From: Panagrolaimus kolymaensis
Taxonomy: Eukaryota; Nematoda; Chromadorea; Rhabditida; Panagrolaimidae
NCBI GenBank assembly: GCA_028622995.1
Contig: JAJQJQ010000010.1
Location: 1,426,001-1,490,000 of the forward strand
Direction: 5' to 3'
DNA: 64,000 nucleotides
The position numbers and the translations under genes were made by a program. The notes beneath the pieces are model-generated. The model did not search any database. It had not been told where the DNA came from and worked only from the letters and a program-made list of their open reading frames with translations. Of this stretch, positions 1-64,000 are shown in pieces. How positions within the stretch are numbered: position 1 is the stretch's first letter; every line of letters begins with the position of its first letter.

Positions 1-2082
1 AGTGCTTTTGGGAGTAGTTGGAGCTCCACTTTTTGGTGTGGATGGAGCTGGTGAAGCTAAAAAATTGAAAATTTAGAGAAAATTTTGGCTAGAAAGATAA
101 AGTTGATAGAAAATAAATGAACCTGGAGTTGTTCCAGGAGCTGAACCAGGAGCTGAACTTTTGGGAGTTTGAGGTGTGCTTTCAGCAGCATTACTTTCAG
201 GGCGAGGTGATCCAGGAGTGCTACCAGCTGCACTTCCAGCATCAGAGGCAGGAGCTGATCCAGCGGGTGAACCTGCTCCTGATCCAGGACCACTTCCTGC
301 AGCACTGCTTCGAGGAGTACCTGGAGGCAAATCATCACCCAAGCGTGATCCAGGAGTTCGAGGAGTTTTAGGTGTTCGTGGTGTATGAGGTTGGCTTCCA
401 ACTTGACTACCTCCTTGTGAAGCAGTTTTTGGGGTAACTGGAGCTTCAGATCCTAAATTAAGCGATAGATTTGGTAAAATGCAGAAAAAATAAGTTTAGA
501 AATTTGTTAGTAAATTAATGTTTAGTAATCATTAATACCTCGCGCACTGCTTTGGGGAGTGGTAGCTTCTGCTGGGCTAGCATCACCAGATGCTGCACCT
601 TCTTCACCTTCTTGAGGTTCATCTAAATCATTGGGAGTACGTGGACGTTTGGGAGCTGGAGGAGGTTGAAGTTCAAATTTGCCCTAAATATAATAATCGG
701 TAAGGTTATGACTTCCTTTTTCCAAATAAAATGTTTACATTTTCTTTTCCGCCATTTTCTTGTGATTCTGCGGGGGTTTTAGGAGGGTCTTGAACATCAC
801 CATTATCTTCGTTTTCGTTTCGGTTTTGGAGTTGATCTGCTACTTCACCATTCTACAAAAATGCCTAACGTTAACTTTGTTCTTTTCACACTTTTTGATA
901 GATTGGTTAAATTTTAAGTTAAATAATAATAAATTGTAAAATTAGGTTAAAAGTTGACTATGTTAAATACAAATTTAAATAACAAATGAAAATGTGTAAG
1001 CACGATCTATTTTGAAGTAGTGACATCGAGTTTCTCACCTCGAATTCTTCAGGCAAATCATCTATTCCTTCGAGAGAAGTCGCCATCGGATCGATGTTAT
1101 CGGTGCCGGTAATATCTGGCACCTGAAATAAATATTAATTGACACACCACATATTTAAAAAATAAACTAAAAGCATAAACTAAGGATAAACAACAATAAA
1201 TTATTAAACCCTAAAACTAAAAAAGATATCATCTTCACATTCAAAAGTTTGATTTGCAAGCGTTTTTTACTTTTCAAGAAAAATCCCTAGCAAACAAGAT
1301 TTACTATTTTTTGTTGAATTTTTTACTTTTTGCTTTCAACGAAAAGAGAACGGATGACGAGAAAAAAAAAGTGAACAGCAAATCAAATAAAACAATTTTT
1401 AACGATATGTGAAAATGATATCGGATATTTCTTTTGGATTTGGTCAAAAAAAGTATTATATTAAGTTGGATTAGCTTTATTTTAAGGGTAAAACGCTTAA
1501 TTCATTTGAGATGTTTTTTCTTTGCTAGCTTTTTTTTTTGTAAAAAACTGCTAACCTGATCTTCAGTTCGATCTTCGTCAGCTGGGGCTTCATCATTTGT
1601 GGCACCATTCTCAACAGGAGCCGCATCATCACCATCTGTAAAGTTTACTTTAGTCTTGAGTAATTTTTTTTAACAGTTCTAGTTTTCAAGTTTGTTGTTA
1701 AGTTTGTTTTCCAAGCTGAGAAAATAAAAACCCAAGTATTAAAAAAACCGTTTTTCTTCCGTGGGTGGATGGATATGTTTGCAAGAATTAAGCATTGATC
1801 AACATCATTTAATGATGGGTAAAAGATCGAAGAGGGAGAGTCGGCTGTCAAAAAAAAGAAGGAGCACAAAAATTAATGACCAATGCAAAGAAAAAAATGA
1901 CGCTGGGTGTCTGTTGACTGATGGGTTAATGGAAGATTTTTTTTTAAATTTTGTTTGTTTTTCCAAAGAAAAAATATCAATAAAAAATAAAACAAACCAG
2001 CGCCTTCGACAGTTACTTCCTTCTTTACAAGATCAGTATCTTGTTCGCCATCAGCAATTTCTTCGTTATCAACTTCGGACAT
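1..2082 (-). CDS. Acidic, Thr-Pro/Gly-Ser-rich disordered protein (5' part, continues beyond window)
   Basis: I do not recognise this gene. Seven exons read in one frame on the minus strand: 2082-1998, 1635-1556, 1122-1039, 852-739, 683-539, 452-123 and 56-1. They give 298 residues and the frame is open at the window edge. The start ATG at 2082 begins MSEVDNEEIADGEQ. Residues 1-130 are acidic (Asp/Glu/Asn rich). A short basic-proline patch, PPPAPKRPRTPND, follows. Beyond about residue 180 the chain is repeats of TP, TPK, TPRTP, GSAPGS and similar, including many proline-directed phosphorylation-like TP/SP sites. No folded domain or signal peptide is visible. The composition suggests a nuclear or chromatin-associated regulatory protein, but that is inference. 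Splice sites are conventional and phases agree across all junctions. Confidence 0.7.
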
Positions 2083-4627
2083 TTTTCTTGTTTGAGCTCG
2101 TAACTGTCCTGTCTAAAAAATGGAATTAAATTTGATTAGGCATTAATCAAAATTAGAAGCGTAGGAAAATTACATAATCAAATTGCTATACTCGTCGTTG
2201 GTAAAATATAAAAAAAAGTAAACATATAAAAGGCATGGATCAATAATTTTGGAAAAATGAAAAAATCTTTAACTAAATTAAAAGATTATAAGATATTTAA
2301 AATAATTCATTCTTTTGTGAATATAAGTAAGATCATCGAGCTGTTGTTGTAAATAGAAATGATTTAGTACGAAAAAAGAAAGTTTATTTTTCTGTTGTAT
2401 TTTAATGAAGTAGGCAAAATTTCAATACATCTTAATTCATATCGGCATAAAAGTTGACAGATGCAAGACTTATTGAATATAAAAAAGTTGTAGGATAAAG
2501 TACGGTATTCAAAGAATATCATTAGACAAAGTGGGAAAAGGCAAAGTTGAAAAGAAAAAGATAAAATTAAATTTGCAATTTAATATGTGAATTAAAACTC
2601 AAGCTACAACGTGTTTTTGACGGTGAATGCATAGCATCAATGCAATCAGTAGTAAGTCGGCCTTCAACAACAACAAGTATCGCTGGCAGCTTTTTCCAGC
2701 ATTTATTTTTTTCAGTGCCATTATCTTGCTTACTTGTCGACAAATGAAGAGAAGAAAACATGAGGATGGGTGTACACACTCGTTTTTATTTTTTATTTCT
2801 AAAGTTTGGCACAATCACTATCTTTGTTTGCTTGCTTGCAACGCTTAACACCCACCAAATTGCTTTTGACTTATTTTTTTTTGTTCTTTCGTTTTATTTT
2901 TTTAAATCTCCTTTAAAAACAGGCGGGGAGTAAATGAGTGAATGACTTGAGGCAAAAACATATCAAGAACCGTGTGTGTGAAGGCGGAAAAGTGATTTTT
3001 TTTACGGACGGCAAAAAATGTACTGGAATTTTTTCATTGCTTTGTTGTGGTTGAACAAGTGAAAAAAAAGAGAGGGAAGAAAGACAGCTTCATTGCATTT
3101 CATTAAATTTAAAAAACTATTAGAAAATTTAATAAATTATAAAATTATAATGCAAAAAAGAAAAGCAGTGTCATGCAGGCAATAATGAGATTGAAATTTA
3201 CAAAAAAAAGTTGATGACAGATGGGAAGGCTTTAAACGCTGTCTTAATTATGATCCTCATTAATTTAACAAAAAAATATGACAGCAGATGCTAAATAAAA
3301 CAGAATTAAGTGGATACTTGGCGAATGTTTGCATACTGTAATTTCCATTCTTGGTTGATTTGAAAGCAATTTTGATTATCATCTTTACTTTCTTCCTTCA
3401 ATCTTTTATGGCAAAATTTGCACGCAAAATTTTCTATTTATTTCTTTACTGTTTCTTTTTTTTGCACTTTGAGCTTTTGCATTTTTTATTCATTATTTCT
3501 TGTTTCTAAATTTTTTAACAACTATCTATTTTTTATCTTGGATAATGCAAGCTTTTGGCGTGCGTCCATCAAGCAATTTTTTTCCTTCTTTTTCTTCCTT
3601 GCTTTTTTCTTTTTTTATTTTTTTGCAAAGAACAAACATCAACTAACTAACTAGGTGTATCCGCCGCCCACGGCGGTATTGCTTTCTTGCTGCTTACTTA
3701 CTTGCTAGCTTTGGTGGAAAATTATTTTCGGATCAACCAAACAAAAAAAGAGACGAAGACGATGTCGCGACCCTTCTTTGAAGATGAGAACAAAAAACGA
3801 TGCTTTCTTTTTTTTCTTCTCCAAGACGCTGGATGAATAGCAGGCGGAGGAAAAAAGTTTTTTTCCTTACCGCATCATGTCAAATATCCCTCTTTTAAAA
3901 CATTTAAATTGTCAAATCATTGTTGGAAACATTAGAAAAAAATTAATGTCAAGAATATAAGAGATAAGCATTTGAAAAAATTTCTTAATGGTTGGGTATT
4001 TATTTTTATTGTTCTCGAAAACTTAAAAAAATTATGCATTAATTATTTAGAATTCTGGAAAAGCATACAGAAATGTCAATATTTTAAGAAATTGAAAGAA
4101 AAATGCAAAAAGGACCAACAAAAGCTTAAAAGCTCAAAGTTGTTTTTGTTTTTCTTTTTAAAAGTCAGAAATCATAAAAGCACTTTTTTCCACAACACAC
4201 CTTATGTGTATATAGTTGAGGGAAAAAAAGTAATGCGCGGTAGTTGACATTCGTACACACACAGTCACAAATAGCATACGCGCTTTCAAATAATCCATTT
4301 TTGCACATTTTTCTTTCTACTAAAGCTTCCTGATTTCTGAATAAAAAACATTTTCATTACAAAGATAAATATAATAACGAAAGCCTTTTTGGAAGAATGA
4401 ATGGCTGATATATCTTTCAAAAAAAAATCAGAGGAATAACACAAAAAAAGTTTTATTATTATTTTTTGTCAATGAATAGAAGAAAGACTGGCAACAACAA
4501 CAGTGAATGTAGTATGTAAAAGCGGCACATTTCCGCGCATAAAGAAAGTCGTGACAGCAACAACGGCTGTCGTCGTCTTTCATTTTTAAGCTACTTTTTT
4601 AGTTGTTGCTTTTTTTTTAATAAAAAC
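2083..4627. other. Intergenic region between two divergent genes
   Basis: About 2.5 kb of AT-rich DNA separates the start codons of the acidic-protein gene (minus) and the PRPSAP gene (plus), so it must hold both promoters. I see poly-T/poly-A runs and small GTC/GAC triplet clusters (for example near 3763 and 4571). There is no convincing coding exon, RNA gene or repeat. Confidence 0.5.
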
Positions 4628-6504
4628 ATGGAATCTAAATTTGTTGTAATTGGCGGAAATTCCCATCCTAAATTTTTACAATCTGTTGTGAGGTAATAAA
4701 CTTTTTTATTATGCTAACTATTTCAAAAAAGTTAATAAAATGATTCGATAAAAATCTAAATGTCCATTTGAGCTATGGGCAAACTATAAAAATATTTTTT
4801 TAGTTATAAATTATGAATATGTTTTTACGCTAACATGCAAAAGCAATTTTTTTCTCCAACATTTAATTTATTTATTTTTAGGGCTTTGGATGTTCCAATT
4901 GGCCGAATCAATGCGTATAAACAATCAAATAATGGTAATTAATAGTTTTTGATAATTATAAACCCATACCGCTTTTTTAGAAATCAGTATTAATATGGAA
5001 GAATCAGTTCGAGGCCGCGATGTTTTTGTGATTCAGAGTGTTAACATGTGAGTGTTTTTTTGATGTTGAGTTAAAGGACCCTGTTCATTTGATCTTTTTT
5101 TCAAACTCGCGTTTGATTATTCCCTCATGCCGCAATATTGCAAAGCCCGTAAAGTACCGTAATGTACAGTAATTTTACGGTCAAATTACTGTACTTTACG
5201 GACTCTGCAATATTGCGGCATGAGGGAATAATCAAACGCGAGTTTGAAAAAAAGATCAAATGAAAAGGGTCCTTTAAGTAAAAGTTTAATTTATTTTTAG
5301 CCAGGGAAGTGTCAATAATGACATCATTGAAGCATTAATGTTGAATTATGCTTGCTCAACGTCAGCAGCTAAAAGTATTACATTGATCCTTCCTTACTTG
5401 CCATATTGCACCCAATCACGAATGCATGGCAGATCTGGAGTTCCATTAAGTTTGTTGGCTTCAATTATTGAAAAATCGGGTGTTTGTCGTATAGTTTCAA
5501 TTGATCTTTATCGAAAAGAGTTACAAGGATTTTTTCATGTTCCACTTGAAAATTTACGAGCTTCTCCCTTTTTGATTAAAGCAATTCAAGATAATGTAAG
5601 CTTTATAAAAAATATTAAATCTACAAAGTCTGCTTTTATAGATTCCCGATTATCAAAATAGTATTTTGATTGCCGCAAATACAAATGCTTTAGCAAGAGC
5701 GACTGCTTTTAGTGAAAGGCTTAAACTTGGTAAGATTAAAAATAATAATAAATTAAATTAAGAACTAATAATTTTCTAACATCTACGCTTTTTATTAAAC
5801 CTCCAGGTCCCGTCGGTTAGTTTTATTAATTAATGTTAAACTATGTGTTGTTTGTTGTCTGTGTGTCAGTATTTTATTTAAGAAAATTAAAGTTTCGCCA
5901 AACAAAATAATTTTTAGATATTGGCCGTATTTCGGGTACTCTGGAAGGTGAAAATATCGAAGATTTGCGAATGAGTCCGCCGCCACAAGAACGAATTTCA
6001 TCTTTTCAATTATTTCCAAGTAAATATTGCTTCAACAATGTCATAAAAAATATTATACATTTAGGTCAATTACCATTTGAGCCTCCAAAGCACAAACAAC
6101 CGCTTTGTGTGGAAGGTGATGTAAATGGTCGAATTGCTATCATCGTCGATGATATCTTAGATGATGTTCGACTTCACGTTGAAGCTGCAAGAATAATTAA
6201 ACAAAGAGGAGCTTATAAAATTTATATTGTTGCCACTCATGGAATACTTTCGGGTAATGCACCCGCTCTTCTCGAAGATTCAAAAATTGATGAAGTAAGT
6301 CCAAATAAATAAACATAAAACGTTGAAAACGATAATCTTTTTTAGGTGATTGTAACAAACACAGTTCCACACGAAATTCAAAAAATGAGAACACACAAAA
6401 TTAAAACCATCGATATTTCGCCTCTTATAACGGAAGCTATAAGATCTATAAATAATAATGAATCAATGGGGGCTCTATTTGCTCATGTTCACGTTGGTGA
6501 ATGA
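4628..6504 (+). CDS. Phosphoribosyl-pyrophosphate synthetase-associated protein (PRPSAP-like)
   Basis: Regulatory, catalytically silent relative of ribose-phosphate pyrophosphokinase. In animals it associates with PRPP synthetase subunits, which make PRPP for nucleotide synthesis in the cytosol. Exons: 4628-4692, 4882-4934, 4981-5047, 5301-5595, 5642-5729, 5806-5814, 5918-6019, 6065-6294 and 6346-6504. They give 355 residues, about the length of the mammalian protein. Family motifs seen are [53 protein letters not shown] and the C-terminal NNESMGALF. The PRPP-binding loop of active synthetases (DD..DTCGT) is replaced by [12 protein letters not shown], as in PRPSAP. The 9-nt exon at 5806-5814 is optional because skipping it keeps frame. 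A palindromic element lies in the intron before 5301. The TWK channel exons start 486 bp downstream. Confidence 0.92.
5071..5277. mobile_element. Palindromic foldback MITE-like element flanked by TTAA
   Basis: A 207-bp near-perfect palindrome sits in an intron of the PRPSAP-like gene. The left arm starts TTAAAGGACCCTGTTCATTT and the right arm ends with its near reverse complement, AAATGAAAAGGGTCCTTTAA. Arms of roughly 90 nt differ at only a few positions around a short centre that itself carries GTAAAGTAC-type inverted motifs. TTAA stands at both outer edges and could be the target duplication (TTAA, or TA within it). No ORF is present, so it would be non-autonomous. It could also be transcribed with the intron and fold into a long hairpin RNA. 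Confidence 0.8.
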
Positions 6505-6989
6505 AACACCACGAGAACATCACTTTTTTAACCGTCCATTTCCATATTTATCCATATCATTTTATTTTCTATTTTCTCTAAATTATGTATATCTGAAAGT
6601 TTTGCTATTTCATTTTTTAAAAACTATTTTAATCCTTTCTTTTTTTTTAAAAAGTATTAATTTACAAATAAACCTTGCTTGTCGTCGTCTCCTTCTTTTT
6701 TTGTTAAAACAAAAAGAAAAAAAGAAAGCAAAACTTTGTTTATTTTTCCAATGGCATCCCAAGTTTTTGTCTTTGCCAAAAATGGAGAAGAAGAATCAAC
6801 TGTTAAGTTTGTAAGAAAAAAAGGAATGAAAAAGTGAAGAAAGAAAAGATGAGCAAAGAAAAACAGACAATGGTGGCGCGATAACTAAAAGCTTTCAACC
6901 ATAACAAATGTAATCATTTTTGTTTTAACAAAAAAGTGTGTATATATATTTTTGAAGCAAATTATTTTTAAAAACGAAAATAAAGAAAT
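6505..6989. other. Spacer between PRPSAP gene and first channel exon
   Basis: About 485 bp of T-rich sequence containing the PRPSAP 3' UTR and, presumably, the promoter of the first alternative channel exon. A TATATATA run lies near 6942. No coding exon is seen. Confidence 0.4.
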
Positions 6990-7134
6990 ATGTCGGTATT
7001 TGCTACCCGTAGTATTACACGTGAAGATTCTGAATCTGCCCGTCGAAAGAAGTCAATTAAACGAAATCCATCGCAGTTGGTAAAATTTAAAGATGAGATT
7101 TCTGTTATTTCTGGTGCACCGTCGAGTCAAACAG
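6990..7134 (+). CDS. Channel alternative first exon A
   Basis: ATG at 6990 opens 48 codons beginning MSVFATRSITREDSE, followed by a basic stretch RRKKSIKR. It ends ACAG|GTAAGT with one spare base (G), in phase with the common exon at 17196. It could alternatively splice to exon B, whose acceptor at 8325 is also in frame. A short Ser/Arg/Lys-rich cytoplasmic N-terminus is expected. Confidence 0.65.
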
Positions 7135-10100
7135 GTAAGTATTTTTTTAAATATTTGTTAAAATCTTTCAAATTTGGATTCCGAAAGAAATCTGAAATGA
7201 TATTCGATAACCTTTCAATTTGTAGTAAAACCAAAAACAAGTTATAGTTAATTTTATTTTGGCTTTGTTAAGGTCACGTTTTTGTTTATATAAAAAAAAC
7301 AGTGTTAAAATGATAGCTGTCTTTTTTTTCACGCCTTCTTTTTTTCTTTTCTTGTTGAGCCATCTGGTTGTTCTATATTTTCATAATAATTCTTTTATGT
7401 TTTTTAAACAAAGTAGTAAATGAATGAATGATAATTTAGTTAAGCATAATTTTTCCATAGTTAAGATTTCTCAGAAACTCTCTTTTTTTTGAATTGATTC
7501 ATAAAAAAAACAACGAATGTTGCACATGCTTCTTCTAAAAAAGGCACTGCATATCAATGAATGAAAATGCTGTTGAGTTGGCGGCAGTTATGCAAATCAC
7601 TGTAGAGTCCAGTCCCTTTTTTAGAAAGAGGAAGGAAACGCGAGTAAACCCTTTTTCCTTTTTTAAAAATCAAAAAAAAAAAATAGCGTCAAAGTACTGC
7701 TTTTTTTATTTTCCCCTAAAATTTTGTTTTACAACCAATTTTAAAAAGTTATAAGTTAATATTTTTATTATTATTATTTTTTTGCGCTCCCTTTGTTTTC
7801 CCTCCAATAAAGCTATTTTTTGTATGGCACCCAAAAATAAAGAATATTCATATTTTTTTTCGTGCCTCCATAATATTTTTTTATGATGCATTTCCCTATC
7901 TTTTTCATATGCAATTATATCCGCTGAGAGTTATTATAGACTTTGATATTCATAGTAGCTTTTTGGAAAATAAATATTGGATTTGATGTGTTCAACCATA
8001 ACCAGCAGAATTTACATCCTCGAATAAGCAAGAGTTATAATAATAATAAAAACAATATTATATTTTTAATGTATCCTCCCTCTGTTATTTAGCCAGCATG
8101 AATTCAAAGAATGCAATATATAGACTACTAAAAAATGTGACGATTTTTATCGCAATATTGTTTTTAAAGAAATGAAAATGGCAAAAAAGTTTTAAAGCTT
8201 TTTTTGGTTTCTATTCGAAAAATAAATATAAAAAACGATATTAGTCAAATTCAAAAACAAGTGTGTCAGTTTTGTAATAAAAAAAAGATTTAAAAATTAA
8301 ATACTAAAAACTGATTAATTTTAAGACGCTGAAAATATGTTGCAATCCGTTTCATCTCATCTTATGGCTAAAGGAACCTTTGGTTCCAGAAAAGTCAGTA
8401 CCCAAACTCTATCATCTCAAAAATCAAGCATTCAACATAAACCAAGTATTCAACAACAAATTCTTCAACATGCTCAATTGGAACTTAGTAGCATGTGTTC
8501 TATTGTTGCACGATGTAATCTTTCTCAAAGTAACGTTCTAAAAAATTTAAAGTCAAAGAGTTGAAAAAAAAAAGTTTTTTAAAAACTAAATAATTTAACA
8601 AAAATTTTAAACTTCGTCTTTTTCATTTTTTAAAACCAATTTTTAACCATTTAATAATAATGGTTCGAATGGACTTTTTTCACTTTTTTATGCGTTCAAA
8701 AATATTTATTTTTCCTGTGTTTTTTGGTTTAGTCTAAAGAGTTACATATAATATTTTTTGCATACATTTTTGACGCATTTGAAAAAAATTGTTATTTCAA
8801 AATGCATTTGATTCGTTAAAAAGGTGCTACATTTTTTTCTTCAAAATTTGAAATCGATCCTTTGAAGAACAAAAATCTAACCAAAACAATGAAACAATAA
8901 TTATGTTGGTGAAAAAAAGGTATATTAGAAAAATGAAATAAAAATTTAACTAACCTCTCTCTAGCTTCTGCTTCTTTATTTTTTATATATCTGATAGTCG
9001 TCGTCAGGAAGTCATTTTATTTTTTATTTTATTTATTTTTTTCTGCAATTTAACTTCAATTCATTCAACCATGGATAAAGGTGAGACGCTCACTATATTC
9101 TGTATATGAGGGGCTAAAAAAAGTAGAAGAGCTTGCTTAGCTTAAATAGTGTACAACAGCGTGCCACCACAATTTTATTTATATTTTATTTTTTTTCGGA
9201 GGCTCTTCCAGAATGATGAGTACGTATACCACCAATTGATTGACTACGAAATACTTTATTATTAGAATAAAAAAATTATATTAAAATATAATTTTTTATT
9301 CCACAGTCATCATGGCAAAATCATGGTTGCGATCTGTGATGGTGCCAGAAGAAGAAATGCATGCAAGATCTTTAATGAATACGGATAATGAAGCAGCTCT
9401 TGCATATGCATTATATAAATTAACATTGCCTTCATATTCAAGATTAGCAGGTAGGCTAAAAAAAGTTGCATTTTTATTTTTCTGCAAAACTTTTCATTTA
9501 TCTTCCTTCTCATTTTCATGTATCAATTTTTTCTCTTTTCATTTTAAAGATAATTCTATTTTGAAAATGACTGAACCTTACCCCATTTTTTTCTCTCCTT
9601 GGCTTGCTTGTTATCGCATGCCTTTAAGCATTGTCATAACCGCTATTTTTCTTTTTCTCCATTTGAAGGCAATTGTCATTTATGTATGGAATTTCTGAAG
9701 AATTTTTTTTATTACCTACTCCAAAAAGATATATTTCTATTTTTCTTCTTGGGGATATATGTAAGTAATGAGAAGGAGTCTAAGCCTTTTTCTTTCAATC
9801 CGTTACAAGCATGCTGGAAGGAAAAATTTAAGTTAAATAGCTGCAATTATAAAACCTTAAAAAACCCCCATAGATTTTTTTGCTTTGTAATTTATCTACT
9901 TTGAATAAAGAAAAAAAAGGAAAAGTTTTACTTTTTTTTTGTTTTGAAATGAGGCCATTGTTATACATACTTCTGTTTTTGACACCAACATAAAAAATCT
10001 ATATATACGAAAAATGCCATTGTTATATTCCTTTTTTAATTTTTGTTTCTATTAAGTATTCATAGTTAAGTTTAGCTTTTTTTTCTCGTCGGCACAAAAA

Positions 10101-13100
10101 GAGGCTGGAAATTACGTTTATAGCAACAAAAGTTCACGATGACATCTAATTAGATGCATATTGAAGAATGCCACCACCACACGTTTGTAACACAGGAAGT
10201 TGGTCTTTGAATAGTTTTGTTTTTGTTTTTTATTAATATTTATTTCGAGGTTTAAAGTATTGGGACTTGAAAGATCCATAAATCTATTTTATCTTTGGTT
10301 GACATACTTTTTTTCTAAACTTTATTTTATGCCTTATCATCTGTTTTTTAACAAATTTTACAACAACCTTTTATCTCTTTTTCGAAGTTGTGTGTGTTTG
10401 GCAATAATTATTCGGTAATGATACACTCATATAAATTTTTTTTAGTTGTTTTTTTCTTTTTCTTTCTCTTCACAATTTCATTTTTTTAAAAGCACTCTCG
10501 AGATTTGTTGTGCAATTAGCTGTTTTCAAAAAATGCGAACAACTCATCTTCTCTCAAATAAGGCACGCAACAATTCAATTGACGCCCAGCTTTTTTCCGG
10601 CGGTTTTGGTTGTTGCGACCATATAAATGCATTGCAATCCATCCAACCCCGTAATAAAGAAGAACACAACATAACTAAACTCAACTTAGATTTTTCTTGT
10701 TGTTGCATTTCGATTTCCTCAACATACATTAACACCAAAATAAATCTACATACTGCCCAAATAGGAAACTAACTTCGCTTCTGTTCCAAAATAAATAAAG
10801 TTAGTTAGTTAAACGAAAAAAGAAAAAAAGAGAAGTTAATTATTTTTATGCTTTAAAAAATTGTTGCTGAATAAGAAAAAGATGCTTGCTGGTTGCCGAA
10901 TGGGTGTTGAATACCTTGATTTTTATAATCATGTTGTTGGTATTGCCCCCCAAGCCATATCCTTTAATCTTCAACAACTTCCACCACATTTACGTTTACA
11001 AGTTCAAAATATTTTAATACAAAATCGAAAAATTAGTTTACCCAGAATAAGTTTGCCAAGTAAGTTTTAAAGCATCAAAGTTTTTTTCTGTTTGTTTTAA
11101 AAATAGTATTTTACTGGTCATTTTTTTTATTTTTGGTAAGAAAATGGAAAAGAAAAAAATAATTCTTAACTAACTTTTTTTTTCTTTTAATTCAACTTTT
11201 GCTGTCTTTTATTTTTTTCTTGCTCCCTCTCGACAAAGCGAGTAGCCTATTTTATTATGCACCTTCTTCGTCTGTAGGTGGATGGGAGAGAGGGCATCCA
11301 GAAGCCGGAATAAAAAACTTTTCATTTTTTGATTGACTAACTGACTACGACTACGCCGCCGCCAACACACAACCTGAAGAAATCCAACAATAGAAAACGT
11401 GTAACACCTATTTTTGTGGAAGAATTTTCAAATAACAATGACCTAAAAGAATAAAAACAAAGTTTCTATTCTCTGTGTCAAACTTGCAAGCCATGGCATA
11501 AAAAAAGGTGGCAGCCCACGATAAAGCCAATAACTCTACTTTTTATTTTTATTTTTTAAAGCTAATAGCAGCTATCTTTTTTCATCATCCAAGTTACTTT
11601 ATTTTTTTGAAAAGTTTATAAATCTTTTATGTTTCATGTGTTTTTCATTCATAAAAAAATTGTCCTTTTATTTTATTTTAAGATATGAGAAGAGACAAGG
11701 TATATAGATATGTCTAAGAAATAAGTATCAAATTACCATCTTGATCTTTTTTCCATTTCCACCAACCTACGTGTTGCTGTTTATGTTAAAACATATTCTT
11801 ACAACTATGAAAGACATATTTAACTTTGAGCAATTTTTCATAAGTTGTCCTTAAAACAAAAAATATATATATTGCAACAACAATGAAAAAAAAAATATAG
11901 CCGAAGCTATCCCTCCAGTTTTTGAGTTAAAAAAAAGTTGGCCTTTTTTAAGGGGGAAAAATGAAAGTATAAAGAACCTTTGCGGTGACGGCCGTTTTGT
12001 CTTCTTTCTTTCATTCCTTTTTTTCTTCTTCCGAGTTCTATGCTGAATCTGTTATGGCAAAAGGCATGAAAAGTGTCGGATAAGCTTCATTGTTTCTGGG
12101 TTGACTGATAGGGGTCTTCTTTGTGTTATTGTTTTAAGTGAATATTTTTAAAAGCATTCACTTTTAAACTTTTTAAGTATGTCAACCAATTTTCTTTAAT
12201 ACCATTATCTCTTCTTTCTTTTTTTTGGAATCCTTTTTACATATTCATAAGAATGAATCCCTTACACTTTAAAAAAGCAAATAATTTTAGTTTTTATAAA
12301 AGGATTTTTAATATTTTTTTCGCACCACTCATTTTTTGTTTTTCTTTCTTTCGTGTTTTGCATTATTATTAAATATCTTAAAAAATATTTATTTAAAGTT
12401 GCCGTTAACGGCGCGGTATGTTCCTTCGACAATTTTGGAACCAATGGAGTATATTACAAGGAGACGCCGATCCCTTTGTTGTGTTACAACATGCAGCAGA
12501 AAGGCGTCGAGCTGAAACTGAAGCAGGTTTACCCCATCATTTAGAAGTTTCACAACATGGAGGTATTTTACTTCCAGCACTTCCAACTTCTCCATTGCCT
12601 ATTGAAGGCGGAAATGGAAACTATATATTACCTGTTAGAGTCAAAAGATCAAGCTTTCATAGTGATATAACTACGACGGCTTCGATAAAAAATGTAAATG
12701 GTTAGTCTTCTTCGCTTTATTCAATTTTTTATATATATTTATTCAAATCACCCATTTGAGAGTCGTTATTTTTGTTTTAAAAAATTCTCGTTGCTTCAAG
12801 ATATCACTTATTTGTATTTTTCTTCTTCCATAAATCTATTGGAATTATTTTTTCTTCATGTTTTTAAAGAAACTTGACCACAGGTTGTTTTGCATCTAAG
12901 AAGCAACAACCGCCACATTCAATTTTTTCAACATTTTTCCCATTTTTAATTCATTTTGCAAAAATAATAATTTTTTCTGGCTCACCTTTATCTTTAAAAG
13001 TTTGTATTCTTTTTCATTTCTACTACCACAGGGATTTTATTCTATTCTTAGCCCTTTTAAAATTCCTTAGGGTATATTAGGCGTTTGGCTTTTTTATTTT

Positions 13101-16100
13101 TTATTTTGTTACTTGAAGCACCAAATGTTGTGAAGCTTGTCTTTTAATCTGCTACAGGACACGCACGACCATCCAATTAATTTCACTTTCAAAAGTTGTT
13201 ATTTTTTTTGTTGGTTTAGCATGGAAGCTAGCAAGCTTCCTGTGTTTTTGATGGAAGAAAATTTTTTTGTTTAATCCTTAAAAAAATAATTTTTTTATTT
13301 TGCTTTGAGACTAACATTTTTTTTATTGTCGTCGTTGCTAATATAATTTTTGTAACCTTATTTTAAGAAACTGATGCGTTCGAAAAAAAAACTAGTGTAA
13401 AGCAACAAAAAAAAGAAGCAAGAAATCTTTTCTTCTTATTTGGAGAAAACATTTCAGATGTTTGCATTTTTTTGAAAAAGAATTGAAGACTGACTTTTTT
13501 GAGAAAGAAAAGATTGCGCATGCAAGCAATGGAAGTCGTTTTATTTTTTGGTCAAATTTTTGAGCTTAAATAATTAATTCATTGACAAGCTATTTAGAGT
13601 CATGCTTTTCTTTTTTTTTTGTTTTCATTCAACAAAAAAAGTTAGGCGGCTAAACTGCGATTTACAGATTTTTTGTTTTTTGCTTTTTTAAATTTAACCG
13701 GTGCCTATTTAGTTGCTGCTGCTTCAATTTTAGATCCATTTTTTTAATTATTGTTCTATGTTTTTCTTTTGTGGCATTGAAAATCCCAACTATTACTTCC
13801 TGTCCCTCTAAGTTAAGATTTATTTTGTATAATGAGAAGCGCCTCTAAATTTCGCGAACAATGGTCAGTGTTGTTAGAAGTTTTGCTGTTGTTAAAATTC
13901 AACACTACTACTGCCAGTATTAAATCCAAAACTTGTTGCAAGATTGGTCTCAACTTTAGTTTATTTTTTTGTTGTTGTTCTAAAAAAAGTATTAAACTAA
14001 AATAATAAAATAATAATGTTTTATCGTGTATATAGTCGTCAACAAACTGCCACTGCTCTTACAGCAAATGTTGCGGCATCTACATTATCAAGTGATATAC
14101 AATCATTACGTGATATCATAACTTTATCATCACGTTCATCAAGTATGATATATACTCAAGGATTTCGAGATGAAAAATTTAGTCCTGCTGTAGCTTTATT
14201 TAGTGCAGCAGGATTAATTCATACTACAGCGGGTATTGCAGGTCGTAAAAGGTCTAAAAGCGAGCGTAAGAAATTTTTTTTTATATTTCTCAATTTTAAA
14301 GTCTTTTTTCTCGTATGCTTTTTTTGTTTGACATCTTTTTTTCCTCCCCCAAATTTATTCATTGATGTTATCGACTTAAACTTTTTTGAGATTTGCTTGT
14401 CTCGTTTGCAAGTCTATCTATCAAGAGGGTGGCTACCAAGCTTTTTAGTTTTTTTGATATGCTTCATAAATCATAAGGCGTGTCTTTATTATTCAACAAC
14501 AAAAAAAGTGAAACCAAATGACAAAAAAGTCATTGTCTTTGTTGTTGCTTTATATTTTTTTCTTTGCTTCTCAAAGGTAGATTTTTTATTGATGTAGAAA
14601 GCTGTCTCCATAGTCTCTATTTTTATAAATACTATGTTAAGAGCTCGAACAATTCGAATTTATTCTATTTCAAGTCAAAATGGTGGAATTATTCCATTAT
14701 TTAGACCAATATCACCAAAAGATTTTTATCCAAATATTCCTATGATTGATGATGACAACATTGATTCGTCTTCTTCTTTTCATTCTTGCAAAAGTGAACT
14801 TGACGCAACTGTTCTTTATTCCATTTATACGGGTATAAATCTTTTCTCTTTTTTATATTTTTCTTTAAATAACATCTATCGTCTGCTTTTTTCTTATAAT
14901 TATAGTGCCTTAAAGGGAAAAAATTAAAATAAGGTTCAGTCGTTTTTTATTTTTTATTTTTCTCTCTCTCTATTTTTAAATACTTTTTTATTCTTTCTTT
15001 TTTGCCATTTTGACACGACATCAAAGGTATCTAAAACAAGAAAAAAGAAAAAGAAAAAAATATATATCGTTGAAGTTGTCAATCAGTCTCCCAAGAGAGG
15101 AAAGAAAGGGCAGGCATGAGCTTGCTATTTTCAAAGAGTGAAAAAAAAGAAAAAAAAATGAAATATATTTAATGCCGTTTAACAAAAAGTTACACTTTTT
15201 AAATGTTTTGACAAAGATAGAAACCACTTTTCAAAAAAACTATTATCAAACAAAGTAATTCTGACATTAGCGTTCAATCACTTAAACATAGATTTCTTTT
15301 TATCTTTTAATAGGTTTTTAAAAGAGAGAGACTTTACCGTCAACGAATAAGGAAAAAATATAAAAGTTGCTTCTTTGAGTTGCCATTCGATTTCGAAGGC
15401 GTTGTTAGACAGAGCAGCTATTCTCGTGGTCGTCTTCATCTTTTGTATTGACCTCTATCTTCACTCCGCCCCAAAAAAATTCAACACATTTTGATGCAGC
15501 TTTTTATATATATATATCGGGGAATGAAGGAAGGATGAACGAAAGAATGAATGGATAAGCGGTCTATTTTTAAACAAAAATGCCTTAGCTTGTAGCTGAA
15601 AGCCGACGACGACATCGACGATGACAACAACAACGTAGAGAAGTCACAGTGTTAGCCACCATTGATGAAGAAGAAGAATTCTACAACAAAAAAATAAAAC
15701 ATGACTACTTGTTTCTGTCTTCTTGCCGCCGCCCATCGGTCTTCTTTGTACAAAGAAAAAACGTCGTTTTTGTTGCCCTTCACAAAAAAAAACTAACCAC
15801 AGAAGAAGAATAGAAACAGCTTCAAACAATGTTTTTTTACTAGGCATCTTTGCTGCTCAATCGCCACCCTCACATTCTTCTTTTGGGTTGGATAGAAGAA
15901 AGAAGAAAGATTCAATAATATTTTGACTTCCTATTATTATTTAAAAAGAAGCTTTAAATATTTTTCCAACAATTATTTATTTATTTGTTTCATATCAAAA
16001 CAAGATCAATCAATTTTTTTTTCTTCTTTGAAATGGTGCCACGAATTCGTAAACGACGAGAAAGCTGATGACAATTACGGTATTAGTATTGTTGGTGGTG

Positions 16101-19100
16101 TAGGACAACACATTCCTCAACCATTGTCATCGTGTTGTTGTTGCTTGTTTGTCAGCTGTCGAATTATATTTTTTTGTCGCATGCCTCGTTTCTTATTGCA
16201 ACGCCGTGGAAGAATTGGGTCGCAATTTTAATTGCATTATTTATTTCTAATTTGCTCAAAAAACTTTATTAGATTTTTCTTAATTTAATTGAAATCTTAT
16301 CATCATGTTTTTTTATTCGCCCCATCCAAAACCAAATATTCGAAGACCTACTTTGGGTCCACAACAGCTTCAAGTGGGACAATTGGATAGTCGAATCACA
16401 GCTCAAATAGCAGAAGTATTAGCTCGAAGTCCACCTTTTCATCCAGAAAGTTCTCGTGGAAGGCGACGATCTCGACCTATATCAGATGAAATTGTTGATG
16501 AACATGCAGTCTTTGCAGCGGCTGTACATCGTGCAAGTTTAGCTGGCGTTATTGAAGGAACGGAAGCAATTATTATGCCTCCACCTCCACAAACTCAACA
16601 ACCCATTGGAATTAGAGGTGGAAATAATAATATTATTTTTAATAATAATTTACCTGGGCCTCAAATTCAAATTGGTGGACAAGCACATTATTATTATGCA
16701 GATGTAGCATCACCCCAAGATTCCCTATTTTCTCTTACAGAATCACGGCGTCACAGTCGTGGAAATGTTCATCCTCGGGCACTCATTCTTCGAAGGCCCA
16801 CAATTTCTATACATGAAGATGGCAGAATTCTTATAGGTAGTTTCGCCAGCATTGGAACTATAACAATTTGAATAAGAATTTAGGAAGAAAAAACTAAAAT
16901 TCTTTTGTTTTTTTTTTTGAGGGAAAAGCTTTTTTTTATTTAAAGTTATTTCTATTTTTAATTGCTATTGTTTAGAGCGCCACTCTTTTTTACTATTATT
17001 GTCTACGATTTTTTTTATTTTCTGCAATAATTAATTATTTCAAAGCACTTACTTAACGATAAGAAAAGAAAAACTAAAAAAACTCAGGAAAAAAATAGAA
17101 GAAAAACATATTTTTAGCATGTCAAAAAAATTTTTTTTCTTGATAGTGTTTAATTTGCTAATATATCTATCTCAAATGAGAGGTTGTTTTTATAGATCAC
17201 GTGACAGCTCGATGGGATGGTGTTCCGTTGACATCACAAAGCGGGTTATTGGATGCGGATGAAGGTGGAACAATAATAACTGATACATTAAAAGAAGATG
17301 AAAGAAAAGAACCTAAAAGTTTCAGACAACAAATATTTAAGGTAATTTTAATTTTCTTTTAAATTTATTTTTTCACAAAAAAATTTGCTTAAAATTAGTC
17401 TATATTAGTGAATTAGCTCTTCTTATCGCTTTGTTTTGGGGCATAGAAGAATTTCTTCCAGAAAAACAACAATTTTATTTTATTACTCTCTTTATAACAT
17501 GACATAACATCCTTTAAAAAAAAGAGTTTTTTTATTTTTCTTTCTTCCAAGCTATAAAAACGCGTGAACTCTTTTTTTGACACCCCAGAAAAATTCTTTT
17601 TTAGCTGTTTTGGGACTCTAAGTTGTCGACGTCCCTGCAGGGGATAACAGAAACAACAAAAGTGCTACAATGAAAAGCCAAAAGAAAAAAAAATACTTCG
17701 CGCTGCTACAAGTTCGATAATATCATCCGGGGAAACTGCGGAGATTGTCCAGTAACAACAAACAAACAAGCTCGTTTCCGGCCATTGTGTGTCCATTTCA
17801 CTTATATCTATTTTATTTTTATTTTTTAACGCGAACAAAAAAAGCTGTAGAAGCGGCAACATACAAATTGATGACGGCAAAAAAGCAACAATCGTGGGGT
17901 TCATATATTTTTACGCTTCTTCCGGAGCTTGGACGGAAGAGGGTCATCTTTTCTTTTAACAACAAAAAAAAAGTTCTAAAGCGTGAAAGAAGAATCAGCT
18001 GCGTTAAGAAGATACTAAAACTGCCGATAGAAACAAAAAATGTATATACTTTTTAGGACCTACTACAGGGTGTCGAGGGGATATATGAAGTAGAGAGAAA
18101 AAAAGGAACACATACACACAGTTACAAAAATATGAGGAAGCATAGTAGTTTGTCATGTTATTTTTTATTTAAGCGTTTTTCAACTTCTTTCATGAAATGT
18201 TTTTTCTTTCACGGAACTGGAAGAAAATTTAAAGAAGATTTATAAACACATTCAAAAAAGCAAATAACTCACATCAGTAGCAAAAAACGTTCATGATAGA
18301 CTAGACGAAAAAGCAATAAATATAATATTTTATGTGTTTTCAGTATATTAAAATATTAGTACCTCATGTTATTTTGGTATCCGTCCTTATCGGTTATTTG
18401 TGCATTGGAGCATGGATTTTAATGTCATTAGAAACTAAAACTGAATTAATGTCTAGGTAATTAATCGTTTTTAGCTATCGATTATTAACTTAATTAAGCG
18501 ACATTTTAGGTCACGAAAGCTTGTAAGAGTAACAAATTTAATGAAAAATTTCACAGCAGAAAGTTGGCAAATATTAAATGATGCACAAACGGGTGTTCGC
18601 ATGGTACATCATAGTGAATGGTCTAATACATTTCAGTAAGCATTTTTATTAAATTTCAAAAACCATTATTTATTCATAAAAAATTTGTTTAAGAGAATAT
18701 ATGTTGAGAATATCGGAAACAGTGGATGATCGACGTCCAATAAGAAGAGAATTACAAGATCCAGAAAGTTTAGAAAATATGCATAATAAATGGACTTTTC
18801 CAACTTCATTACTTTATGTTTTAACAGTGTTAACCACTTGTGGTTATGGTGAAGTTTCTGTGGATACAGATACAGGCAAAATATTTTCTGTTATTTTTGC
18901 TTTAGTTGGTATACCACTTATGTTCATAACTGCAGCAGATATTGGTAAATTTTTATCTGAAACGTTGTTAAAAACCGTAAATGCATATAATCGAGGAAGT
19001 AAACGTGTAAAAGTAAGCAATCGAAAAAATTTTTAACTTAAAAAAAGAATAAATTTTTGAAGGGTGTTTTGATGCAAATTTTTTGCCGTCGAAAATGGGC

Positions 19101-19861
19101 TCGACGCAAATCATTACAATCTGCAAATGGAAAAATTGAAAATATTGGTATGCTTGATATTGAAAATGCTGAAGAAAAGCTATGGTTCCCTATTGGAGCA
19201 TACGTATTTTGTATATGTATTTATTGTTCATTGGGTTCTGCAATGTTTATTAATTGGGAAAGAAATTGGTCTTTTATACATGCATTTCATTTTGGTTTTA
19301 ATTTAATTGTTACCGTTGGACTTGGTGATATTGTTGTAACAAACTATGTATTTTTAGCTTTAATTGTTGCATTTGTTATTGTTGGTAAGTTACAATTATG
19401 AGTAAACTTGATTATAGCAAGTATGGTTTAGGTCTTGCGGTGGTCACTATGTGTGTCGACTTGGCTTCAACCCATTTAAAAGCATATTTCACGAGGATAC
19501 ATTATTTTGGTCGAGCCAAAAGATTTTTGGGTATGAGCGAAGAATTAAAAGAAATCGTTGCACTTTTGGGGGCTATGAGGAAGAAAAAAGGAGGAAAAGT
19601 TAGTTTTTATCCAACAACAAAAGTAGTAAGTAATTTTAATTTAAGGTCACGTGGAATGATGTTCGAGACTTTTTGGATAATGAACTTCGAGATCGACCAT
19701 TTGAACCTCATGAACTTTTAATGAAATTACGTTTTATTGATGAAACAAGTTCAGGAATGAGCACAATTCGACATAATAGTTTTCAATCAGATTTTTATCG
19801 AGATAATGAATATTTACGTCGCCTGGCTGCATTAAGGACTGAACAACCAGCTTACCTGTGA
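6990..19861 (+). CDS. TWK-type two-pore-domain potassium channel gene (whole locus)
   Basis: K2P leak K+ channel of the plasma membrane. The common body has exons 17196-17341, 18344-18456, 18510-18635, 18694-19012, 19063-19384, 19432-19598 and 19646-19861, encoding about 470 residues. The order is a cytoplasmic segment (from HVTARWDG), M1 (HVILVSVLIGYLCIGAWI), a long M1-P1 extracellular loop, P1 with filter TTCGYGEV, M2, M3 (GAYVFCICIYCSLGSAMFI), P2 with filter TVGLGDIV, M4, and a cytoplasmic tail ending EQPAYL. The tail motif STIRHNSFQSDFYRDNEY looks highly constrained. Upstream, eight or more alternative first exons (6990-16836, listed separately) all end with one spare base, so each can join the common exon at 17196 in frame. 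With the longest first exon the product is 646 residues. The family assignment is secure; the exact orthologue is not. Confidence 0.9.
8326..8529 (+). CDS. Channel alternative first or cassette exon B
   Basis: A TTTTAAG acceptor precedes 8326 and an ATG lies at 8337 (MLQSVSSHLMAKG). The reading frame runs to a donor, CAAA|GTAACG, after 8529, leaving one spare base. Read from exon A the junction adds Asp-Ala-Glu-Asn before this methionine in the same frame, so B may be a cassette exon as well as a first exon. Without splicing the frame would stop at 8564. The product is Ser/Gln-rich, ending near ARCNLSQ. Confidence 0.55.
9071..9080 (+). CDS. Possible 10-nt first exon encoding Met-Asp-Lys
   Basis: ACC-ATGG-ATAAAG|GTGAGA gives an ATG in good context, three codons and one spare base before a donor. 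It could splice to exon C (9304) or straight to the common exon in frame. A 10-nt exon is hard to prove by eye, so this is tentative. Confidence 0.3.
9304..9450 (+). CDS. Channel alternative first or cassette exon C
   Basis: A good acceptor (TTCCACAG) ends just before the exon. ATG at 9312 starts MAKSWLRSVMVPEEEMHARS, and the exon ends AGCAG|GTAGGC after 9450 with one spare base. Reading from an upstream phase-1 exon (for example the Met-Asp-Lys exon) enters as Val-Ile-Met in the same frame. C is therefore a candidate symmetrical cassette as well as a start exon. Confidence 0.6.
10882..11059 (+). CDS. Channel alternative first exon D
   Basis: ATG at 10882 starts MLAGCRMGVEYLDFYNHVVG. The 59-codon exon ends CCAA|GTAAGT with one spare base (A), in phase with 17196. 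The peptide contains NLQQLPPHLRLQVQNILIQN, probably amphipathic. No acceptor in frame precedes it, consistent with its own promoter. Confidence 0.65.
12418..12700 (+). CDS. Channel alternative first exon E
   Basis: ATG at 12418 opens 94 codons (MFLRQFWNQWSILQGDADPF), ending AAATG|GTTAGT with one spare base. An in-frame TAA lies just upstream, so the exon is read only from this ATG or one inside it. Basic segments (ERRRAE, RVKRSSF) fit a cytoplasmic N-terminal tail. Confidence 0.7.
14016..14265 (+). CDS. Channel alternative first exon F
   Basis: ATG at 14016 opens 83 codons (MFYRVYSRQQTATALTANVA) rich in Ser/Thr/Ala, ending with a basic GRKRSKSE run and a donor C|GTAAG after 14265. One base is left over. 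Joining to 17196 gives His at the junction rather than Asp. Confidence 0.7.
14634..14832 (+). CDS. Channel alternative first exon G
   Basis: ATG at 14634 opens 66 codons (MLRARTIRIYSISSQNGGII), ending TACGG|GTATAA after 14832 with one spare base. A possible CCATAG acceptor about 20 nt upstream would also read into this ATG in frame, so cassette use is possible. The segment DDDNIDSSSSFHSCKSE is Ser-rich. Confidence 0.65.
16305..16836 (+). CDS. Channel alternative first exon H (longest)
   Basis: ATG at 16305 opens 177 codons (MFFYSPHPKPNIRRPTLGPQ) without a stop, ending CTTATAG|GTAGTT after 16836 with one spare base. It lies closest to the common exon (17196). The peptide is Pro/Arg-rich with SRGRRRSRP, a polyPro PPPPQTQQP patch, an Asn-rich loop and SRRHSRG. 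Joining gives a 646-residue channel with a 177-residue private N-terminus. Confidence 0.8.
17196..17341 (+). CDS. First common channel exon (acceptor of all N-terminal exons)
   Basis: The acceptor TTTATAG is followed by ATCACGTGACAGC; two bases complete the codon begun by each upstream exon. It encodes a cytoplasmic linker (HVTARWDGVPLTSQSGLLDA, then acidic, then KSFRQQIFK) and joins the M1 exon at 18344 in frame. It is the hub on which the alternative N-termini converge. Confidence 0.85.
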
Positions 19862-20269
19862 TTTTTATTAATTAATTTCCATATCCTAGGATCTAATCGA
19901 TTTTGATTTACTTCGATTAAATTTTTTTTATTCCTGCCATACATTGATTTTTTGCTTTTTTATTTTCAACCTTTTTTTCGTCCATTTTTTTAAACTTTTG
20001 CAAATCTTTAAAACTTTCTTACAAATTTACGCGAGTATATTTTTGTTTTGTTTTTGACAACGCCTTTTTTGAAAGTATAATTTCGCTACATTTTTATGCG
20101 AAATAAAAATTTCTTTATCCCAAAAAATATATATAATCGAATAATAATAAGCAATATGTGAAAGATAGAAGAAATAATTAACAAGCTTTCCCGTAAAAAA
20201 AAAGATTTACAACAAATTTGCATAATATTAAAAATAAATATATAAGGCACGAATAAATCATAATTATTG
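19862..20269. other. Convergent 3' intergenic spacer
   Basis: About 400 bp lie between the stop codons of the channel (plus) and the RUN/PH gene (minus). AATAAA-like signals are present on both strands (for example near 20101). Nothing else is recognised. Confidence 0.5.
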
Positions 20270-22964
20270 TTAGTCGCTTACAGGAGCATTCCGCCAAAAA
20301 TCATGCATTTTTGTACATTGTTTATACAGTATATTACTTTTATCACGTCCAAAATGCATTTCATCCACTGAATCAGTAACTGGAATGCCACATTTGATAT
20401 TTAAAGTTGTTTCAAGCCGACGTAATTCCGTTAAAGTTCTCACAACAATCCAATCAGTTGAATTTGATTGATGCTCAATAACAACAACATTAATAGATTC
20501 TGTGTGAACTGAAGTAATATTAGTAATTTTCATAATATCAATTTTCTTGAGGAGTCTCATAAACCCATCAACAGCACAATTAGCGCCTTCATGAGAAAAT
20601 AAAATCCATCCAGAGGTTATGGTCAAATAACATGGCACAGCATCGGGATTTGAATTGGAGGTGGATAAGGCGAGATTAACATTTTGAATCCAAGTTCTCA
20701 TTATTTCCATATTTGCACAACTAAATTGAAATCCAGTTGATCCATCGTATGATGTTAATTGGAAGACATGTTGTTCATCATTTCGAAGTTCAACTTCACC
20801 AACGGTTTCAATGCTGTCTCGTAAATTCCATTGTTGCTCAGCAAATTTACAGCTTGCATCCACAAATTGATATAATCGACATCCTCTGCAAAATACATAT
20901 TTTATTTAATTAACTGTTAATTTGCGATTAAAGCTTACTTTAAAACAAAATATGCATGTTTCCATTCTCCATAAGGTTTAATCCAATTTTTATGTTTCAC
21001 TTCTCTAAATGTTAAATATCCTTCTAAGGCTTCCAATTCTGATGTCGTTCCAGCATATTCTAACCAATAAATTAATGAATGGTGTATTAACGGAGCATTA
21101 GGGATTTCAAGCTCTTTGCTTACAAATCGTTTTAAAGTAATAGAATTTGGCGTACCATCAGTGAAAATACTTGGTGCATCTCCAGTTGATTCAATCATGG
21201 CTTGCTTCACCGCTGATAAAAGTTGTTTGGTCAATTTAATGCTTCCACATTCGATAGTTAAATTTTTTGATTCATGATCAGAATAACTCATCGAAAATTT
21301 TCTATGTTTGCATTCAATAGCAAAATTCTGGTAATCTACTCCCACACAAATACAATCGATATCGGGAAAATGAACGTAAGCATGAAGGCGAAATTCTACA
21401 TGTGGTCGAGTTTCACTTGGACTACTGGGTGTTGCAGTAGCTTCTACAGCTTCATTCATTTCTGAAGCTTTTTGGGAAAGAAGATATACTCTTCTATCAG
21501 TGAGGACGAAAAGCCGTTGCAAAGGTCTTCCAATTGCATGATTGGTATAAATTGACCACGATTTTCGATATCGCTCTCCTTGATCAACAAATATTGAAAG
21601 ACCAAGTTCAATAACTTCATAAGGTTCAAGACTGAAACATTTATCTTTCATAAAACAAAATGAAAAATGCAGCAAAAACTAACATATATTCTCCAATAAT
21701 TGGATCAACGGCATGAACATCACTGAAATTATCAACCATTGGTGCAACTTCTGGTTCAGGCTCGTTGAATTCTCCCTCATTTTCATCTTCATTTTCGTTT
21801 TCAACTGTATATGTTGAATCAATTAAATCATCACCTTTATGTCCTTCTGCTGACACTTCAGGCGCTTCATATATTTTATCATTCAAATTTTCTTCTGTTT
21901 GAGCTTCATTTTCAGACCCTTTTTCACTCACTGTATCGGAAGCTGTCACATGATGGGCTTTTGTCATTTGATCAAAAATATATTGCTGAAATTAAATTCA
22001 ATGAGAAATAAAGGTATTTAACTATAAAAATTTACATGATTGGTTTCAAAATTTCCTGGTTCTTCATCAAATGGAATATCACGAGTTTCAACTCTTGGCA
22101 AATTTCTCGTCATTTCAATTAGCGAATTCACGGTAGGCATATCAGTGGCAATAAGTTCAGTATGATCAATATCGGGAGTGCCATGAAGAGGGGATGCTGG
22201 AAGGATTCTCGTTTTTCTTAAACTATGAAGTTGTGGAACCGAAGTATCCAATTCTTCGGATGGACGTGAACTTGTTGGCAAAGCGATGGGCACTCTTTCC
22301 ATTGCAGTATCAATTGGAGTCTAAATAAAGAGGTCAAATATTTGTAATAAAAATTTGCAGAGTAGTTACCAGAAATGCAAAATTAATATTCATTAAATCA
22401 TCCAATTTAATCAAAAGTTGATTCACCAATCTTGGATTTCTCATATATGCATCTTTAAAATAATATCCCTCCAAAATTTTTCGGCTACATTGAGAAAAAG
22501 CTGTACAATCAAAATATAGCGTATGTCTGGAATATTGTAATATAGGAAATAATAATGAAAATAAATAAATTTACTTATTTAATCCATCTTTCAACCAAGC
22601 TAATGATAAGGCACGATTTCTTTTTGTTTTCCATTCCGCTTGAAGATCAAGTTGTTGGGAAAGTGATAGAAAGTTTTTAGCGAAATTCCAATAACATTTT
22701 TCATCGTTTAATAACCTTTAAAATGTAATTAAAATTAAAGCTTTAAAAAATGACAATAACTTACCGATGAGAAAATATTGAATCAAGAGCTTTTAAAATT
22801 GCAACTGAATCGGGATGTGATGAATTAAAAGTCCGATTTTGATCTTTATTAAGTTCTTGAATATCCGTAAACGCAATAGATAATTGTTCAAAAAGATGTA
22901 TAGCATTTACAACTTTTGGTTTACGTCGTGGAGATAATCCCGTTGGAGTAAAATCATGAAACAT
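20270..22964 (-). CDS. RUN-domain and PH-domain protein, PLEKHM2/SKIP-like
   Basis: Probable adaptor for lysosome or vesicle positioning. Exons 22964-22765, 22715-22575, 22526-22370, 22320-22036, 21985-21684, 21631-20939 and 20885-20270 give 797 residues. Residues 1-165 fit a RUN domain (SVAILKALDSIFSHR, YWNFAKNFLSLS, LAWLKDGLNK, ILEGYYFKDAYM). Residues 166-360 are an acidic linker. Residues 363-560 contain FVLTDRRVYLLSQ and other beta-rich segments. A PH-like domain follows around 570-690 (LEGYLTFREVK, WKHAYFVLKRGCRLYQF, closing TWIQNVNLAL), then another beta-rich module to the end. The order RUN, acidic linker, C-terminal PH matches PLEKHM2, which binds small GTPases and kinesin light chain. 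Lysosomal function here is inferred from that resemblance only. Confidence 0.75.
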
Positions 22965-23602
22965 TATTAAATCACATTCGTTGATGACTAACTACAGCTT
23001 GATTAATTCAGCAAATATATATAAATAGTTGGCAACAAAAAACTTTTCGCCAGAAAGAAAAGTTAAAATATATTTTAAAGCTTCATAACTAACTTTCATT
23101 TAATGACCCAATTTTATTGAAATGCATTATTATTTTTTATCCTCCGGTTAATAAATTGGCCCTTCTGAGGTGATAAATTTATTTAAAAAAAAGAAGTTCA
23201 ATAACAAATTTTTATTGTAATCAGAATTTTGATTTCAAACAAAAATAATTGCGAGATTATGGTCAACAAATTTGCATAAAAAATAAAATCCAAATTCAGT
23301 TTTGTTGGTTGAGAAATGTTTCTTTTATTTTTAATTTTTTATATGCATAAAACTTTAATGAATCATCCATCTAGTTTAATGTTTTTTTCGAAAAAAAAAA
23401 GATGAAACTATTTAATGCATCCTTGGAATTTCAAAATTGTCTAGTTTTTTGTTATCCATTTTCATTTGATTTTTATTCATGTTTTTGCATGACAAAAGTT
23501 TTTAAGTTTTTTTCCTGTTTTTTCTCTTCTTCTGATGACTAAAGTTTTTAAAAGCATTTATTGGTTCATTCATTCACTTTTTTTATGATTCATAAATATT
23601 TA
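22965..23602. other. Spacer upstream of the RUN/PH gene
   Basis: About 640 bp between the RUN/PH start and the 3' end of the Ig/FnIII receptor, both on the minus strand. AT-rich; no coding exon, RNA or repeat is recognised. Confidence 0.4.
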
Positions 23603-26600
23603 TTATTGCATATACGAACAAAATTCTTGTTTTAGTTGTTCTAAACGCAATTGATCAAGTAAATCCAATTTTCGATATTCTGGATTATCCATGTATTTTT
23701 CTCTTAACATTGTATTCACTGCGCTTCCCCCTTGATCATCTTCTCCATCAGCGAAAGCAAAAATGTGATGATCATTATTTTCTATTCCCATATTGTCATT
23801 AAATGGATCCTCCGTATTGGCTGCTTCACTCCTCAACGTCCATGGCGACTCTTCCGAATCATACGGTAACGAAGGAGGCTGTTGAAAATGGTGTGAAAAA
23901 ATATTTTCATTTGCGTTGTTTGTCGAACTATAATTATCCAAAGAGGTATGTGCTTCGTTTAAATTTGTACAATCTAAAAATGAAACAAAAAAAATTTCTT
24001 GGTTTTTATACAACTTTTTTTTGTTGTCGCTAAACTAAAGTTCACCACCTACCATATTTATTATTTCTTTTATTCTTCTTTTTATTTTTTCCATTAAATT
24101 GACGTCTTTTATATAAAACACAAAAAGCAAAAAGTATGATAATTAAAGCGCAACCACAACTTAATGCAACGGTATTTCCAGCATTATCGTCTGAAAAAAA
24201 AAGAGTTATAGTTTAAGAAAAAGTGTACTTTTTCTTTGTTTTGGGCTTCCCAGAATAAATTTAATGAAGGTTAAAAACCCTTTTATTATATTTATAAAAT
24301 GAAAAGCTAAATTTTTGTAGTTTTAATTGGGTTCTTAACAGTAATATGTTTGCAATTTTTTTTTCTTTTGTAAAAGCTGTATCAAGAACAGGGATGAGCG
24401 GAAGTGACTTTTCCTTAAACGGAAGGAACCGGAAACGGAACCGAGGAAGTTCGGCGGAAGCGGAAACGGAAACGGAAATTAAAAATGCACGGAATTCCGC
24501 GGAAACGGAAACGGAACGGAAATTTCGTATTAGAATTTTCTTTTTTTAAGCTTACGCGGAAGCGGAAACGGAAGCGGAAATTAAAAATTTTTTTTACGGA
24601 AGCGGAAACGGAAACGGAAGCAAAAAAACCACGGAATTCCGCGGAAACGGAAACGGAAGCGGAATTCCGCTCATCCCTGATCAAGAAACCAAATATTTTG
24701 GTCGTCAAAAATTTTAAAATGCTTTGTTAAATGCAAATATTTCTATCACACACGTAACTTTGGAGTATTCCAAATTCTTTAATTTTTTATTCGCTTTTAT
24801 AAATATCTTAACCTCTGTTTTGATCTGACTTTTATAAATATTTTGGGATTTGTTTTGCTCTTTGGTGGGATTTAATATACATTTTTAAGTATAGTTGACT
24901 ATTTTAGAAAAGATTTATCATTTTTCTCAGATATTTATTTATGTAAGTGAATTCGAATATGCAAGGATTAAATTAATTTAGTCTCTGTAGGTTTATATCG
25001 CTTTTTTATATTTGTCTACTTACCATTTGCATACGACGCTCTGAAAATAGCTGAGGGCTCTGAATCAGGAAATGGATTTTTTGCACTTCTGATCGTTAAT
25101 TCCAAATTGGTTTTTGAATCGCTTGCTTTTGCTAAGATTTGCAATTGTAGTGGAAAATATGTTTTTTTCGTTTCTGCCTGTAAATATTTATAGTTAAATT
25201 TTTTAATCTTTATTTTTTTTGTCTCAAGTGTATTGTTTACCAATTCGGCAAAAGGTTGTTGTGAAGTCCGACGAAAGGCAATTTTGTAGGTTTCGGCATT
25301 TAAACTAGACTCCCAACGGAGTACATTATTTGAATCCAATGTAACTTTTTTTGGTGGCTCTGGTTTGCTGCATACTGAAAGAAAAAGAAATAAGAAAAAT
25401 AAGAAAAATACCAAAAAAATAATTGTACTTTTTTTACTAAGTAAATAACAGGTTTCTAAATATAAACTAATACTAACCGTTTTCAATACCCAAAGTGCAT
25501 AAAGTTTTTCCAAACTTATTATTTGCTTCTAAACGAAATTCATGAAATGAAAATGGCACATTTGTTTCAATTTTTGCATTTGTTTTGGTTTCAATATCTA
25601 TGACATTCCATTCTGTGAGTTCTTTTCCCGTAACATCCACTTCACGATGATGTAGGCGGAAGTTTTGTAAAGAATTACCATCATAACCAGGTGTAAATGA
25701 AACATTAAAACCTGTTTCACCCCAACATTGTATTAAACTTTCTATTGGACATTGAGGCCGGGTGTTCTAAAGAAAAAATTTCTTTTCATTAAACAATTTT
25801 ATTTCTATCTCTGTCGTCATAGTACATACTTTGACGTAAAGCATTAAATCATGATGTACGGTAGCCACAGCATTAGTGAGCACACATCGATAGTTACCGT
25901 AATCGGAATGTGAAATATTTGAAATTTGAAGTGATTTGGTCGGATATCGAACCTGAAAGAGCAAAATGAAAAAATAACAATCACACGCATGTGTTTTCAG
26001 CCTACACTCATGTTTGCGTTTGCATAAACTTAGTCATTTTTTTTTGATTTTATTATTCGAGAGAAAAAAGTGAATGAATGAATATTACTCACCATTTTTC
26101 TAAGCCAATATTGAACTGGAGGTGGATCACCAAAACCCGTGCATTCCATTGTAAAATTTTCTCCTTTGTTTACGTAAGCTACCGGTGGGGGTTTTTTAGA
26201 AAATATTGGAGGCTCTAAAATAATATTTTTTTTGTTATCTTCTTTTAAGATTAATTCCTGCTTTAGTAAAGGCTTAAAGAGCAGAGCAAAAAAATTACTG
26301 AGTTATTTTTTTGCTTTTTTAGCTCTTTGGATAATAAAGAAAAAAAGAAATGTTCAAAATGAAAACAAAAATTACCTGAGACTATTAGATGCATTTCAAG
26401 TACATCACTGCCTCCAATTGAGTTAAAAGCTTGACAACTATAAATTCCTGAATCATTATAAGTTGCTTTATAAATTTGTAAAGTTTGGCCTCTGGTTGGA
26501 TTCAATGGACGTCCATCTTTAATCCATTGTATAAATGTAGTTGGAGGATTTGAATCTACTTCGCAGCTGATAGTGCCATTCTGATTCATAGCAACAATAT

Positions 26601-29600
26601 AAACTCTTTTATTAGATGATTTTATTTTAGGTTTATCTGTATAAAAAAAAACGAGCTTTATTCTTTGATTTTTTTGTTTAGTCTTAATTGTTGCAAAAAT
26701 ATAAAACATCAAAGAATTTGTATTTGGGCGATTAATCATGCAATATGTAGTTACTTACATTGAACATCCAGATAAGCCTTAGATGTTGCAGATGTTTCAA
26801 AACCATTGTTCGCTTCGCATGTATACCAACCCATGTCATTATGATTAACAGAGCTAATTCCAAATTCCCCCTCCTTAAAAAATAATGGATATTTTTTATT
26901 TATACTTTTTATCTTTTTTTTGTTTATGAACTTTGCTTTTGAACGCTTATAAATTCCTTACCTGAATGTGAGATCGAAGACCGAGTTCTAATGCTGTAAC
27001 GGGAGTGCTTTCTCTAAACCAGTGATATGTTATATTTGCGGGATATCCAAAGGCTTCACAATGCCAAAATACACTTGAACCTTCGATTACTGTCTTATTT
27101 GAAAGTTCCTTTTTCATGCTTGCCCCATCTAAAAATTTTCCAAAACAACTTTAAAAAACATGAAAAATAATTTCATACTTGCAAGCAAAATAACAACAGT
27201 CTTTTGTGTAGTTCCTTCAAAATTTGTTGCATGGCAGGTGTATTCGCCCTATAACCCATGAAAAAAAACGTTACACTCAATAACAAAAAGAAAAAAACTA
27301 GTTGACATACAGTATCTTTTTGAATCAATTTTCCAAAGCTCAAAGTAGAATTAAGGCTGAAGACTCTGTTTGCCTAAAAACAAAAAACGTCACACAACTT
27401 TATGGCGCCTGTCAAATTTACTTTTGTCCAAACAACTTCAGGTGGAGGTATACCGTTTGCTTTACAATCAATTTCAAATTTTTCATTTTTGCTTACAAAA
27501 TATATTTGACCGGAATAAGGATTTGTGATTACGGGATTTGCTGAAATTAGATTATTACGTATTGCGCTTTCTTAAATTATTTATCTTCTTTTCATCTTAT
27601 CTCATCTTATTTCCTTTCAAATTATTTGGATTTCAAAAAGGTCAAATAAAAAAAATCATCTGCCGCAAAAACGAGTTTTTCTTTCCTTTTCTGGATGATA
27701 AAAAATTAATAAAATTAGGTTGACTTACAATAAACTGTTAATCGAAGTAATGCCCCAAATTCGGGTGATGCTTTAGCGTTTCGAGTGAATTTTGTTAAAA
27801 CACATTGATATGTCGCATGATCAGTTTCATTAACCGCATGAAAAGTGATTCCAAGATTTGATGCTCTTGCAAGGCGGCCTAAAAAAAGTGACAATTAGAA
27901 GATTGGATTAGTCAAGGTCATATTCCCAATAACCGAATTAAAAGCATTTTCTTGAAAAACATATCATTTTTTTGGTGCATCCGAAAATTGCGTATCATCA
28001 TCGTCTTTGCCCTAAATTGTTTGGTTGCTTTGTTTAATTTTTTGATCCGACGATGGATGACCATTTAAAAAACCCCTAGGGTATATTAATTTTTTTAATG
28101 ACCGATTTTATTTTTTGCGCATTATGTTTTGAATAAAAATAAAAAAGTTCAATTAGAGGTTAGATTAACGCCAATTCGCTAAAAAAAATATAAAATAAGA
28201 AAAGATTTCCTTTTTATTTAACATCATTTTGACAAAATTTTTACCTCAAAAATGGAAAAGGTCAAACAACACAAAAAAACGGATGGAAAGAAGAAAAAAA
28301 AAACAAAGCAAAAAATACAGTTAATTGGTTGGTTATACATACGTATTTTTATACTCGTTTTTTTCACTTTCTCCGGTTTTCTTTTATTTATTAGAAAACT
28401 TTTTTTTCAATATTTTTTTTTTGTTTTTACCGGTTTACAATTGCCACGACGACCTTTACGTCGTCATACACTTTCACAAAAGAAAAGGATAGTATTGAGA
28501 GGCCCAAAAAACCCGTTGAAAAGGAAATGTTAAAGAATAAGAAGGAGTTAGTCGATTCATATCAAAGAAATTGTTTGTGAAAAGAAGAAGTTACAGTTTG
28601 TAAATTAACAACACCTTTGAGACCGATCAAAAAATGGATGTGTTTACAATCTTCTTTTTTTTATTGTATGTTTCGTAGTTTTGTCTTTTATCGACTTTGA
28701 GCATTTCTTATAATACTTCAAAATCATTATTAAAACAACAAGCTTATCTAAATCGGGAGTTATGAAATGAGTAAAATCTAGGAATAAGTAGAATAACAAA
28801 AGCCATCAATGTCGTTGTTTGTCTTAAATTTTTAGAGCTTATTTTGTTTGTTTGGTCATGAACATTCAAAATATGTTAAAATAAATAGATGATCTTATAA
28901 GAAGTAAAAAATATCCTAATAGAGTATTTTTTGAATGGAGATTACTGTAATTTAAAAAAATTCAAATGTCGAAAAAGAAGAAAATCGGTTTAAAGTAAAA
29001 TGAAATGTTAATCAAAAAAATTTTAAACCAAAAAAGTGCTTTGATTAATATCCTTTTCTTTAATGTATGCCATTTTTAAAAGTAAATTTAATTTTGTAAG
29101 ATATATGAACCAATGTATCTATATGTATTATTTATAATATAAGTGTCCCTATTTATCCGATACTATGTCATTTTTTCTTTCGTTTATCATAACCTTGTAA
29201 CATAGATCTATGGCATGACGCCAAATCATCAGATCTAGACAAGAAATTTCTCTATTTTTCTCTTTCATAATTATAGCTTCGAGCAAAGAAAAAAAAGTTG
29301 TTTATCGCAAAAACAAATATCGTAATATCCCTAAAAAATGAAAAATAAAAATAAAAACGAAAGTTTAAATTGTATTTTGTTTTCATTTTCACGCCCCTTT
29401 GGGTACTTTTCTTCTTTTTTTGAGTATTAAATAAAGGCGGAGCCGGATCTGAGGAAAGGGTGTCAGTTACTAAAAGAGGAATAAATTTCTCGTTTTTGAC
29501 CAGTGTTTGGTGTTGGTTTTATCAAATGAAGTAAGAGTAGGTGAAGAAGGAAAGGAGCGTGCGTGAAACTGCGAAAGATATGAGCTAAATGGGGAGATAA

Positions 29601-32600
29601 GTTGTTTATTCAATTTCATGCATATCCAAAAAAACATCCTGGATTCTTTCTTGTTTGTTTGTTTTTTTTTCTCCGCGCATTTCAGAAGTGAAAGTTACGA
29701 TACTTTTCGTTTCATTCATTGAAAATTTTTTGTTATTTTAAAGTTACTCACTTTTTCTAATTTTTTTTTTGAGCAAAACAAATCCCGCAATCATCTTTTT
29801 TCTTCTCAATTTGTTTGTTTATTAGGGGTTAAAAGCTGAGACAATAAACCATATTACTGCTCTTTTTTACTTTTTTTCTCTCTTTCTTCATTTACAAGCT
29901 GTTTAGCAAACGCTACCGGACTCTTAAAGTTAAACGTTTTCCCTCTCATCTCTCTCTCTCTTTGTCTCTATCTTTGCTAGAGTCTAAAAAACTTTTGACC
30001 GGTAAACTAACTTTTAGCAATCATTAGTACACAAACTTCACTTTTTATCTACCATTTATTTGTTGTTTCGGCAAAATAAAAATCAGAGAAACAAAACAAA
30101 AAACGCACCTTTGCAAAGGGTTAAAGCTTTGACAATGAATGTATTTTTCGAGGACGACGTCCTGTGTTTTTATACCCTCGGTTTAATTGTTAAAAAATAA
30201 TGATTTTGTTTTTTGCACTAAAAAAAGTAACAACAACAGCTTCCCAAATTGCAAACCCCTTTTTTTTCTACTTGATTCATAGGAATATATATTTGAGCTA
30301 AAAGGTCGTTGCGCGGATCAAAAAATAAAGAGAGATATATTTTGACACACAAATTCTGGGTGGGGGCAGTTGTCTAGGAACCAAATCATTGCAACAATCA
30401 TTCTTTAGTCAGAGCAAGAGCTTACACGCAAATACACAAGAGAGAGAAAAAAATCAAATATATTTCAATATGATAAATATTTGAAATACATCAAAAAAGC
30501 TTTTCTTTTTTTGCTCATAAAAAATGCAACAAAATTGTCGATATCTAAAGCATCTCTTTTTTTTTTTGACCTTTCCAACTTTATTCTCTTACCTTCTATT
30601 TTTTCTTGCAAAATTCTTTAAACGTGAATTTCTTTATATCGACTTTTTTTATTTTCTTTGAAAAATCGTGGGTTTTAAATATGAATTTTTTGTATGTTTT
30701 TTTAAACTCATTTTTACGCCTATTCTTTTTTCAGAAAGGAAGTAACATCCTCCTTCAAAACCTGCAACAATCGCTTTCTTGGTGGTGTCGATAACCAAGC
30801 AACAACAGCAGCAGCAGTCAGCCAGGGTGCGCAACAAAGCATCATCCATCTCAATCGTCGTCGTTTTCGTCCCACCCCAAAAGCGGTGGTTCCTTCCTCT
30901 TCTATCATCCTCTTCGTTCAACGACCCAGCTTTTTTCTTTTTTTTCTTCTTCTTTGAATTGCGGGTTGCTTTGTCGTTGCCGTTGATTGGTTTTGGTATT
31001 GCCATTGTTGATTCATTGAATTAATAATCCAACATTATTATTATTACCAGCCGTGACATTTATTTTAAAATTTTGCGACGAATTCGATTGATTCTCTAAT
31101 TTATCAACAAATTTGCTGCTTTATTTGTCAACCAAAAAACCTCAACGATCAAAAAAAACCTTTTTAACATTAAAAAAGGATATTGAGTAGCAGCTTAATT
31201 TTCGTTACTTAAAAAGCTATAATTTCTCTTCCGCATTTATATATTTTTTAAAATATATTTATTTCGATTAGAGCATCATCTTGACGCCCAAAAGTTATTT
31301 CATTTTATTTTAACCTACTTCCTCTTTTTTTCTTTATTCAATTCATTTCATCCCGCAGTTCATCTCAAATTTTTTTTTGTTGCTCTCGACTTTTTCCACT
31401 CAACAACCAACAACTACCCCATCAAAATTTGTGCAATCATTTTACCAATAAAATCAATTTCAATTAAAAATCTTAATTCATCCATTCCGATAATTTATTT
31501 TATTTTTTATTTTATTTTTTAAAATTATTATTATATTATGTCAATATTGATTACGGTCAAAATGCTACTTATTGTTGTATTTATTTTAACTTATGCTAAT
31601 GGTGCCGCGGTGGATCAATGTTGTCGAAAACATCAAGTTCCAGATATTTGTGTTAAAACCCTTTGCAATCCATCTAGCCCACCTGGAGATTTTGATGTAT
31701 ATGATATTTTTGAAAGAAGAAATAACTGCTCAAAACATTTAAAAACTATTGCGCAGTGTCTTGCAGATGGAAGAAATCATTCACATTGTTGCGAAACGGA
31801 AGCAAAAGATCGAGAAGAAAATGCATGTTTTGGTCTGTGTCAAGGCGAAGGTCTTGAAGATGCTCCATGGACGGGATATCAAACGTGTATAGCGATAAAT
31901 CTTCCTACCATGTTTACATGCTTTCAAAAGGGTTATGATAATATTCCATCTGCGCCTCAAAGACTTATTCCAGAAATTATTCCATCCAAACCTATTCAAT
32001 TATCATGGGAGGCACCACTTATAAATTCAGATCTCGCCCATTATTATCAAGTTGTATGTGTTGAAAATGATTCCACAATAAATACAAATGCTAAAATAGT
32101 GAAAGAAACTCGTTCAATGCATGTTACTTTGGATGATTTACAACCTGGAACCAAATATTATTGTTATGCCATTGCAGTGGCTCGAGATGGCAAAAGAAAA
32201 TCATTAGCTTCAGAAAAAGTTCATTTTCAAACAGCAGGAAGTGCTCCACGAATGTTTGCATATCGTGAAATTGTAAGTTCACCCAAAAACGCTGTTTCTG
32301 CTATTCTCGCATGCCGATTTCAAATTAGTGGAGTCACTCATTCAAAATTACGCTTAGAATGGCATCGTCGACAAGGGAAATCCTTTAAACAACTTGAAGG
32401 AGCCCGTTACAATTTAACCCATTATGTTTCTTCATTTGGTAAACCCCGAGAATATGTGACAACTCTTGAAATACGAAACACCAATCAAGATGATTATGCA
32501 ACCTATCGATGCCATGTATCATATGAATTTGGGACAGCTCATGCAGATGTTCAACTTGTTCAAGCAGAAACCAGTCGGCCTGACACTCGACCTCCAGATA

Positions 32601-35600
32601 CTCCATTTGCTTGTTGCAAATATCATGGAGTTGAAACACGTTGCATGAATATGTGTGGATTGGAAAATGAAGTTCGACGTTCACCAAATATTCCACAAAA
32701 TTGCAGCACTGAAATTGGCAAAGTTTTATCATGCGCCATGCCAGCTGTGGATGATAGTGCTTGTTGTTTGCGGGCTCGAGTTCCTAGAGCTTGCATGTAT
32801 TTATGTGATAGTCAAATACCACCAAGTAATGAAATGCCTGCAATATGTAAAAATCATTTGGACGATGTGGTGGAATGTCGATATAATGGTGCTCTCAAAC
32901 GTCCATCTGCTCCAAAAGATGTTAAAGTTTCATCAAGTTCTGATGCCCAAGTGGTTCTAAGCTGGAAAGATGCTGAACGAGTTGAAGTCTATCATGTTTA
33001 TTGGAGGAAACATCACGCAATTTGGGATAAAAAATCTATCACAAGCACTAGTAAAACTATAAATGGCGCAGATGAAGTTGTTGTGGTTGCAGCTAATACT
33101 TATGGCCTCTCTCAACCCGTTAAACTATCACTTATAAATAATAAATGGCATAGAGGTTAATATTAATTTCATTAAAAAGTCTATTTTTGTATTTTATTGT
33201 TTTCTCTTTTTTCGCTTTCATCTATTTTTATTGTCTCAGGGTTTCCGATACGAGCTTAATTTCTTTAAAAAAACATACATACAATATTTCCTAAAACATT
33301 CTTTACACTTTTATGTAGAAATTTTTTTGTTGGTATATTTATCACTGGTTACTATTATAATTATTATTTAGTATTTTTAATTTATTTCTCACACTTTTTT
33401 TTGTGTTTTTATCGTTGTTGTTGTTGTTTATTGTCGTCGTCAGCAATTACATTTTTCCGAAGCATTCCATTTTACCCTTGTTTTAACTCTTTTGTTTCTG
33501 TTGCAATAGCCCTTAATTTTTACAACCTCTTTACTCTCAAAAAATTATAATTATTATTTTTTTATTATATGGGTTTCATAATTATGAAAAAAGGCATTGT
33601 TTCTACTTTGTCCTACTTGATTCTATTATTCATTGTTGAGAAAAAATGCGGGCCATCCTTTTCTTTGCAATGAAAAAAAAAGCGTCATCACTCAATAAAT
33701 ATTTTTTGTCTGGGACGCGAGCGTGTATTGTTGCATTTTTTGCATTTCGTCTGAGCAAAGATTTTATTTGTGTCTATAAAAATCCCTCTTTTTTGTTTAA
33801 AAATTTTCTTTGTAGTCTGTTATTAGAGTTTATTTGTAATGATTAGAAGAAAAAAATAATAAAATGTAAATTTTAAACTAAAGAACTACAATTCGGCTTC
33901 AAACATCCTACAATGGAGATTTACTTTGTTTATTATTAAAAATAAAGAAAGAAAATAGAGGACAAAAAAGTGGCGACTGGGCAACCCTAAGTTTTTTCTC
34001 TCATTTGTCAATAAAAATCAAGCCTCATTTTTTTGACGACATTTATGTTGTCTGGCAATGTCAAATCTTATTTACATTTTTTTCTTAATTGATCTTTGCG
34101 ATCTGTGGGGCCATCATATTATTTGTTTCAATATTCAATAAAAACGGTGGAGAAAAAGAAAGGCGCAAAAGAAGGTCGACGACGTCTAGTGGCGAGACGA
34201 ACGGTGGAATAGATAGATGAAAAGGTGATAAATTTTCCACGTTTGCATGCAGCAGCAGAAACAAAGCGAAGCAATAAATAAATGCGCGATTGTTCCATTT
34301 TGAATTATGGGTGTCGGTGGTGAGACATTTAACGCCTTAATATGGTGCTAAATTGATTTATTGCAGACACGCATTTCTTTTTTTGTACTTTTATGCAAAA
34401 AAAAAAGAAATAAAAAAAGAAAAAAGAGAAGTTAAAGTAAAGCAAAGCAAAAATTGTTTATGGTTTATTTTGTTTTGTTATAAAAAATGAAGTAAAATGA
34501 AAATCGTCTTTTTTGTACATTTTAAAATCTGTTTGTTAATTTCTTTTGTACAAAAAACAAAAATCGAGGTACAAGTTCAATGCCCCTGATAAAATTAACA
34601 ACCATGTGACTTGACTTTTTTGGAAAAACTATGTAACTGTAAATCTGCGAAAAAAGAAGATGATCAATTTCCTTGTCATTGAACAATTACATCTCAACTT
34701 TTTTAAAACAAATGTCTTTTTTGTGTACAAAAACGAGCACTCGATTTATTTTGTTTTTTTAGAAAATAACAAAAAAATTTGTACAGTTAAGAAACTTTTT
34801 TCCATGTGTCTTCAGGGTGGTTGAGTATTTTTATAAAATCTCCCGCGTAAAAAAAAATAAAGTTTAGCAGTGACGACGAACTTTTCCAAAAAAGGTCAAG
34901 ATCGTCGTCCTAGAGATAATCAAAAGAGACAACAATAATTTTGTTTTTTTCCTTCCTTCTTTTTTCTTTAAATTTAAAAATTGGCAAAATAAAATACTCA
35001 TGTCGAAAAAGGTAAAAAAAATAACCCTCACATCGGCGCCATTCATTTCATTTTTTTTTCAAGGTTTCATTAAAATTAAAACACAAAATTTTTTCAACGA
35101 AAATAATATAGTAAGAAAGTTTTCTTCTAAAGTTATCAACAAAGAGATTAAAAACAGGTATTTTACAAAATAACTGTTTGAAAAAGAAAAAAGTTTTTTT
35201 TATTCCAACTTTTTTTCTTTTCTTTTCAAAAAGGTGTGGTAACAAAAGTTTTCTTTTCTTATATCAAATGAGGATATTCAAAGAATTAAACAACTCCAAA
35301 AAAAGCTTAAGAAAACAAATAAAAATAAAATGTGACTACTCACCTTGAAGTTCATCAACGGTAAACCCGGGATCATTTACGTATGCATTGAAAATTAATG
35401 ATCCTTCTTTCCGCCATTCTAATTCGTAATTACCATTTGGCGGTATTGGCAAATCACAAGGTAATGTAATAGGTTGTTGAGACTTAGCCCAAATTGTTTT
35501 TACCATTTCTCGAAAAATCAAAATAAAAAATAGTAATAAAAAGTTTATATTTGCAATAAATAAAAAACAACAAAAAATAAAACGCAATATAAAAAAAGTT

Positions 35601-35620
35601 AAGCCAATTATATTATCCAC
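23603..35620 (-). CDS. Ig/fibronectin-III transmembrane cell-adhesion receptor
   Basis: Single-pass surface receptor of the echinoid/nephrin/IGCM type. Exons: 35620-35344, 27878-27729, 27540-27422, 27373-27311, 27248-27179, 27128-26962, 26873-26759, 26636-26376, 26214-26093, 25952-25830, 25766-25478, 25374-25241, 25177-25024, 24190-24053 and 23973-23603, giving 850 residues. Five Ig domains follow the N-terminal hydrophobic stretch, each with a D.G.Y.C-type motif (DHATYQC, GEYTCHA, MGWYTCEA, SGIYSCQA, YGNYRCV). Two FnIII-like domains (residues about 490-680) come next, then a TM segment (TVALSCGCALIIILFAFCVL), a basic stop-transfer and a cytoplasmic tail of about 130 residues. The first Ig domain is split by a 7.5 kb intron carrying an antisense gene. 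The start is uncertain because the first 45 residues are very hydrophobic and an upstream signal exon could exist. Confidence 0.82.
24389..24679. mobile_element. hAT-like MITE with internal CGGAAA repeats
   Basis: A 291-bp element begins CAGGGATGAGCGGAA and ends with the exact reverse complement TTCCGCTCATCCCTG. It is flanked on both sides by the 8-bp direct repeat ATCAAGAA (24381-24388 and 24680-24687). CAGGG-type termini with an 8-bp target duplication are typical of the hAT superfamily. The interior is a degenerate array of GGAAACGGAAGC-like units, GC-richer than its surroundings, with GGAATTCCGCGG palindromes. It lies in an intron of the Ig/FnIII receptor. It has no transposase ORF; the open frames inside it are repeat artefacts. 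Confidence 0.9.
27879..31537. other. Large receptor intron, 3' half (upstream of nested gene)
   Basis: Intronic DNA of the minus-strand Ig receptor; on the plus strand it is the 5' flank of the nested DB/FnIII/Ig gene. AT-rich with microsatellite-like runs and a CAACAACAGCAGCAGCAG stretch near 30800. No supported exon. Confidence 0.45.
31538..33160 (+). CDS. Secreted DB-module / FnIII / Ig protein (C25G4.10-like), intronless
   Basis: Secreted or extracellular-matrix protein of a nematode family combining cysteine-rich DB modules with fibronectin-III and Ig domains. The 540 codons form one uninterrupted exon. A signal peptide (MLLIVVFILTYANGA, after a short lead) precedes a first DB module at about 25-125 (starting DQCCRKHQVPDIC). 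An FnIII domain follows at about 130-232 (PGTKYYCYAIAVA), an Ig domain at about 235-345 (DDYATYRCHVSYEFG), a second DB module at about 360-450 (FACCKYHG, DSACCLRARVPRAC) and a final FnIII-like domain at about 455-535. It lies antisense inside the first intron of the Ig/FnIII receptor. Being intronless in an intron-dense region suggests possible retroposition, though the coding sequence is intact. Molecular function is unknown. Confidence 0.88.
   Translation: MSILITVKMLLIVVFILTYANGAAVDQCCRKHQVPDICVKTLCNPSSPPGDFDVYDIFERRNNCSKHLKTIAQCLADGRNHSHCCETEAKDREENACFGLCQGEGLEDAPWTGYQTCIAINLPTMFTCFQKGYDNIPSAPQRLIPEIIPSKPIQLSWEAPLINSDLAHYYQVVCVENDSTINTNAKIVKETRSMHVTLDDLQPGTKYYCYAIAVARDGKRKSLASEKVHFQTAGSAPRMFAYREIVSSPKNAVSAILACRFQISGVTHSKLRLEWHRRQGKSFKQLEGARYNLTHYVSSFGKPREYVTTLEIRNTNQDDYATYRCHVSYEFGTAHADVQLVQAETSRPDTRPPDTPFACCKYHGVETRCMNMCGLENEVRRSPNIPQNCSTEIGKVLSCAMPAVDDSACCLRARVPRACMYLCDSQIPPSNEMPAICKNHLDDVVECRYNGALKRPSAPKDVKVSSSSDAQVVLSWKDAERVEVYHVYWRKHHAIWDKKSITSTSKTINGADEVVVVAANTYGLSQPVKLSLINNKWHRG
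33161..35343. other. Large receptor intron, 5' half
   Basis: About 2.2 kb between the nested gene and the first receptor exon. It contains the 3' UTR of the nested gene, poly-A/T runs and small GTC/GAC clusters near 33436 and 34176. No supported exon or RNA. Confidence 0.4.
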
Positions 35621-36355
35621 AATAGTGAAGAATCCGGAAGAAAAAAAAATAAAGGAAAGAAGTACTTTGGAAATACTTGAAAGGTCAACGACAGACGCGC
35701 ACTCATTTCCCTCACTCTCTTTATTTTTTTGTGGTCAGCTGGTCAGTTTTTGAGAGTCAATGAGCTTTTTCCCTTCTTCTTCTGCCTCTGGAATAGCTTT
35801 TTTTGTGGTTACTGCTTGTTTGACTGTCATCATCATCGGCCATCACTTTCTTTTTTTTTCTTCGTTCAGGCGTGCCAAACTCGATGGTAATGAGCTAGAC
35901 GGCTGTTGTCAAAATTGATGTATTCACGCGCCATTCAATTTGGTCAAATGTCGTTGCTAACTTTTATTTTATTTTTGTTGGAATTGTTTCTTGTCGTCGT
36001 CGTTGTCGGCGACGTCCAACAATGGATGAATTGTTTTGTCAATGAATTTTAAAGTAGGACTTTCTCTTTCAATAAAAAAATAATGAAAATAAAGCACTTG
36101 ATGATGATGGGTTAGAACAAAAAAAATTATTGTTGCTTATGCGTCTTTTTTATTAGATTAATTTGTTAAAAAACATTGATTAACACACAAAAAACAGCAA
36201 ACTAAAAAGAAACAAACTAAACAGAAGCAAACTAAAAAGAAGCAATAAAATGGATTTGATTTATGAGAGGTCAAAACGAAGAAACAATTTTATTGGTTTT
36301 TTAGTTGAAAGGGCTTTTTGATTCCATCAAGTAAAAACAAGTTTTGTTTTATCAT
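35621..36355. other. Spacer between receptor first exon and MEIS-domain gene
   Basis: About 730 bp expected to hold the receptor promoter. It has GTCGTCGTCGTTGTCGGCGACG near 35995 and short AAACTAAAAAGAAGC-like tandem units near 36190-36245. No coding exon is recognised. Confidence 0.4.
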
Positions 36356-39300
36356 TTATTTTTTCGTAGATGATGGGTTTACTGTATTATTAGAATTATT
36401 AACTTGAAAAGATGAGGTAGTAGTAGTAGATGGAGGTAAAGTTGGTGGCAGCTGCATGGAATGTGTATTTGCAAGATAAGCCAATTGTAATAAATAATTA
36501 TTTTGTTGATCAAAAAAAAAATTTTCGTTTGCATTGAAAACATTTAAAAATGGATTTTTATTTTGTGCATCCAACGTTGGATCCAAGATTGGCTGAAATT
36601 GAGGCAAATAAGGTCCAGGAAAGAAAGCTCCAGTGCCAGCGATGGGAAAATTGCTGGCATATATATCATCCAAAAAGCTGTCATCATCGCTATCACTTAA
36701 AGAATGGAATTCAGAATCGCGAGAAATAGTTTTCTTTAAAACTGCTGAAATTTTAAATATGTATTTGCATCATATTTTTTACTCTTAAAAATTGTATACC
36801 TGTGTATTTATTTTTGAATCTTTCAACTAATTTTTTGAGTTTGCTTAATTCTAACAAATGGACTCTTAACATGTAAATAACATCAAATACCAGCTGATTT
36901 ATTTCTTTATTTTGACCATTTATGATATCCTGATTTGTTTTCGCTTTTAATTCATGGATCAACTGAAATTTTTCTTTTAAATTTTTAATGTAAAATTTGT
37001 GATTTCTTATAAAAAAATAAACATATTTTCTTTTTCAAATTCTTAAAAAACTTTCTACAAAATTGTAAAGTTTGCAAAAAGACTTAAATAAATAAGAAAG
37101 AATGAATTATGAATTTAATCTTTGTATGTTTCTCATTGTTTGAAACAAACTTGCTTACTTAAAGATTACTTACTACTTCCGGACGACGATAATAATGCTT
37201 GCTATAATTATTTTCACACGCAGAAAGTAAATCAAACAAACAATAAAAAAATCATGAGTCTTTTTCTTGTCCATTTCATTTTTTATGAAGCAAAAAAATT
37301 TGAGTTTGGTCAATAAAAAAGTTACAAATTTGTTGTCCGTCGTTTTTTTTTATTGTCCATCCACCAGCGATGATGACAAAATCTTCATCGATAACGGAAT
37401 GAGAATGCATTGTCTTTATGGACGACGGTGGACATCCATGAGGACCATGATTCGATTTTTTTTAAACATTATGCTTTAATAAGAAAAAGAAAAAGAATAT
37501 GCGCACAAGAAAAAAGAGGAGGTATATTGCTTAATCGTCATTTTTTGCTGCTCAATCTGAATCGGGACGAGGACAACACATATTCATAAAGAGCTACTTT
37601 GCAAATTTATTATTATTATTGAGGAAACTGCCCCTTGAATGAAGAAGTACCTATATATGATTACGGAACCTGATAGCTTTTCTTTGGATTGTTTCTAAAT
37701 CTTCTTGAAAAATTGAAAGTTAACCCCTATTCATTTTTTTCTTTCAAAGGTGATACCTGTTATTTTTATTGCATTCATATTTTCTTAAATCTCATGACTT
37801 CAATATTATTTTCATTATTTTTGGCGACTTTTACGGTAATGTTTTTTTATTTGCTTTCACGCAATTGAAAAATTTTTATTACTTTTTTCTTTTCGTTTGT
37901 GCTTTATTTTTGCCAAAAAAAAGGAAAATTAACGAAAAGAATTTCTTTCAATGATTAATGGATATTATTCCATTTCTTTTCACCTAGTTTTTATCGCCAT
38001 TAAACCATCAAAAATCATGTTTAAAGTGATTTTTGAAATTTTAAATAAGGTCAAATGAATCGAGAGAAGAAGAAAAAAATGTCTTTAACGCTAATGTTAA
38101 TAGTCTTTTGTCTTTGGAAAAAGAAAATGTTCTATTTAATTTATTTATTTTGGGGTCTAAAAAATCTTGCGCAAAAAAGGCTTTCAAACAATAAAGTTTC
38201 ATTTCATCGGGAAAATAATAAAACTTGCTTGATTGAAACTTTGAAGATATCGAACAAAGACAATTAGAAATTGAGAAGGAAAAAATTCTACTGCATTTTT
38301 TAATTAATACTAGGAACAAAAAAATCTTCCAACTATTTTAAGAGTAATAATTTCGTTAAAATTAACTAAAATTGATTTTTAGCTGAATTTGTTTTGTAAT
38401 GCAGAAAAATGTTGCAAATTCTATCTTTCGCCACCAGCTTCAACGGTTGTGGTCCAAATGAAAAATCGCATTATTGGTTCAGTTCCTCATCATTCATTTC
38501 AAAACCAATATAGGTAAAAAATAAAAATAAAACAGCTTAATGTCTACGTACAAAGGCTAATAAAAGATTATTTATAGCAGCACGTCTCACATTGTACCCC
38601 AACCGCCTCCATTAAGTAATTATTTCTTTTATCAACCAAATGGAAACACAAATGTAGCACAAAATGCTTATGAAAACACAATTTATAATTCAAATCAAGG
38701 GCAACAGCCTCATTACGTAACTGCAGTTTATCCACAAAGCTATTATCAATTGCCTGGATATTTGCCTCCTCAAACACAACCAATAGTGGTTGCACAAAAC
38801 GGAAGCCAACGCTCAAATCCTGAAACCGCATATTACGTATCTTCTGCTTATTTCGCGCCATCTCCAAATGAGAATAGGAGTATTGAACAAAATCAAAATA
38901 ATCATCCTCAACAAGTCCAATCACAAGAAGCTTTTATTCAATCATCATTAGAATACATAGTTTCAAATGAAAATAATGCAGCCCAAAGTGTTCCACATAT
39001 TTCATTCAAGCAAACAGGAGTGTCACCTGTAACTGATACTTCTATTACAGCTTCTGAACAAAATCTTTCCACAACAAGGGAAAACATACAGATACAAAAA
39101 GATGATACATCAAATAATGAACATCCAGCTAACATTTCTCATTCTTCAACATACACAACGGAAAAGGCAACTATAACAACGCCTAGTAGCACCTATCATT
39201 TAGCTAATCCTTCTACTTCTGACTTGCAAATAACAGATAATCGATCGCCCACACCGACACCTCATCAGACAATCGTTGGAGGCTCTCCTCAAACTATAGG

Positions 39301-40378
39301 ATATCCAAGTATTAGTTACACCAAAACATCCTCGATACCAACCAATAGCGTTGCTTCCTCAAGTTTAAGTAGCAATACACCTGGTCAAAAACTTGTTCAA
39401 AATAGCGATACAATTCCAGTCAGCCATACACAGTCATCAAATACACAACCAACTATTATGCCAAATATCCACAATGTTATTCAAAATCACCGAATACAAA
39501 CGAATAAAGCGAATATCGACAACGAAGCTCCTTTTACCACTACGACAAACGCTCCTTCGAAAACGATTCCATCTTCACCAACACCCTCCATTGACAAGTC
39601 TTCCATTACCCATTCAAACATGGCAGCAAATTCAGCGGCTGCTTCTGTTAGTCAAACCCCTATGCATCAACAAGGAGTCGAAACAACCAAACCAACTTCA
39701 TCGATAACTACTAAACCTAACGAAAGAACAAATCCTCCACCAAATTCGTCGACTGCTAAAAGTCATATTTCAATTCCTTCAACAACTCACGCGAATCCCT
39801 CTAATAAAGCCCAAATTAATCCTGACGGTAACTTACGTTTATTTCTTTAGCAGTAAAAACTTTTTAAAAATTTAGCTCAAAGATATGAAGATCGCCAATA
39901 TGATCAAAGCAGTGCAAATATATTCAAACTAACAAGTAAGTTATTTTACCAAAAAGGTCTATGAATAAGGAAGAATTCCAGATTTCTTATTTTTACTATC
40001 TACTGCATCGCTTTATATGATCAATGCATTCCTATGAACCTCATAATTTTCTTAAAGCCATATTTTCTTCGCTTGCATGAGCATGTTGTACAAATTTTGA
40101 ATAAAAAATTAACAAACCTTAAACATGTCTTCAACTTGAAATGAAGCAACATCATCTAGATTATTTGTAACATTTTCACATTTTGTTTGTAACAGCTAAA
40201 ATTTAACGGTAAAAAATATTGAAAAATATATAATTTATTAGGGCAAGAATTTGAAGAAAAAATCTTTGTAAATTTGAAAAAATGCAAGTTAGAAAAAAAG
40301 TTCTAATACCTCGATAACAGGAAATAAATAATGATTTTTAATTTGATTTTGAATTTTGAGGCTTTCAGCTTCATCCAT
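36356..40378 (-). CDS. MEIS/PKNOX N-terminal-domain protein lacking a homeodomain
   Basis: Four exons, 40378-40310, 40195-40118, 36962-36800 and 36744-36356, encode 232 residues. The start reads MDEAESLKIQNQIKNHYLFP; IKNH.LFP followed by LLQTKCE matches the opening of the MEIS/PREP PBX-interaction domain (KNHPLFP...LFEKCE). Exon 3 reads INQLVFDVIYMLRVHLLELS, matching the second half of that domain (QAIQVLRFHLLELEK). After it come a Ser/Asp-rich stretch (SDSDDDSF) and a Pro/Asn/Thr-rich tail ending NNSNNTVNPSSTKK and a stop. No homeodomain (WF.N.RR) is seen downstream on this strand. Homeodomain-less MEIS isoforms are known in animals to act with PBX through this domain; a similar role is inferred. 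Its second intron contains an antisense gene. Confidence 0.75.
38458..39964 (+). CDS. Gln/Asn/Pro/Ser/Thr-rich disordered protein, antisense within the MEIS-gene intron
   Basis: I do not recognise the family. An exon open from its acceptor at 38383 contains an in-frame ATG at 38458 (MKNRIIGSVPHHSF) and ends CAATATAG|GTAAAA at 38513. A second exon, 38578-39827, has 416 codons. A third starts at 39876 and reads AQRYEDRQYDQSSANIF to a stop at 39964, or could splice onward at ACAA|GTAAGT. The N-terminal part is rich in Tyr, Gln and Pro (YYQLPGYLPPQTQP). The rest is Ser/Thr/Asn/Pro low complexity with no cysteine cluster, TM or known domain. Long frame openness with clean phase-consistent splice sites supports coding. 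The start and the 3' end are uncertain. If exon 2 is not spliced it stops at 39850. Confidence 0.55.
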
Positions 40379-41565
40379 TATAAATAAAGTAAAGAACAAT
40401 AATAAATAAATAAAATTGATAAATGTCGAGAGAAAAGAAAAATAAATCTTTCACAAAAGCAATTTCTACTGCCAAAGTTCACAACTATCGTCGAGTGTCG
40501 GTAAAAATTTTAATGAAAAGAAGAAAAATATGTACAGCAATTAACAAGCAATAAAGTAACTTCACTCGACGTGCATAAAAATGATACAACGACGATGCTT
40601 GGTTTGGTCGTTAATGAAAATGAAGATGCTGATGTTTAAAAATCTTAAAAAAAGATACAAAATAAATTTTAATTATTTTTTTTTGATTAAAAGCGCAAAA
40701 ATAAATTTAAGGAGACTTTTTAAAAGATTTCAAAAAATTAAAAAAGAAAACAACGCGCTTTTTGTCTTGATGAAACAAGGTTAGTGGTAATAACAACATC
40801 ATTCATTTAAATGATGAAAAAGAATATTTACTGCTGTTGTTTAAGGGAGTGATAAAAAGAAATATATATAAGGCGATGATAACATTTGACAGAAGCGCTA
40901 TGATCCTCTTTTTTTGAGGACAAACAACTTTTCAATCAAATAAGGAAAAGAAAAAAGCCATAATTCAATTTCTTCATTCGTCAAAAAAAGTTAGACTTTA
41001 CACACATTAAAACATGTTTTTACAAAAAAAGTGATAAGGACACTCAAAATGTCAAACATAATTCGGCATAATTTAAAAGTAAAAAAGAAAGAATTCTAAA
41101 AAAACGCCGAACCCCTTCGTTTATATATTTTTTTTAATTAAAGGCAAAAAATACTCCCGTTTTTATGTCTTCGACGATAGAAAGATACAGAAAGATTGTC
41201 GCAAGATTAAAGAACAACAGGCGCCAAAAACTCATAAAAGTGGTTAAACAGAGCCTCGTTCTTCTTCTCTTCTATCTTGTAGGAAGCGAGAATCAGGGCG
41301 CTAATTTTTATTTTGAAGAAAGAAGGCAACTAAAACTAACTAACTAAAAGGAGTGCCGCTCACATCAACAGCAACAAAAAAAGTTTTTATGACCAATCGT
41401 GAAAGCAATCATTCTTTTTCGCCACCTCATTTTTTTCTTCTTCTGTGTTTGTTGTTAAATATGACACTAGATGATATATAACTTTGTCAAAAATAAAATA
41501 AATTGCTTTTTTTTCTTGAATGATAAACAACAAAATTAAGAAACTAAAGAATTTTTTGCTTTGCT
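40379..41565. other. Spacer between MEIS-domain gene and fucosyltransferase
   Basis: About 1.2 kb of A/T-rich DNA holding the promoter of the MEIS-domain gene and the fucosyltransferase 3' end. A 60-codon ORF at 41165-41347 has no homology that I recognise and is probably chance. Confidence 0.4.
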
Positions 41566-43188
41566 TTATTGATGACGATTTGATTCGTTCCACAAATTTT
41601 TGGCAAGGACATAATTGCAAGTTTTGGATTGCCACCAATTTTGGAGATCATTGTAAACTTTTGGAGGCGCATGATTGGCCATACTGCAAAGTCTGTCGAA
41701 AATATTAAAATCCACAGGAGTGTAAGTTTGCTTCCATTCAAAATACTTTAAATATTCTGCTTCATCGTTATCCAACTTTTTCAAGTACCTAGAAATTTTA
41801 TTATTTTAGAGTAAAAAGCATTAAAAAATTTACTCAGCAAGTTTTTCAGCACTTATAAAATTGCCAAAATAAATATATGAATGCGGTGGCAGCAATTTCT
41901 CATAATCTTCTTTTCGAGCGCCATAAACTATTGGTATCAAATCATATCTAAAAACCAACGTTGAGAAGAAGATCCACGAAAGTTTTTTATTATAACTTAC
42001 TTGAAAGCATTAGTAAAAACCTTTTCAGTAATGTATTCTTCGCAATTAGAATTTTCAAAAGCTAAATAATAGCGATATTTGAAATTTAGAAGCTGATTTA
42101 ATTCTTGGGCAGAAACTCTTTTGTCTCCACACTTTCCATAAATATCCACTTTATAAAAATCGCCTAGTTGTTGAGCCAATTCTTTTCTGGCATTAGAAGT
42201 CCAACAATTTGAAGCAACCCAAATGGCTGATGCTGGTTTTTCTGAAAGGTTTAGTTATTAGACAAATTTATATTTTTAACAAATACTTGTAGATATCTCT
42301 TTTATTTCTTTCGTCTTGTTTTCACCCTTGATAAATCCACCATATCTCGTGATAACATCTGAATCACTTCGATATGAAGCAGTATAATTTATCTAAATAT
42401 TACTAAATAAAAACCAATATTTTTATTAAAAAAAATTATACCAATCCATTGAAAAATGAAACATTTTTGCTATTTCCTTCACTTTCAAGAAATTGCATAA
42501 CCCAAATTTGCTTCGATGACCTTTCAAATATTTGGAATGATGCATGAGCTCCCATGCTACTAATTAATACAACATCGGCAGACGAAGCTTCTGAATAATT
42601 ATTTGTTATTTCTGCATTACAATAATTACCATAATAGGTTTTAGGCTTTTTAACAAAATCAGGAGCATAAATGGTTACTGGTATACCCTAAAAAAAATTT
42701 TTTTATGTAAAAATAAAAATAGAGAAGTTTAAAAAATTACAGTATAATCAAAGTTTTTGAAAGCAAATATCCTTTCATCGATGTTATTTTTATTACAATC
42801 TGAAACTAATTTTTCTGAATCCACAGGGGATTTACTGTAATCCACAGCAAAATACGGGCATGTTGAGAAGTGGCGCCTTGAACGAAATAGCCCTCTTTGA
42901 ACAAAAGACATTTCAGGGAGGTTACGATACAAAGGCCAACGAATATCTGGAGCAGGTATTGGTGCATCGTGAGATGATTCACTTTGATGATTTTCAGCTT
43001 TCCTTTTAATTTGGCATGAAAAATCGCAATGCACTATCCAAACCTAAACAAACTATTAGGTAACTAGAAAATTAACATAAATAACTTACGACAACAATAG
43101 CTACACAGAAAATAATCAGAAGAACAAAGAGTATTATAAGATTTCGCCATATGGCTGGTTGATGAAGTCGATTCCTATCGGATGGCAT
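41566..43188 (-). CDS. Alpha-1,3-fucosyltransferase (GT10)
   Basis: Golgi type II membrane enzyme that transfers fucose from GDP-fucose to N-glycan or Lewis-type acceptors. Exons 43188-43090, 43043-42741, 42687-42442, 42392-42287, 42241-42001, 41947-41834 and 41788-41566 give 443 residues. A short basic cytoplasmic tail (MPSDRNRLHQPAIWRN) is followed by the signal anchor (LIILFVLLIIFCVAIVVVWI) and a stem. The conserved GT10 donor-binding motif is FKYRYYLAFENSNC, then EEYITEKVFTNAFKYDLIPIVYG (residues about 305-340). Upstream, IWVMQFLESEGNS and RYGGFI also fit the family. The length is typical. The chain runs through the usual C-terminal Cys-containing region (DRLCSMANHAPP, SKTCNYV). Acceptor specificity cannot be told from sequence alone. 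Confidence 0.93.
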
Positions 43189-44676
43189 TGAAGTCTGATT
43201 TGTGAGAAGTGTTTTAACTCTAAAAGCTATTGTTACCTAAGGTTTAATCATAGAAACCTATCAACTTTTGATAGTTTAAATTTATATAGTCAAAAAAGAA
43301 GAAAAATGAATGTAAAGTAAAAATCCAGTATCAATGGTATTATTTAAGAAAAAATAAATTTGGCAATGTTAAAAACAAAAAAATGAAAGGTGAGAAGAGG
43401 AATTTTTATATGAAATCCATAAAATCTGAAATTCTGAGTGATAATTGTTAGCTTCAACACCTTTAATTAAAAAATGTTAGGAAATAAAACAAAAAAGTGG
43501 TAATCAAATGAAAGCCAAAGTAACGTGCTTTTTCAAAAAAAAAAAGACTTACATTGGGTTTTTCATTTTTCTTTAACCTTGTCTAACATAAAAATATTTT
43601 TAAATATTCTTATTAAAACATATTAATGCATTTTGGCGATCAGCAAATTTAATGACGATTTAAGGTCACAGTTAGTTTAAGTAGTGCAGCATAAACGAAA
43701 CAACTGCTACAAATCAAAGAAATATCAAATTTGACCCTAGCAAGGTGTGTCTGGAAAAATCTTTTTACATTTTAACAAACTAAAAATAATTTTCAAATCA
43801 ACTCTTCTTGACCTATACATTCAAAAATAGATTTTAAGTCTCGTTTATATTTAAAAAAAATTTATATATAAAATTTTTGCAACATCATCATAAAGCCTTA
43901 AGTGTAAATAGCTTAAATTTATCTATTTTCAATATGACTTGTCTTACTATTATAATTCATTAATTGAAGATAATTACTCAAATTCTTCTTCCATTTTTGC
44001 TTTAAAGATGTTTAAATGTTCATATATCTCAAAATGAACTTCCTTTTGTTTTTCTTGATTGTCATAATTCTTTTGCACAATTTTTTAACTTTTAATTGCA
44101 AATTTAAGAAAGTTTGTATATTCATTGCTCATTTATTTTTTATATATATTTTTAAAAAAGCGCAACAATAATTAATTTTTTGTGTGACAGTGAAGGGGAT
44201 ATACAAAAATAATAAAGGTGTGGAGAAAAATAAAAGATTTACAACAAAAAGAATTATAGATTTTATAAAAAAGTTTAAAATGGCAAAAGTGTTACATAAA
44301 AATCTCCTTTGGGTGCCAATTTTTTATTGGTTGTAAAATTTTACAAATAAAATAGAAAATTAAAATAGTTTACTTCTTTCTAATAAACTTTATGGCGAAG
44401 AAATAATAAGCTAATTAGCAGGAAAAAAATTTAATACAAAAATTTTTGAATGTTGCGGTATTTAATTAAAGCATTTTTTAATGAAGAAAAATAAAAAAGA
44501 AAATATGAAAAACTGGAATGGAGCATTTTAACTGAGTTTTAAAAACAAACAGTTGGTTGATTAGATTAAAATAATTTTGTTAGTTTAAAAAAAATATTAA
44601 AAATCATAAAATAAAAATAATAAGCCATTCTGCCAGCATTTTACATTAGCCTGGTTGTATTTAGGTTGGCGATGGA
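43189..44676. other. Intergenic DNA upstream of the fucosyltransferase
   Basis: About 1.5 kb of AT-rich sequence without coding potential on either strand that I can support. The fucosyltransferase promoter and the 3' end of the G-gamma gene must lie here. Confidence 0.4.
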
Positions 44677-44924
44677 TTAGAGAATGTCACATTTGGATTT
44701 TTCTGCCCATGGATTGATTCGTTTATCCACAGGATTTACAAGAGGATCTTGTTCTTGTTGGCTTTCAATATATCGTTTCATTCTACAAAATATAAAAGTT
44801 AAGAAATATTTTCTGAAATAAAAGAATAAACTTACTCAGCAGCCGAAGCAGATATGGGCGATCGCTGAATATTAAGCTGATGGCGTAAGCTATCGACACT
44901 GCGTTGCATATCAGTTTTATCCAT
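44677..44924 (-). CDS. gpc-2: Heterotrimeric G-protein gamma subunit, GPC-2-like
   Basis: A 64-residue protein from two exons, 44924-44836 and 44782-44677. It reads MDKTDMQRSVDSLRHQLNIQ, then a helix-rich middle, then NPVDKRINPWAEKSKCDIL. DPLVNP and NPWAEKSKC are hallmark G-gamma motifs. The C-terminal CDIL is a CaaX box whose final Leu predicts geranylgeranylation. It would bind G-beta at the plasma membrane and support G-alpha signalling. The start ATG is the only one upstream in frame and the length is normal for the family. The close match to nematode GPC-2 is from memory of the family, so the symbol is given with moderate confidence. Confidence 0.9.
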
Positions 44925-47900
44925 TTTTGTATTGTTTTATAATTTAATTTTTAATAATAATATAAAATAAGTTTTTTAATTTCTAAAGCACAGAATTTTA
45001 CTTTTTTTTAATATTATCCCAAGAGCAGCTGAAAAAATTTTTGTTTCAAAATAATTAATTGTCAGCTGCTCGAAAAAATTTAATTGTTTTAAAAAACGTT
45101 AATAACTGAACCTAAGTTTCGCGCACGCGTGACCAAAGGCAATTATATTATTTAAAAAAAGAGACTTTGATACCATCAAAGTAGCTTAAACCAGACACCT
45201 GATAGAGTATATCCCCATTTTACTTTTTCGTTTTTTAATTTTAAAGTCTAAATTTGAAACAAACTTAAATCATGCAAAGAAAGAAAGACATTTCAAACCT
45301 AAAAGACAAAATAAGTTTTTTTAAACGAAAATTCAATTTCCTATTATCCTAAAATAGTATGTGTTTAAGATTGCTTTTTTTGTTGCCGGATACGATATAA
45401 CAATGGCAAACATTATCTTTTCAAAAAAGTTTTCTTTATAAAAAAATCTAAGACCAAATATGATATTTAAAAAATGAGGTCATAAAAAGATTAAAATAGA
45501 AAGACTTTTTTTTCGAAACTACGTTGAAATAACAAAAAAAATAAAGTAAAAAAAGAAAAGAAGTTCTAATAAATAAAAAAATATATCGCATGGGAATTCA
45601 TTTTTACTTTTAAATTAACCTAACTGACTGTTAGTGTTTGAAAGTGTACTATTTTTGAATAAAATGGAAAATGCATATAGCAGAAACAGGTAATTATAAG
45701 ACATCAATGATGTCAATAAAAAAAAAGGGGCAAGAAATAAAAAGGACAAACGTTAAAATATGAAATCATCATCATCATCAAAAAATATGTCTCATTTTCT
45801 TTCAAAAGCTTCTTATTTTTTTCTATCTCTTAAAAATGGTGTGACGCTGCTTTTTTCTCATAACAAAAAAAGTAATAATTGACACAATTGTTGTTTAAAA
45901 AAAAGGACAAAAGTATGCAACGTCTCAACAAAATAGAGACAAACTGCTGCAAATAAAAAAGACAGATAAAGTAATTTTTCACAAAATAAAAGTATTGTCT
46001 TCAAAATAGACAAAATTATTTAGATCTAAACCTAAAAGTTTATTTTTAAAAGAGAAAATCGCTTTTTTTTTCTTTTGGCTATCTCCTATTTTTATTTTTT
46101 CGTTCAGTTTTTAGCTATAAGCCTTAGCTAAAAAGCCCGAGGAAGCAATGCATGCAAAATCGATTTGCAAGACTCGTCTTTTTTCAATTCGATGTTGTCG
46201 GCTAAAAAAAGGAAGGAAAAAAAGAAGAGGAGGAGGACACACAAGGGCAGAAGAGCGGCAACGCACATCGCATTTATTTTTTTGATGCTCGACTTTGGGC
46301 TCTCTTTCTTTCATCTATATTTTTCCTTTTCTTTCTTTTCTTCCGGGGAGCTTTTTGAGCTACTCTCTTCGAACACAACCACCCGAAAGTGGAAATAGCT
46401 CTCAGTGGCAACGAAACGATAATATATAGACTAAAAAAATAACGACGACTACGACCGCTACCGAGCAAGCTTGTCGTCTCCCCAAGCCAATAGTGGTGGT
46501 GGTGGAAATATAGTCGAGAGGCAACAGAACAACAACCAAAGAAACAACATACATCCTGAAACATACTGCCACCGCCACTTGCAGCTGCTGGCTGTTGCCA
46601 ACTTTATATTTTTTTTTGCAACGGATTAGCCAAAAGAGTTTTTAAGAAAAATAAATTGAAAAATAGACCTAATAGATTTTTTGTAAAAGAAATTTGGAAT
46701 ACAGTCGTTTTCCTTTTCGCTTTATTTCTTTATTTTCTCTATTATTTTGGGAACAAAGAACACAATATTTTTTATAATGAGTCCTTTTTTGTTGGTAAAA
46801 AAATAATAAAATTCCCATAAAAAATATAAGCAACTAATTTTGGAGAATTTTTTTAGAAACTAGCATAAACAGTAATTATTTTTTTCTCCAAAAAAACAGT
46901 TTTTAAAAACTCAAAGCTAAAAAATAAAGATGGGGGTTAGTAACATCAGTTGTTATTGGGTCTGCTTTCTTCAACGATGAAGAAAATGAAAACGAATATA
47001 TCGCGCAAAAGCACTTTAAATTGAATATGAGAAATTCGATAGAGGAAAAGGAAACAATGTGTGGAGGAAAAAAAGAAAGATGGTAGAAAGAAGAAAAAAG
47101 AAATTGCATTTTGTTCATTATTTTCACTTTGCAACGTTTTTTCTTACTTATCTTCTTCCTTCGTATGCTTGAGATGGCAGAAAGAAAGAAAAAAGAAAAG
47201 CATTTATTTTGTTCTTTTGAAGTTTTTTTATAGCTTTGTGTTTTCTGGTTTGTTTATAATAAAAATTTGGTAATAAAAATTTAGGGATTTTATTGAACGG
47301 TTTCTTCATTCATTAATTTTGTTTAAATTGCAATTTATACTTTTATTTTATTGTTTTGATCAAACAAAAAAAATACAACCATTATGTAACCGCATCGAAT
47401 GAAAATAAAAATTCCTGATATACGCGAGAAAGGGAGAGAATCAGAAGAGAAAAAAATACATTGATTAAAGCATTAAAGAAAGAGAAAAAGAAAGAAGTAA
47501 AAAATAGAGAGAGAGCATGAAAATGGTGGATGAATTCAGTAGAAGGCATTAAGACGACGACGACGTCTATCGCCGATATGCGAATCTGGGTCGAATTTAG
47601 CGATTTGCTAGTGTAAAATTATTTTCTTGCGCGGCTTTGTATTTAGCCTGCCGACACACTCCGCTATTTAACCCCTAAGGGCGTCGTCGTTCAACAGCAC
47701 CAACATTCAGATGTGAGAGAAAAAGAAAAAGAGAGAAAGTCCATGATCAACGGAAGCCCTTTCTTATGAAGGAAGAATAAACGGGATGAAAAAAAAGAAT
47801 AGAGATTCATGCATTCTTTTTTTCCTTTTTCTTGATTCTTATACGTCTTTGATTCATTTAGTTTAACGACGACAATGGATATTGAAAAAATCGAAAATCT

Positions 47901-48365
47901 GAAAAAAAAAATTTGGAAATTTGTCGTCCTCTGCGGAAGAAGAAAGTGCATACTCGGCTTTATGATGGAATCTGTTTGATTTCGATCCAACTCCTGAAAA
48001 AAAAAAGAGACGTAAAGGCGGCGCTGAGATTTCATATAGAAGTTTACCCCTTTTTATGATCAAAAAAATGCGCGATACCACAGCTGAAATTTGAAATTTA
48101 GAAGGATAACTTTTTTTTTGCTCTCACAAATTTGTTTGCTTTTTTTCATTATTTACAAATCATTTATTTATTAATGATTATCCATCAGACCGTGTCTTAT
48201 CCGAAACCTCAATTAACAAATAGCAACAATGTTGTTTCCAATCCTGTTTGGATCCGTTTCTTTTGTTCAGAAAAGTGTTTTTTGTTTGCGCGAAAAAGTC
48301 AATTTCTTTTTTTCCTTTTCCTTTTTGTATTCTAACTTTTAATAAGTCCACATTTTGTTTTCCAG
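44925..48365. other. Long intergenic region upstream of acn-1
   Basis: About 3.4 kb between the divergent G-gamma (minus) and ACN-1-like (plus) genes, so it probably carries both promoters. It holds GAC/GTC triplet clusters near 46441 and 47550, purine-rich GAAAGAGAGAA tracts near 47440-47520, and no supported exon. A 3' splice acceptor (TTTTCCAG) ends at 48365. Confidence 0.45.
48354..48365 (+). promoter_or_regulatory. Candidate 5' acceptor (trans-splice or 5' UTR intron) for the ACN-1-like gene
   Basis: TTTGTTTTCCAG lies 11 nt before the start ATG at 48377. In nematodes such an acceptor with no upstream coding exon commonly receives a spliced leader; a 5' UTR intron would look the same. 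Confidence 0.45.
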
Positions 48366-48376
48366 ATAAAGGCAAT

Positions 48377-51300
48377 ATGAGGTTAATTTATTTATTATAT
48401 TTTTTATTTATATCTTTAATAATATGCGTTGCTGAAGATGTTAATGTAAATATTAAAAGTAAAATTAATTTATTTAATTGATTTGAATTTGAAATTATGG
48501 AATTAATTTATAGGCCCAATTGAGACTCCTCCAATAGTCGATGCTGTAGATCCTAGGCCAAATGCAGAGCCAATTGCTAAACCTGTGCCCGAACCAGAGC
48601 CTTCAACTTCACCTGAGCCCGCAGCAGAGCCCCTGCCTAATGCTCAGCCAGAACCTGTGCCTGAACCTGCCCCAGAGCCTAGTCCTGAACCTGAACCAAA
48701 TGTTGAACCAAAGCCTAATGCGAGTCATGAATCAATATCAGATATGGCCATGGAAGGACTTGAAAGTGAACTTGCTGGAATTCCTCTGCAATCTGGTATT
48801 GTTCCCGAAGAGCACATGATTAGCCCACAACAGCCTCTTCCAGTTCCAGTTAAAAATGATGAAACTTCTTTACCACCATCAACAATGATGAATCATATGC
48901 CAGTTAATTTAGAGGATGTGAGCTCAGAAGATTATGGAACAGATGAAGAACCGGTTTAGTTTGCTTTCAAATTTTTTTTTGAAATTTTAAACTTTTTTTT
49001 AGACTAAACCCGATGAGGTGGATAATGGTGCGATTCAAGAATTGGTGGATAAATTTTTGAATAAAGGAACATTAGCAAATGATAAAATTGGAAAAATTAA
49101 TAAAGAGGTTGAAGCGCTTATTGGTTCATCAGATTATTGGAAAACTAACGCATTAAAGGTTTGATAACGCGTCATCTTCAATCAATTATAACCGTTTCTT
49201 TTTTAGGAAGAAAATTCAATTAAAGATAACGATGCCGCGGTTAAATGGGTTGAAGGATACAATGTAGAAGCACAAAAATTATTGAAACTAGTCGCCCTCG
49301 CAGGATGGAATTATTTTACATCAGTTTCGGTTGAAACCAAACAAATGTTGGATGAAGCTGAAGAGGGATTTAGATTATTCCTTGGTGCAACATCTAAACA
49401 AGCTCGTCAATTTGATGTGTCCGCTATTTCTGACCCAATTGCTAAAAGGCAAATTGAACTTATTAGTGTTGAAGGGATGAATGCTTTGGATAATCAAAAA
49501 TTTACTGAATACAATAATATTCTTGGAACCATAAACAAAGTTTTTACTACCACTGATGTTTGTGAAGTTGAAGGTCAAAAACATCCATGCCTCAATAAAT
49601 TCACGGATATGCGTTCACTTATTGGAAGAACTCGAGATCCAGAAACGATTCTAAATTTATGGAAATCTTGGCGAAACACAGTTGGAAAAGATATGACCAA
49701 GCATTATCGTCGCCTTATCGATCTCACAAATGAAGGTGCAAAACTTAATGGCTTTGAACATGCTGGACAAATGTGGTCAAGTCCTTTTGATCTTTCAACT
49801 AAAAATCGTAAACGTGAAATAGATTTGATGGCTGAAATTGATAAAGTTTATTCTCAAATTGAACCCTTTTACAAACAAGTTTGTTATTTTATTTGATTTA
49901 TTTTAACGAGTTTTTTTTTCTTCTTCTTAAGCTTCATGCATACGTTCGAAGAGAAATTGCAGCAATTTACACTGGTATCTCATCCATCACTCGAGATGGA
50001 GCAATTCCTGTTCATTTATTGAGTGGGTTAAAAAAATAAAGATTAATTAAAAACAAATGAATTACAGAGAGTGTAAGTGGTGATGATTGGAGTCAACTTT
50101 ATGATGATACTAAACCATTCAATGCTGATGATGATATCCCAGAAGAAGTTCTTAGATCATTAAAAAAGCAAAATGTTACTGGAAAAGCAATGTTTACAAA
50201 AGTAATTTATGCATATTTGTTTCCATTTACTCGGGATCATTTTTATTTTAGGCTTATCGATACATGAAATTCTTAGGTTTTGAAAAACTTCCAAAAAGTT
50301 TTTGGAATAAATCCGTCTTTTCTCGAAATTGGAGTAAAGATATGATTTGCAATCCCGCTACAGCTTATGACATGATGGATGGTTTTGATTATCGGTTTGT
50401 CCTAATACAAAAAAATAGAAATTTATTTTCTATTTTTTAGAGTCAAAATTTGTGCACATGTTGGTGCCCCTGATTTTATTGAAGCCCATCAGCTTCTTGC
50501 TCAACTTTATTATAAATATTCTTCCCGTCGACAACCTCTTTTACTTCGAGATGCTCCAAATCAAAGTTTAATGAAAGCAATTGAAAAGGTTTTTGGCATT
50601 CTTGCTGGAAATCCAGATTACATGAAATCTCAAAAACTTGTGGGAGAAAATGCAATGAGAGATGAAGCTATTATGGTTAATCGGCTTTATAAAGAAGCTC
50701 TCGCTGAGCTTGTCAAACTTCCATTCGATATTGTTGTTGATAAATGGCGTTATGGAGTTTTTGATAATCAATATGATGAAACTAAATGGAATGCAGTTTG
50801 GTGGAAATTACGGTAAAAACACAAAACTAAAATATCTAAAGTTTTTAAAATTAAATTTTAGTGAAAAATATCAAGGTGTAAGTTTACCCATTGAAGCAGG
50901 TGGAGCTACCGAATTTGATGCAGTTACTTCTCCCGCTATTGCCCGCCAACATTCGCCGGCCATGAAACATTTTGTTAGTTATGTCATTCAATTCCAAATC
51001 TTGGATGCTTTATGTATGGGTGATAGCACTCCATTGGTATGTCCAATTTCCCTGAGTCGCAAACTTAAAAAATGTGAAATTTTAATTTTAGAGCGAAGGT
51101 TGCATCCCAAAAATGGATCAAGTAAAGAAACTTATTACTGCAATGGAAAAAGGATCAGAATTTGATTGGCTTGATGCTTTAGAAACTATTACAGGTTCAC
51201 GCAAACTTGATGCAACACCCATGCTTCTTTATTATGAGCCCCTTCACAATTGGCTCCTTACAGCTAATAAAAAAGATAATGCCTATGTTGGCTGGGATGG

Positions 51301-51724
51301 CACAGGAAAACCATTCGCAAAAGAAGAGCTTCCAGTTTTGTCTATCAATGATGTGGGATCCGGAGGAGGTGATAATCTCCCAAGTGATGAAAATATTGCA
51401 TACCCAGGTGATGAATGCACAAATGGTCAAGAGTGTCTTTTAGAATCCATTTGTAATGGAACAATTTGTATATGCAAAGAAAAGCTTTTCACTCTTCATA
51501 TTGGAGACACATACAATTGCGTACAAGGTAATCCCGCTGATGCTGGTTTTGGAGATGGTCAAAATCTTGTTATTGGTTTGTACCCAACCCAAAATAACAA
51601 TCAATCGTCTCAAACGGGTATTCAAACAACCACATCTGTGCCAAAACATAATTCTTCTCCATCTGTTATCCTCAACCTCATGACTATTGTATTTGCTTTT
51701 ATATTTTTCTGTATTTTAAATTAA
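48377..51724 (+). CDS. acn-1: ACN-1-like: angiotensin-converting-enzyme homologue without peptidase active site
   Basis: Exons 48377-48458, 48514-48953, 49003-49158, 49207-49878, 49932-50022, 50068-50201, 50252-50394, 50441-50812, 50862-51036 and 51092-51724 give 965 residues. A signal peptide (LLYFLFISLIICVAEDV) precedes a Pro-Glu-rich segment (residues about 45-100) and an acidic stretch. An M2-family ACE-like domain follows from about 175 to 860 (FGILAGNPDYMKSQ, FVSYVIQFQILDAL). Where active ACE has HEMGH, this protein has EAHQLLAQ, and the downstream Glu ligand is also absent, so it cannot bind catalytic zinc. This matches C. elegans ACN-1, which is needed for moulting and larval development. 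The C-terminus has a Cys cluster (CTNGQECLLESICNGTICIC) and ends in a hydrophobic tail (SVILNLMTIVFAFIFFCILN), suggesting a membrane or GPI anchor. Confidence 0.92.
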
Positions 51725-52086
51725 AGTTGTATTAATTGAAAATAAATTAATTAAGATATAAAAAAATGTAAATATGTATGTTTCGAGCAAAAAAGAGACC
51801 CGAAAGCTAAACCAATTTATAAAAGGCTATAACCTCCTAAACATAAAAAATAATTATTTAGGAATCCTCTACATAAAAATATTTATCTCAAGTAATAAAT
51901 GATATCCTTTCATGTTTTTCACATGAATTTGAATACACCACATATTGGAATTATCCATGCAAGAAAAATGCACTCTGCTTTGGCGAACCAACATTTTTAT
52001 ATGAAAAAAAGAAAGAAAAATAAAACAATTATGCTTTAAAATAACTTTGCTCCTTTATATTTTTTTGTTTGTTATTGTTGTATAAA
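51725..52086. other. Spacer between acn-1 and rabenosyn genes
   Basis: About 360 bp on the same strand. Downstream of the acn-1 stop AATAAA occurs at 51741. There is no strong splice acceptor immediately before the Rabenosyn ATG, so co-transcription as an operon is not well supported. Confidence 0.4.
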
Positions 52087-54135
52087 ATGGATAATAATGG
52101 AAGTGAAATTAGGCAAGGATTTCTATGTCCCTTTTGCTTTCGAGATCTTTGTGATTCCAATGCATTGTATAAACACGTGGAAGAAAATCATCAAGAAACT
52201 TCATCTATAAATAACGATGCAATTGATGCTTTGAAGGGTATGTAACTGGCTAATTATGAGTCATATAAATTAAATATTTATTACAGGAGCTTTTGGTAAA
52301 GCAAAACAAAAAATATTAAAAATAGATTTTTCCACGATTGCTGGAACCAGTCATTCATCGGGAGAGGATTTGCGGGAAGTTTCACCTAATTATGCTTATT
52401 ATGAAGAAGAAGAACAAACAATTGGTTAGATCCAATTTTTTATATTCCTAATTTCAATCAGTTTTTTAAGGTATCCACAGAAGTTGGAAATCCATATTTG
52501 TAAAAGATCGAGATCAATCTGTAAATGCAGTGGCTATAGATACAAATAATCTTATTATAAGACTTGATAAACTTATTAATGATTGCCCAGATGAGTCATC
52601 TCGTAAAGGTATTAAAAATAATGTTTATCAATTTGTATTAAATCATGGATTCGATTCTTCAGATTTTGAAAAGGACACTGTTCCATGGACTGATAATTCA
52701 GCGTCGACTTGCCAATCATGCAATGCAAGATTTTATTTAGCTCGAAGAAAGCATCATTGTCGACTTTGTGGAAATGTTATATGTAAAGATTGTTCACAAT
52801 TCTTACCATTTTTGATTGCACGTAAGCAATATTTTATATATACTCAAAATTGTATAACTTAAACTTTCAGAAAAACTTACAAATCCAGCTTTTACTGCAA
52901 CTGAAATAAGTTCATTTAAAAATAACCCTTCTGGATTTCCGCGAAGATTGAGTGAACCTACAGGTGTCAAAAAACAAACCAACAAACTTTTAACATCATT
53001 TGGATTTGAAGCTAAATTTGGTGCAGAACAATTACCAACAGTATGCTTTTTTACTTCACTAATCGAGTATAAGAATAGCTTTTAGCTTGAAGAACAATCA
53101 CTTCGAGTTTGCTCCAAATGTAAAAGGCTTCTAGAAAGACGGCAAGACGCCATGGATCAAATGTCAATACCCTCGGTATTCGTGGATATGTATGAAAAAT
53201 TATGTCAACTCATTACACAAGTTTCTAATTTATCTCCATCTTATCGAAGAATGGCTGCATCATTAAAGTATAAACAATATCTTTCTTCTTTTTTGCTTTT
53301 TATAAAATTTTTATGTGTTTCAGAAATGGCGAAAGCATGTACACATTAGAAGCAGCGATACAGTTGCGTAAAAAACTTGGTTCATTACAACATGAAATCC
53401 AAAGCTTGAGTGAACGCATTGAAAAATGGGGTTTACAAGGAGTAGATGATCCATCTGCACTAAAACCAACTCCCCGAGAAATTACTTTAAGAGCAAATAT
53501 TCGATATTCTGCAATCGCTTCTTTACAAGTTTGTTCCCATTCATATTTACATATTTTAAGCTTTAAATTTAGGAATCCGTCATAGACATGCCAGAGCTTC
53601 CAACTAAGGAAGAATATCAGGAATTGAAAGAAAAACATAAAGAAAGAGTTCGTCGACAACTGGAAGAAGAAAAAGAAATAAATGGAATTCGAGTATAAAT
53701 TTTTCTTGGTATTTTCAAATATTTTTAATAAATTTTTTTAGTCATTTCCATCTAACCCTGTATTAAAACGAGATAGAAGTATGAGCCCAAAAGTATCAAA
53801 TGAAAGACGACAACCTCTCAAAACGAGTGCTTCATTTAGCGGTCTTCAAGATGATGGAGGATGGACTCCTGAACCCTCGAATAACGCGTATCATTATAAT
53901 CCATTTGTTGAAGATGAACCTGAAATAAATCCAGTCCAACAACAATATATCATAATTAAACAGTAAATTCTTAACTGTTCATTTTATTTTGTTACTAATT
54001 TTCTTTTTTTACAGTTATCTAAAACAAGCAGCAGAATCGGGTCGATTAGAAGAATTGGATATGCTTGAAAAGAATCTCAAAGACATTGAAACAGAATTAA
54101 AAAGATTGAATTTAAGTACTCCAAGAGCGGATTAA
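52087..54135 (+). CDS. rabs-5: Rabenosyn-5 (FYVE zinc-finger Rab effector)
   Basis: Early-endosome effector acting with Rab5 and Vps45 in endosomal fusion and recycling. Exons 52087-52237, 52287-52424, 52471-52821, 52871-53040, 53086-53267, 53324-53528, 53573-53692, 53742-53962 and 54015-54135 give 552 residues. The N-terminal C2H2 finger is GFLCPFCFRDLCDSNALYKH. The FYVE domain starts about residue 165 (VPWTDNSASTCQSCNARFYL) and has the PI3P-binding signature RRKHHCR, then LCGNVICKDC. Its last Cys pair lies in a later exon (CSKCKRLLERR) after an inserted segment. A helical region follows, then an NPF motif (HYNPFVEDEPE, residue about 500) for EH-domain proteins and a C-terminal coiled coil (EELDMLEKNLKDIETELKRL) like the Rab-binding helix. 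A GC-rich hairpin lies about 27 bp past the stop. Confidence 0.9.
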
Positions 54136-54161
54136 TCATTTTTTTGATCGAGCTTTATCCC

Positions 54162-54192
54162 GCCGCACCCCGAGCGAAGCGAGGGGTGCGGC
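54162..54192. repeat. GC-rich stem-loop just after the Rabenosyn gene
   Basis: GCCGCACCCC pairs perfectly with GGGGTGCGGC across an 11-nt loop (GAGCGAAGCGA). The 10-bp GC stem stands out in very AT-rich DNA. It is probably the end or core of a repeat element; a transcript-level role for the Rabenosyn 3' end is possible. Confidence 0.65.
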
Positions 54193-54576
54193 TGTTTTAG
54201 CAATGAGAACGCCCGATCTGCTAACCGAAATTTATGATTTTTTTTATTTCGTGTAATTATGTTGATATTAGAGGGCTCTTTAGGGTCAATTTTTCGTCGC
54301 ATTGACGAATTTTTAAAAAAAATAGAAGGAAGTATAGAAAAAAAGTGCTTAATCACAACATTTTAAAAGTTCACAATGTCCCGCTGAGCGTTGCAGCAAA
54401 GTTAACGCATATTCTGGCTATAAAAATCGTTTTCTCCACCCTCAATTACCTCTATGAGTAAGCTAACTTTAAAAAACATCACATAAAAATAGATGTATGC
54501 CGCTATGGAAATTTAAATATTTTGATTTAGAGTAAAAATATCATTGGCTAAAGTTCCTTGTTATACATTTGCTGTG

Positions 54577-54650
54577 TGGCGTAGGCGTTGAAGGCGGTGA
54601 TGTTTGGATATTTCTGTCATAGGTTCGAATCCCCACAATTTTTTTTTATT
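54577..54650 (+). repeat. tRNA-like sequence, probably SINE head or tRNA relic
   Basis: TGGCGTAGGCG at 54577 fits a Pol III A box. GGTTCGAATCC at 54622-54632 is a perfect B box, and a poly-T tract (a Pol III terminator) follows from about 54640. The flanking bases do not make a good acceptor stem in the register these boxes require, so I do not call a functional tRNA. Confidence 0.55.
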
Positions 54651-55702
54651 AATTGTTTTAATTGAATTGAGACAATTATATCCAAATAATTTTTTATGAT
54701 TTTTAATAATGTTTTCATTAGAAAATATGCAAATTTTTAATAAAATATTCACAAATTTTACTTTTTTTATGAATATTAAGTTTCTTTATTATGAAATTAA
54801 AGCGAAATTATTTTTAACGATTTTCAATGAAATTTTTTTTAACTAAGCTTTTGGATCGTATATTTTTTTTTCTAAATTTAATTGGATTAGCATACAAAAC
54901 TTTTAGGTATTCTAAACGCAAAATTTAATTAAAAGTACGCTGACGTTTAGTTTATGAAAAGAATAAACATAGGGAACTTTTTTTATTATTTTCGGTGAGT
55001 TTAATCGAAAAGTAACTTGAATATTTCCTTCTTATTAATTTTTATTGTTCGTTCGTTTTCGATTACTTTTGGTCGCAGTCCCAGGGCTACTAGGCTTCGC
55101 TTTTTCCCATACATATTATTATTCTTTTTCTCTCTGTTTTTTTGTATCTTATCTTGAAATCTTTTATATTAAAATAGGAAATTCACCTAAAAAATTTGCA
55201 TAAATTAGAATGAAACTATATTTTGTTTTCCAAGCGCGATGAAATGATTTGGGTAATTTTCATATACATAAAAAATCAGCAAAACATGGGTTTGCTTGCT
55301 GCGCAAATTAAGTGATTTAACTATTGTAAGCTTGCTCGATGACTATAACCTTAACTTTTTGCGAATTTTTCACAAGCTGGTATAAATTTTTTTTTAATGG
55401 TTCAGTTCATTGTTTATTTTGATTCGTGCAAAAAAAAAGTTTTAAAGGCTTACACATGTTTCAATTTTTAGGATCTCATTATTGAAAATTAAGTGATTAA
55501 AATAGACACGAGTGATAAGATTGTTCGGGAAAAGTTTTAATTTTTATAAAAGTCAATACAATAACTTTTTGGAAAAGTAATTATTAAAACATAGGCATTA
55601 ATACGAGTGGCAATTTTGTATTTTTCAATAAAACAAGTAAGATCGCCGACCGGAGGCAGCGGAGTTTCTAGTAATTATTGTTGCAGACGGCTCAAGAGAT
55701 TA

Positions 55703-56313
55703 GTGCACAAGATTACTATGTAAAAAAACAAAAGGCTGTTCAGGAAAAAACTTTTAGACGGCTAATGAGATTAAATTTTTTTTATTGATTTCAATAAATT
55801 ATTTTATATGTTACACTGAAACAAACAGCCGCAGCACCGTCTTCGATTGTTATTACCCAACTTCTTTACCAACTATTTAATATTGAAAAATTTTTTTAAA
55901 AATGTTAAAAATTAAAAATTTTGTTTTATTCTTGATTAGATAAGATGTAAAAGCAACTCGTATATTCGCAAGATTTTTGATGTAAAAAATGTTTTGGTGT
56001 AAATTGAAAAAAATAATAATTATAAGGTCAATTACAAAATAAAATTTTTAGTTTTTTTTTCCAATTTTCTATTGTTTTCTGAAACAAAGCATGTTTGAAA
56101 AAAGGTATTTTAAGCAAAAAATTTAAATATAACTAATTGTCGGACCAAAAATTTTTTTACTGTTAAAAATCGAAGACGGTGCTGCGGCTGTTTGTTTCAG
56201 TGTAACATATAAAATAATTTATTGAAATCAATAAAAAAAATTTAATCTCATTAGCCGTCTAAAAGTTTTTTCCTGAACAGCCTTTTGTTTTTTTACATAG
56301 TAATCTTGTGCAC
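55703..56313. mobile_element. TA-flanked inverted-repeat DNA element (about 611 bp)
   Basis: The left arm begins GTGCACAAGATTACTATG at 55703 and the right arm ends with its reverse complement CATAGTAATCTTGTGCAC at 56313. TA is present immediately outside both ends (55701-55702 and 56314-56315). Arms of about 145 bp are nearly identical and include CTGTTCAGGAAAAAACTTTT and GACGGTGCTGCGGC. About 320 bp of AT-rich spacer separates them. There is no ORF, so it is a non-autonomous element. TA duplications suggest the Tc1/mariner group, but the short termini do not identify a family. Confidence 0.8.
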
Positions 56314-57781
56314 TAATTATGTTTCATTTCAGTTTTGTGCAAATTATAAAATTAGCTAAATTATGATTTTTAATTTATTATATATTATTAAAAAATAAAG
56401 TTCTATTTTTATCTTTTGCCCATCATCATTCACTAAACTTTTTACATGATACACATAATTAATTACATCGCACTGATGAGCTTTTGTTTAAAGCAATTTG
56501 AGATAATAAAAAACAAGTCATAACAAGACTTTCAAGCTTCCATCAGCTTTCAATTGTTCTCCATCTTGCTATTTTTTAGGCCAAATAAAAAGTGTAATTT
56601 GACAGTTGTGTCGCCACATAACAAAGTAAAAAACTTGTGAGCCATTTTTTTATATTTAATTCCACCCTCAATTTATCAGTTTTTTGTTTCTTGCCACTAT
56701 TCGTTCGATTATATAAAAACAAAAACGAACACGGCTGTTATACATTTTTTGGGAAGTGTGGATATCAGCTTGAATTGTTTCTTCGGTTCATCCTGAATTT
56801 TTTTTATTACCAAAAAATGGCTTTTTTATGTTTGTTTCACTTCTGGAAGAAATAAAAAACCTTTTTTTTAACTTTTTTTGCGATCGGTCATTTTTATGTA
56901 ATTTTTTAATATTTATGATTATGAGTTTTTTTGTGCCAAGTTTTACTTTCTAAAAGTGTTATTCAATTCTTTGGTCAAAAAATTCTGCAAACATAAAAGA
57001 CAGCTGACCTATGCTTCTGAGACGCTTGGTACCGCGTATATTTTTTTTTTACTAAAAGTAGCGCAAAAAGATCAACAACAAGGATATTTTTAGGATTATT
57101 TTTTTGATGGATGCTAAAAATTTTGTAAACAAGTATGAAAAATCAAAGTTTAATAAATAGCATAAAAAATAATTTTTTATATTTTTTAATGCTTGTTTGC
57201 TTATTTAATAATGTCTAATTTCAATTTTTATTTTTTTCATTTACATCGAAAATTATTATTAAACTTGTCGACGACACTAAATAATGTAATGTTGGTAGTT
57301 GCTTGCTTGCTTGCTTTTCTAAGTGCATATGACTAATCACTCAATCACCGGATATTGGCATTTTCACGTTCCGATTAGGCAATCAGCAATCCCGGAAGAG
57401 AGACTTTTCTTTTCTTTAGTTTATTTTGCGTATATGTATTTGTTGGTGGACTAAAAATTGTCGTCCTCTTTTTCTTTTCTTTTTTTGAGAGAGTAAAAAC
57501 ATTCATTTAAAAACAAGATGGTCGCTATCGAAAAACGTTCGACTTAAAAAATGCTACAACGGCAGCGATTTGTTAGCTGATGGCTGGCTATATTTTGAGT
57601 GAGCTTTTTTGAGCCTCCATCCTCTAAAGTGGGATTGGTCATGTATTATTTGTTTTTAACAGCTTTTGCAACAAAATATGCTGTTTTTTTTTCTTTCAAA
57701 TTATGTTCATTGAAAATCGTGCATGTGCTGCCGGCCTCCGTGTTTTTATTTTGAAACTTTTTTACACTTTTTTCTTATTAT

Positions 57782-57794
57782 TTATTTTTTACAG
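57782..57794 (+). promoter_or_regulatory. Candidate 5' acceptor for the myosin gene
   Basis: A T-rich tract ending TTTTTTACAG stops 7 nt before the start ATG at 57802. This is a spacing typical of spliced-leader addition, though a 5' UTR intron is equally possible. Confidence 0.45.
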
Positions 57795-57801
57795 AGCTAC
57801 T

Positions 57802-60800
57802 ATGACTGTATCTGAGAATGATATGGTGGTAGATGAAATTGATAATGATGCAATGCTTCAGTAGGAATTGATTAATTTATTTTTGTTATTTTAATTAATC
57901 GATTTTATTTAGATTGCTTGAGCCATCTCCGCATTTGATTAAACAAGAAGTTGATCTCCTTGAAAATAGAATATGGATTGAAGATTCAGAACTTGCGTAT
58001 CGAATGTGCAACGTTGTCGATGATCGAGATGGAAAAGTTATTGTTGGATTTCGAGATGAACAGGGATTTTATGAAAAAGTTTGTTACTTCCAAAAATAAT
58101 CACAATATTAGTTTTTTTTTCTATTGCAAGACCTTAGCTGTCTTTTGGAAAAGTTAGCCAGGCTATCAATTTTCTTAAAAGATTTTACATTTTTTGACAC
58201 TTAAAAAATGACCAATGTTAATCCATCATTCTAAAATAGCTTTATTTTTCTTAAAAAAAGGGACAATGTCTTCCGGGATAAAGCAATTTTTAGTGAAAAT
58301 TATAGCAATTAAAATAAAAGTTAAAACGAGTTAAACAATATTTTTAAAAAACTAATGAATTCCATATTGCAGCGAACAGTTTTAAAAAAGAATACTCAAG
58401 CCACGAGTTTGTCACATTTTTGTTCAGATATGTGTAATTTGACCGAATTAAACGAAGCATCTGTTTTGCATACAATTCGAAGAAGATATGATGAAAAGCT
58501 AATTCATGTAATCACATAAAAAACTAATTTTAAAAAAAAGATAGAAATTTTTTTAAATTTATAGACTTATTCTGGGCTCTTTTGTGTTGTTGTCAATCCA
58601 TGGACGATCATTCCACAATTATACTCACCACAAATGATTAAATATTATTCAGAGCAATCGAAAATTCAACAAATTATGCCACCCCATATTTACTCCGTCG
58701 CCCAAAATGCTTATGATGGCATTTTACGAGGTGGAAATAATCAAAGTGTGTTAATTACGTTAGTTGCAAAATTTTCCATTCAAAGCTATTTTAAAGTTTT
58801 ACAAATTATTTTAGAGGCGAAAGCGGGGCTGGTAAAACTGAAAATACTAAGAAAATTATTGAATATCTCATTTGTGCTTCGGATCAAAATTATTTGGGAA
58901 ATCGTAAAAATGCTCGATCTATCGATTCAGCAGTCATAAATTCTGGTATTGCATTGGAAGCATTTTCAAATGCCAAAACCATTCACAATAATAATAGCTC
59001 TCGATTGGTAAATAAATAGACTTCATAAAAATGAAAGTAAAATTAATTAAAATTTTAGGGAAAATTTATTAAAATTGATTTTAATTCAAATGGAAAATTA
59101 ATTTCTGCAACGATTGAATGCTGTTTGTTTTACAACATTTTTTGAGCCATTTTATGTTTTCTTTTTCAGACTTGCTCGAAAAATCTCGTGTTGTATCTCA
59201 AAATAAAGGCGATAGAAACTTTCATATCTTCTATCAACTTCTTTCTGATGCCTTTCCTGATTCTTTAAGATCCTCGCTACTCTTAAATAAATCAGCTTCA
59301 GCTTATAAAATCTTAAATCAAGGTGGAGATATTCATGATAGAAATATTGATGATGTTACTTGCGGTCATGAAACAAATGTTTGTCTCCATCTCTAAATTT
59401 TTTTTAAAAATGAATTATTTTTTTAGCATGCTCTTGACCAACTTGGTTTTAGTTTTAATGAAAAACAATGGATTTTCCAAACTATTGCAATTTGTATTTT
59501 AATTGGTGAAATTAAGTTTGGTGAACGTTCGGGAATGGATTATAGTTTTGTTGAAAGCATGACTGAAGTGGATCAAGTAACAAAATTATTGAGTGTCAAA
59601 TCATCCAAGCTTGTTGATGCATTAACTCAACCAACAATAAAAGTTGGAGAAAATTTAATTCGAAAAAATCAAAATCTCAAAAAAACTTTATTTTCTGCAG
59701 CAGCATTACAAAAAGTTTTGTATGAAAGATTATTTAAATGGATCGTAGAAAAATGCAATGAAGCTATCGATTTAGATCAAAGTCGTAAGTTTACTTTTTA
59801 CAAGAGAATAGTTAAGCAAAAAATAACTAAAATTTAGAAGAAGATGCTACAAACTTTATCGGAGTTCTTGATATGGCTGGCTTTGAAATCATGAATGTGA
59901 GAGAGACAAAATATATTTGTAAACTTTCAAAATTGAAATCATTTTTTCAGAAAAACAGCTTTGAACAATTTTGCATAAATTATACTAATGAAAAACTTCA
60001 ACAATTTTTTAATCATTTTATGTTTGTAAAAGAGCAAGCTGAATACATGACTGAATGCATTGAATGGAATCAAGTGGATTATGGTGATGATTTGCAACAA
60101 ACAATCGATATGGTTGAAAAGCCCATGGGGTTATTAAGTTATTTACAAGAAGAATGCATAGTGCCCAATGGCTCTGATACATCAATGCTTGAAAAAATGG
60201 TTAGAAATTTAAGTGAAAGTGGAGTATTTCAAAAAGCAAAACAATCAACAAAGTTAGTAAAAATTTTTTAAATATGAATAAAGCAATTTTTTGTATTTTA
60301 GAAATACATCTGTTAGTCATTTTGCGGTTCAACATTATGCTGGACTAGTTAATTACAATATTGATGGTTGGGTTGAAAAAAATAGAGATCTTGTGGATCA
60401 ATGTTTGATGGAGTTACTTTCAAGCTCAACTCATGCCCTTATTAGCAAATTATTTCCTGTTCAAATAAAAATGGACGATATGGTTCGATCAAGGAGAGGT
60501 TCTTTAACCACGGCAACCGTGACTCATGTTTACAAAGTATGTAAAAAAAATTTAAAATAGAACCTTTAAACTCGTGATTAAAATTTTTAGGAGCAATTAT
60601 CCAATTTATTGCAAACTTTAAACTCAACATCTGCACATTTTATTCGTTGCATCGTTCCAAACTATGAACGTCAACCATTTAAAATTACGGGGCCTTTAGT
60701 TCTTCATCAACTTAAATGTAATGGCGTTCTTGAAGGAATAAGAATTTGTCGCCGAGGATATCCAAATCGATTATCATTCTCTGATTTCATTCATCGATAC

Positions 60801-63796
60801 AAATTATTGGCCGGCAATGATTTTGTTAAAAGCTCCTCAGAATCATACAGAACCGCTTGTGAAACGCTTTGTGAGATTTTAGAAATTGATGAAGACCGCT
60901 ATCAAATTGGCAAAACTAAAGTTTTCTGTAGAGTTGGCTTAATTTCGGATGTAAGTAAAAATATTTAAGAGAAATCTTAAACCAAAAAAAAAGTTTAGCT
61001 TGAAAATCAAAGAAAAGAGCACATAAATGAAATGATCACAGGAATTCAAGCTCGAGTTCGATGGTATCATGAACAAAAGGTTTTAAATGAAAAATATGAA
61101 AAACGGTAACCATTAACACAAGAAGCAATTGATTAATACATTAAATATTTTGTAGAAATGCATTAATTGCAATTCAAAGAAATGTCAAAAATTTCTGCAA
61201 TCTTGCCGATTGGCCATGGTTTAAACTTTGGGGAAATGTGCGGCAAATAATTCCCATGAATAGAGAAAAAGCAAAAATGGCCGAATTAGAAACAGCCAAC
61301 ATGGAATTACTTGAAAAATTAGAAAAACTTGAAGATAGAAACGCAGAATTGGAAGAAATAAAGGAAGAAGTTGAGGAGGAGCTTGAAACTGTAAGTTTAA
61401 GAGAGGGAATATTTATATAAAAAGTCTTTATTTTGTAGTTGAAAGAAGAAAAAATTGAAGCCCAACAAAAAGCAGAAACTTTCCAAACAGAAGTTAAAAG
61501 AAATGAAGGTTTATTGGAATTAATGGAAAAAAGGTTTGAAGAACAACACGCAAAAATAATGAAACTTCATTCAACTCAAAAAGAAAATGAAACAAATCTT
61601 GAACTTTTGACAGCGGAAAAGCAATCAATGGCGGCTCAACTTGAAACTGTAAGCAGCAATGTTTTAGAAAAAAATAAGGACTATAAAATAAAAAATGAAA
61701 CTTTTAGTTACGAGAAAAATATAGTAATGAAAAAACTCTTCGAGAAAATTTAGAGGAAGAATATGAAGATTTAAAGCAAAGGGTTGAACAAGCTGAAAGA
61801 AAAGAGCAACAAGCTAGAGAGGAATTAGATGAAATTAAAAACCAAATTTCTGAGTAAGTTTTTGCAATATAAACCAAGAAAAAATGTAAAACGATTTAAA
61901 ACATTTTAAGAGCTGAAATTAAAGCTGACAGCTGGCAAGAACGAAGTCAAAGGCAAAGTTCAACAATCAATGAACTTCAACACAATATTTCTGATTTAAA
62001 TGTAAGATTTTTTAGAAAAACTTTTTATAAAAAAAAAGTAAACCTGGTAGATTTGTCTTCTACTAAATGGGTAATTTCAGGAAAAAATAAATGGCTTTGA
62101 TGCAACCATTCATAAAGAGAAAAGTGCTCGAAGAAAATGCGAAATTGAATTGGATTCAATGGAAGAAAAAATTACGCATTTAGAAGAATGTTTAGAGAAA
62201 GAAGATTTGAAGAGAGAAGCTTTGGTAAATACTACTATTATGTAACGCTTATTTTTACATAAAAAATTGTTTTTAGAAAGATCAGTTGCGAGTTAAAGAT
62301 AATCAAATTAAAAAATTGGAAAAGAAATTAGAAGAAAAAACTGATGAAATGGATAGTTGTATTACAGAATTGAAAAAGATGCATAAAGCTGCTTTGACGG
62401 AGTTGCAAAATCAAAATGAAGAATTTAAGAGGAAATGCAAAAAGTAAGAAAATATACGAAAAGCTTTACCAAAAAATTATATTTTTAGACTTGAATCAGA
62501 GAATGACAATCAAAAAATGCGACTTAACGATAGAGAAAGCTCTGTGGAGTCAGACACCATGTGTATGTCTTTTTTTAAAGTAAATATATAAAAATTACAA
62601 ACATATTTTTTTAGCTCGACCAAGTAGTCGCATGAACCATTCGATTCATTCATCATTAGGCAGTCGACAATATTCAACCACTTCCCTTTGCAGTTCCGCT
62701 TTAAGCCATAGTATGACAAGCTCTTCAATTCGAACTCTCGGAGGTGCAAGATCAACGACCGATTATGGTAGTGGCACAGGTGGAACTCGATCACCATATG
62801 ATTTAATGCGAGATTCGTCATCCATTCTCAAAAGCCCATCGTATTCTAGATTGACTCGATCAGTCACCCAAGGGGATGATTATACAAATTTAACTCGAAG
62901 TCCTTCAACTTCACAAATGCAAGCAAAAGAAAGACAAATTCAAGAACTCGAACGAAAATTAGCTACAGCTAATACCGATTATCAACTTCTGAAGCGCGAA
63001 GTTGATGTTTATAAAACTCAATTGCAAGAAGCTGAAAGGAATAAAGAGTTGCTAACCAAGCAACTCAAAGCCGCAAATGAAACAATTTCGACATCTGCGA
63101 AAGAATTAAAAAGCGAAGAAAAGAAATCACAATTATTAGAACAAAATATTACCAAACTCAACCGGGATATTGAGCATTGGAAAGGGAAACATGAAGAAGC
63201 GATGAATGAATCTAAAAATGATATCGTTGCTGAAAAGTTTGAAAACAATGTTTTTAAGGTTTTATTTAGGGGGAATATTTTTTTAGGAGAAAACATCAAG
63301 AAAGAATTAATACTTTAACTCATGAATATGAAATGAAAATTCAACAAGCTATTTTGCAAACTAAAGCTGACAACAAACTGCAAACGGATTTGATTGAAGC
63401 CCAAGCTCAACTTGATAGAGCCATTGCCCAAATAAATCAACTTGAAAAAATGTCTAAATCCCAGGTTTGTGCCAAGAGGAAATATGAATTTATAAAAAAA
63501 ATAGTTACTTTTAGTTTAATATTGGAGAAAATTGGGAGCAACAATATCGAGGAGCTTTGATGGAAATGGATGAATTGAGAGATGAAAATACAACCTTAAA
63601 AACAAAAATTCGGCGACAATACAAGCAAATTGAACTTTTAACTCGTAAGAAAATGCTTTTTAAAACCTTAACAAAAGTAATTTTTGTTTTAGAGCAATCA
63701 GAGTTAGACAGTATTGTTAGCGATCTTGAAAGAAAAGTTGATAACTTTCAAGGAAAAATGTATGAATCTTCGATGCATGAATCTTATAATGACTGA
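57802..63796 (+). CDS. Divergent class II-type myosin heavy chain with shortened tail
   Basis: Actin-based motor. Twenty-four exons from 57802-57860 to 63693-63796, all phase-consistent, give 1513 residues. The motor has the P-loop GESGAGKT (about 186), switch I NNNSSR (about 243), switch II DMAGFE (usually DIAGFE or DISGFE), [14 protein letters not shown], the thiol helix [18 protein letters not shown] and the relay/converter. The lever/hinge WPWFKLW marks the head-tail junction near residue 832. The catalytic motifs are intact, so ATPase activity is expected. The tail is about 670 residues against roughly 1100 in conventional myosin II. It is a coiled coil (about 845-1165) broken by a Ser/Thr/Arg-rich insertion (about 1170-1275, [18 protein letters not shown]) and then a second coiled coil to the stop. 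It is probably a non-muscle or specialised muscle isoform; the orthologue is not certain. Confidence 0.85.
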
Positions 63797-64000
63797 TTGC
63801 ATACACACATATGTATTTTTGTTTTAGCTTTTTTCTTCACATTATTTTATTGAATTCGAGTATATTTTATTACTTTGTTAAATAATAATAAACCGGTGTA
63901 TTTTTTAAAGTTTAACAAGAATTAGGAGTATATGCATTAATGTTTTTTTAAGAAAATTTAGCAATCTACATATTTTAATGGAATTTACACCTTCTTAAAG
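63797..64000. other. Myosin 3' flank
   Basis: AT-rich sequence after the stop codon with AATAATAATAAA near 63883 as a candidate polyadenylation signal. Nothing else is seen to the window end. Confidence 0.5.

What the first reader, a model, noticed from the sequence alone, without database searches (positions are those of the whole stretch)
6990..17341. Phase-locked array of at least eight alternative N-terminal exons on one K+ channel gene
Eight exons spread over 10 kb (A 6990-7134, B to 8529, C to 9450, D 10882-11059, E 12418-12700, F 14016-14265, G 14634-14832, H 16305-16836) each open with an ATG and run to a donor. Each leaves exactly one spare base, matching the acceptor at 17196. Independent ORFs would end in phase 1 eight times out of eight by chance only about once in several thousand. 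The private N-termini range from 46 to 177 residues and are unrelated in sequence. One pore could thus carry many different cytoplasmic N-termini, each probably under its own promoter, which suggests cell-type-specific regulation of a leak channel.
Basis: partly seen in the sequence, partly recalled or inferred. Interest (0 to 1): 0.88.

Follow-up and report, generated by a model that had tools for sequence, protein, structure and literature searches.

The report
Eight-way alternative starts, UNC-58 channel gene
A roundworm ion-channel gene carries eight different protein-coding opening segments in a row, all ending in the same reading phase and kept intact in three diverged copies of the gene in the same genome; they are likely used one at a time, so that a single leak channel would be built with eight different inner ends, an arrangement suggested before, in smaller form, for the same gene in the lab worm C. 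elegans.

Summary
Eight ATG-started exons (A-H, 46-177 residues) lie at 6990-16836; each ends with one spare base that completes a codon at the common acceptor 17196. The gene is the orthologue of C. elegans UNC-58 (K2P; 74% identity; same pore filters TTCGYG/TVGLGD). The genome (probably triploid Panagrolaimus kolymaensis) holds two further copies. Over the three copies the exons show 72 synonymous and 13 non-synonymous changes, one 3-bp indel, conserved ATGs and GT donors. A phase-blind scan recovers these eight; top-scoring donors are all phase 1. A, B, E, F, G, H have counterparts in other nematodes' predicted UNC-58 proteins, collinear in the seven models that hold more than one; C and D have none found. 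G is weakest. Separate promoters are inferred: sequence before the ATGs is constrained, but no more than the array's other non-coding DNA. No RNA data were at hand. Prior art: three phase-1 start exons predicted for C. elegans unc-58 (PMC6886504). UNC-58 is reported Na+-permeable, so "K+ leak" is probably wrong.

The parts
6990..7134 (+). alternative first exon A (48 aa + 1 nt)
   Evidence: phase 1, CAG|GTAAGT; 8 syn / 0 non-syn over 3 homeologs; resembles the N-terminus of Steinernema hermaphroditum P0042
8337..8529 (+). alternative first exon B (64 aa + 1 nt)
   Evidence: phase 1; 5 syn / 3 non-syn; starts like C. elegans P0030 MLQSVSAHLM, three Pristionchus proteins and one Dictyocaulus protein
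9312..9450 (+). alternative first exon C (46 aa + 1 nt)
   Evidence: phase 1; 5 syn / 0 non-syn; no counterpart found outside this genome
10882..11059 (+). alternative first exon D (59 aa + 1 nt)
   Evidence: phase 1; 8 syn / 0 non-syn; peptide identical in all three homeologs; no counterpart found outside this genome
12418..12700 (+). alternative first exon E (94 aa + 1 nt)
   Evidence: phase 1; 8 syn / 0 non-syn; Pristionchus MFLRKFWNQW
14016..14265 (+). alternative first exon F (83 aa + 1 nt)
   Evidence: phase 1; 10 syn / 3 non-syn; 62-67% identity to Caenorhabditis, Mesorhabditis and Haemonchus N-termini from residue 44 on, tblastn E down to 1e-14
14634..14832 (+). alternative first exon G (66 aa + 1 nt), weakest of the eight
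   Evidence: phase 1, weak donor GTATAA; no indel over 3 homeologs but 2 syn / 3 non-syn; modest match to A. besseyi P0034 between its F and H parts
16305..16836 (+). alternative first exon H (177 aa + 1 nt), the type of C. elegans P0028 (UNC-58)
   Evidence: phase 1; 26 syn / 4 non-syn; counterparts in many nematodes, tblastn E to 1e-62
17196..17341 (+). first common exon; acceptor TTTTTATAG|AT predicted to serve all eight
   Evidence: acceptor conserved in three homeologs
18344..18456 (+). common exon 2 (start of the channel core)
   Evidence: open reading, conserved junctions
18510..18635 (+). common exon 3
18694..19012 (+). common exon 4, pore loop 1 (TTCGYG)
19063..19384 (+). common exon 5, pore loop 2 (TVGLGD)
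19432..19598 (+). common exon 6
19646..19861 (+). common exon 7, ends in TGA stop

Best explanation
This is an UNC-58-type two-pore-domain channel gene in which eight ATG-started coding exons, all ending in the same phase, precede seven common coding exons; the eight are predicted to be mutually exclusive first exons, each likely transcribed from its own nearby promoter and spliced to the single acceptor at 17196. Shown by sequence: the exons, their phase, purifying selection in three diverged copies (G excepted), and homology and order of most of them in other nematodes' predicted proteins. Inferred: the splices themselves; that transcripts start separately before each exon; that different cell classes pick different exons; that every isoform forms the same cation-permeable (probably Na+-permeable) pore with a different cytoplasmic N-terminus next to the first membrane helix; and that these N-termini tune gating, placement or kinase control of the leak. 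Six of eight N-termini carry a basophilic-kinase-like motif [RK][RK]x[ST], which suggests that many bring their own phosphorylation switch to the pore (untested, noticed after the fact).
For: Exon anatomy and phase. Three homeologs, 92-94% identical over the gene: 83 of 1919 exon columns variable against 787 of 8416 in the DNA between; 72 synonymous v 13 non-synonymous, pooled pN/pS 0.054; gap runs counted by row 2 (one 3-bp indel) in exons against 256 in flanks, 56 expected by length; ATGs and GTs conserved. Phase-blind scan finds the same eight. Frames beyond the donor differ in length between homeologs for A, B, C, F, G. B, E, F and H types are joined directly to the core in predicted proteins of other nematodes; A and G types are seen only in models that run on into an H-type part. 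The seven models I found with two or three types keep the window's order. C. elegans prior: three phase-1 start exons predicted in unc-58 (PMC6886504). For promoters, weakly: 114 of 1547 columns variable in the 200 bases before the ATGs against 220 of 1534 after the donors, 47 of 250 in five small core introns, 33 of 182 at core fourfold sites.
Against: No RNA evidence. G: no significant coding constraint, weak donor. C and D: no counterpart outside this genome, though these searches need shared 5-residue words; one search also missed the A and G matches seen by alignment. Promoters: non-coding DNA more than 200 bases from any of the eight exons (453 of 5367) and the first common intron (74 of 982), which has no start exon after it, are about as constrained as the stretches before the ATGs, and exon E goes the opposite way, so upstream constraint is not specific. 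Conserved pyrimidine-AG sites lie close before some ATGs (A -32, B -11, E -19, G -20), so some exons could be reached by cis- or trans-splicing.
Confidence: 0.8

Rival explanations
1. One promoter (or few) makes a long 5' transcript, and the eight ATG exons are chosen by alternative cis-splicing or by spliced-leader trans-splicing next to each ATG rather than by eight promoters.
For: Conserved pyrimidine-AG sites within 35 bases upstream of A, B, E and G; trans-splicing is common in nematodes (recalled); constraint before the ATGs is no stronger than in the array's other non-coding DNA.
Against: No such site within 50 bases of C, D, F or H (F has one at -56); the AG just before exon C in this copy is not conserved in the other two.
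Confidence: 0.25
2. Some of the eight ORFs are separate small genes that end at their own stops and never join the channel.
For: D, E and H reach a stop within 11 codons after the donor at the same place in all three homeologs.
Against: B, E, F and H types are joined to the channel core in other nematodes' predicted proteins; beyond the donor the frame is not kept in A, B, C, F, G; C, D, E, F scanned alone have no Pfam match (A, B, G not scanned).
Confidence: 0.05
3. Most exons are real and G (and perhaps C or D) is a chance or decaying ORF in the array.
For: G: 2 syn / 3 non-syn, weak donor GTATAA; C and D lack outside counterparts.
Against: G: no indel in 199 bases, low divergence, and a modest match at the collinear place in A. 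besseyi P0034 (3 of 5000 shuffles reach the score; 4 of 1000 over all 56 N-termini). C and D: 13 synonymous changes and no non-synonymous one between them.
Confidence: 0.2

Closest known systems
C. elegans unc-58 (T06H11.1) alternative start exons predicted by PhyloCSF (PMC6886504; passages seen, among them the figure legend, panel D)
   Same: Same gene by orthology; coding regions starting at a conserved ATG, ending at a conserved GT with a 1-nt partial codon that splices to the next exon of T06H11.1b.
   Different: Three exons predicted there; eight here, with constraint across homeologs and collinear counterparts in several nematodes; C and D not matched outside this genome.
C. elegans twk-40 (PMC9049526; passages seen)
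   Same: K2P gene with isoform-specific upstream exons; promoters in front of different isoforms are active in mostly different neurons; isoform-specific mutants differ in behaviour.
   Different: Three isoforms, another K2P gene.
C. elegans unc-68 ryanodine receptor exons 1.1/1.2 (PMC7644089; abstract and passages seen)
   Same: Mutually exclusive first exons from alternative promoters with tissue-specific use.
   Different: Two first exons, another channel family.
UGT1A and clustered protocadherin variable first exons (recalled, no call)
   Same: Works like them: many first exons, one shared 3' part.
   Different: There the variable exons are duplicates of one another and code for a main domain; here they are unrelated in sequence and code for short N-termini.

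Membership tests
UNC-58 K2P channel | Two pore domains of the Ion_trans_2 type | tested here: met
   Pfam PF07885, two stretches, 89.9 bits
UNC-58 K2P channel | Closest to UNC-58 rather than to other K2Ps | tested here: met
   Nearest named proteins are UNC-58 of many nematodes; C. elegans UNC-58 P0028 74% identity, while the next K2P group (P0079-P0095) is at 32-37%
UNC-58 K2P channel | Same pore-filter letters as C. elegans UNC-58 (TTCGYG, TVGLGD) | tested here: met
   Window protein against P0028
UNC-58 K2P channel | Na+ permeability | not testable with these tools
   Reported for C. elegans (passages in PMC11811770, PMC10038310); primary paper not held
Alternative-first-exon array | Several coding first exons with own ATG, phase-compatible with one common acceptor | tested here: met
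   8 of 8
Alternative-first-exon array | Exons under coding constraint | tested here: met
   7 of 8 at uncorrected p 0.014 or better; G not
Alternative-first-exon array | Separate promoter for each | tested here: inconclusive
   Constraint before the ATGs is no stronger than in the array's other non-coding DNA; no start-site data
Alternative-first-exon array | Transcripts joining each exon to the common part | not testable with these tools
   No RNA data offered; only other species' predicted proteins
UGT1A/protocadherin-type duplicated variable exons | Variable exons are paralogues of one another | tested here: not met
   Of 28 pairs three had z above 2.5 (A-C 2.6, E-G 3.3, E-H 3.3), each below the top of 200 shuffles

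The most novel reading that the evidence does not exclude
An ancient, ordered cassette of at least eight interchangeable cytoplasmic N-termini, kept across nematodes, lets one Na+-permeable leak channel be addressed cell type by cell type: each start exon brings its own promoter and its own kinase-site or localisation tag, so that the same depolarising pore obeys a different controller in each cell.
Probability: 0.25. Interest if true: 0.78.

Novelty: new member of a known kind. Interest (0 to 1): 0.6.

Why it matters
UNC-58 affects excitability in worm muscle and neurons and is reported to leak Na+, unlike ordinary K2Ps. If one pore comes with eight or more selectable N-termini, promoter or splice choice rather than gene duplication would be how nematodes diversify this leak, and isoform-blind work (mutants, drug tests, RNAi) would mix the forms up. 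The array also gives a clean place to ask how unrelated first exons are gained while phase is held. Several nematode gene models seem to fuse these exons, which can be put right.

Tried and rejected
Looked for outside counterparts of C+D and of G+A with region searches of 5.8 billion proteins: 85 and 29 candidates, none with E <= 10. Looked for more first exons: nothing beyond the eight with at least 25 codons and coding constraint; ATG-to-GT ORFs of 12 codons or more outside the exons gave 11 candidates, two of them overlapping the common exon at 17196, with 0-6 variable sites each and no third-position excess (little power). Looked for the MVLPVGAP-type N-terminus of P0011/P0023: no tblastn match below E 0.05 in window 1-20000. 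One H-type protein, P0010, also gave a weak match to exon E from inside its H part (E 0.006); with an E-H pair score below the top of 200 shuffles I take it as chance and did not count it as a two-type model. Tested whether exon C is an internal exon because a CAG precedes it: not conserved. Kinase-motif enrichment (6 of 8 against 1.25 by shuffling; 16 hand-picked non-H orthologue models 12 against 5.3, though four of these hold H parts too; H-type 31 of 31 against 8.7; paralogue K2P N-termini 9 of 22 against 4.8) was thought of after reading the sequences: a lead only. Matches among solved structures (56 sequences) lie within residues 200-377 of the A isoform, none in the N-terminus. Structure prediction was not run: short N-termini with few or no relatives would give a poor model.
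Full report
What was claimed. Eight ATG-started exons between 6990 and 16836, all ending in phase 1, feed one acceptor at 17196 of a K+ channel gene.

The eight exons are A 6990-7134, B 8337-8529, C 9312-9450, D 10882-11059, E 12418-12700, F 14016-14265, G 14634-14832, H 16305-16836. Each length is 1 mod 3 and each is followed by GT. Joined to the common exons 17196-17341, 18344-18456, 18510-18635, 18694-19012, 19063-19384, 19432-19598, 19646-19861, each gives one open protein of 515 to 646 residues. The N-termini are 46 to 177 residues long. In the window's copy each ATG has an in-frame stop after 2 to 14 open codons upstream, so these look like starting exons and not the 3' parts of longer open exons.

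The gene. The best matches are UNC-58 proteins of nematodes: 80-96% in five Panagrolaimus proteins (P0001, P0002, P0005, P0012, P0048), 74% for C. elegans UNC-58 (P0028). Pfam finds two Ion_trans_2 stretches. The pore letters TTCGYG and TVGLGD equal those of C. elegans UNC-58. The genome in which the window lies has 265.8 Mb in 807 contigs; the published P. kolymaensis assembly has 266 Mb in 856 contigs, and 49 mitochondrial contigs were identified (PMC10374039, passages); 856 - 49 = 807. That the window is P. kolymaensis is my inference. That species is described as triploid, and many K2P hits come in threes; the unc-58 hits are at C9 (the window), C17 and C2.

The three copies as a test. I fetched the other two loci and aligned all three. 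Over the gene the copies are 92-94% identical (88-89% in a stretch further upstream, window 3001-5075). Across the eight exons 83 of 1919 columns vary, 69 of them at third codon positions; changes count as 72 synonymous and 13 non-synonymous (pooled pN/pS 0.054). Exon by exon (syn/non): A 8/0, B 5/3, C 5/0, D 8/0, E 8/0, F 10/3, G 2/3, H 26/4; all but G depart from neutrality at uncorrected p 0.014 or better (B is the 0.014), G has p 0.31. The exons hold a single 3-bp indel (in H, counted in two rows) where 56 gap runs would be expected from the flanks. ATG and GT are conserved in all three for all eight. In the window's copy a CAG stands just before exon C; in the other two copies there is no AG there, so C is not reached by an acceptor at that place.

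A phase-blind scan. Taking every ATG conserved in the three copies between about 6.5 and 17.3 kb, every conserved GT and no frameshift, with at least 25 codons, gave 37 ATG/donor pairs in 9 groups: the eight exons and one insignificant ORF at 10533. The top-scoring donor was phase 1 for all eight. Caveats: the donor matrix rests on six donors; for B the donor 8514 scored 0.1 above 8529; for G the donor 14793 led and 14832 was not listed; these are phase 1 too. Choosing by constraint p-value instead of donor score, the pairs listed for A, D and E end at nearby GTs that are not phase 1, since p hardly moves over a few codons. An earlier version with a stricter donor cut-off did not list F and G. 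The other strand gave 2 groups, neither constrained. Downstream of the donor the frame is open for different lengths in the three copies for A, B, C, F and G, so coding appears to stop at the donor; for D, E and H a stop follows within 11 codons in all copies and this test says nothing.

Other nematodes. Of 119 proteins found, the N-termini were compared with the window. tblastn placed F-type N-termini of Caenorhabditis briggsae, C. bovis, Mesorhabditis and Haemonchus at 14145, H-type ones at 16305, Pristionchus MFLRKFWNQW at 12418, and Steinernema hermaphroditum P0042 at 6990. C. elegans P0030, three Pristionchus and one Dictyocaulus protein begin like exon B. With 1000 shuffles scored over 56 N-termini, the best match was reached by 0 (A), 14 (B), 341 (C), 543 (D), 0 (E), 0 (F), 4 (G) shuffles; H was not put to this test. 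The G match is to Aphelenchoides besseyi P0034, whose gene model runs F-like, G-like, H-like in that order; after the G-like part it reads GKNKKK, which looks like a phase-1 donor read through (my inference, no DNA seen). Seven gene models that I found to hold two or three types all keep the window's order: P0031, P0032, P0036 (one genus; B<E), P0034 (F<G<H), P0042 (A<H), P0108 (B<H), P0015 (F<H). A weak second match in P0010 was set aside (see Tried and rejected). H types also occur in Ascaris, Toxocara and Anisakis proteins. So much of the array is old. Searches for C+D and G+A against the protein collection found nothing at E <= 10, but these searches need shared 5-residue words. D and G occur in the own genome only at the three unc-58 copies.

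Regulation. Around the exons, 114 of 1547 aligned columns vary in the 200 bases before the ATGs and 220 of 1534 in the 200 bases after the donors (Fisher p 4e-10); five small core introns 47 of 250, core fourfold sites 33 of 182, alternative-exon fourfold sites 45 of 286. After the donor, divergence is near neutral; before the ATG it is about half. Seven of eight exons show the same direction (F and H only slightly), E the opposite. A control tempers this: non-coding DNA of the array more than 200 bases from any of these exons varies at 453 of 5367 columns, and the first common intron, which has no start exon after it, at 74 of 982. So most of the non-coding DNA here is held back, not the pre-ATG stretches in particular. 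This fits a region rich in control elements, but does not show eight promoters.

What the N-termini may do. They are unrelated to one another; C, D, E and F scanned alone, and H within its isoform, have no Pfam match. A, B, D, E, F and H contain [RK][RK]x[ST]; 1.25 of 8 are expected by shuffling and none of 5000 shuffles reached 6. The motif was chosen after seeing the sequences. It is also frequent in 16 hand-picked non-H orthologue models (12 against 5.3, four of which hold H parts too) and in all 31 H types, less so in paralogous K2Ps (9 of 22 against 4.8). I take it as a lead for kinase control.

What is known. A figure legend in PMC6886504 (passages seen) says that three conserved regions in an intron of C. 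elegans unc-58 suggest alternative start exons, each with a conserved ATG, a conserved GT and a 1-nt partial codon that splices to the next exon of T06H11.1b. The principle is thus in print for C. elegans. Published residue numbers also point to at least two isoforms: F332 in UNC-58a (PMC9049526) and F294 (PMC6377628) appear to name the same helix residue; P0028 has it at 332. I saw no paper on a larger array in the listings of searches for unc-58 and related terms; the lists are capped and the library lacks many journals. UNC-58 is described as the first Na+-permeable K2P of C. elegans in a passage of PMC11811770 citing Andrini et al. 2024 (not held), and the L428F mutant as giving a Na+ leak in PMC10038310; PMC8765651 still calls it a potassium leak channel.

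Verdict. The array is real and largely conserved, G is the weakest member, use of the exons and their promoters is inferred, and the channel is UNC-58. It is a new, larger member of a known kind. On checking, made me lower the confidence from 0.85 to 0.8 and the probability of the novel case from 0.3 to 0.25.

Noticed in passing
G000 (whole assembly): Many K2P hits come in sets of three near-equal copies on different contigs, as expected for a triploid; size and contig count match the published P. kolymaensis assembly minus its mitochondrial contigs.
   Followed up: partly
window exons A, B, D, E, F, H: Six of eight private N-termini carry a basophilic-kinase-like motif [RK][RK]x[ST], far above shuffles; also common in orthologue N-termini.
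   Followed up: partly
P0011, P0023 (other nematodes): A further N-terminal type, MVLPVGAP..., joined to the UNC-58 core on short contigs (2.2-2.6 kb, possibly transcripts); no match in window 1-20000.
   Followed up: partly
window 17592-17841: Within the first common intron a 250-base stretch is almost unchanged in the three copies (5 of 245 columns variable), less variable than the eight start exons taken together; a candidate control element or RNA.
   Followed up: no
window 9451-10881: The DNA between exons C and D is 12-13% different from C17 and C2, which differ from each other by 3.3% there; most other stretches of the array are more even.
   Followed up: no
window 5965-6504 (+): 3' end of a gene with a phosphoribosyl-synthetase-associated domain, ending (by eye) about 0.5 kb before exon A.
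   Followed up: no
window 20270-22970 (-), extent by eye: Gene on the opposite strand with a PLEKHM2 PH-like domain (found in 20938-21675), tail to tail with unc-58.
   Followed up: no
window 31538-33160 (+): 540-residue open frame with a DB module, fibronectin III and weak immunoglobulin-like matches.
   Followed up: no
window 50662-51165 (+): Part of an angiotensin-converting-enzyme-like (Peptidase_M2) gene.
   Followed up: no
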